A DNA stretch of 31,477 bases, taken from a virus. The DNA lies in the IMG/VR virus record IMGVR_UViG_3300025110_000071, positions 1 to 31,477 of that record; one strand, 5' to 3'. Shown in pieces: positions 1-31,477 of this stretch (the stretch's first letter is position 1; the number at the start of each line of letters is the position of its first letter). The notes beneath the pieces are model-generated. The model worked only from the letters and a program-made list of their open reading frames with translations, had not been told where the DNA came from and did no database searches. A program made the translations under genes and the position numbers.

Positions 1-1
1 C

Positions 2-3000
2 CTGTTGGGCACTCCTAACTTGAAAGGGGTGGATTCTCTTGGTAGGGCGTACGGGGGTAGCAATAAATTCGGTACTGGTAGAGAGATGAAGGCTCTCAGT
101 AACTACATTAAGTTGACTCAACAGATGTACAAACTAGACCCTGCTGGTGTGGACCTCGTGGAAAGGCATGATAATAGGACGATAGCGGCCCAAGAGAAAC
201 TCGATGAACTGCCTGAAGACGCTCCGGCTGAGCAGAAGGAGCATCTAGAGCAGCAATTGGAGCAGGCCAAGGAAGCGTGGACAGCGAAGAGGGCGGCTAG
301 GGAGAAGTACCTCGAAGATGCTCAAAAGAGCCTCAATACAATTTGTAGTCAGTTAGGCCCTGCCTTTGACCCTGAGGTCATGCTCGGATTGCTGGCTAAG
401 TACTATGCTAGGCATGTGGAGACTGATGATTATGCTCAAGCGGCCATGCACGGGCAGGAATACTTCGATGCGGATGAATGGGAGAGGCACCTTAAGTCTC
501 TGCAGGAAGTGAAGCAGATGCAACAAAGGATGGGATTCCACGACCATGCAGAGAGTACTCAGGGGCAAATCGATGAGCACATGGAGACCAAGTACAAAAT
601 GGGTAGTAAGGAGTTTCAGAAGGCCAAGATGCAGAAAAGCATACTTTTTAGGAAGATGCAAGCCATTTTCTCTGATTTGCATCGGGAGGTAATCAACCCG
701 GTAATCACTTGGAACCAATCTAACAAAAGCGAGAGATTGCTGAGCAGGGCTCACGATATCATCGAGTTTGGCAATCTCCCTAACATGTGGTCTAGTGATT
801 TGGATGAAATCTACGGTGTTCGCAATTCGGATTCGGGTGATACTACACGAAGCAGAATGTATGATTCTTACAACGCCGAACTGTTCAACCCCCAGCACTA
901 CGCATCCATGTTAGGTCCTGTAGATGAGCAGGGCAGTGAATTACCGTCAGGGCCCTTGTCTCTCCCAAGCCTAATCAGAGAGATGGAGAGTGGCGAGCCG
1001 GGCCCTTTCAGGGCTTTGATAGAGAAAAATCCATCAATGGAGCAGTGCCATGCCACATGGAACCTCATGAAGGCCATCGACGACAAGGATGCCAAGGCAA
1101 TCCAACGCTGGATTGAGCACATGCAAGACCCGAAGACCCTCGATACTATACTCGCGAGTTCTAAGTTGTATCAGGACACACTCACTGGGATGAATAACGG
1201 TTTGATGTGCCCTGAATGCGAGTGTGGGAACCATGAGCCCTTCCTGCAGGATATGGCGTCCCCCTTCCAACCCCGTTTCCATAACCCAATGAGTGACCAA
1301 CAAGCCTCTGAACTCGCTGGTGCCCCGTACACTCAGAGCGAAGGTGCAAGGAAAGTCATGCTAGGTATCCTCCAAGAGCAGCAAGATGACAGGGAGAATC
1401 GGCGCACATTGGATAAATTGGAGAAGAAAGCCAATGAAGCAGAGAAAGCAGGTGATAGGGAGCAGGCGCTGGAGTACTATGCACAGTTCGCCCGATTGAA
1501 GGAGCAGATGATGGCTAGGGTGAGAGCAGAAGATGAAATTGAGTTCCACAATAGGGCTCCAGCGAACCCACAGGTGGTCGATGGGGTGACTATCGACTTC
1601 AGACGCCCACCTTCCTTCAAGTTCAGCCAAGGGGTTGAGATGAGAGAGGAGGCTCTAGCGGCAGAGGGGAAGCAATATCTCGAGGGTACAGACCGGAAGA
1701 TACTCAAAGGGAAGCATAACACTCTCAGTAGAAGCATACTTCGCAACGCTGCTGGGCTGGAGAGGGATATCAATGACATGTTCATGCGAGTCCCCGGTGA
1801 CATAGACCCTACACTTGAGGACAGCACTACTACAACCCCTGCAGTGGAGTCGCAGGCGAGGATTGGCCAACAGGTTGCCAGCATATCTCAACCGGCGGCT
1901 GAGGTACCTATCGACCCTAACCCTAAGCAGCGAGTCTTGGGTGAAGATGCAGCCACAGCCGCGAAACTCATAGATGACGCTCACATGCATCTGGGGAAGA
2001 GAGTCCATGATTCGACAGACTACACTAAACGAGCCGCTGAACTACAGGCCACTTGGGAGTACATCCGCTCACACATGGACGCTGTGAGGGAATTGAGAAG
2101 CGGTCACGAGGGTGCTACAGAGCCAGAGGACATGCTCGAGTGGGACCCTAGGATTAAGCAATGGATGTTTGACAAGCAGTCAGGTGAGATAGAGCACTAT
2201 GACGTATTCGCTCGTTTGAAGGCACTCGAGGAAGCAGACACTGACAATGCGAAACTCACTGCATTAGCCAAGAGCGTCGGCATGAAGACAGGGGAACTCA
2301 AGGAGGGCATGAAAGAGCCTTTGCAGTGGCATCGCATCATGGCTCATCTCATTGATGATATCAGCATTAACACCGCACGGCCACCCATGGCCACTGAAGA
2401 GAATCTGCAACAACTAGGCAGGGACGAGGACATGCCATTAGGTGATTTCTCTGGTAGGGTGGAATCTAAGGACCAACTCGACGCGGGTATGCCAACACCG
2501 AAGGGGGAGCGCTATTGGTCCGGTGATGAATTCGCTCCTCCTCTTCTCAAATACGTCTACGCCAAGAACGAACAGGGGCGGAGCAAGGCTTTGGTCGAGA
2601 AAGTGAGGATTAAGGTGAAGGGGAAGATGAAGGAAGTCACTAGGCCAGTCACAGCCCCGTGGTCGTGGCAAGGTGGTGCTCTAGCAGGGGAGAAGAGGCA
2701 ATGGACTGACAGACCCCCAGAAGACAGAGTCTCTACAAGATGGCCGGGACTGGCTAGCGCTCGAGTCATAGACCCCGCGACGGGAGGTAGGTTGTTACTG
2801 ACTAATATGATGGTCCAGAGGTACCAGATGCGTTTTCTCAGACAAGGACCTAAGCATGTGAAAGCCGGTGGGGACGAGAAGGAATTCAGCCCTGCTGTAT
2901 TACACCCCCCTCACGTGAGAGAAGACCGTGAGACACTAGGGTATAACCAACTAATAGAGGAAGCCATTGAGGCTAACGTCAAAATGCATGCGGATACCCT

Positions 3001-6000
3001 CATAAGAAGGACCCATAATGCGTATGGGCAGCCTGCATCGAACCAAGCGGGTTTCATACAACCCTACGAGGTATCCCCGCTCATGATGATAGTGCTCCAA
3101 TATGGATTTCCCCAGCACATGAGGTCAGATGTCGACGGCAAGACTTTCCATGGTGCTGGAGGCTGGCCTCTCACTGAGGAAGGTGAGACTGATTACACGA
3201 AAAGAGATGCGATGCTGCAACTCTTCGACCATGCCATGAGAGGTGGTGACATACTCCCGTATTATCAGAATCACGAAGGTGAGCCGTTGCAACCTATGTC
3301 AGAGATGATGAAACTGCAGGACGGCGGTAATAACCCTATAATCGTCCCGTTGATAATAGACGCTGTCATCAATCATTGCCATCAACCTGACAATTGGTTA
3401 TCCATGTTCCATCCCCATGGCGAATCAGAGGAGCCTAGAGGGGAAGATTCGGAATGGAGGGCTGGTAACATAGATATTGCCAAACAGTATGACCAATTGA
3501 AGTACGACGTACTAGATGCTGTTCTCAACCCTAAGGCTTGGTTGAGGAAAGTACAGGCTCAACTGGGAATTAGCATCGGTGAAGACATCGCAGGTGAAGA
3601 TGGTGAGATTACACCCGGTCATATCACCATCAAGCGCAAACCACAGACATTCAATAATCCGACAGGGGGGTTCGAGAGATGCAGGCATTGCTTCAAGGAC
3701 GGCCATGTCAATTTCGACACTTTGGTGACTAGAGGCATAGCATCAGGCTGGATTGACCCATTGTCGAGCAGGAAGGAGCAGAAAGAGGGGGTTGCAGCCA
3801 TGCTAGAGTCCGGTGATGCCTCTTTCTGGGGCGATGCAGATACATGGCAGGAGCAGCACAAGGCTGAATCGCCGCACTTAGGGCGCCCAGTAGATAACGT
3901 AGACATTACTGGGCTTAGGTTCACTTGCCCTGATTGTGATGGTCTAGGCATATGCGGGGGCCATCACCCGGAGCGCGGTAGCGAAACACTACCTGACAAT
4001 CTGGCTCACGAGTACAGTAGCATGATGGACAAAGTGAATGGTTACAGGGATGCCGCTGCAGCAGCATCGGCGGTACCTATCTCTCCCGGCCCTGCGTTCA
4101 TACTAGGTGAGAGTCTCGCTGAGTATTTCAATAGAAACCCAGAGATTGACCCGAGGTTGACTGACGACTCAGGTACTAAGTACAACATGGCTTCACTGTT
4201 CAAATCACTAGGTCATGACCAAACCGAGGGTTCCTTCTATGGCCTCAATGAGATGAGTATCAAGGAGGCGGTGGATGCTGCAGTGGCAGCCCACGCTTTC
4301 ACCAAGGGCAACGAAATTAAATCTAGTGATTTCAAGGAGGAGAGTGAGAGGATAGGTAGCAGGTATCGCCCTCCAGAACCCGAGAGTGAGGAATCTGAAG
4401 AAATAGCACAATTACGTGATGCAATACGGAGAGCAGAGGCGGCTGTGCATAACTACCGAGAGCGAGATGCTACTCACAGTGAACACACTTACGTCAACAA
4501 GAGAGGTGTCACCAAGACTAAGAAAGCAGGTGTGCCACCTGTCTGGTCCGACCAGCACCAGAGAGACTCAGATACCCCTCAACGTGAAATCGCCCCATTG
4601 ACTGACGCGGAACAGCGTGCTTTTCGTGCATTGCGTATGACACTCAATAGAATGTACGACCGTCTGAGATTCCTGAATGCAGGTGTCATATCAGTCGATG
4701 CTGCATCCAGAGCAGAGGAACTCCACCAAGAACGCATGAAAGCGTATGAAAAGCAAGAATTACCAGAACCTCAGGAAGGCAGGGGTAAATATAGTCGCTA
4801 CACAGCAGGTTCCAACCCTAAATTGAACAGCACCTATCATGGGATGGATGACAAAGGCCGTTCATATCGATGGGCAGTGGATAAGAATAGGACCTTCGGG
4901 ACACCTAGCCAATGGGGCTTGATTGGGAGGGGGCCTCACATGTTACAATACGACAAGGGGACTCAGGAGTTCATAGCCCATCTGAAGAGGATGGATGAGG
5001 TCAAATCCCGGATGTGGGATGAGGATTTATCCGAGCAGGAACGGGCGTCACTCGAGAAGCGTCACACTGAAATGCTGGCAGAGCAAGACGAGAAATACAA
5101 GAAAGCCCCCTTCAATATCGATTTCGAGGCTCATTTCAATAGCGCTGAGGAGTACATGAGAGTTATGCGAAGTAGTCCTCAGGGTAGTGATGAGTACAAT
5201 ATGGCTGCGTTTAACCTTAGCATGATGCCACCATTATCTAGGATTATGGTCTCAGCACCAGATACGAGGAAAGGCAAAGAGGGGAAGTTCAGGGAGCAGT
5301 ATTTGATATTTCCCAGATTGGATGGGGCCACTCCAGCAGAGGTACTAGGTGCGGATTACATGAAGCATCACTTAGGTGAAGACTACCAGATGGTGGACTG
5401 GACCGAGATACTCAGAGAGATGAGAGGTCAATTGAACTTGCATCAGAGACTCAGTGACATGACACAACCCGTACTTGATGTCGCTCAACAGTCTGGGAAG
5501 TCCTTAGATGAATTACACGGGATGAGTAGTCAGGAATTCAATGAGTTAATCGATAAACTGCAAGTCAAGGACCGCCATGGTGCCCCTGTGCTAGGAGTAG
5601 TCGATTCAGGAGGACCTTCTTTAATGTCACATTTGCACATAACATGCCCCAATGCAGAGTTCCGAGGAGCGTTACAAGCACTGCTGTCCAAAGCGGAGGC
5701 AGATACTACTTCTGATGAGGAGCGAGAGAAGGCTATGGAGGAGATAGAGAAAATGAAACAGGCCTATGCGGAAGGGGGAGAGATGGAGTCACATATCGGT
5801 CTATCGTACCACCCCATGCTTGGATTGAGTGATAACAAGATAGACAACATCCTCAAGGTTAGCGGTCATCAATTCACAGACCGTGATGGTGAGGGCATGC
5901 AAGGCCATCATATCTCCCTCGCCCCAACAACGACTGCTAGCGTCTTGACTGATATGTTCCATATCAAAGCCACTCCTGTGGATATCAATGAGATATCCAA

Positions 6001-7579
6001 CCTTGTCAAGGACTTCACACCTCATCAATTCGCCATATCATTAGCGTCTGCTGTGCTACATGGTGAAAGTGCGGTACTTCCCGGGTATGGTAATGAGGGC
6101 GGGGATTGGCAGCACCTCCGATATGAACCGAGTGGAGAGGCTGGGGGTACTTTGGCTGCAATGCAGAAGAGTACCAAAGTCCATTTCGGGAAAGCCCTGA
6201 GAGAGATGATAAAATGGAGCCCTAATACTCTACTATCCATGTTGAGGCATGGTAACCTGACTCACCTCGGTGGAGAGGACGCTTGGCCGGTTAGGACTCA
6301 GATTGAGAAACTCATTGCGATGAACCACCCCGGTCTTGATTTAGGTGGTGACAGGACGGACAGGAACAAATGGCAGGAAGCAATCCCATTAGCGAATCAG
6401 CAGCAAGTAGCAGCCGCAGTTCGTAGTCAAGGAGAGAGTGCAATATTATTGAATGAGGCGCAAGAGAATCTGAATGCGACGAGAGAGGCACTTGAGGCAC
6501 AGCGGGCTAAAGCGCAGGAAATGCTGTCATCTGATGTCCCACAAGACCGGATAGAAGCGCAGCACTACTTGATTCAGGGTTTGGCGCAGAGTGAGAAGGA
6601 CCAGATGGGCTGGGTCGATGAACTGAGAGGTAAGAGGAAACAGCAACTCAGGTCCACAGGGGATGATGAACTAGCATTCGAGTGGGGTGCTAGCACTAAT
6701 TTCGGGTGGGAGGAGACACCATCCGGTGATTGGGAAACTACGCTACGTTTCGTGGAGGGTGGTTTCCAAGACGAGGACCGTGAATTCGCAGAACTCGAAG
6801 AACTAGAAGAGCCTACGGGGATGGTCCCCCGATTCATGCAAGAGACTTATGAAGACGCTGGTGGGAATACCCGCACCCGCTTGGTGCCGAATAAGAACTT
6901 CGACGCAGAGCAAGAGAAACTCTCCAATGCCATAGAAAGTGCTAGCCTGCCATACCAAGGGCAGAAGGCAGGAGGTTTTCTCACACCATCCCAATTCCCA
7001 TTCTCGCCACAGGAAATGGCGAACTCAGCGAAAGGGGCAGGGACTGATACAATCAACCCCACTACCACTTTCCGCATGCCCCCCTCAGCCAGCAGTCTCC
7101 CCATGGCACCCAGCCGTGTCTCTCTAGGCGGTAGGATAATACCGCAGGAAGAGTGGTTAGACCCCGCTCACAATGTCCCGACGAACCCCCCTCTCCCCAC
7201 TGTCGGCTCTATCGTCGATGGGAAGGAATACACCGAACAGGACAGAGTGAAGGATTTGAGAGCGGCTATCGATAGGGGGCGTGGTGTCAGAAGGGATAAT
7301 GAAGGGAAACTGGAGGACGGTTCACCAGTACCTCTGAAATTCGCCACGGATGGCCCAGAAGTGCGAGCGGCACCTCATCAGTTATTCGGGCCCGGGCCGA
7401 AGGGGACCTACACAGGACCAGAAGCAGGTGGTACAGGGTACTGGCATGTCGATGCGATAAACGCAAGGAATTATCGCGAATTTCAGGCCTCTTCCCCAGA
7501 GGATGACACAATAGAGACTAGTTTCAAGACTGGTGACCCTCTTAGAGATGCCATGGCAATTCTCAAGATTCTTTCATGA
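2..7579 (+). CDS. Giant virion-region protein, 5' end missing
   Basis: The frame is open at the left edge (a TTG at 5 is possible but the gene most likely starts outside the window) and ends at TGA 7577-7579, giving at least 2,525 codons. I do not recognise a family. It is soluble-looking, rich in charged residues, His, Met and Pro, with no membrane segment or signal peptide that I can see. Counting from the TTG, there is a Cys cluster at C402, C405 and C407. A probable split zinc ribbon follows at C1226-x2-C1229 and C1308-x2-C1311, with C1317 and H1320/H1321 close by, reminiscent of DnaJ-type CxxC knuckles. Helical, coiled-coil-like stretches occur at about 70-110, 460-510 and 2145-2220. The C terminus is Pro/Gly-rich. 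Its position beside a head module suggests an internal or ejected virion protein or a very large tail protein; that is inference from context and size only. Confidence 0.85.
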   Translation: MLGTPNLKGVDSLGRAYGGSNKFGTGREMKALSNYIKLTQQMYKLDPAGVDLVERHDNRTIAAQEKLDELPEDAPAEQKEHLEQQLEQAKEAWTAKRAAREKYLEDAQKSLNTICSQLGPAFDPEVMLGLLAKYYARHVETDDYAQAAMHGQEYFDADEWERHLKSLQEVKQMQQRMGFHDHAESTQGQIDEHMETKYKMGSKEFQKAKMQKSILFRKMQAIFSDLHREVINPVITWNQSNKSERLLSRAHDIIEFGNLPNMWSSDLDEIYGVRNSDSGDTTRSRMYDSYNAELFNPQHYASMLGPVDEQGSELPSGPLSLPSLIREMESGEPGPFRALIEKNPSMEQCHATWNLMKAIDDKDAKAIQRWIEHMQDPKTLDTILASSKLYQDTLTGMNNGLMCPECECGNHEPFLQDMASPFQPRFHNPMSDQQASELAGAPYTQSEGARKVMLGILQEQQDDRENRRTLDKLEKKANEAEKAGDREQALEYYAQFARLKEQMMARVRAEDEIEFHNRAPANPQVVDGVTIDFRRPPSFKFSQGVEMREEALAAEGKQYLEGTDRKILKGKHNTLSRSILRNAAGLERDINDMFMRVPGDIDPTLEDSTTTTPAVESQARIGQQVASISQPAAEVPIDPNPKQRVLGEDAATAAKLIDDAHMHLGKRVHDSTDYTKRAAELQATWEYIRSHMDAVRELRSGHEGATEPEDMLEWDPRIKQWMFDKQSGEIEHYDVFARLKALEEADTDNAKLTALAKSVGMKTGELKEGMKEPLQWHRIMAHLIDDISINTARPPMATEENLQQLGRDEDMPLGDFSGRVESKDQLDAGMPTPKGERYWSGDEFAPPLLKYVYAKNEQGRSKALVEKVRIKVKGKMKEVTRPVTAPWSWQGGALAGEKRQWTDRPPEDRVSTRWPGLASARVIDPATGGRLLLTNMMVQRYQMRFLRQGPKHVKAGGDEKEFSPAVLHPPHVREDRETLGYNQLIEEAIEANVKMHADTLIRRTHNAYGQPASNQAGFIQPYEVSPLMMIVLQYGFPQHMRSDVDGKTFHGAGGWPLTEEGETDYTKRDAMLQLFDHAMRGGDILPYYQNHEGEPLQPMSEMMKLQDGGNNPIIVPLIIDAVINHCHQPDNWLSMFHPHGESEEPRGEDSEWRAGNIDIAKQYDQLKYDVLDAVLNPKAWLRKVQAQLGISIGEDIAGEDGEITPGHITIKRKPQTFNNPTGGFERCRHCFKDGHVNFDTLVTRGIASGWIDPLSSRKEQKEGVAAMLESGDASFWGDADTWQEQHKAESPHLGRPVDNVDITGLRFTCPDCDGLGICGGHHPERGSETLPDNLAHEYSSMMDKVNGYRDAAAAASAVPISPGPAFILGESLAEYFNRNPEIDPRLTDDSGTKYNMASLFKSLGHDQTEGSFYGLNEMSIKEAVDAAVAAHAFTKGNEIKSSDFKEESERIGSRYRPPEPESEESEEIAQLRDAIRRAEAAVHNYRERDATHSEHTYVNKRGVTKTKKAGVPPVWSDQHQRDSDTPQREIAPLTDAEQRAFRALRMTLNRMYDRLRFLNAGVISVDAASRAEELHQERMKAYEKQELPEPQEGRGKYSRYTAGSNPKLNSTYHGMDDKGRSYRWAVDKNRTFGTPSQWGLIGRGPHMLQYDKGTQEFIAHLKRMDEVKSRMWDEDLSEQERASLEKRHTEMLAEQDEKYKKAPFNIDFEAHFNSAEEYMRVMRSSPQGSDEYNMAAFNLSMMPPLSRIMVSAPDTRKGKEGKFREQYLIFPRLDGATPAEVLGADYMKHHLGEDYQMVDWTEILREMRGQLNLHQRLSDMTQPVLDVAQQSGKSLDELHGMSSQEFNELIDKLQVKDRHGAPVLGVVDSGGPSLMSHLHITCPNAEFRGALQALLSKAEADTTSDEEREKAMEEIEKMKQAYAEGGEMESHIGLSYHPMLGLSDNKIDNILKVSGHQFTDRDGEGMQGHHISLAPTTTASVLTDMFHIKATPVDINEISNLVKDFTPHQFAISLASAVLHGESAVLPGYGNEGGDWQHLRYEPSGEAGGTLAAMQKSTKVHFGKALREMIKWSPNTLLSMLRHGNLTHLGGEDAWPVRTQIEKLIAMNHPGLDLGGDRTDRNKWQEAIPLANQQQVAAAVRSQGESAILLNEAQENLNATREALEAQRAKAQEMLSSDVPQDRIEAQHYLIQGLAQSEKDQMGWVDELRGKRKQQLRSTGDDELAFEWGASTNFGWEETPSGDWETTLRFVEGGFQDEDREFAELEELEEPTGMVPRFMQETYEDAGGNTRTRLVPNKNFDAEQEKLSNAIESASLPYQGQKAGGFLTPSQFPFSPQEMANSAKGAGTDTINPTTTFRMPPSASSLPMAPSRVSLGGRIIPQEEWLDPAHNVPTNPPLPTVGSIVDGKEYTEQDRVKDLRAAIDRGRGVRRDNEGKLEDGSPVPLKFATDGPEVRAAPHQLFGPGPKGTYTGPEAGGTGYWHVDAINARNYREFQASSPEDDTIETSFKTGDPLRDAMAILKILS

Positions 7580-7701
7580 TTCTATTCTGATAATGCCCTC
7601 TTTTATTATCAAAGAAAAAGGTAAGAAAATCAATAACTCGGTCAGTCTTCCAACAGGAGGGTATATGTGCTACATCTTGGTCCGACATCCTAAGGAGAGC
7701 A
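7580..7701 (+). promoter_or_regulatory. Intergenic region with probable promoter
   Basis: This 122-base gap is the longest non-coding stretch between + strand genes in the window. Near its left end a 6-bp inverted repeat (GATAAT at 7589-7594, ATTATC at 7605-7610) encloses a T-rich loop and could help end the upstream transcript. Further right, an AT-rich GGTATATG at 7660-7667 resembles an archaeal TATA box. A transcript starting about 25 bases downstream (near 7690) would begin just before the AAGGAG at 7692-7697 that serves the ATG at 7702. The promoter is inferred from spacing and composition only. Confidence 0.35.
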
Positions 7702-7739
7702 ATGAGTATGCAACCCCTACCCCCATTACAGCCAAGTGA
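7665..7739 (+). other. Possible 24-codon leader ORF
   Basis: An ATG at 7665 follows a strong AGGAGGG (7656-7661) after only three bases and opens a 24-codon frame that ends at TAG or TGA-type stop 7737-7739, overlapping the start of the next gene at 7702 in another frame. It could be a translated leader that couples to that gene. Alternatively the AGGAGGGTATAT string is simply part of a promoter, in which case this ORF is never read. I see no family resemblance. Confidence 0.15.
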
Positions 7740-8253
7740 GTCTAGCGCCGACGAGATACGGGTCCTAGGTCTGATAACCTTCGTATCTATCTTAGTAGGA
7801 GCCGCCATAGCAGTGTTCGATGCTGACCTATGGTTGAAGATGGAGGGTGACGTCAGAACCAATGCGGCAACCTATGCCATGGGAGCCTTCACCTTGCAAG
7901 GCATGACGTTCGTGCTCTACAAACTCCTCATGCAGGAGAATCTAGACCATCGTGCGACATTCGCTAGGATGGACAGAGACAGGTCTCGTAAGATGCAAGG
8001 CATGCAGCAAGCCATGGCTAACAAGCAGATGGAAATGGAGATGAGGATGCAGGAGGCTCAATTCATGAGGCAACTGAACATGATGGAGCATCAGAATGAG
8101 ATGGAAATGCATGGTATGAATTCCGGTCTACCGCAGCACTCTGCTGAGGAGAAGGGTGGTATTGACCTCGGTGGGAGCAAGGCGGTAAGCAAGAGTCAGA
8201 GTAATAAGCATGGGTCTCGTGACAAGTCTGGTAAGTTCTCCAAGAAGGGTTAG
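7702..8253 (+). CDS. Two-helix membrane protein with Met-rich coiled coil
   Basis: This 183-residue protein starts at ATG 7702, five bases after AAGGAG. It has two hydrophobic segments, about 21-39 and 55-75, joined by a short polar loop. A long charged helix at about 80-139 is extraordinarily rich in Met and Gln (runs such as MEMEMRMQEAQ) and should form a coiled coil. The tail from about 145 is polar and basic (GSRDKSGKFSKKG). No enzyme motif is visible and I do not recognise the family. It is the first of six closely spaced genes, four of which carry hydrophobic segments, so it may sit in a membrane with its coiled coil facing virion or cytoplasm. A tail or pilot-type membrane protein, or a holin-like protein, are alternatives that I cannot separate. 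Confidence 0.75.
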   Translation: MSMQPLPPLQPSESSADEIRVLGLITFVSILVGAAIAVFDADLWLKMEGDVRTNAATYAMGAFTLQGMTFVLYKLLMQENLDHRATFARMDRDRSRKMQGMQQAMANKQMEMEMRMQEAQFMRQLNMMEHQNEMEMHGMNSGLPQHSAEEKGGIDLGGSKAVSKSQSNKHGSRDKSGKFSKKG

Positions 8254-8255
8254 CG

Positions 8256-8501
8256 ATGGGCTGGTTATTTCATACACCGAGTGATGATGCCACAGAAGCG
8301 ACCTTGCAGGCTCTGCACTGGCAGAACACCTTGGATAACTACTACGAGAGGGGCTGGGGCTGGCTCAGAACCCTGTTCTTCACCACCGTTGCAGTCTTCG
8401 CTACGTCCTATTACGAGAAGGTCGTGGACGCCAGTGTCTGGGACTCCACTATTGAGTGGTTTATTCAATATGCCCAAGACAAGGTGAATGGATGGACGTG
8501 A
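8256..8501 (+). CDS. Small single-pass membrane protein
   Basis: An 81-residue protein whose ATG lies two bases after the preceding stop. One hydrophobic segment is evident at about 36-52 (LRTLFFTTVAVFATSYY), preceded by an aromatic-rich amphipathic stretch (NYYERGWGW) and followed by a second amphipathic Trp-containing helix at 60-80. I know no family for it. Its tight spacing to the two-helix protein upstream and the GTPase downstream suggests the three are made together and may meet at a membrane. Confidence 0.65.
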   Translation: MGWLFHTPSDDATEATLQALHWQNTLDNYYERGWGWLRTLFFTTVAVFATSYYEKVVDASVWDSTIEWFIQYAQDKVNGWT

Positions 8502-8509
8502 TTCAGTGA

Positions 8510-9229
8510 ATGGTAGGAGTCGGCGGTTCAATCTTAATGGGGGCAGTGGTCTACGGGAAGGAACTCTACAACTTCCTAAAGCCTCGAAGGATAGGAGTGT
8601 ACGGCCCATCCATGGTCGGGAAGACCACTTTGGACAGATACATGACTACTCCGGGGGAGATGGAAGACGTGGAAGAGAGGACGACTCATACTTCACGCCT
8701 AGTCGGAGGGGGACACGTGCTCCCCAAGGCTACGAGGAAAAGGGTGAGATGGCATGGAGAGAAAAGAGTCATCCACTCCGCAGACCTTGGAGGACAGCAG
8801 AGATTCTGGAACCTATGGGTGGACGACATGGTAGAAAGGCAAGTGGAGGTAGTGGTCTTCCTGATAGACGACAGGGGGAAGAACGGTACCAATGGCGACA
8901 TCATCGACGCAGTAGGGGGTCTGGACTACCTCGTAGACTCATTAATCGAGAGGAACTGGAGGTATCGCAGCCTCAAGACTTGGTGGAAGGGGCGCAAATA
9001 CACCCCGAAGCAGATTTGGGTCATCGCCAACAAGGCCGACAAGTGGTGGGACAAGGACGCGAACATCCTGTGGCAAGCCAAAAGACTCAGAGAGCACAAT
9101 ATATTCGACCCTTACAGGGAATCCATGGTGAAACTCCAAAAGGCAGGCATCCCCTGCAGAGTCAATATGATGGCGACCAAGATAGGGTGGAACGTCGAGC
9201 AGAGCCTCCTAGAGATGCTCAGTTGGTGA
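8510..9229 (+). CDS. Arf/Ras-type small GTPase with hydrophobic N terminus
   Basis: The 239-residue protein shows every small-GTPase signature in order. G1/Walker A is G32-PSMVGKT-39. Candidate switch I threonines lie at T58-T59 and T61. G3 is D92-LGGQ-96, followed by RFWNLW, then a hydrophobic beta strand VEVVVFLID. G4 is N174-KAD-177. G5-like ATK follows at about 222-224. The DxGGQ-RF-x-W arrangement is typical of Arf/Arl and G-alpha-like proteins rather than of translational GTPases, and the catalytic-type Gln96 is kept. Residues 3-22 form a glycine-rich hydrophobic helix that could anchor it to a membrane, as the N-terminal helix does in Arf proteins. The start ATG lies eight bases after the preceding stop; no strong ribosome site is seen. 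Nucleotide binding and hydrolysis follow from the motifs; its role in the virus is unknown. Confidence 0.88.
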   Translation: MVGVGGSILMGAVVYGKELYNFLKPRRIGVYGPSMVGKTTLDRYMTTPGEMEDVEERTTHTSRLVGGGHVLPKATRKRVRWHGEKRVIHSADLGGQQRFWNLWVDDMVERQVEVVVFLIDDRGKNGTNGDIIDAVGGLDYLVDSLIERNWRYRSLKTWWKGRKYTPKQIWVIANKADKWWDKDANILWQAKRLREHNIFDPYRESMVKLQKAGIPCRVNMMATKIGWNVEQSLLEMLSW

Positions 9230-9233
9230 AATA

Positions 9234-10217
9234 ATGGTAATGGATACGATGAACCCCTTTAGTCAGACCCCCGGACAGCCCTTGGCGACTCAGACAAGCC
9301 AAGAAATGCGGCACCTAGCAGCGAACTCACAGGTGCCTCTGGCTCAGTTGCAACAGATAGCGCAAGCACAGACGATGATGCAGGATGCTGCTATACAGAG
9401 ACACATCGAGATACCCAAGGTCAATTTCTACCCTTCAAACCACGCTAACCCGAAGAAGGCGAGGAGGACTGATATCCGGCAAGCATACAAGTTACTCGCC
9501 CCTACTAAGAGGAGCGTCTTCTCACCTAGGAGGTATTGGTTCGGGGGCAAGTATGCCTTCGTGGGGGATGCTACACGATGCTGTGTCGATGGTTGTGATA
9601 TCGATGAACTGCTCCGCGCAGCAGGTAACGTCTACGAGATGATAAAGGACGAGGACACTGGCGAGTCCTTGTATGACGTGTACTTCAAAGACCCAGTCAC
9701 TGGTGCCCCTCAAGCCTTCCAAGCACGAGAGAAGGTAACAGGTGGGAGGTTGCTTCGAGCCACTTACTGCCCTGAGCATCTCCACCTCTATCACCTCCTC
9801 ACCAAGTGGGAGAGGGCCGAGCAGGAAGAGGAGAGTGGGAGCACTAGCAGTCTCAAGACAAAACTGAACAAAGGGGTGTCGATGGTGACAGTCCCAGTCA
9901 CGGGCTTCGCCATGAAGGATAACACCCCTCCTCAATTAGCCCCTTACGAGCCCTTCTTCAACATGCTGAAGCAGGATAACATCCCAGTCGTTCGCATCAA
10001 GGATGCGATGAAGAGGGACAAGCAGGTGATAGTCATATTCGACATGGACCAATTCCAGACTGGCTCTAACACCCGTCTCTTGACAGATGCTGAGATGAGT
10101 GCACCACCTTTGCCTACTGAGAGCGCTACTACGAATACGATGGGGCTCGCGGAACTGTTAAGCCAGACCGCTCCTCCCCCTGTGTCAGAGGAGTCTGTAG
10201 ACGAGGTGGTAGAATGA
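9234..10217 (+). CDS. Unrecognised protein with a treble-clef-like zinc site
   Basis: A 327-residue protein, start ATG 9234, four bases after the GTPase stop and preceded by GGTGA. The first 60 residues are Gln/Ala-rich and probably disordered or helical. The central part (about 60-190) is a compact domain with C116, C117 and C121 at one end and C179-PEH-182 with H184 and H187 at the other, a pattern suited to one zinc ion. The following segment is acidic, and a beta-rich stretch around 275 (KQVIVIFDMD) precedes a Pro/Ser/Thr-rich tail. I do not recognise the family. Its stop overlaps the next start by four bases, so it belongs to the GTPase cluster by transcription and translation. Confidence 0.75.
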   Translation: MVMDTMNPFSQTPGQPLATQTSQEMRHLAANSQVPLAQLQQIAQAQTMMQDAAIQRHIEIPKVNFYPSNHANPKKARRTDIRQAYKLLAPTKRSVFSPRRYWFGGKYAFVGDATRCCVDGCDIDELLRAAGNVYEMIKDEDTGESLYDVYFKDPVTGAPQAFQAREKVTGGRLLRATYCPEHLHLYHLLTKWERAEQEEESGSTSSLKTKLNKGVSMVTVPVTGFAMKDNTPPQLAPYEPFFNMLKQDNIPVVRIKDAMKRDKQVIVIFDMDQFQTGSNTRLLTDAEMSAPPLPTESATTNTMGLAELLSQTAPPPVSEESVDEVVE

Positions 10218-10843
10218 GCGGTTTATTCGGTTCATCTAATGACATGCCCAACACCCTCTCTCTGGGTCTACCCAACAATCAGCAGTCCCTACCCATGCAG
10301 AATTACGGGCAGCAGAACATGATGGGTTACCCTCAGCAGCAATATGACAACACTGGCGCTGCGATGGGTGCCGGTTTCATGGGTGCTATGGGTATGAACC
10401 CAGCAGCACCAATGGCTCCACCCTCTGACCTAGAGGTAATGGCTGCTTTGATACAAACGAGTGCTCCAGTAGATAGATGGTTCTCCGGTCCTAACATGCA
10501 GACGCTAGTCTCTCTCATGTACAAGGTCAGCAGTCTTGCGACCATTGACGTTCTCAAGAACGCCAAGATAGTGGAGGATTCCGATGGGAACATGGGTTTC
10601 GACTTCTCAGGTTTCTCTGGAGCGCCCACTGTGGATAGCGTGACCATGGAATCCAACACCTTGCAGACTGCAGCGCAGGCTCAAGTGAATGCAGCGCATC
10701 AGCAGCAGCAGGCCATCCTCAATATGGTGCAGCAGAATATGATGAGCGGTGCCTTGAGTGCAGCCATGGCTAACCCCGGCATGATGGAGAGCGTTGGGAG
10801 TGGAGTCGGAAGCGTCTTCAGAAGCATGATGGGGGTGAGATGA
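10214..10843 (+). CDS. Met/Gln/Gly-rich low-complexity protein
   Basis: This 209-residue protein begins at ATG 10214, inside the last four bases of the upstream gene. The N-terminal 75 residues are low complexity, rich in Met, Gln, Asn, Gly and Pro (QQNMMGYPQQQYDN). A more ordered middle (about 75-150) contains hydrophobic helices. It is followed by a Gln/Ala/Met helix (QQQQAILNMVQQNMMSG) and a Gly/Ser-Met tail. No membrane helix or catalytic motif is clear. Similar Met-rich composition recurs in the 183-residue protein upstream and in the portal C terminus, which hints at a shared interaction preference, but I cannot name a family. Confidence 0.7.
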   Translation: MSGLFGSSNDMPNTLSLGLPNNQQSLPMQNYGQQNMMGYPQQQYDNTGAAMGAGFMGAMGMNPAAPMAPPSDLEVMAALIQTSAPVDRWFSGPNMQTLVSLMYKVSSLATIDVLKNAKIVEDSDGNMGFDFSGFSGAPTVDSVTMESNTLQTAAQAQVNAAHQQQQAILNMVQQNMMSGALSAAMANPGMMESVGSGVGSVFRSMMGVR

Positions 10844-11085
10844 TGCCTATGGATACTTTGAACGATATGATGTACGGCATGTACGACATGACTCAGATAA
10901 AGAAGTCATCTCTCATAGACATGATAATGGTGCAAGTCCTCAGCCTCACACTAGGGGCGTTCCTGCTAATCGCCTACTCCGCTTATGACATGAATCAGAC
11001 TGAGTTGATGTACTCAATGGGAATCCTCTTCAGCAGCATGCTCCTCACCGGGACTGTCTACAAGCGTCTCGGGGACAAAGCCTGA
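10840..11085 (+). CDS. Small two-helix membrane protein
   Basis: An 81-residue protein starting at ATG 10840 (a second ATG follows at once), overlapping the previous stop and preceded by GGGGGTGAG. Two hydrophobic segments lie at about 27-48 and 54-74, linked by a short polar turn (DMNQTE), giving a hairpin topology with a short basic tail (YKRLGDK). The N-terminal 20 residues are rich in Met and Tyr. Size and topology would fit a holin or a small virion membrane protein, but there is no decisive motif. The last 72 bases are overlapped by the convergent minus-strand gene. Confidence 0.65.
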   Translation: MMPMDTLNDMMYGMYDMTQIKKSSLIDMIMVQVLSLTLGAFLLIAYSAYDMNQTELMYSMGILFSSMLLTGTVYKRLGDKA

Positions 11086-11355
11086 CCAGCGTCCTATGGG
11101 GCATTCGCTACTCTTCAGTTTAGCCTTGTATCGAATGTAACAGCCGCATAGGTCACAGCGAGTGCCATGCCTGTACTCGCAAGTCTCGCACTGGCTCATG
11201 CGGAAACTCCTCTCCTCGTCCTCGCAGTGGTTCATTCTGACGATGTCCTTCGCTGCTTTCGCTAGGTCCTCTAATGTCTGCTTCGTCAAAGGCACTCCAC
11301 CTACTTTTTTCGCACGCCCCAAACGAAAGGGCTTAGAGCGCGGACCCCGTCTCAC
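11014..11355 (-). CDS. Cys-rich zinc protein of marine phage type
   Basis: Read from GTG 11355 to TGA at 11014-11016, this is 113 residues. The core is C56-x2-C59-x7-C67-x2-CGC72-x12-C85-PIGRW. This CxxC...CxxCGC...CPxGxW signature is seen in small zinc proteins of many marine tailed phages, which is why I accept a gene opposite to its neighbours; function is unknown. The start is uncertain. GTG 11355 keeps a plausible helical lead (LTKQTLEDLAKAAKDIVR) of the kind family members carry, but has no ribosome site. ATG 11199 is preceded by GGAGAGGAG at seven bases and would give 61 residues that still contain the whole Cys core. Its 3' end runs 72 bases into the convergent membrane-protein gene. 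Confidence 0.6.
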   Translation of the reverse strand: MRRGPRSKPFRLGRAKKVGGVPLTKQTLEDLAKAAKDIVRMNHCEDEERSFRMSQCETCEYRHGTRCDLCGCYIRYKAKLKSSECPIGRWSGFVPETLVDSPGEEHAAEEDSH

Positions 11356-11365
11356 GCCTTGTGAG
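11351..11365. repeat. Inverted repeat between divergent starts
   Basis: CTCAC (11351-11355) and GTGAG (11361-11365) form a perfect 5-bp inverted repeat around a 5-base spacer. The two arms hold the divergent GTG start codons of the minus-strand zinc protein and the + strand zinc/HTH protein. It could be an operator for the HTH protein, or simply a result of two genes both starting GTGAG. Confidence 0.25.
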
Positions 11366-12041
11366 TGGACGCGTTACACGTCAATCTTGCGCTTTCTGTC
11401 AACACGGAGAGCGCGATGAACTGGAGGAGGGCTTACTCCAAGGTTCCATCATCCCGAAGATGCTCGATAAGGACATGGGATGGCGAGAAGGCACCGCGGA
11501 CCGCCATTTCAGAAATCACATGGGGGAGTTCCATATGGGTTCCAATAGCGATTGCGTCCTCTGCACTCACCCAGAGAGGGCTGAAGTGGAGCAGGCTTAC
11601 TTCACAGGTGGTATGAACAGCGAGGCCATTGCGGAGATAATCGGATGTAGCGAGTCGACCGTGTACCATCATCTCAAACACCATCTCAAACCCCTAGTCC
11701 AGAAGAGCGCGGCTGACATAGTCTCGATTGCAACAGGGAAGGAGATGGATATGATGCGGAGCAATCTGGAGAGGGTCAATGGTGAACTCGACCTGTTCCT
11801 AGATGATGCTGATAGGAACGACCCTGCATACATCAAGAATCTAGTGAGCCTGCATAAGGAGGTCCGTGATACCCTCACCACCATGGTGAGATTCCAAGAG
11901 AAGGCCATGGGTGATAACAACCAGATGATACAGGCGGACACCGTCAACATATTGAAGGTGGAACTAGCCAAGGAATCACCAGATGTGTGGAAGAGGGTCC
12001 GTGCTAAGTTACTCGAGGAGGATGAGCCCATTGAATCATGA
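11361..12041 (+). CDS. Duplicated zinc/HTH protein, candidate terminase small subunit
   Basis: A 226-residue protein from GTG 11361. The N-terminal 110 residues hold two copies of one unit. The first has C10-x2-C13-xHGERDELEE and ends with H49-x3-H53. The second has C65-x2-C68-THPERAEVEQ and ends with H103/H104 and H107/H108. In the second, residues 86-108 read as a helix-turn-helix (SEAIAEIIGCSESTVYHHL). Each unit can bind one zinc through two Cys and two His and present an HTH to DNA. From 115 on the protein is helical and charged, suggesting an oligomerising coiled coil. DNA-binding N terminus plus helical C terminus, and a position upstream of the large terminase, fit a terminase small subunit. 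A transcription regulator is the main alternative. No ribosome site precedes the GTG, so a near-leaderless message is possible. Confidence 0.65.
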   Translation: MSGRVTRQSCAFCQHGERDELEEGLLQGSIIPKMLDKDMGWREGTADRHFRNHMGEFHMGSNSDCVLCTHPERAEVEQAYFTGGMNSEAIAEIIGCSESTVYHHLKHHLKPLVQKSAADIVSIATGKEMDMMRSNLERVNGELDLFLDDADRNDPAYIKNLVSLHKEVRDTLTTMVRFQEKAMGDNNQMIQADTVNILKVELAKESPDVWKRVRAKLLEEDEPIES

Positions 12042-12477
12042 TAAACTGAGCACTGTGGAGACTCCAGTGAGCGAATTGCTCTGTGCTGATTTGAAGATGT
12101 CCAGCATACTGAGAGACTCAGGCCCTCTTCACGCCAAGGAGATGCCCTTCTTCATGTCCCTTCTCGATGATGTCATCAATAGGTGGTACTCAGCAATCGG
12201 GCAGATGAACAAGGGGATATACTCCTCATATCATGAAGACATCGGATTGGTCTCCACTCTGAGGTTCACCTTCGACAAGTTCTTGAGATGTGATGACGAG
12301 GGGACCTTCCCCATACGCAAGGAGTTGTACGACGTCTGCCATCTGGTCATCAAGGTCATAGACAAGATGGCTAATGTCTTCTCAGGTCCTGACGAACTGA
12401 GGGATTTCTATCATAATATAAGCAGTCGTCTCCTTGGTACCTTGGAGAGCATACCGGAGGGTGAGAATGGCTGGTAA
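12022..12477 (+). CDS. Unrecognised helical protein
   Basis: I place the start at ATG 12022, just behind GAGGAGG and overlapping the end of the preceding gene, giving 151 residues. An in-frame ATG at 11983 with an AAGGA upstream would add 13 residues but overlaps its neighbour by 59 bases. The product is predicted mostly helical with alternating hydrophobic and charged residues (for example FFMSLLDDVINRWYSAIG and DVCHLVIKVIDKMANVF), with no membrane helix, Cys cluster or enzyme motif. It lies between the candidate small terminase and a basic protein, and overlaps the latter by 11 bases. I do not recognise a family; a packaging accessory or head-related protein is only a guess from position. 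Confidence 0.7.
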   Translation: MSPLNHDKLSTVETPVSELLCADLKMSSILRDSGPLHAKEMPFFMSLLDDVINRWYSAIGQMNKGIYSSYHEDIGLVSTLRFTFDKFLRCDDEGTFPIRKELYDVCHLVIKVIDKMANVFSGPDELRDFYHNISSRLLGTLESIPEGENGW

Positions 12478-13771
12478 GATTCTCGTCAAGAACGCAGGGG
12501 GTGGTCTTCGAGGCTCTACCTCAGGTCTCCGTTTCAATCCAAGGGAGGCTCCTGAGTTCGTGGAGGAAGACCGTACTTATGCTCGTGGGGATGAGCCTGA
12601 GAAGAAGGTACTGGAGGAGGAGAAGAAGCAGAGGGAGAGAAAGCATCGCCATGCACAGATTGCTGGTTTGCAGCATCTCTCCCTGACGTCGAAGAAGAGA
12701 AGCAAGGCTCGGAGCGATGATGCTCGCAATGACGAGGAACTGTCTGAGTTGACAGGTCCTGCTAGTAGCACTGGTTACCCGTTGGACGTGGCGACAGGCG
12801 CTAAGACGGGGGGCGGGTCAGCCATGGGTGGCAACCCAGTCAATATCATGACTAGCAATGAGAGGATATCCCCCTTCGATGTACTCAGGAAGAACGTGTT
12901 CGAGCGGAAGAAGGACTCCTTGCCTCTGAGGGTGGACAAGCCCTTCCAGTCTACCATGGGCCGGCCCGGGGTGATGACCGAGCGACCCAAGGATGAGACC
13001 ACTGAGACTTCCAAGTTCAGGGCAGACCCTAGTAAGAGGCGTGGGAAACTCAGAGTCTTCGGTCGCTATCCCGGTAAGCATAGTATGATTTCAGCCCTTG
13101 CTAAGAGAACAGTCGCTGCGCTCAAGCACAGTATCGGTAACAGGATGACCCAACTCAGAATGAGGGGTACTGGGAAACCGAAGATAAGTCATGACCCCAG
13201 ACAAGTCAACTCCTCCATACTCTACCAAGACAGTCAGAGAAGGCTGCCAGTTGCAGACGTGAGCCCCAATATCCCCTTCCAGACGGGCAAGAGGGAGAAA
13301 AATCTGAATCACAGTGGCAGGGGAAGGAGTTTCTATCGTAAGGTAGGGAATCTGATACCTAGGAAGCCACCTGTGCCTATGGGTATAGGTCACTCGAAGG
13401 GGATATCATCCCCCATAGCACCTCAAAAGGGTCCTAAACTGGGAGCGCATATGAATTTCGGCAGCCTCTTCGGAAGTAGCCCGAAACCGATGTTCAAGTC
13501 CTTCGATTTGATAAACAAAGCGCAACTATCACAGTCAGACATATCAGAGTTCAAATGGCTGATAAGGGAACTTCGCAGGGTACTGCGCGGAGGTTTGTTC
13601 TCGAAGGGTACAGAGGATGCAGAGCATGATGAAGAGCGACCCACTCCCAATGCACATCGCCTCACTACGTCCAACCCAACCGGAGCCACAGAGACAGACC
13701 CAGATGACGACCCCCGTTACTGGGGCGCTCATCCCATAGGCCTGCTAGTCGCTAGAAGGGGGCATATGTGA
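12467..13771 (+). CDS. Basic, low-complexity unrecognised protein
   Basis: I choose ATG 12467 because GGAGG ends six bases upstream; an ATG 33 bases earlier lacks this. That gives 434 residues. The protein is strikingly basic and rich in Gly, Ser, Pro and Arg/Lys, with an early charged helix (EEEKKQRERKHRHAQIAG) and many short basic-proline stretches such as RKPPVPMGIGHSKG. An ordered helical piece is visible near residue 340 (SEFKWLIRELRRVLRGG). The tail is acidic. This composition fits a nucleic-acid-binding, largely disordered virion protein, for example one packaged with the DNA, but no family signature supports a name. Confidence 0.7.
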   Translation: MAGKILVKNAGGGLRGSTSGLRFNPREAPEFVEEDRTYARGDEPEKKVLEEEKKQRERKHRHAQIAGLQHLSLTSKKRSKARSDDARNDEELSELTGPASSTGYPLDVATGAKTGGGSAMGGNPVNIMTSNERISPFDVLRKNVFERKKDSLPLRVDKPFQSTMGRPGVMTERPKDETTETSKFRADPSKRRGKLRVFGRYPGKHSMISALAKRTVAALKHSIGNRMTQLRMRGTGKPKISHDPRQVNSSILYQDSQRRLPVADVSPNIPFQTGKREKNLNHSGRGRSFYRKVGNLIPRKPPVPMGIGHSKGISSPIAPQKGPKLGAHMNFGSLFGSSPKPMFKSFDLINKAQLSQSDISEFKWLIRELRRVLRGGLFSKGTEDAEHDEERPTPNAHRLTTSNPTGATETDPDDDPRYWGAHPIGLLVARRGHM

Positions 13772-15396
13772 TGGAACAAGTAATACTGAAAGGGCAAGGA
13801 GTGACCTACGATGACCCTGAGTCTGGGGAGCGTATGTTAATGTCATTCCCTGACCCTGAGGGGATGACTCCTGATGGGCTGAGCCATGCTGAAATCAACC
13901 CCTTCTTCATTCACCCCAAGACAGGTCAATTGCTCGACCAGAGCAAGTTCCCGCATCGTTGGCCGATAGAGGGGTTGGCTCATAGTGCGGCTCTCGACAT
14001 AATGAAGAATGCCAAATTCGCCGGTCTCACTCCAGAAAGCGCCTTGAGAATCGCTAAAATCTGGCTCAACAAATCAGTGGATATGTTCAATAAGGAAATG
14101 AGGGAGAACGGCGATGCTGCTCACGCCCTACCTCACTACTTCGATGAGAATGGGAACATAAACCCAGATTGGGCCAGAGTGAACTACGGTAGTTACCAAC
14201 CGAAGGCCACCCCTACTCATCAGAGACAGACCAAGAATGCCGATGGTGTCGTCACTTTTCACACCAACAGTCACTCAGTTAAGGTGAATGGTCAGGACTT
14301 GGGCTTCTTCCCAGAGAGTGGAGCCTTCCCCACTTGGGCTTTCTTCAAGCAGTTGATGGACACCTACAGGGTAGGTAGTAGCACCGTTCTGAAACCCCAT
14401 GTCGACCCACAGGAGATGGTCATTGGCAATAATGGCGAAAAGGGACCTGTGACGAGGCATCTCAAGACTTGGGCTGCCCCTATGGGAGAGTACGGTATGA
14501 CTGAAGGTGAAAGAGGGCAGCGTGAGATGCTCCATGTCGACCAAATCATCGCTGGCCTAGACCCTCTCTTCTTCTATGGTAAGAAGGAGGGTGAGTACTC
14601 ACCGGACGCTGCTAGCAATCTGCAATCCCTAGGACTGACACCTGAACTCTCCTCTGCTGTAGCCCAGTCTGCAGTAGGCTCCTTCTTCAATCGTGACGCT
14701 CCCAAAGGAGGCACTGATGCTATCTCGACAGTAATGAGGCATCTGACAGAGAGGATAATGCAGCAGACTGGCATGTCCGCAGAGCAAATTCAATCATGGT
14801 CGCAGAAGTACGTGCGAGCCTATCAAGCGACAGGTATCGAGGAGCGTAACATACATCATGACAGTTCCACTGCACTCATGCAGGCACTGGCCATGTCAGA
14901 GGTGGCCCGGCAGGCCAATGCACATACTCCTGATGGTCCATCACCTGCTAGGATGGCATTACGTGGGTTGAGTGGTGGAGTCGAAGCACCTCGGCTGATG
15001 CCGAAGGAGGCCCCTGTGCGTTCCACTGACCTGAGCCATATCCGCGGTGAGATGGAAGTACCTGCCTATCTACCACTCCAGCCTTCGTTGGTCGAGCAAC
15101 CTAGCATAGGTCCGGGGAGGTCTGACGGGGAAGCATACGGGTCTGATGTCAGAACCTCCCAAGACAACATCTCGCAACTCATGGAGCATCTGCAGATAGC
15201 CGATGCTCGTTTGGATGATAGCATAATGAAGGAAGTCTCCGAGGTGCATGGGGAGGCCATCCTCCAGAGCAAGTTCGGCCTGTCCTCTCGTGACATCACC
15301 CTCATTAAATCCGCCCGGGGCGATTGGGACCGCCTCGCGAAAACTCTAATGGTGACACCCCGTGTCGTCAAGGTAGTGAAACTCTCGTTGAGGTGA
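13771..15396 (+). CDS. Unrecognised protein with HTH-like C terminus
   Basis: ATG 13771 overlaps the preceding TGA by one base (TGATG); a GTG three bases earlier is the only other close option. The product has 541 residues. The N-terminal 130 residues are ordered and mixed helical (NKSVDMFNKEMRENG); the middle has beta-like and His-containing stretches; residues 390-460 are Pro/Ser-rich and probably flexible. The last 40 residues (SSRDITLIKSARGDWDRLAK, then MVTPRVVKVV) look like a helix-turn-helix, with a Gly-Asp-Trp turn and a recognition-type helix. Position between the candidate small terminase and the large terminase would suit a packaging accessory that touches DNA, but that is inference. 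No catalytic motif seen. Confidence 0.7.
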   Translation: MEQVILKGQGVTYDDPESGERMLMSFPDPEGMTPDGLSHAEINPFFIHPKTGQLLDQSKFPHRWPIEGLAHSAALDIMKNAKFAGLTPESALRIAKIWLNKSVDMFNKEMRENGDAAHALPHYFDENGNINPDWARVNYGSYQPKATPTHQRQTKNADGVVTFHTNSHSVKVNGQDLGFFPESGAFPTWAFFKQLMDTYRVGSSTVLKPHVDPQEMVIGNNGEKGPVTRHLKTWAAPMGEYGMTEGERGQREMLHVDQIIAGLDPLFFYGKKEGEYSPDAASNLQSLGLTPELSSAVAQSAVGSFFNRDAPKGGTDAISTVMRHLTERIMQQTGMSAEQIQSWSQKYVRAYQATGIEERNIHHDSSTALMQALAMSEVARQANAHTPDGPSPARMALRGLSGGVEAPRLMPKEAPVRSTDLSHIRGEMEVPAYLPLQPSLVEQPSIGPGRSDGEAYGSDVRTSQDNISQLMEHLQIADARLDDSIMKEVSEVHGEAILQSKFGLSSRDITLIKSARGDWDRLAKTLMVTPRVVKVVKLSLR

Positions 15397-17306
15397 TTTG
15401 GGTGGCAGGGGATTTTGGTTTTGAGGTCTCTCGCATTGCCTATGGCGACCAGTTTGCAGTCCTCAAGGAAATGGCTCTCACTGGCGCAACGTCGCAGGAC
15501 TACGCTCACGTCTTCTTTGACGTGGGCCATAGCATCCTGAAAGAGAGGGAGGGTGACAGGACTGTCGTCAATACCGATTTGGAGGGTGCATTGAACTTCC
15601 CGGGAGCACATGGCTCCAAGGAGAATATACAGGCTAGGAAGAGATGGTTGCGGAGCCAACCGCATTTGTACGACCGTGAGACAGATACGTACAAGCACCC
15701 TCAGATGTCAGAGGTAGCAAAACCCGGCCTGATGGACCGATTCTCTAGGTATCTGGCAGACAGGAAAGGCAAGAAGGCAGCCAAGAAGGAGACTGAGCGA
15801 CAAGCGAAGTTGAAGCAAGAGATGTATGGGCAGGCAATAGAGGCCTTGCAGCACTTGGGCAGTAACAAGGATATCTCGCACAACCATCTACAGGAAGTCA
15901 TTAACATGATGCAGTGGATGCATCTCGGTGAGGGAGGTGGGCTTGACCAAGAGCAGTCAGAAAGCGGGCAGCAAACCCTCGAGCAAGCGCCACCCCCTGT
16001 GGAGGAACAAGTTGGGGACGGTGATTACGACGGTCTGAATAGTCGTGAGAGAAGAGAGATGCACCAGTCTGCAGCGGACCTGCACATGGCTACGAATCCT
16101 CCGAAAGCATCATCGGAGATTAGCGATTCTGATGAAGAAGGTCTTGAGGCCGCTGCTGAGGAAATACAGCAGGCCGCTGCAGAAGGAGGGGAGGACATCA
16201 CTGAAGAGGAGGCCCTTGAGATAGCATGGCACGCCCTCCATGAGACGAAGTACAGCACAGGTGGTGAGTTGGACTTCCTCCATCACCACTGGCCCTATTC
16301 CACGGCGGGAATGCCAGAGGGCGTAGAGGGTTTCCCGACACAAGGAGAGGGGTCCCAGAGGACCAATTTCTGGTCTAAGAACAACTTCCCCTTACTAGGG
16401 CTGAACCCTGAAGGGAAGAGAGTGATTTACAACCCAGTCGCAGAGATGTTCCGCGGGGATGAGGATGCCAGCCACCATTGGATGGACGCCCTCCGTGCGG
16501 CGGGGGTGTCGGCTACTGGACACGGTCAGAAGGGCAAGGGGGCAGCGAGAGCACCTCATGGAGCGAGGTTACTAATGACTAGAATGCTCGAGAATCAGGC
16601 TAATACCGGAAAAGACCTTCTCGCATCCGGTGAGAACGGCGAGGTCGATTGGGACCACTTCGCTAGCGAGTTGGAAGCAGCCAAGCAATTCTGGGCGTCC
16701 GACCCCTATGGCATCGGAGAGAGATTCTCCCTCGACACTCTCACTGGGTCAAGGGGGCCGGACAAGACAGACAGACAGACTCCGCAGTTGGGTCACTTCT
16801 CAAGAGGACAGGGTGGTGAGTTGAGAGATTGGGTCGGTAAGATACTCCCCCACTGGATGGGACAGCAATGGATGACTGGAGAGGGTGGCCCATTGGAGAT
16901 GGCTGGCCTCACCCCGGAAAACCATGGTCAATTCACGGAGAGCATGGGCAAGCGTCACGTTCTAGAGGAGGATAAGAGGAAAGCGAGCCGGACTCCTACG
17001 GGAACGGGTAATTATGCTACTGCTGGAACTGAGGGTGGAAATGTGGTTATCGACCAAAACAAGGTTAACGAAGCGGCGGGAGGGCCGGATACAGGGACGA
17101 TGACCGAGGGTCCTAGCCCGTGTGAGATACAAATGCCGGGGTGTCAGGGTAACGCTACTGGTCTAGATGCATCAGGAGTGTTACACACATGTGAGTCATG
17201 CAAAAACGCCTTGGGAGGAGATAGTACCATAGCGGCCGGAGAACCACACCTCGAACTGGACCCGTTCAACTTAGCATGGGGGCGTCTACTCAAAGGGCGT
17301 GATTGA
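15393..17306 (+). CDS. Unrecognised protein with C-terminal zinc knuckle
   Basis: I start it at GTG 15393, whose last two bases sit inside the preceding TGA; an earlier in-frame ATG at 15324 would need a 73-base overlap. This gives 637 residues. The N-terminal 100 residues form a compact domain (VIWVAGDFGFEV, then DYAHVFFDVGHSIL). A basic region follows (ADRKGKKAAKKETERQAKLK), then a long acidic helical section rich in Glu, Ala and Gln. A central ordered part contains many His and Trp residues (ELDFLHHHWPYS). Near the end C577-x6-C584-x15-C600-x2-C603 makes a probable zinc site. Family unknown. The stop overlaps the terminase start by four bases, so it is co-translated with the packaging motor and may be a packaging or head component. 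Confidence 0.72.
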   Translation: MIWVAGDFGFEVSRIAYGDQFAVLKEMALTGATSQDYAHVFFDVGHSILKEREGDRTVVNTDLEGALNFPGAHGSKENIQARKRWLRSQPHLYDRETDTYKHPQMSEVAKPGLMDRFSRYLADRKGKKAAKKETERQAKLKQEMYGQAIEALQHLGSNKDISHNHLQEVINMMQWMHLGEGGGLDQEQSESGQQTLEQAPPPVEEQVGDGDYDGLNSRERREMHQSAADLHMATNPPKASSEISDSDEEGLEAAAEEIQQAAAEGGEDITEEEALEIAWHALHETKYSTGGELDFLHHHWPYSTAGMPEGVEGFPTQGEGSQRTNFWSKNNFPLLGLNPEGKRVIYNPVAEMFRGDEDASHHWMDALRAAGVSATGHGQKGKGAARAPHGARLLMTRMLENQANTGKDLLASGENGEVDWDHFASELEAAKQFWASDPYGIGERFSLDTLTGSRGPDKTDRQTPQLGHFSRGQGGELRDWVGKILPHWMGQQWMTGEGGPLEMAGLTPENHGQFTESMGKRHVLEEDKRKASRTPTGTGNYATAGTEGGNVVIDQNKVNEAAGGPDTGTMTEGPSPCEIQMPGCQGNATGLDASGVLHTCESCKNALGGDSTIAAGEPHLELDPFNLAWGRLLKGRD

Positions 17307-18709
17307 GTGTGTCGAAGAACGTCCCTCAAGTGATTGAAGACATCGATTGGGAGATGTCAAAGAAGGACTTCAAGTTCTTCTTCGAGGAGATACTCGGTTG
17401 GCAGTTGGCTGACCATCACGCCAAGTGGTTCCATAACCTCAACACCCACAACCGATACTGCGTGAAAGCATCTCGAGACCACGGCAAATCTACTTTGTTC
17501 CTTGGCTATTTGCTATGGAAGGTCATATTCACCCCTCGGCTGGATACCATGATTTTCAGTCACAGCCTAGACCAATCCATCAGGCATATGAGAGGCCTCA
17601 ATGACCTCATTGACTCCAGCCCCATGCTGGCGAAGATGAAGGACAAGGACGCTTGGTCCAAGACCTTCTTCGGTTTCACCAATGGTTCTCGCATCAATGC
17701 CAAGTCGGTGGGTGGTGGTGTCAGAGGTGCTCACCCGGACCTCGTACTCTTGGATGACATACTCTGGGGGACCACTGATACCGAACTGCAACGTGTAGCA
17801 TCTTGGTTCTACGAGGTTCTAGTCCCCACAGTGCACCATACCTCCCAATTGTGCATCGTCGGCACCCCATTCACCCCCACTGACTTGTACACTGAATTGG
17901 AGAGGAGAGATGGTTATCTGGTGGAGACCTATCCTGCAATCAATGAGAAGGGAGAGCCCCTCTGGCCATGGCGTTGGTCCTTGGAGGCATTGGATATCCG
18001 GCGGATGGACATGCCTGCAATCGCCTTCACTCGTGAGTACCTCTGTGAGCCCATGGACGACATGTCCAGCCTTTTCCCATCCACTGTGGTCAATGCATGC
18101 AAGGAGCCGAATCTCACGTTGATGGACAGACGCCCGAAGGATGACGACAGTCAGTACTTCATCGGCTGGGACCCTGCGATATCCTCAGACAGGCAGGCAG
18201 ACTTTACCGTCATGCTAGTACTACGTAGACCGTCTGATGCCCCTGAGACTCTGGAACTCGTCCATGTCGTGCGTCGGAAGGCCATGGACTTCAGGACTCA
18301 GATAATGGAGATACAGAGATTGAACAGCAAGTTCCGTCCTGATGTCATCGAGTTGGAGGCAAATCACTTCCAACGTGTATTCGCCACTGAACTACGTGCC
18401 GATACTGACCTCCCCATCAAGACTTTCATCAGTACCAAACAGAGGAGGGAGAGCCTTCTTATGGGTCTGGTCCTTCGCTTCGAGCGAGAGCAGATTCGCT
18501 TACCGTATGGGGACGAGAGGTCCCGCGAACTCATCTCCAAACTGGAGCACGAACTAATCATGTTTGGTATGAGCAAGGAGGGTAAGTTGGACAGCATCGC
18601 TCGGCACGACGACTTCGCCATAGCCCTCGCTCTGGGTAACTGGGCTACCACTGAGTTCCGTGAGCGCATCATCGATTTGGACTCCTTGATGTCGGGGTTG
18701 ATAGAATGA
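17303..18709 (+). CDS. terL: Terminase large subunit
   Basis: This 468-residue protein is the DNA-packaging motor: an ATPase that pumps DNA through the portal and a nuclease that cuts the concatemer. The ATPase half has a Walker A variant S57-RDHGKST-64, Walker B L147-VLLDD-152 and a coupling motif GTP at 187-189. The RNase H-like nuclease half has D290 in GWDPA, E350/E352 in ELEANHF and D436/D437 in HDDF, the expected acidic triad. Length is normal for an HK97-type terminase. The start is TTG 17303, overlapping the previous stop and five bases after AAAGGG; GTG 17309 is an alternative. Its stop overlaps the LAGLIDADG gene, not the portal directly, which is unusual. Confidence 0.95.
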   Translation: MSVSKNVPQVIEDIDWEMSKKDFKFFFEEILGWQLADHHAKWFHNLNTHNRYCVKASRDHGKSTLFLGYLLWKVIFTPRLDTMIFSHSLDQSIRHMRGLNDLIDSSPMLAKMKDKDAWSKTFFGFTNGSRINAKSVGGGVRGAHPDLVLLDDILWGTTDTELQRVASWFYEVLVPTVHHTSQLCIVGTPFTPTDLYTELERRDGYLVETYPAINEKGEPLWPWRWSLEALDIRRMDMPAIAFTREYLCEPMDDMSSLFPSTVVNACKEPNLTLMDRRPKDDDSQYFIGWDPAISSDRQADFTVMLVLRRPSDAPETLELVHVVRRKAMDFRTQIMEIQRLNSKFRPDVIELEANHFQRVFATELRADTDLPIKTFISTKQRRESLLMGLVLRFEREQIRLPYGDERSRELISKLEHELIMFGMSKEGKLDSIARHDDFAIALALGNWATTEFRERIIDLDSLMSGLIE

Positions 18710-20079
18710 CTTGGGGCACTCTGATAATAGGGGATGATTATGACTCCTTGGTCAAGGAGGCAGACTCTGGGCGTTATTGGGTCACACAGCAGTTGTTGCA
18801 GCACCCTCTGCTCAAGTCCGGCCTGATACTAGACGAGGAGTTAGATGTGACTCCTCAGTATTCCCCGGTCTTGGAAAAGAGTGACACCAGCACCCTTTCG
18901 CCAACTGGTTGGTTCGATGGGACTTTCGGTGTTGACGCTAATCAGTTGGTCAAGGATTTACGTCGAAGACGCAGAGTGCACAAGGGGTATCGGGAGGAGA
19001 TAGATGACACTATTTCCCTCATTCGTACCCTGAAGAGCATGGAAGTCGATTCCCTTCTGAGTTCAATACCATGGATTGATGGCTATGAGCAGACTGTCAA
19101 GAACCTAGGATTGTCTGACCGTGATTTGAAGTCACTGCGTAAGTTCGCGGAGAGACGAGAGGTGTCCCTCAAGCAAGCATGTATCCAGTGGGATAATGCC
19201 AATGGGGTGCTTACCAAATTGTCTCAATTGAATGACTTGGACTCTGACCAACAGACTCTCTGGTCTGAAGCAGTCGAGAAGCGGAATGAAGCCAAGAAGA
19301 TGTGGAGGCATACATTGCATCAGACAGATACCTTGAGCAAGGATGAGGGGGTTTGGCTATCCTCTGCTGCTGAATTACTGCTAGAGAAGGGCCCTATGGG
19401 CTCCCGCCAGATTGTAGAGAGGATTATCAAGTACGACGCCCGGAACAAGGGCCTCACCCCTCAGAAGATGGGTGCTCTCCTGAAGATGTACGGTAGCGAG
19501 CATGACATCGTCAAGAACGGGTCTCGTTGGGAGTCCGAAGGCATGAATCACGATTTGCTTCTCAAGGACCCATGGGCTTATGCGGCAGGCTTCCTAGACG
19601 CTGATGGTTACATCACCATTACCAAGAGAGGAGAGCCTAGGGCTGGAATGATAGCCACAGGGACTCGAGGGAGGCTGCATTGTGAGCAGATGTACAAGAC
19701 TCTTGGTTGTGGTGTGTTGCAATTGGATTTGAAGATTCATAAGAACAGTCGCCGTAGTCAACACAGACTGCAGTTCTATGGCGCTGATGACTTGCGTAAG
19801 TTACTGAAAGGGGTCCTCCCACATCTCCAATTGAAGACCACACAAGCGAATGCCGTGCTAGAACTCTTGGATTTGAGGGGGCGAAGTAGTGATATCGCTA
19901 AGAATCGCCGTGTTGATTTGTACCGTGTAGTGAAATACGCCAATTGGCAGGATGTTAATGGTAAGGAACTTCTTGAAGAGTGGAAGGTTGATGAACAAGA
20001 CCTCGCCTCAATGGAGGCAGTGGACCCTGAGGTTATCCGCCTCGTGGATGATGCTGGTGGCATATTAGGTGATATTTGA
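18706..20079 (+). CDS. Winged-helix plus LAGLIDADG-domain protein
   Basis: A 457-residue protein. Residues 1-215 are unrecognised, with a basic run RRRRR at 86-90 and helical pairs after it. Residues about 216-277 look like a winged helix (SSAAELLLEKGPMGSRQIVE, later GALLKMYG and NGSRWE). Residues 290-395 are a LAGLIDADG-type domain: the motif is AAGFLDADGYI at 293-303, followed by a typical beta-rich half-site (HRLQFYGADDLRKLL). Both acidic residues of the motif are present; only one motif copy is visible. Homing endonucleases of this family cut DNA and dimerise when they have one motif. The gene is not inside an intron or intein: its start overlaps the terminase stop and its stop overlaps the portal start. 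That implies a role made in step with the packaging machinery, either as a DNA-cutting or DNA-binding packaging factor or as a lodged selfish gene. Confidence 0.8.
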   Translation: MTWGTLIIGDDYDSLVKEADSGRYWVTQQLLQHPLLKSGLILDEELDVTPQYSPVLEKSDTSTLSPTGWFDGTFGVDANQLVKDLRRRRRVHKGYREEIDDTISLIRTLKSMEVDSLLSSIPWIDGYEQTVKNLGLSDRDLKSLRKFAERREVSLKQACIQWDNANGVLTKLSQLNDLDSDQQTLWSEAVEKRNEAKKMWRHTLHQTDTLSKDEGVWLSSAAELLLEKGPMGSRQIVERIIKYDARNKGLTPQKMGALLKMYGSEHDIVKNGSRWESEGMNHDLLLKDPWAYAAGFLDADGYITITKRGEPRAGMIATGTRGRLHCEQMYKTLGCGVLQLDLKIHKNSRRSQHRLQFYGADDLRKLLKGVLPHLQLKTTQANAVLELLDLRGRSSDIAKNRRVDLYRVVKYANWQDVNGKELLEEWKVDEQDLASMEAVDPEVIRLVDDAGGILGDI

Positions 20080-21938
20080 TGGCAGATGAAGGTCGTATTG
20101 GGCGTTTCCTCGATAGGATGACAAAACCGTTCCGTCGTAAGACTACCCCTGAGCCGATAATGCCCCTTTGGAAGGCTGGCATACAGGAACCTGTCCTTGT
20201 CCAAGGTGTCAGCATTCCAGCACTCTACGCCACTGTGCAGGAGAGCATCATACTACGTACTACAATGAACACCCTCTGTCAGGAGATATTCAGGCGGGGC
20301 TTCTACTGGAAGAGGAAGTTCCACAAGCAATGCATGGATTGCGATGAGGAGTTCCAGCATGACGTCGATGAGTGCAAACTCTGTGGTAGTAGTGAGTTGA
20401 AGTCTGCTGACGCTGACCAGATTATCTACCCTAGGTGGTTCATCAAGCAGCGCAATAGCATGGACCAGTCATTCATGGATGTCCTCCGTGAAGTCGAATG
20501 GGACTTGAACATAGTCGATGATGGGTTCTATATCCTCGTCAAGGAGTATTACTTGGACCCCAAGGACGGACAGATACAGTTCTACAGGGTGAGGGATATA
20601 GTACGTGGCGACCCCACCTTCATGCGTATAGTGGCGGACAAGAAGGGGACTCGAGGTGGTCGTTATCTCATATGCCCCGTTCACAGGGACAAGACGTACC
20701 CACATAGCAAGGAGAGTCAGAAATGCGAGACCTGCAACCTCGATTTGCAGGACGTCCACTTCATCAATACTGCAGGTTCGGGCAAGACCCAGTACTACAT
20801 CGAAGGCGAGGTAGTCCACGTCTCCAAGTTCAATCCATCCAAACTCTATGGGCGTAGCCCAGTCGCTACACTGTGGCGTCAGGCGATGACCCTCACAGCA
20901 ATGGACAATTACATGTACCTCGCTTATCAGAAGAGGAGGATACCCAGAGGGGTACTCGCTATAACCACTGATAACATCCAATCCACAGCCTCCTTCTGGA
21001 AGGGTGCAGAGGAGAAGATGGAGCGTGACCCGAATTACATCCCCAAGGTGGGCATAGAATCAGCCACTGGGAGAGGTCGTGTGGAGTTCGTCCGCTTCAT
21101 GGACTCATTGGACGAGATGCAGTATGGTGCAGTCCGTGATGAGTTGAGAATGCGAATAGCAGCCTTCTATGGAGTCTCCAACATCTTCATGATGGATAGT
21201 GGCAAGGGTGGTGGACTCAACAACGAGGGCCTGCAGATTCTGGTCACCAACCGAGCAGTGGAGTTCGGTCAGAAACTGTACAAGAGGGACATCTTCCCTC
21301 GAATCTTCGAGGAGATGGGCATGACTGACTGGGAATTGACGCTGTACCCGAACGAGGAGGAGGATGACGTCACCCGTCTCCGTAGGGATGAGATGGAGGT
21401 CAATATCGCGCAGAGGATGCAGCAACTCGGCTTCCAACCCGAACTGACTGAGGATGCAGGTAGGGACATACGGTTCGTCTACAAGAAGCCCTCTCCTGAG
21501 GAGATGGAGCAGCAAGAGCAGTTGCAGAACGTGCAACAGCCCGGAGGAGGCGGGTCACCGCCACCAGCAGCACCGCCGCCACCAATGGCTCGCCCACCTA
21601 TGCCAATGGCAGGTGCTGGGATGGGGATGGCGCCCGGCATGCCGATGGGGAGACCTCCTATGAGAGGTCCCATGCCTGCAATGGGAGGTGCTGGAATGCC
21701 GATGGGAGGGGCAATGCCGCCCGGTGGCGCTCCAATCATGATGATGGAGAAAGGGGTGACTGGAGTACAATCCCCCAACTCCTCAGGTAGGGATTCCCAG
21801 TTATCAGGCGGGCGTAGGAAGACCAAGCAGCGAGGGGAGGAGGACTCACCTGAAGTGAAGGCTCAGAAGCAGATAGAGCAAGCCATGCGACAGGCTGAAG
21901 ACCCCATGGGTAACCAACCCAAGTCCAATCTCTCCTAA
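20079..21938 (+). CDS. Portal protein with two inserted zinc ribbons
   Basis: Starting at ATG 20079, which shares one base with the preceding TGA, this 619-residue protein is the probable dodecameric portal through which DNA enters the head. Portal-like features are the N-terminal wing with a helical region, the segment EVVHVSKFNPSKLYGRSP, the helix after it, and the VSNIFMMDSGKGGGLNNEG region, then a long stem/crown helix (RDEMEVNIAQRMQQLGF). Two zinc ribbons are inserted in the wing: C85-x2-C88 with C99-x2-C102, and C199-x2-H202 with C216-x2-C219. The C-terminal 110 residues are low complexity, dominated by Met, Pro and Gly from about 500 to 560, then charged. Family assignment rests on this architecture and on position after terL and before the protease and capsid genes. 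Confidence 0.88.
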   Translation: MADEGRIGRFLDRMTKPFRRKTTPEPIMPLWKAGIQEPVLVQGVSIPALYATVQESIILRTTMNTLCQEIFRRGFYWKRKFHKQCMDCDEEFQHDVDECKLCGSSELKSADADQIIYPRWFIKQRNSMDQSFMDVLREVEWDLNIVDDGFYILVKEYYLDPKDGQIQFYRVRDIVRGDPTFMRIVADKKGTRGGRYLICPVHRDKTYPHSKESQKCETCNLDLQDVHFINTAGSGKTQYYIEGEVVHVSKFNPSKLYGRSPVATLWRQAMTLTAMDNYMYLAYQKRRIPRGVLAITTDNIQSTASFWKGAEEKMERDPNYIPKVGIESATGRGRVEFVRFMDSLDEMQYGAVRDELRMRIAAFYGVSNIFMMDSGKGGGLNNEGLQILVTNRAVEFGQKLYKRDIFPRIFEEMGMTDWELTLYPNEEEDDVTRLRRDEMEVNIAQRMQQLGFQPELTEDAGRDIRFVYKKPSPEEMEQQEQLQNVQQPGGGGSPPPAAPPPPMARPPMPMAGAGMGMAPGMPMGRPPMRGPMPAMGGAGMPMGGAMPPGGAPIMMMEKGVTGVQSPNSSGRDSQLSGGRRKTKQRGEEDSPEVKAQKQIEQAMRQAEDPMGNQPKSNLS

Positions 21939-21949
21939 GCAATAGATTA

Positions 21950-22330
21950 ATGAGCAAGTCGTTCCTCGAAGGGACGATGTCGGACACGATTGTCAAACTC
22001 GACCCAATGGTTAGGAAACTCGAAACTAGTATTAGCGAGTTCAAGAACGCCCTGCAAAACAACGACTTGGTTGCTGCTCAGCAGTTCCTGAGGTCCATCA
22101 ACCAGACCAGTGACTACCTCTCGGAGGATGTCACTTCAATCTACAAGTCAGAGACAGAGGCTAACAAGGCTGTCGGGGTGAATGACATCTACGCTGGTGG
22201 TGCACCAGTCTTGGAATTCAAGGACCAAGGTGCCATCATCAAGGGTGACAGGCCTCTGGGATACATAGGCCCTGATGGAATCCAATCTAATTGGAAACCA
22301 CAACACGGTTTCGGACAGAGGGTTGACTGA
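21950..22330 (+). CDS. Small helical head-region protein
   Basis: A 126-residue protein from ATG 21950, eleven bases after the portal stop; ATG 21977, preceded by AAGGG, would remove nine residues. Residues 10-75 form amphipathic helices (DPMVRKLETSISEFKNALQ) suited to a coiled coil. The C-terminal third is Gly/Pro-rich with beta-like stretches and ends GFGQRVD. There is no recognisable family. The neighbourhood (portal, then three small genes, then protease and capsid) is where minor head or scaffold-assisting proteins are usual. Its stop overlaps the next ATG by one base. Confidence 0.7.
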   Translation: MSKSFLEGTMSDTIVKLDPMVRKLETSISEFKNALQNNDLVAAQQFLRSINQTSDYLSEDVTSIYKSETEANKAVGVNDIYAGGAPVLEFKDQGAIIKGDRPLGYIGPDGIQSNWKPQHGFGQRVD

Positions 22331-22686
22331 TGTCAGATGACGTCAGTACTCTCGTAGGTGCTCTCATCACCAAGATGGAGCGCATGGATGGCGATATCAA
22401 TACCCTCCAAGCGCAGAACGTCGAACTGAAGAAGATGGTCTCCAATCCAGATTTGCTATTGAAGCAGGCTGGTTTCGTCAGGGCTGTGACCCCAGCCACT
22501 GAGGATGTATGGGGTGACCCTCTCAGAGGTGAGAGGAATGAGGTCATCGAGAAGGCTGCAATCGCCATCGATGGTGTCATGGTCATGCCGGAGTCCAATG
22601 CTGATTGGCACGAGATGGGTTGGGATGACATTCATGCAATGGCCAATGAGGCCGCAGTAGTAGAAGGAAGGCCGGTGGACCAATGA
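22330..22686 (+). CDS. Small protein sharing a C-terminal motif with the scaffold
   Basis: A 118-residue protein whose ATG overlaps the previous TGA. Residues 1-38 look like a coiled coil (LVGALITKMERMDGDINTLQ). Near the C terminus M96-GWDDIHAMANEA-108 closely matches the end of the protease/scaffold protein at 31094-31129 (MSWDDVHRLAGKA), and both are preceded by a PES/PET turn. In both proteins a predicted coiled coil (ITKMERMDGDI here, VLAMSDRIDNM there) lies upstream. I infer that the two share a docking element, perhaps for the capsid or portal, and that this may be a small scaffold-like protein. No known family is recognised. Confidence 0.7.
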   Translation: MSDDVSTLVGALITKMERMDGDINTLQAQNVELKKMVSNPDLLLKQAGFVRAVTPATEDVWGDPLRGERNEVIEKAAIAIDGVMVMPESNADWHEMGWDDIHAMANEAAVVEGRPVDQ

Positions 22687-23318
22687 AACCAATGAAAGTG
22701 ATAGCAGGGGAGCACGCTCCTGATGTGGATGACCTACTAGAGAAAGCCAAGGACATGGATGACATGCTCACCAAGGTGGCTGAACTCAGAGACGACTCAC
22801 AGATGAGGAACATCACTGGTGTGGAGGAGGCTCCAATGTCTCACTACTGGACCAACCAGCAGCAACCGGAGGAGGGAATCGAGAGCGTTACGAACAGGGG
22901 TGCACTCAGTGAGACCATCTCCTTCGACACCAATGCCAACCCACACCAGACGGGCTCTACCCTATCTGCACACGAGAATAGCGGTGGGGAACTGAAGAAG
23001 GCAGGTCTCGAAGACCTACTAGCAGGTGCTGGTGGTGGCCCGAAACCACCCGGTGGACCACCCGGCTTACCCGGCATGGGCAAGCCACCCGGTATGGACA
23101 AGCCACCTATGGGTGACATGGATGACATGGGTGATGATGACCCTGACGGCCTCGCTGATAGAATCAAGGGTCTAGTCGATAAACTAGCAAGTAAGGCAGG
23201 TGGACCAGAGAAGATGCCTATGCCACCCGGTGGACCACCCGGTGGACCACCCGGTGGACCACCCGGTGCAGGCGGACCACCCGGTGGTATGCCAAAGCCA
23301 CCCGGCGGACCAATGTGA
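22683..23318 (+). CDS. Protein with PPGG-repeat tail
   Basis: A 211-residue protein starting at ATG 22683 with a four-base ATGA overlap. Residues 1-45 are an acidic amphipathic helix (DVDDLLEKAKDMDDMLTKVA). The middle (50-115) is polar and contains ordered-looking stretches such as VTNRGALSETISFDTN. From about 118 on it is dominated by Pro, Gly, Met and Asp, ending in tandem PPGG units. The repeats have a period of four residues, so they are not a collagen triplet repeat. Low-complexity Pro/Gly tails on the portal and on this neighbour suggest flexible, possibly interacting, head proteins. Function unknown. Confidence 0.7.
   Translation: MKPMKVIAGEHAPDVDDLLEKAKDMDDMLTKVAELRDDSQMRNITGVEEAPMSHYWTNQQQPEEGIESVTNRGALSETISFDTNANPHQTGSTLSAHENSGGELKKAGLEDLLAGAGGGPKPPGGPPGLPGMGKPPGMDKPPMGDMDDMGDDDPDGLADRIKGLVDKLASKAGGPEKMPMPPGGPPGGPPGGPPGAGGPPGGMPKPPGGPM
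23223..23270 (+). repeat. Four tandem 12-bp repeats (PPGG units)
   Basis: The unit CCACCCGGTGGA occurs head to tail three times from 23223, with a fourth copy differing by one base (GTGCA end). Related single units lie upstream near 23046-23066 and downstream near 23277. Each encodes Pro-Pro-Gly-Gly. The unit is close to an inverted repeat of itself. It is inside the coding frame, so it is a coding microsatellite that can change length by slippage without a frameshift. Confidence 0.9.
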
Positions 23319-23336
23319 GGTTGAGGTGGTGATTGT

Positions 23337-26300
23337 GTGTCTAGAGAGGACCCTCACCAGTTCTATCTAAGGGCTCGTGAAGATTTCATAAAGTCTCCCG
23401 GTCTCAACGAAGCAGCCAATCTCTACTTCGCTGTTGAGAACCTGCACGCTCACGGTATTCCTTTCCACACTCCCGACTCTGTGAGGAAGGCGTATCTCCT
23501 ATTGAAGAACGAAGACGTCATTGAGGGGGATGATGACAGTGAGAGTGGCTCTTATGGTGGATTCAAGGGTCAGACCGAGCAGGAAAAAAGAGACTTGAGG
23601 CGATTAGCACGAGAGAATGCTGATAGAAGAAAGGGGAAGACAGGGACTAAGTTTCGCAGAATGGACACCCCTAGCAACTACCCAGACCTACCTCCTGCAT
23701 TCGACCCCTCCACATCAGACCTGCCTTTGAGTGATTTCTTCAGGCACCACAACAAGGACTTGAGGACGTTGTGGGAATTCATGGCAGTGAATGAGAGGGT
23801 GGTCCCAGAGCAAATGGTAGATGCGTTCTATTCCTATCGCCCGACTGGTGACCACCCCCTCAGTAGCATATTCGATAGTGGGTTGGATGGCCAGAGCAAA
23901 TGGCACTCTCTCCTCGATAGGCTCTACACACCCACTAGTTCTGACAATGCAGCGACTCTGGATTCCAAGATGAAGAGGTACGAGGAGAAGTTCGGCTCCG
24001 CACTGGATTCCAATGAGATATCCACAGAGCGCTCCCATCAGGAGATGTTCGGCAAGTTCGATGACAATTCAGTAGGTCTCCATGACTTATTCCTCGGTGG
24101 CTTGGGTACATGGCAAGCCGGGCATAAGATGAATTACGGGCAGGAGGGCGATACAGAGAGTTATCTAGCACATCTCAAGATGAAGATGGAAGGCGTGCCG
24201 CAGTCCATCATCTCCCAGACCCTGTTCAATGAAGATGGCAGCCTCAGGAAAGACCACGCTACCCGTGCCAAGACCGCTATACGAAACTCTGCTGATTCGC
24301 AACAGCAGATGGGGCTCCTCCCCCTCCTACTGGGTCTCGAGAATCTAAGTACTGCAGATGGCAAGACTGCCATCAAGTGGTTCATGGATGGCGCGCAAGG
24401 CAACATCCAGAATAACCCCACCTCCCGCTCGGAGACGAACTTCCTCAATGGACGGAAAGACCCTGAGTCCCTACTGTCGCGTATCTGGAAGAAGCGGCTG
24501 AGCGCCATCTCTGCTGGTCTGACCACACCTCTGATACAGGCAGGGATACAGCAGTCTCCCACTAGAGCGACAGACATGTCCGGTTCATATGGTGGGAAGA
24601 ACTACAGGGGTTTCAAGAGGGACCCTTCCAGTCGTGAGGCGGACTTGTGGCACAAGGCCCTAGTATGGTGTAGAGCCGACAAGGATGGAGTGCATAAGTT
24701 GCACAGGGAAGAGAACCCCCCTGTGTTCCATCAGATGATGAACGAGTTCGGCATCCTACCGAATGGGAAGGGACATTACTCAGGCAGTCATCCTAAGATA
24801 AATGAGAAGTTGATTGACGATTGGTTGACGAATGGAGTCAAGGGCATCACTCGGGAGCAAGTAGCCAAATTGAAGGAATGGAAGGAGAAGGTCGAGAAGT
24901 ACTCGAGTAAGGATTGGACCAAGACAGCATGGGGAGCACCATATCACGCCCCTACTCATCCAGACGGAAAAGACTCCTTCTCCAAGGTGTATCACGACAT
25001 ATTCGCCTCTGGTGAAGGAGGGCACAGCATGAGCCCTGCCGATTTAATGCAAGCGATGCACCAGATGTTCGGTGGCATGTTCACGATGAGGCCTCATTAC
25101 GAGGCCAGTGATTTGCAAGGGAGCAATAAGAAGACTGTCAGGCAGGTGATATACGATGATGATGGGGTCGACACCCGGCGGGGCGGGGATGCTGACTTCG
25201 GTGGCTGGGCTGCAGCCACTGACATGATTGGGGAGAGTGGCATGGTGCCATACGCAGGGCGTGGGGAGTCAAAGGAGGGCGAACCGCTAGGGATGGACTA
25301 CAACTCTTGGTTAGGGATGCTCCTACCCAAGGACCGTGACATCATCAGCAATCTCGAGGGCTCAGGGAGCCCCTTGTATAGCACTAATAGCATGTATGAC
25401 TTCGCTGCGTTACCCAAACTCCCATTCTCCCTGAGGGACTATCACAAACAGCGTAGGTCTGCGGACCCACCGCAAAGGTCTGGTGACCGGATAGGGGACG
25501 GTCTCCATTTATCTAGCGATGATGCGAGACGACATATGGCTCATCAAACTAGTTACAACCTAGGCTCCACCTATCCCCATGAGGAGGAGCATGACCTAGG
25601 GGATGCCGATAGCATGACGCACCTCATCGACCTAGTGATGGGGATATTCCAAAGTCATGGGCAACCCCATTCATTCTTCGATGAGTTCTTAGGTGGTCCT
25701 GATTACTTCCTCAGTCAATTGCTAGACCGCCGTCATGACCCAATCACCGAGGACGTCTCCTCCCCCCTTCCAAATCCAGACCTCGCGACTATCGGGAGAT
25801 TGCTCGAAGGGGCGAATCTGATGCGCTACTTGAAGGAAGGTCGTACTGGCCATGAGAAGATAGCAGACTCGCCGTATGACAATATCGGGGACCGATACGC
25901 CCTCTACTACCATGACGAGGATGGGATATACCCCGGTACTGAGGGGGAGAGTGATGGATTGCTGCATGGCTTGGAGCCTGATACCGGGAGGGGTGACTCA
26001 GTTCCCCAACGCTTCAATGAGTTCAAAGCCTCTCCTGAGGCCACACCTATCGAGAACCTCCTCATACATCCCCACGAGAGAGTGTCCCATGGTAATAGGG
26101 GCATAGGCTCAGTGAAGGAATTGAGAGAACTGTTGGCAGGCCACCCCTCTGCCCCAGAATCCCTCGACTCCGTTTTCCATCAGCAGAGACTCAGTGCGAT
26201 AATCGCTGACTTGGCTAATAGGAAGGGTTGGGATAAAGAACGCGAGAGAACGGAACTCAGCAGAGCGACAGGGGCGATAGCCCCTGCGGAAACAGATAGA

Positions 26301-29300
26301 GTCGACGAATGGGGTAAATGGGTCCCACATGGTGGGATGGAGAACTATGATATATACCCCGTATTAGACCCAGATTCCGACAGCACTTGGACTACGGGTC
26401 GTTTCGGTAGACCTAGCCATGCAGAGGGCCCCTTGGCACGCCCCAGTCCTCTGTTGGAGGCAGATGACGAGGAGAACTGGGACAGCAATTTCAATGATAA
26501 CTTCTTCAAGTACCTAATCACATCGAGGGCCTATCGGCTGGGTAGCAAGAGACTCCAACAAGGTCGCTCAAGCGTCGACATGGGTCAGGGCTTGGTCGGT
26601 GACATGGGTCTGGGGGGTGGTAGTGAGGCAGAGGAAGATAGTGAGGAAGGTTCTGGGTACCTGCTTGCCCCAGAGCCCTTCTCTCTCATGTCTCGTCATA
26701 TAGAACGACTACGGGATTTGGCCCTAACCTTCTCAGAGGACAGCATAGCGCGCAAGAGGGTCGAAGAAGCCATACGCAAGCAGCAGGAGATGCAATTCCA
26801 AGTGGCGTATTCCAATCAAGGTGCCTTCGATGATTCCGATGCTCAGATTGGTAGGGTGAACTATGCTCATATGTTCCTCAGAATGATGGGGGATACCTTG
26901 CATCACACTGGTCTCGTCGCTCAGGCTCTCAAGAAGCACTTCATCTCACAGGACCAGAATAATGCTGGCCTCTTCGGGCCGGACCCTCAGGGATATGCGA
27001 ATCACATGGAACTCCTCCATTTCGCTAACTCCCTGCTTCACGCCCCTGACCAATCATGGCGGAAGGCCTTGGGTACAGAGATGGCCAAACTAGGTGATGA
27101 GCCCCTCTCCAATCAGATATCGGAGCCTCATACGGTATCATCCTACATATCTCCCGTGGTGAGAGAGGGAGTCTACAATCTCGAAGCAGGTCAGTTCGAG
27201 TCCGCAGAGGCAGATGGAATCGAGCATGAGCGAATGACTGGGGCCTTCAAAGGCGCTGAGATACCCAAGGGGACAGCCATCGCCCGACATTACATAGAGA
27301 ACGGGCATGGGATAGGAGGCGCTGATGTGCATGCTCGTGCCCGCCGTGCTTTGGCTATTCTAGATTTGTATAACTCGCCGGAGGACTTCATGGGGGACCT
27401 AGACAACATCTACTCTAGAGGCTCTAGAGGAAGGACCGTGACAGGCCCTGAAATCCAGAGGGGTAAGAGTGACTCTGTCGACAGCATTCGTTTCGCAGGG
27501 ACAACCAATCAAACGCGTGATGATTTCAGCGCCCTCATGTCGGTGCTTGGGAATATGGACACTGACTCCCGGAAGACTACTAGAGCCATTAGCGTACGAG
27601 ATAATGAGCCCCTTGGTGACTGGGGTGCAGGCTTCAATCAGTCAACTAGTATGGGCAAAGCCGCTCGTGGCAGAAGGATGGCCAATGCCACCCGTAGTAT
27701 TTCTCGTTTGCTGCACCCGTATAGTTGGGACTATGAGGGTAGCAGTGGTAAATTGTCTCTCAGCGAGACTGATAAGCCTAAGACCGTCCCCTTCGGTGGC
27801 AAGGAAGGCCTAGCGCCCTTGTCTCTCTGGTCATCGGGTGCACTCAAGCGGCGAGGAGGGAGTGTTACCCGTGCTAGCATCAATCCCACGTACACTGGCG
27901 GCCTCCCCACCATGACTGCCACTCATGGGGTTCCCGGAGAGGACAGAGCGAGAATCCATGTCGCTCCCAATGTCGCTAATCACCTGTTTGGTGAGTCTCT
28001 GGGCTATGAGGGTGATGTTCTTCACTCACCAGAGGCGGCGGACTACTACGAGACTGGTAATCAGAGAACAGCCGCTCAAAGGGAGTTGAGTACAGTGCCG
28101 CCTAACGAGACCATGGGAGATAGCGGTATCATGGCTCGGGGCTTCGACCTCGAGTTAGACGTACTCACAAACGAGGACCTCATTCACAAGAAGGACGAAG
28201 GGGACCCAGTCCCCATCAAACCCATGCACCGCATCTTCGCCCTCGATGACCTCGAGCATCTGAGAGGGTTCTCTGATGACTGGGTAGTCTCCTCTTGGCC
28301 TGAGGGGGAGAGGGTCATCGTTCACAAGAAAGGCAAGAAACTAGTCATCACCAACAGTGGTGGTAAGAAGGTCGCTATCCCAAACAAGGTCCGCAAAGAC
28401 ATCAGGAAGGCGTATGATGCTGATTTCATAGTGGATGCGATATGGGACGACGAGTGCCTGCATATCGTTGATGTCATCCAAGTCGCGGATGAGAAGGTAT
28501 GGGACGACCGAACGAAAGACAGAAATCGTTTGCTGCGTGCGAAATTCGAGGCTACTGATAACGTATCGATACCTGCACCTATCAATACCAAGAGAACCGA
28601 TAGTGAGGGACTGCAACGTGCATATGATGACCTCATGAAGGAGAAGGGGGTTAAGCAAATCCTCTTGAGGGACGCCGAAGCGACTTACATGAGAGGGGAA
28701 TCAAGACATCCGAAATGGGTCTTGTGGAGGCCTGACAAGACTATCGATGTCCGAGTGGTGTGCTCTTCTGGCGCACAGCATTGTCTAGGAGTTGGCCCTA
28801 TTGACGAGGAGATGGCTAGGAGCATTGGCAATCGCAGTCAGGAGTACGAGGGTGAGCATTACATGGATGTCGGTTCCCTGTACAGCACTAAGGTCGAGGA
28901 GGGGGATTACATCACAGTGGCTGTCTCTAGCACTTCCGTCACCAGCAGGAAGAAGACTGACATCTACCAAGTCAACGCCCCTCGATACATAGGCCCTTCA
29001 GAAAGTCATGCCACTGATAGTATTGACACCCTTCGTATTCTCTCGCCTGCTACAGAGCGTAACATACCACATAAGGTCAGGGTGAAGAAAGGCAATGTGC
29101 TCATCTCCTTCCCTCTAGGTGATGTGGTGTACGAGACTGAGTCCATAGGTCATGGTTTCATTATCAAGTCAGTCGATGCCCCTTCAGACTACCTCGGTAG
29201 GATAGCGGAGTCACAGAGGGACTACTGGGCTCCCCTCGCTGCCGTCCTTCTCAGGAGTGAGAGCGAGAAGATGAAAGAGAAGGATGAGAAGGAGGCTGTC

Positions 29301-29729
29301 GTGCCAGAACCCCCAGCCAATCACGACAAGAAGCCGAAGAAGGTACTGAAGCCTTCCGAGAGGCTACTGAAGGACCCCGAACTCGCTAAGTCCATCGTAG
29401 TCTCACTGCATAAAGTCGAGGAACTCCTGAAGGAGAAGATTACTTGGACAGGTCCCAAGGGCTTGGGTATCGACCATGGTAGTCCCATAGAGAGCCCATC
29501 CGGCCCTACTGAGAATACCGAGGGTTACAATCTGCCAGACCACGACCCCGGTCACAGGCAGGAGAAGTACGGTGCGTGTTGGTGTGGCGCTGAGAAGGGC
29601 CAGACCTGTGAGCAGGGTAGGGCTCACAAAATGGAGGACTGTCCTATATCACACCCTCCTAGGGATGAGAGCAAGGACCCGAAACACATACGTTTTTCTC
29701 ATTCTTCTCGTGAAGATTCTTCCGTGTGA
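23337..29729 (+). CDS. Giant protein with degenerate DNA-ligase-like C-terminal domain
   Basis: A 2,130-residue protein. The start GTG 23337 is preceded by GAGGTGGTGAT. The first about 1,600 residues are soluble, rich in Asp, Ser, Gly, His and Arg, helical in part, and not recognised. Residues about 1630-1900 resemble the nucleotidyltransferase and OB domains of ATP-dependent DNA ligases, but the catalytic residues are replaced (see the separate entry). The region 1930-2020 is Lys/Glu-rich and helical (KPSERLLKDPELAKSIVVSL). The tail holds Cys and His at C2081, C2083, C2091, H2097 and C2102, a likely zinc site. It lies between small head proteins and the protease/capsid genes, so it may be a virion or assembly protein. 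A single intact frame of 6.4 kb with no break argues that it is selected as one protein. Role of the ligase-like part is unknown: DNA-end binding without catalysis is my leading guess. Confidence 0.85.
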   Translation: MSREDPHQFYLRAREDFIKSPGLNEAANLYFAVENLHAHGIPFHTPDSVRKAYLLLKNEDVIEGDDDSESGSYGGFKGQTEQEKRDLRRLARENADRRKGKTGTKFRRMDTPSNYPDLPPAFDPSTSDLPLSDFFRHHNKDLRTLWEFMAVNERVVPEQMVDAFYSYRPTGDHPLSSIFDSGLDGQSKWHSLLDRLYTPTSSDNAATLDSKMKRYEEKFGSALDSNEISTERSHQEMFGKFDDNSVGLHDLFLGGLGTWQAGHKMNYGQEGDTESYLAHLKMKMEGVPQSIISQTLFNEDGSLRKDHATRAKTAIRNSADSQQQMGLLPLLLGLENLSTADGKTAIKWFMDGAQGNIQNNPTSRSETNFLNGRKDPESLLSRIWKKRLSAISAGLTTPLIQAGIQQSPTRATDMSGSYGGKNYRGFKRDPSSREADLWHKALVWCRADKDGVHKLHREENPPVFHQMMNEFGILPNGKGHYSGSHPKINEKLIDDWLTNGVKGITREQVAKLKEWKEKVEKYSSKDWTKTAWGAPYHAPTHPDGKDSFSKVYHDIFASGEGGHSMSPADLMQAMHQMFGGMFTMRPHYEASDLQGSNKKTVRQVIYDDDGVDTRRGGDADFGGWAAATDMIGESGMVPYAGRGESKEGEPLGMDYNSWLGMLLPKDRDIISNLEGSGSPLYSTNSMYDFAALPKLPFSLRDYHKQRRSADPPQRSGDRIGDGLHLSSDDARRHMAHQTSYNLGSTYPHEEEHDLGDADSMTHLIDLVMGIFQSHGQPHSFFDEFLGGPDYFLSQLLDRRHDPITEDVSSPLPNPDLATIGRLLEGANLMRYLKEGRTGHEKIADSPYDNIGDRYALYYHDEDGIYPGTEGESDGLLHGLEPDTGRGDSVPQRFNEFKASPEATPIENLLIHPHERVSHGNRGIGSVKELRELLAGHPSAPESLDSVFHQQRLSAIIADLANRKGWDKERERTELSRATGAIAPAETDRVDEWGKWVPHGGMENYDIYPVLDPDSDSTWTTGRFGRPSHAEGPLARPSPLLEADDEENWDSNFNDNFFKYLITSRAYRLGSKRLQQGRSSVDMGQGLVGDMGLGGGSEAEEDSEEGSGYLLAPEPFSLMSRHIERLRDLALTFSEDSIARKRVEEAIRKQQEMQFQVAYSNQGAFDDSDAQIGRVNYAHMFLRMMGDTLHHTGLVAQALKKHFISQDQNNAGLFGPDPQGYANHMELLHFANSLLHAPDQSWRKALGTEMAKLGDEPLSNQISEPHTVSSYISPVVREGVYNLEAGQFESAEADGIEHERMTGAFKGAEIPKGTAIARHYIENGHGIGGADVHARARRALAILDLYNSPEDFMGDLDNIYSRGSRGRTVTGPEIQRGKSDSVDSIRFAGTTNQTRDDFSALMSVLGNMDTDSRKTTRAISVRDNEPLGDWGAGFNQSTSMGKAARGRRMANATRSISRLLHPYSWDYEGSSGKLSLSETDKPKTVPFGGKEGLAPLSLWSSGALKRRGGSVTRASINPTYTGGLPTMTATHGVPGEDRARIHVAPNVANHLFGESLGYEGDVLHSPEAADYYETGNQRTAAQRELSTVPPNETMGDSGIMARGFDLELDVLTNEDLIHKKDEGDPVPIKPMHRIFALDDLEHLRGFSDDWVVSSWPEGERVIVHKKGKKLVITNSGGKKVAIPNKVRKDIRKAYDADFIVDAIWDDECLHIVDVIQVADEKVWDDRTKDRNRLLRAKFEATDNVSIPAPINTKRTDSEGLQRAYDDLMKEKGVKQILLRDAEATYMRGESRHPKWVLWRPDKTIDVRVVCSSGAQHCLGVGPIDEEMARSIGNRSQEYEGEHYMDVGSLYSTKVEEGDYITVAVSSTSVTSRKKTDIYQVNAPRYIGPSESHATDSIDTLRILSPATERNIPHKVRVKKGNVLISFPLGDVVYETESIGHGFIIKSVDAPSDYLGRIAESQRDYWAPLAAVLLRSESEKMKEKDEKEAVVPEPPANHDKKPKKVLKPSERLLKDPELAKSIVVSLHKVEELLKEKITWTGPKGLGIDHGSPIESPSGPTENTEGYNLPDHDPGHRQEKYGACWCGAEKGQTCEQGRAHKMEDCPISHPPRDESKDPKHIRFSHSSREDSSV
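28224..29050 (+). other. Ligase-like domain with lost catalytic residues
   Basis: Within the giant protein, residues 1630-1905 follow ATP-dependent DNA ligase order. The motif I position reads W1654-PEGERV-1660 where ligases have KxDGERV, so the lysine that takes AMP is Trp. A motif III-like strand reads FIVDAI (1697-1702) in place of the usual DGE. DRNRLLRAKF matches the conserved ERR-x2-L helix. The motif IV position reads K1773-QILLRDAEATYMRGESR where ligases have EG(I/V)xxK and a Y-x2-G-x-R tail. The motif V position reads W1794-VLWRP instead of WxKxK. A beta-rich OB-like segment follows (VGSLYSTKVEEGDYITVAV, then NAPRYIG). The fold match is by pattern only; loss of the lysines makes ligation unlikely. 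Confidence 0.7.
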
Positions 29730-29761
29730 TTCATATACCATGAGAATAGATAGCGGCGTTT
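29730..29761 (+). promoter_or_regulatory. Probable promoter of the protease-capsid unit
   Basis: This 32-base gap is one of few breaks in the chain of overlapping genes. TCATATACC at 29731-29739 resembles a TATA box, and its centre is about 25-30 bases before GTG 29762 and ATG 29768. There is no ribosome site between them, so a leaderless or near-leaderless message is expected. A separate promoter here would let capsid genes be expressed more strongly than the giant gene upstream. Confidence 0.4.
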
Positions 29762-31147
29762 GTGCTCATGCTGGACCAGCGGGTTATCGACCCTGTCTTA
29801 CTGAAAGGCAGGTCCAGTGACTTAGTCGTTGCAGGCTACGCATCAGTCGAGATGGTGGATAAGCAGGGCGACCTCATCACACGCGGTGCACTCAGGGACG
29901 CTTTCGGCAAATTCATGAAATCACCCGGTTTCAGAAACGTCCAACTAGCCCACTCCAATATACAAGTAGGTGAGGTGATACCCACTTACGAGGACACATC
30001 TGGCAGGATGTGGAAGTCAGAGGTTGATGACACCGGCATGTTCGTCGTCATCAAACTACGCAGTGACATAGAGAAGGCCCGTGAGGTCGCAGCAGAAATT
30101 CGCAAGGGGAACCTGAAGTCGTTCTCCATCGGTGGACAGGCTTTCGAGCGTGTCAATAAGCATGATGGCACCAGAGGTGACTATCGTGAGATAAGCCGCA
30201 TGGAGTTGCACGAAGTGACCATTTGCGAGAAGGGCATCAATCCTGAGGCCCAATTTAGAATCCTAAAGGAGGATAAAACAAACGGTGATAATATGACAGA
30301 CCCAATGAATGAATTGCAGAATGTGCTGGAGCGCTTATCCAAGCGTCTCGACGATGCTGAAGCCAGTGAGGCTGATGCTACTCTGAAAGCGAAGGAAGAT
30401 GCTGATAAGTCGAAAGACGATGCAGACAAATCCAAAGATGAAGAGAAGATGGACGAGAACAAAGAGAAGAGCGACGACGGCAAAGAAGAAAAAATGAAGA
30501 AAGGCGACTTAGATGACGTGATTACCACGGACTATCTGAACTGGCTCGAGACGACTGTGAAGTCCGCTGGGTTTGACCCAATGGCAGCACGCGGTCACTT
30601 CGAGGACCCCGAAGACGTGGGCAAGGCTTACCTCCAAGAGGGGAAGCATGGCTACGACCACAGGGGACAGGGCAGCATCGAAGGCGCTGGCGAGGATGAC
30701 TCAAGCAAGAGGCCAAAGATGAACTTCGGGTCCGCACCTAGCGGGAACAAGAACGTCATAAAGGGCGACTACCTTGACGAGTCCAGTGTCGAACCCTCAC
30801 AGATAGAGGAGGCTTATCAGGTCTACAAGGCCGCTGCAAAAGAGCAGCAGTTCAAGACTGACCTCGGTAACCAGTTCTCCATGAGGTTCCAGAAGGAGAT
30901 GCAGGTAGAAGCAGACGTTGCTGCCAAGGCATCTTACGATGCTAGGGACCCTATCACAGACCTTCAGAAGGCTGTTCTAGCCATGTCTGACAGGATTGAT
31001 AACATGGGTACTACAGGTGTTGACATCCAGAAGTCCGCAGCACCTGCGCTGAACGTCCACATTCCTGAGACCACCGAACTGGCACAGATGTCGTGGGACG
31101 ATGTCCACCGACTAGCCGGAAAGGCTCTACAGGGAGGTGACAACTGA
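29762..31147 (+). CDS. Prohead protease fused to scaffold-like tail
   Basis: A 461-residue protein from GTG 29762 (ATG 29768 is equally possible and loses two residues). Residues 1-168 are an HK97-type prohead protease, the serine protease that trims scaffold and capsid during head maturation. Catalytic His64 lies in QLAHS, Ser122 in KSFSIGG, and an acidic partner is likely in the MELHEVTIC strand. The strand order and the VAGYASVEMVDKQGD opening are typical. From about 175 to 250 a Lys/Asp/Glu-rich coiled-coil linker has a repeat (DADKSKD twice). The rest, to 461, is helical and ends with M443-SWDDVHRLAGKA-455, as a delta-domain-like scaffold that binds capsid. Fusion of protease and scaffold in one frame is known in other tailed viruses. 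Its stop overlaps the capsid ATG. Confidence 0.92.
   Translation: MLMLDQRVIDPVLLKGRSSDLVVAGYASVEMVDKQGDLITRGALRDAFGKFMKSPGFRNVQLAHSNIQVGEVIPTYEDTSGRMWKSEVDDTGMFVVIKLRSDIEKAREVAAEIRKGNLKSFSIGGQAFERVNKHDGTRGDYREISRMELHEVTICEKGINPEAQFRILKEDKTNGDNMTDPMNELQNVLERLSKRLDDAEASEADATLKAKEDADKSKDDADKSKDEEKMDENKEKSDDGKEEKMKKGDLDDVITTDYLNWLETTVKSAGFDPMAARGHFEDPEDVGKAYLQEGKHGYDHRGQGSIEGAGEDDSSKRPKMNFGSAPSGNKNVIKGDYLDESSVEPSQIEEAYQVYKAAAKEQQFKTDLGNQFSMRFQKEMQVEADVAAKASYDARDPITDLQKAVLAMSDRIDNMGTTGVDIQKSAAPALNVHIPETTELAQMSWDDVHRLAGKALQGGDN
31133..31140 (+). promoter_or_regulatory. Strong ribosome site of the capsid gene
   Basis: GGGAGGTGA ends six bases before ATG 31147. GGAGGTGA is the full complement of the usual archaeal 16S rRNA 3' end, and I see no equally good site with this spacing elsewhere in the window. 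High translation of the most abundant virion protein is the natural reading. The site lies inside the end of the protease gene. Confidence 0.7.
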
Positions 31148-31477
31148 TGGCACGTAATTATGTACGAACAATACAAGATATGGAAAGATACTACTACGGT
31201 GGTACAGCAACGACCGGGTACACCTACAGCAGTGGGGACATACTAAAGGCAGACGCGCCTCTTATGTCCACAACGGCTGGTACCTACCAAGCAATCTACG
31301 GAAGGAAAGTTTGGTCGCAACTGAACCAAGAGTTCAACGCGTTTAGCATACTTCCAAAGAAGCCTTGGGAGCGAAGTGGGTGGAGAATCATCACCGCCAA
31401 GCCTTCGTTCAACGTAGGCGGCGGACTGGCTGAGAACGCTACTCTGCCAGACACCACCAAGCCTGACTTCCTACACG
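31147..31477 (+). CDS. Major capsid protein, 3' end missing
   Basis: The frame opens with ATG 31147, one base inside the protease/scaffold stop, and is still open at the right edge (110 codons seen). The N terminus is rich in Tyr, Thr and Ser, followed by SQLNQEFNAFSILPKKPWER, then GWRIITAKPSF and GGGLAENATLPDTTKPDF. This is the pattern of HK97-fold capsid proteins around the N-arm and E-loop: an LNQEFNAFSILPK helix and strand, a conserved Trp, and a Gly-rich turn followed by an acidic ENATLP. Direct position after protease plus scaffold and the strongest ribosome site in the window agree. I cannot see the A- and P-domains, so the call rests on the first third and the context. Confidence 0.85.
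   Translation, partial: MARNYVRTIQDMERYYYGGTATTGYTYSSGDILKADAPLMSTTAGTYQAIYGRKVWSQLNQEFNAFSILPKKPWERSGWRIITAKPSFNVGGGLAENATLPDTTKPDFLH

Follow-up and report, generated by a model that had tools for sequence, protein, structure and literature searches.

A putative domesticated LAGLIDADG endonuclease in the DNA-packaging gene block of likely magroviruses

Introduction

Single-motif LAGLIDADG enzymes of the I-CreI fold are homodimers that act on near-palindromic sites, leave 4-nt 3′ overhangs, and are sequence-specific rather than structure-specific. Three of them, I-MsoI, I-CreI, and I-CvuI, are homodimeric group I intron enzymes of 23S rRNA. Nucleases are also encoded beside the terminase genes of phages: the HNH protein gp74 of HK97 stimulates cleavage by the terminase large subunit (TerL) at cos, according to passages of two reports (PMC9410871, PMC11331095). 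Whether nuclease genes in such a place are selfish or serve packaging is presented, with regard to HK97 gp74, as an open argument in part of PMC10448857, and the closest printed idea to the case described here comes from that source, which proposes that genome-end processing could be a task for which homing genes become domesticated. A LAGLIDADG likeness has also been claimed by the authors of a study on pUL56, a herpesvirus terminase subunit, for its pattern LATLNDIERFL, which is reported as crucial for replication (PMC6950143). Our literature searches returned, among the matches listed, no published LAGLIDADG protein or domesticated homing nuclease in terminase–portal packaging, archaeal and Poseidoniales viruses included. 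None of the papers searched paired magroviruses with LAGLIDADG, although magrovirus genome papers may carry an earlier annotation; the main text of one magrovirus genome survey (PMC10160649) contains none of the words “endonuclease”, “homing”, “HNH”, or “LAGLIDADG”. Here we describe a LAGLIDADG gene located between terL and the portal gene in a 31,477-nt stretch of viral DNA (IMG/VR record IMGVR_UViG_3300025110_000071, positions 1 to 31,477; hereafter the window).

Results

A LAGLIDADG gene between terL and portal

The gene and the packaging and head genes around it are arranged in the window as follows:

11361..12041, + strand: possible small terminase gene (weak label), encoding an HTH protein with a helical tail (PHROG 2538 “terminase small subunit”, E 0.0023)
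17303..18709, + strand: terminase large subunit gene, terL (PHROG 38, E 5.9e-54)
18706..20079, + strand: LAGLIDADG protein gene, 457 aa, ATG start, in the order terL–gene–portal
20076 (TTG) or 20079 (ATG) to 21938, + strand: portal protein gene (PHROG 18178, E 1.2e-72)
29762..31147, + strand: prohead protease gene (Peptidase_S78, E 9.2e-10)
31147..31476, + strand: probable major capsid protein gene, 5′ part, ending with the window and named by its place after the protease

The open reading frame at 18706-20079 is a real gene. As the original prediction had described, it overlaps terL at its start (ATGA) and the portal gene at its stop, and it lies outside any intron or intein: it is a free reading frame between a full-length terL and a full-length portal gene, neither of which is interrupted. 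No Rfam family matched at window positions 14000-24000, and thus no known group I intron resides there.

The nuclease residues of the neighboring TerL look intact: D290, E352, D436, and D437 are each retained in no fewer than 97 of 98 sequences. The 457-aa protein itself matched no terminase family in PHROG or Pfam. The HTH protein encoded ~5.3 kb upstream of terL (11361-12041) may be the small terminase, a question that family matches do not decide: PHROG 2538 matched two of eight members, other HTH families score better, relatives were present in 59 of 149 loci, and a comparison with HCTV-5 gp103 gave no support.

The nearest named relatives of the portal protein belong to the haloarchaeal viruses HCTV-5 and HVTV-1 (29-30% identity). 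Related records reach 102-118 kb, and DNA polymerase B (PolB) was found in six of the 12 examined, including all five longer than 100 kb. According to ICTV, magroviruses, which infect Poseidoniales, have genomes of 90-110 kb with PolB and are related to Druskaviridae (PMC12999244). Taken together, portal kinship, genome length, and PolB suggest that the virus is most likely a magrovirus, and the hosts of these viruses appear to be abundant ocean archaea.

Domain architecture and predicted structure

The protein is divided into three regions, of which the last contains a single LAGLIDADG motif, YAAGFLDADGYI (residues 292-303):

18895..19332, + strand: helical region with no recognized fold, residues 64-209 (AlphaFold2 pLDDT 92 for residues 64-280)
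19333..19545, + strand: probable winged helix spanning residues 210-280 (model residues 147-217 align with Z values reaching 9.4)
19555..19947, + strand: LAGLIDADG domain of I-CreI/I-MsoI type, residues 284-414 (profile, Foldseek, and fold comparison)
19579..19608, + strand: LAGLIDADG motif YAAGFLDADG with D298 and D300 (conservation)
19834..19836, + strand: K377, aligned with Lys98 of I-CreI (profile alignment; invariant)

An AlphaFold2 model built on 64 aligned relatives had a mean pLDDT of 85. Its C-terminal domain is predicted to adopt a fold of the I-CreI/I-MsoI type. When compared with known structures, it aligned with 2fld over 130 residues (Z 14.6, rmsd 2.2), and I-MsoI, I-CvuI, I-CreI, or engineered variants of these filled the first 27 rows; Foldseek gave E values of 8e-6 to 5e-4 across the first 44 chains. 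That the motif did not arise by chance is indicated by this predicted fold, by the match of the relatives’ profile to I-MsoI (E 8.7e-11), and by PHROG 5046, which matched all 64 relatives scanned and covers residues 290-391 of the window’s protein. PHROG 5046 is labeled HNH, yet the region it covers is the LAGLIDADG region. Both profile and fold identify the nuclease domain of the 457-aa protein as LAGLIDADG, and an HNH nuclease domain is absent.

The N-terminal parts were harder to place. The roughly 200 residues that had been called unrecognized indeed remain so, as family searches gave no convincing match; the first ~65 are missing in several relatives. Modeled separately, residues 64-280 reached a pLDDT of 92 and a pTM of 0.78, and the C-terminal end of this model aligned with winged-helix chains. 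The best Z for residues 210-280 was 9.4 (VIA-align), a good but not a strong value, given that best Z values of 7-8 are common with this method. The winged helix proposed before the motif is thus backed by the predicted model, whereas the only hint in sequence was a HARE-HTH match below its cut-off (E 0.09). For the helical region (residues 64-209), Foldseek found nothing in the PDB at E 0.001 or better; we do not read this as a sign of a novel fold.

The active site and the DNA-reading surface are conserved

Across 161 distinct proteins (13 partial proteins were set aside), residues D298, D300, K377, R312, G319, H353, and R354 are invariant. An earlier alignment likewise contained D298, A299, D300, and G301 in 96 of 96 proteins. 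By profile alignment, D300 and K377 correspond to D20 and K98 of I-CreI, and K377 would presumably be the catalytic lysine. Gln47 and Arg51, two active-site positions of I-CreI, align with G319 and G322, both present in 161 of 161 proteins, in an alignment that is possibly one residue off. The invariance of D298, D300, and K377 is hard to explain without catalysis, and the protein is probably a catalytic nuclease of homing-enzyme descent. The check that the original prediction had proposed, a structure prediction together with the conservation of its two acidic residues, thus gave an I-CreI-like predicted fold and one motif whose two acids are both invariant.

Conservation is unevenly distributed along the protein. 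Mean pairwise identity was 92% in the motif helix, 82% in strands b1-b2 (301-318), and 72% in strands b3-b4 (337-357), compared with 55% in the later helices of the domain, 46% in the helical region, and 37% in the winged helix; the winged helix and the N terminus are more divergent than the nuclease domain. The strands that are expected by homology to touch DNA therefore rank among the best-conserved parts.

The gene marks one group of viruses

To survey gene order, loci were fetched separately with the protein, terL, and portal as seeds. The collection scans were pattern-based and weighted to near relatives, and took the best 80 of 122 matches for the protein, 80 of 139 for terL, 80 of 413 for the portal (twice), and, in a further scan, 80 of 565. 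The protein seed yielded 79 loci. The gene was present in all but seven or eight terL-seeded loci, depending on the profile, and these seven or eight stretches stop at most ~1.5 kb after terL and contain no portal. With the magrovirus portal as seed, the gene preceded the portal in 80 of 80 loci. Overall, among the matches listed, the order terL–gene–portal was found in all 160 distinct loci with this group’s terL and portal, and no locus with both lacked the gene. Expressed per distinct portal 5′ sequence (n = 179), 160 had the full order, nine had gene and portal with terL outside the stretch, and ten, namely HCTV-5-type (halovirus-type) loci and the methanogen virus vir335, had no gene; the terL of these ten did not match this group’s terL profile. 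The deduplicated counts used that profile and left out loci L232-L238 and L311 onward. Each of 20 long records carried one copy of the gene; in two of them the match was split into two segments of a single frame.

The open frames of the gene and the portal are at most 60 nt apart in 140 of 160 loci. Those of terL and the gene are that close in 82 loci and farther apart in 78, and where the gap is long it contains variable genes, so that not every locus shows close coupling to terL. In some relatives the reading frames in these gaps extend to 544 aa.

Beyond the group, the picture changes. Two bacterial phages, one of Bacteroides and one of Alteromonas, have a terL that matches the group profile (E 7e-57 and 5e-21, respectively), and no such LAGLIDADG gene was found within 5 kb on either side of it. 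The gene is therefore a feature of the present group rather than of every virus with a related terL. In 18 halovirus-type loci, an HNH match lay between terL and portal in five, terL directly preceded the portal in nine, and terL was unrecognized in four; after merging near-duplicates (n = 9), the numbers were four, four, and one unassigned. The HNH slot of the halovirus-type loci comes and goes as expected of a mobile gene, whereas the LAGLIDADG gene does not.

The gene-order survey had been set beforehand as the test that could overturn the original prediction, and it found no relative within the group whose terL and portal are adjacent. Conservation of the gene between terL and portal consequently holds within the group and does not extend to the halovirus-type viruses or the two bacterial phages. 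Occupancy of all 160 loci, together with D298 and D300 in 161 of 161 proteins, argues for a domesticated gene rather than a recent selfish insertion.

Inheritance and selection

The median dN/dS of the gene was 0.06 (22 pairs), compared with 0.036 for terL and 0.039 for the portal gene (up to 25 of 155 close pairs were used). Over 140 distinct loci, Mantel correlations were 0.88 between gene and terL, 0.92 between gene and portal, and 0.93 between terL and portal. Supported conflicts affected 22 of 97 splits between the gene and terL trees, 8 of 97 between gene and portal, and 17 of 76 between terL and portal. By these comparisons, the tree of the gene appears to agree with those of its neighbors about as well as terL and portal agree with each other. 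The gene is fixed and vertically inherited in the group, under purifying selection. The hallmarks of a selfish element were not observed: its presence is not patchy, there is no intron, intein, or interrupted gene, and its phylogeny is not independent.

Distant relatives reside in rRNA operons

A pattern-based scan of one genome per species (84,980 bacterial and archaeal species) recovered seven relatives. A virus-like contig from a Cytophagaceae bin accounts for one of them. The remaining six, from Patescibacteria-type bins or a bacterium, have only the LAGLIDADG domain in common with the viral protein (27-32%), and all six genes are flanked by a 23S rRNA match on one side and the 5S gene on the other. 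It lies between two 23S pieces in L238, overlaps the 23S end in L237, and follows the 23S match by up to 2.5 kb in L233; two of the six loci contain a group I intron match. The viral protein thus has a nuclease domain of the kind found in homing enzymes of rRNA operons. The whole architecture (helical region, winged helix, and LAGLIDADG domain) was found only in these viruses among the genomes scanned. A search of a phage collection with the full-length protein gave nothing at E 0.01, and the LAGLIDADG domain alone matched three mycobacteriophage records weakly. In BFVD, entry A0A516LD89 matched at E 1.4e-18 across 383 columns and is likely to be distantly related.

Searches for a target site and for genome ends

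We searched for a target site of the nuclease by palindromes, shared words, inverted repeats, and synonymous constraint, and none of these searches found one. In 12 long records and the window, no perfect palindrome (half-sites 7-9 bp long, gap 0-8) occurred in more than three of the 13. Six 13-mers were common to at least eight of the 13, all in one block at window positions 31322-31340, within the capsid gene. Of the 5-bp inverted repeats, the core of this block, TGAAC-N5-GTTCA, was present in the most records (10 of 12); of the 6-bp ones, TTGAAC-N5-GTTCAA was the most widespread (7 of 12). The codons of the block ranked first in sets of 10 genomes. In 70 distinct capsid genes (of 85), the best window of the block ranked sixth of 98, the exact word occurred in 43 of 70, and the top-ranked capsid window had a permutation p of 0.40. 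We rejected the block as a target on account of this rank and p value and of its 5-bp spacer, which gives an odd center. Synonymous constraint at terL codons 135-147 (z 5.3; 165 sequences) had a permutation p of 0.053 and is not claimed.

Contig starts were compared across 12 records, one of which (G005) gave no upstream sequence at that place. Several contigs begin ~20 kb upstream of the gene, and the genes at those starts map at differing distances in other records. In one record (G004), the two ends have 206 direct 25-mers in common, a repeat of ~230 bp that is compatible with circular assembly. No cos or pac site was inferred from these contig ends.

Discussion

We lean towards the view that magroviruses have domesticated a homing-type endonuclease and fixed it in their DNA-packaging module. 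The nuclease active site and DNA-reading surface are kept almost unchanged, so the enzyme probably serves the virus now. A recognition surface that does not change implies a target that does not change either, and the simplest place for it is the virus’s own DNA. A packaging role, in genome cutting or end recognition, is the best reading of its location, its gene coupling, and its likeness to HK97 gp74. In the mechanism that we envisage, the protein would dimerize through the LAGLIDADG helix, and the dimer would read one conserved near-palindromic site of ~20 bp in the viral DNA while the N-terminal parts hold it at the terminase or portal. There it might cut or nick concatemeric genomes, or trigger TerL’s own nuclease, thereby making or trimming packaging ends as HNH gp74 does with TerL in HK97. 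Since TerL keeps its nuclease residues, the LAGLIDADG protein would assist it and not replace it; the same intactness counts against a packaging role, as a second nuclease is not obviously needed. Further points against it are the target-site searches that found no site, the glycines aligned with I-CreI Gln47 and Arg51 (in an alignment that is possibly one residue off), the wider spacing from terL in 78 of 160 loci, and the greater divergence of the winged helix and N terminus, with the first ~65 residues missing in several relatives. More tentatively, and at somewhat less than even chances, the enzyme may be an essential packaging nuclease that recognizes one conserved genome site and makes the virion ends with TerL, probably with 4-nt 3′ overhangs.

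Other roles have to be weighed against packaging. Homing-derived nucleases have been put to use against competitors, as with ICP1 Odn (in the part of PMC10448857 that treats it), and the protein could similarly defend against, or exclude, a satellite, plasmid, or competing virus. We would expect such a gene to be patchy and its recognition surface to change; here the gene is constant, its strands are conserved, and it resides inside the head and packaging gene block, making defense unlikely. It is quite unlikely that the gene is a selfish homing endonuclease at fixation, kept by ongoing homing between co-infecting viruses. Its fold is that of a homing family, its six cellular relatives sit in rRNA operons, two of them with a group I intron match, some tree conflicts are supported (22 of 97 splits against terL), and homing genes are described as clustering near terminase genes (passages of PMC10448857). 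These observations are outweighed by 160 of 160 loci with no empty allele, a dN/dS of 0.06, a tree that fits its neighbors as terL and portal fit each other, the lack of an intron or interrupted gene, the conserved DNA-reading strands, and the fusion to a conserved N-terminal part; moreover, HNH genes in the same slot of halovirus-type viruses do act as mobile genes.

A nuclease that processes replication products or concatemers before packaging, trimming branches or ends with no direct contact with the terminase, would fit the gene block and the kept nuclease residues. The fixed place between two packaging genes speaks instead for coupling to TerL or portal, and single-motif LAGLIDADG enzymes are not known to recognize structure, being sequence-specific; we regard this role as very unlikely. 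Least probable of all is a DNA-binding factor that does not cut, whether a regulator or a second small-terminase-like adaptor marking the genome. A winged helix joined to a LAGLIDADG domain resembles WhiA-type regulators, and two I-CreI active-site positions align with glycine, but D298, D300, and K377 are each retained in 161 of 161 proteins.

Under the preferred packaging role, these uncultured ocean viruses would provide a clear example, open to testing, of how a homing enzyme can be converted into a working part of viral machinery. The ambiguity that usually surrounds such genes is reduced here by the absence of an empty allele in 160 distinct loci, the intact active site, and the conserved DNA-reading surface. 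Magrovirus genomes are predicted to have defined ends, which virion sequencing could reveal. If correct, packaging ends would be produced by a captured homing enzyme, a solution reached independently of the HNH route.

Several known systems resemble parts of this case. Yeast HO is a domesticated homing-type nuclease that serves its carrier in a different task. The likeness of pUL56 lies in a short motif inside a terminase subunit, whereas the magrovirus protein is separate and contains a whole LAGLIDADG domain with both acids. ICP1 Odn is also a homing-derived nuclease serving its carrier, and differs in nuclease family and task (PMC10448857, in part). Among the HNH genes of HCTV-5 (Druskaviridae; gp104, gp106, and gp108), gp106 fills the same slot between terL and a related portal; such slots are occupied in four of nine distinct halovirus-type loci, in contrast to 160 of 160 in the magrovirus group. 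I-MsoI, I-CreI, and I-CvuI resemble the magrovirus protein in their fold, single motif, and catalytic Asp and Lys. The magrovirus protein differs from them in having a helical region and a probable winged helix joined to its nuclease domain, in being encoded outside an intron, and in having a gene fixed in a packaging operon with conserved recognition strands. A functional parallel may be HK97 gp74, a nuclease whose gene likewise sits beside the terminase genes and whose stimulation of TerL cleavage serves as the working model here. It belongs to HNH, an unrelated nuclease family, while the magrovirus gene, a conserved neighbor of terL, lies between terL and portal; the simplest reading is that the same job would be done by a different nuclease family.

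Giant genes and shared sequence words

Two giant genes, neither of which gave a Pfam match over the cut-off, are encoded in the window:

2-7579, giant gene 1, at least 2525 aa
23337-29729, giant gene 2, 2130 aa

The second resides within the head gene block, downstream of the portal gene and upstream of the prohead protease gene.

Comparing the window with 12 long records revealed that the most widely shared word was TGAACCAAGAGTTCAA with its 3' extension (31322-31340), which forms an inverted repeat in the probable major capsid gene. Its sharing is explained well enough by coding constraint. In terL, the GGT/CGT codons were unusually uniform across codons 135-147 (17705-17743), which surround the conserved RG motif (165 sequences; permutation p 0.053).

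Relatives of the LAGLIDADG protein

PHROG 5046 is labeled as an HNH endonuclease. This label looks wrong, since the match to this family in the window's protein spans the LAGLIDADG domain. Our scan of bacterial and archaeal genomes recovered a relative (53% over residues 66-454) on a contig from a Cytophagaceae MAG bin (L232), which looks like a misbinned magrovirus. I-CreI-like LAGLIDADG genes were also detected in bacterial bins, mostly of Patescibacteria (L233-L238), where each has a 23S rRNA match on one side and a 5S gene on the other.

Genes between terL and portal

Many relatives (L113-L149, L052-L056, and others) carry small uncharacterized genes between terL and the LAGLIDADG gene. 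Judged by eye, their kinds recur among relatives, for example, proteins with NLNRWFKEKWVDVSRKDKDGKHPPCGRSKAKKGSKGYPKC. The LAGLIDADG gene is constant while the small genes 5' of it vary.

The halovirus-type loci (L239-L256), whose portals are related, have HNH genes present or absent between terL and portal. While the HNH gene at this position is variable in halovirus-type loci, the LAGLIDADG gene occupies it in all magrovirus loci examined.

Follow-up and report, generated by a model that had tools for sequence, protein, structure and literature searches.

The giant protein encoded in the head gene module of a group of magrovirus-like viruses carries, near its C-terminus, a predicted DNA ligase fold from which the catalytic residues have been lost, and this pseudo-ligase domain together with the tail that follows it is the best-conserved part of an otherwise fast-evolving protein. 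We consider it probable (at roughly 0.6) that the domain, although derived from a ligase, acts without catalysis as the docking module of a giant protein in the prohead or virion. It is a clear case of a replication-enzyme fold that has come to be the best-conserved module within a gene of a viral head cluster.

The analysis started from a 31,477-bp IMG/VR virus record, taken at its full length (referred to as the window), in which a 2130-aa ORF on the forward strand encodes the giant head-module protein. The surrounding genes followed a constant order in the relatives, running from the portal over three small ORFs and the giant to the S78 protease and the capsid, and correspond to the following positions in the window:

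20076..21938 (+), portal gene (phrog_18178, E 1e-72; nearest relatives are the HVTV-1/HCTV portals)
21950..23318 (+), three small conserved ORFs of 126, 118 and 211 aa in the interval between portal and giant (ORF calls and relatives)
23337..29729 (+), giant head-module protein of 2130 aa (ORF; marine viral contigs have homologues of ~1800–2600 aa in this position)
29762..31147 (+), Peptidase S78 prohead protease gene (Pfam, PHROG and relatives)
31147..31476 (+), start of the next ORF, which leaves the window at the place of the relatives' major capsid gene (by position)

The protease ORF started at most 200 bases past the giant in 141 of the 168 loci scored downstream, the other 27 being either forward loci in which both ORFs overlap by a few to ~60 bases or short, reversed PF01068 loci that were misframed by the script. 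Moreover, the portal was found upstream of the giant in 61/62 loci and the capsid downstream in 126/126, while each of the three small ORFs was present in 133–136 loci. Within this virus group the giant gene belongs to the core of the head module, and its placement beside protease and capsid genes, which an earlier note on this DNA had pointed out, is constant.

Some further ORFs of the window were recorded in passing. The 211-aa ORF immediately upstream of the giant (22683–23318) has a Pro-Gly-rich, collagen-like end and is kept at the same place in relatives. A 457-aa ORF in the interval between terminase and portal (18706–20079) matches an HNH endonuclease (phrog_5046, E 5e-10), and HNH genes also occur in the neighbourhood of the HVTV-1 terminase and portal genes. 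A second giant ORF (2–7579, 2525 aa, with an open 5′ end) yielded no Pfam or PHROG match.

Sequence searches and structure prediction confirmed residues 1619–1904 of the giant as a predicted adenylation plus OB domain pair of the archaeal ATP-dependent DNA ligase fold. As a single sequence, the domain matched PF01068 (DNA_ligase_A_M) at E 3.4e-4, just under the Pfam cut-off, and the same family matched 20 of 42 family members with a best E of 5.5e-7. Sequence matches in the PDB were exclusively archaeal DNA ligases up to an E of 10, and the phmmer alignment to an archaeal ligase traversed motifs IIIa, IV, V and VI; W1654 was aligned with the motif I Lys in another, weak segment. An AlphaFold model of the domain, built from 42 relatives (pLDDT 87.1, pTM 0.73), retrieved DNA ligases as all 50 PDB matches listed by Foldseek (best E 6.3e-15), and VIA-align superposed this model onto the ligase of P. 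furiosus (2cfm) with a Z of 21.8 over 261 residues (3.5 Å, 17% identity), spanning the adenylation and OB domains together (model residues 19–305). The ligase scaffold that the earlier note had read in residues ~1630–1905 (from nucleotide 28224, where residue 1630 begins, to near nucleotide 29050, where residue 1905 ends) is therefore borne out by the modelled structure.

No Pfam match to the N-terminal helical DNA-binding domain PF04675 was found in the giant, and its middle region (residues ~51–1600) matched no Pfam or PHROG family. An AlphaFold model of 921 residues upstream of the domain in a relative (L101, pLDDT 75) likewise gave no significant PDB match. Ancestry from an archaeal/eukaryotic-type DNA ligase would be the simplest reading of these data. 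The parts of the giant, in which protein residue numbers equal domain positions plus 1599, are the following:

23337..23486 (+), conserved N-terminal ~50 residues (mean column conservation 0.46 versus ~0.2 beyond)
23487..28136 (+), fast-evolving middle, residues ~51–1600, without recognised fold (conservation 0.14–0.38; 12–18% identity to most relatives; no family match)
28191..28742 (+), pseudo-adenylation domain with predicted DNA-ligase fold, residues 1619–1802 (Pfam and PDB matches, AlphaFold, Foldseek, VIA-align)
28296..28313 (+), motif I remnant WPEGER, in which the nucleophilic Lys is replaced by Trp1654 (phmmer alignment and relatives' columns)
28434..28442 (+), motif III remnant DAI in place of DGE (motif reading and relatives' columns)
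28653..28730 (+), motif IV–V remnant KQILLRDAEATYMRGESRHPKWVLWR, without catalytic Glu or Lys (alignments)
28743..29048 (+), predicted OB-type domain, residues 1803–1904 (VIA-align, motif VI columns, phmmer)
28998..29009 (+), motif VI position inside the OB-type domain, without RxDK (motif VI columns)
29067..29231 (+), extra C-terminal subdomain, residues ~1911–1965, predicted as strands plus one helix (AlphaFold secondary structure; outside the ligase matches)
29304..29591 (+), conserved C-terminal tail, residues ~1990–2085, including KEKITWTGPKGLGIDHGSPIESPSGPT (conservation 0.56–0.62, also in distant clades)

Close to the C-terminus of the giant (29597–29660), we also noted a Cys-rich stretch, CWCGAEKGQTCEQG...HKMEDC, that might be a zinc knuckle and that occurs only in the nearer relatives of the window.

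Covalent nucleotidyltransferases require the Lys and Glu residues of their motifs for lysyl-AMP chemistry. In the window, W1654 takes the place of the motif I Lys, D1700-A1701-I1702 that of the motif III DGE, K1773-Q1774 that of the motif IV EG pair, and L1796 and R1798 those of the motif V lysines. Both the Y-x2-G...R hairpin and the motif V Trp have been retained. These assignments had all been made correctly in the earlier note, to which the loss of motif VI can now be added. Two scans of viral contigs yielded 315 and 496 stretches encoding relatives (overlapping sets, in which ~500 carry the domain), and residue columns were derived, ignoring gaps, from 135 distinct domains. The motif I Lys position held Met in 52 of these, Trp in 34, Tyr in 32, Ile in 7, Phe in 6, Ser in 3 and Leu in 1, and Lys in none (0/135). 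Throughout the same 135 domains the motif III Glu position was hydrophobic (I/V/F/L/M) and the first motif V Lys was always L/M/V, with the second being variable and the motif IV Glu-Gly pair unconserved. The RxDK of motif VI was lost as well, its positions mostly being A/S/N, G/P/A and E/L/Q in the relatives' columns. No relative with an intact active site was present in the best 80 per scan of the ~500 viral-contig matches, two scans of genome contigs revealed no cellular relatives, and a search of phage records gave no match.

A different set of residues has been retained. Invariant among relatives are H1631, R1632, D1648, W1649, R1729 and R1734, together with eight residues of the motif IV–V remnant (R1778, D1779, Y1784, G1787, E1788, R1790, P1792 and W1794). 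Many of these residues are located on the ERR helix and the motif IV–V hairpin, and the positions of the ATP pocket are now hydrophobic. With the catalytic residues missing, no lysyl-AMP chemistry is expected, and nucleotide turnover is not expected because the ATP-pocket positions are hydrophobic. As judged from its residues, the domain is not expected to have nucleotidyl-transfer activity.

An alternative reading is a role in binding nucleotides. The best Pfam match of the window was to PF21974, the cap-binding domain of snurportin (E 1.7e-5, 25.4 bits against a gathering score of 27, as a single sequence), which like PF01068 is a family of the nucleotidyltransferase fold. PF21974 matched 17/42 family members at E 0.1, and the residue at the motif I Lys position is aromatic in about half of the relatives, as might suit a snurportin-like domain that binds a nucleotide or an RNA 5′ end without transfer. 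However, this Lys position is most often Met, the motif V position is Leu/Met, the score stays under the Pfam cut-off, and the OB domain and motif VI alignment favour DNA ligase, so that we regard a cap- or nucleotide-binding function as very unlikely. Snurportin was absent among the structure matches listed for the AlphaFold domain model, which by itself does not dismiss this reading.

The conservation of the giant was markedly uneven. In a 43-sequence alignment, the mean column conservation was 0.5–0.7 for domain and tail versus 0.14–0.38 for residues 51–1600. The domain of the window shared 35–58% identity with relatives (84% with the nearest), whereas upstream identity was 12–18% for most (26% for L004 and 58% for L002). 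In close pairs, upstream dN was ~2–11× the domain dN, and the dN/dS of the domain was 0.05–0.09 in those that allowed an estimate, with 0.0 for one pair of near-identical sequences; these values are rough, as several pairs were near synonymous saturation. The same contrast between a conserved domain and fast upstream residues was present within three clades. These comparisons indicate that domain and C-terminal tail form the best-conserved part of the giant, a core next to which ~1550 other residues evolve fast.

Loss of the catalytic residues, taken by itself, could point to a recently decayed and functionless ligase relic. Because this loss is common to all 135 distinct relatives and coincides with these low dN/dS values, which signify strong purifying selection, the sequences instead point to an old reuse of the ligase fold. 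The highest conservation within the protein also speaks against a relic, a reading that these data refute and that we consider close to negligible. The earlier note had proposed reuse and named intact homologues as the sign of recent decay, and its view was upheld by the ligase matches and by the lack of any intact homologue among the domains compared.

The viruses appear related to the magroviruses of marine archaea, as assigned by portal, capsid and PolB features. The portal of the window and the capsid of a relative (L003, which matches the HVTV-1 capsid) have HVTV-1/HCTV (Druskaviridae) as nearest counterparts, and PolB was present in 13/13 near-genome-length relatives (contigs of 90–118 kb). 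In the contigs of two of the relatives (G018 and G027, carrying L101 and L177), PolB occupies two separate ORFs, a split also described for Aoguangviridae.

A separate, true ligase was searched for in these 13 contigs. The ligase family phrog_114 had no match in any of them (positive control: HGTV-1 ligase, E 1.8e-72), and PF01068 matched the giant's domain or nothing, besides one weak unrelated ORF. PF01653 was negative in all 13 and PF04679 and PF09414 were negative in 11 contigs, while TIGR00574 revealed no second ligase beyond the giant and the weak ORF in the near-genome-length relatives. This weak ORF, of 459 aa (L098 997–2376, minus strand, in the 110-kb contig of L088), had a very weak ligase-profile match and was set aside, being without Pfam or PHROG ligase match and unrelated to the family profile of the pseudo-ligase. 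By these profiles, no true ligase is detectable in the 13 near-genome-length relatives, although these contigs are not certified complete and a very divergent one is possible. Since none is detectable, the magrovirus-like viruses probably use the host ligase.

These results bear on the literature, in which magroviruses have been reported to have an ATP-dependent DNA ligase in their replisome (PMC10768690, PMC12999244, PMC10160649), and in which a passage in PMC7318539, citing Philosof et al. 2017, places an 'ATP-dependent DNA ligase gene' of a magrovirus next to the gene of the prohead protease. Because the giant has the same adjacency to the protease and contigs of that size contain no second ligase, the working DNA ligase of these papers is very probably the catalytically dead head-module protein. 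While the published ligase was described as a replication enzyme, the giant lacks catalytic residues and belongs to a head gene cluster. The reports themselves, and the failure to find another ligase in near-genome-length relatives, would fit a working replisome ligase with unusual catalytic residues. Against this stand the complete absence of the motif I Lys, the hydrophobic residues at the motif III Glu and at the first Lys of motif V, the loss of motif VI, and the location of the gene in the head module, away from replication genes, which render a working enzyme extremely unlikely.

The docking function that we favour might in turn have arisen when an ancestor of magrovirus-like tailed viruses captured an archaeal/eukaryotic-type ATP-dependent DNA ligase core, comprising adenylation and OB domains. 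This core would then have lost the chemistry of nucleotidyl transfer and persisted as the giant's conserved module at the C-terminal end. The giant would be loaded into the prohead, by analogy with HVTV-1 gp115, T4 Alt and P1 DarB, and pseudo-ligase and tail may constitute a fixed docking module that holds it by binding and not by catalysis. The putative docking partner may be the portal or another component of the head, or else DNA, either as a duplex or at an end. The fast-evolving region of ~1550 residues could be the host-adapting part, comparable to the ejected T4 Alt and P1 DarB and perhaps to HVTV-1 gp115.

Whether such a module would contact DNA at all is where the alternatives diverge. 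The net charge of the adenylation part has a family median of –10 (a neutral to acidic domain), which does not favour DNA binding, yet is uninformative since T7 ligase is acidic too (–13). A pure protein-protein assembly part, binding portal or capsid or retaining a scaffold without DNA contact, is a tentative but serious alternative: the hydrophobic ATP pocket, the neutral-acidic charge, the adjoining conserved tail and the head-module position would all suit it, and the T4 gp63 RNA ligase reportedly has a separate role in virion assembly (Snopek 1977). However, several invariant arginines on the motif IV–V hairpin and ERR helix could equally serve nucleic acid. A more far-reaching proposal, in which a DNA ligase has become a head component common to all marine archaeal viruses, seems doubtful to us. 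It would there act as a non-catalytic clamp on the packaged genome, e.g. close to the portal at a nick or DNA end, and would serve as the anchor of a fast-evolving giant that exits the head together with the DNA.

The giant could also be an ejected anti-host or anti-defence protein, with the pseudo-ligase as a decoy that would, within the host cell, occupy nicks, DNA ends or partners of the ligase. HVTV-1 gp115 does bear toxin/ART-type domains in the equivalent position, and most of the giant evolves fast and has a DarB-like size, but the pseudo-ligase is its slowest-evolving part, unlike typical host-facing decoys. We therefore deem a decoy unlikely, and retain the docking module as the preferred reading.

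Compared to archaeal ligases (2cfm; T. gammatolerans 9df9; PF01068/PF04679), the giant shows the same succession and arrangement of adenylation and OB domains and shares the motif I turn, the IIIa Asp, the ERR helix, the Y-x2-G...W hairpin and the motif VI region. Unlike these enzymes, it has lost the catalytic residues and has no recognised N-terminal DNA-binding domain, and its ligase-like domain is embedded close to the C-terminal end of a head-module protein of ~2000 aa and is followed by an extra subdomain and a tail. The m3G cap-binding domain of snurportin-1 (PF21974), to which the giant has the sub-threshold sequence match given above, offers a parallel in that it uses a nucleotidyltransferase-like fold for binding without catalysis, while snurportin-1 is a eukaryotic nuclear import factor without OB domain. 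T4 gp63 (RNA ligase 1 / tail fibre attachment) is a ligase-fold phage protein with an assembly role, like the putative one of the giant, but has RNA ligase activity and does not belong to the head.

Closest in position is HVTV-1 gp115 (Druskaviridae, 1313 aa; L010 24117–28058), a protein of a related archaeal tailed virus which is located between portal and protease like the giant. It has enzyme-type domains but no pseudo-ligase: its N-terminal part is a zeta-toxin kinase (E 3e-20) and its C-terminal part an ADP-ribosyltransferase (E 1e-8), with a match to the Alt-like phrog_802. A comparison of the giant with HVTV-1 gp113 and gp115 showed no homology, the likeness being one of position. HGTV-1 also has an annotated virion structural protein in the portal-protease position. 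T4 Alt is an enzyme-bearing protein that is packed in the head and ejected. The Dar proteins of P1, including the ~2000-aa DarB, are internal proteins that are co-ejected with the DNA (PMC12810830). The sequences of DarB and Alt are unrelated to that of the giant, a putative virion protein whose gene lies in the head module.
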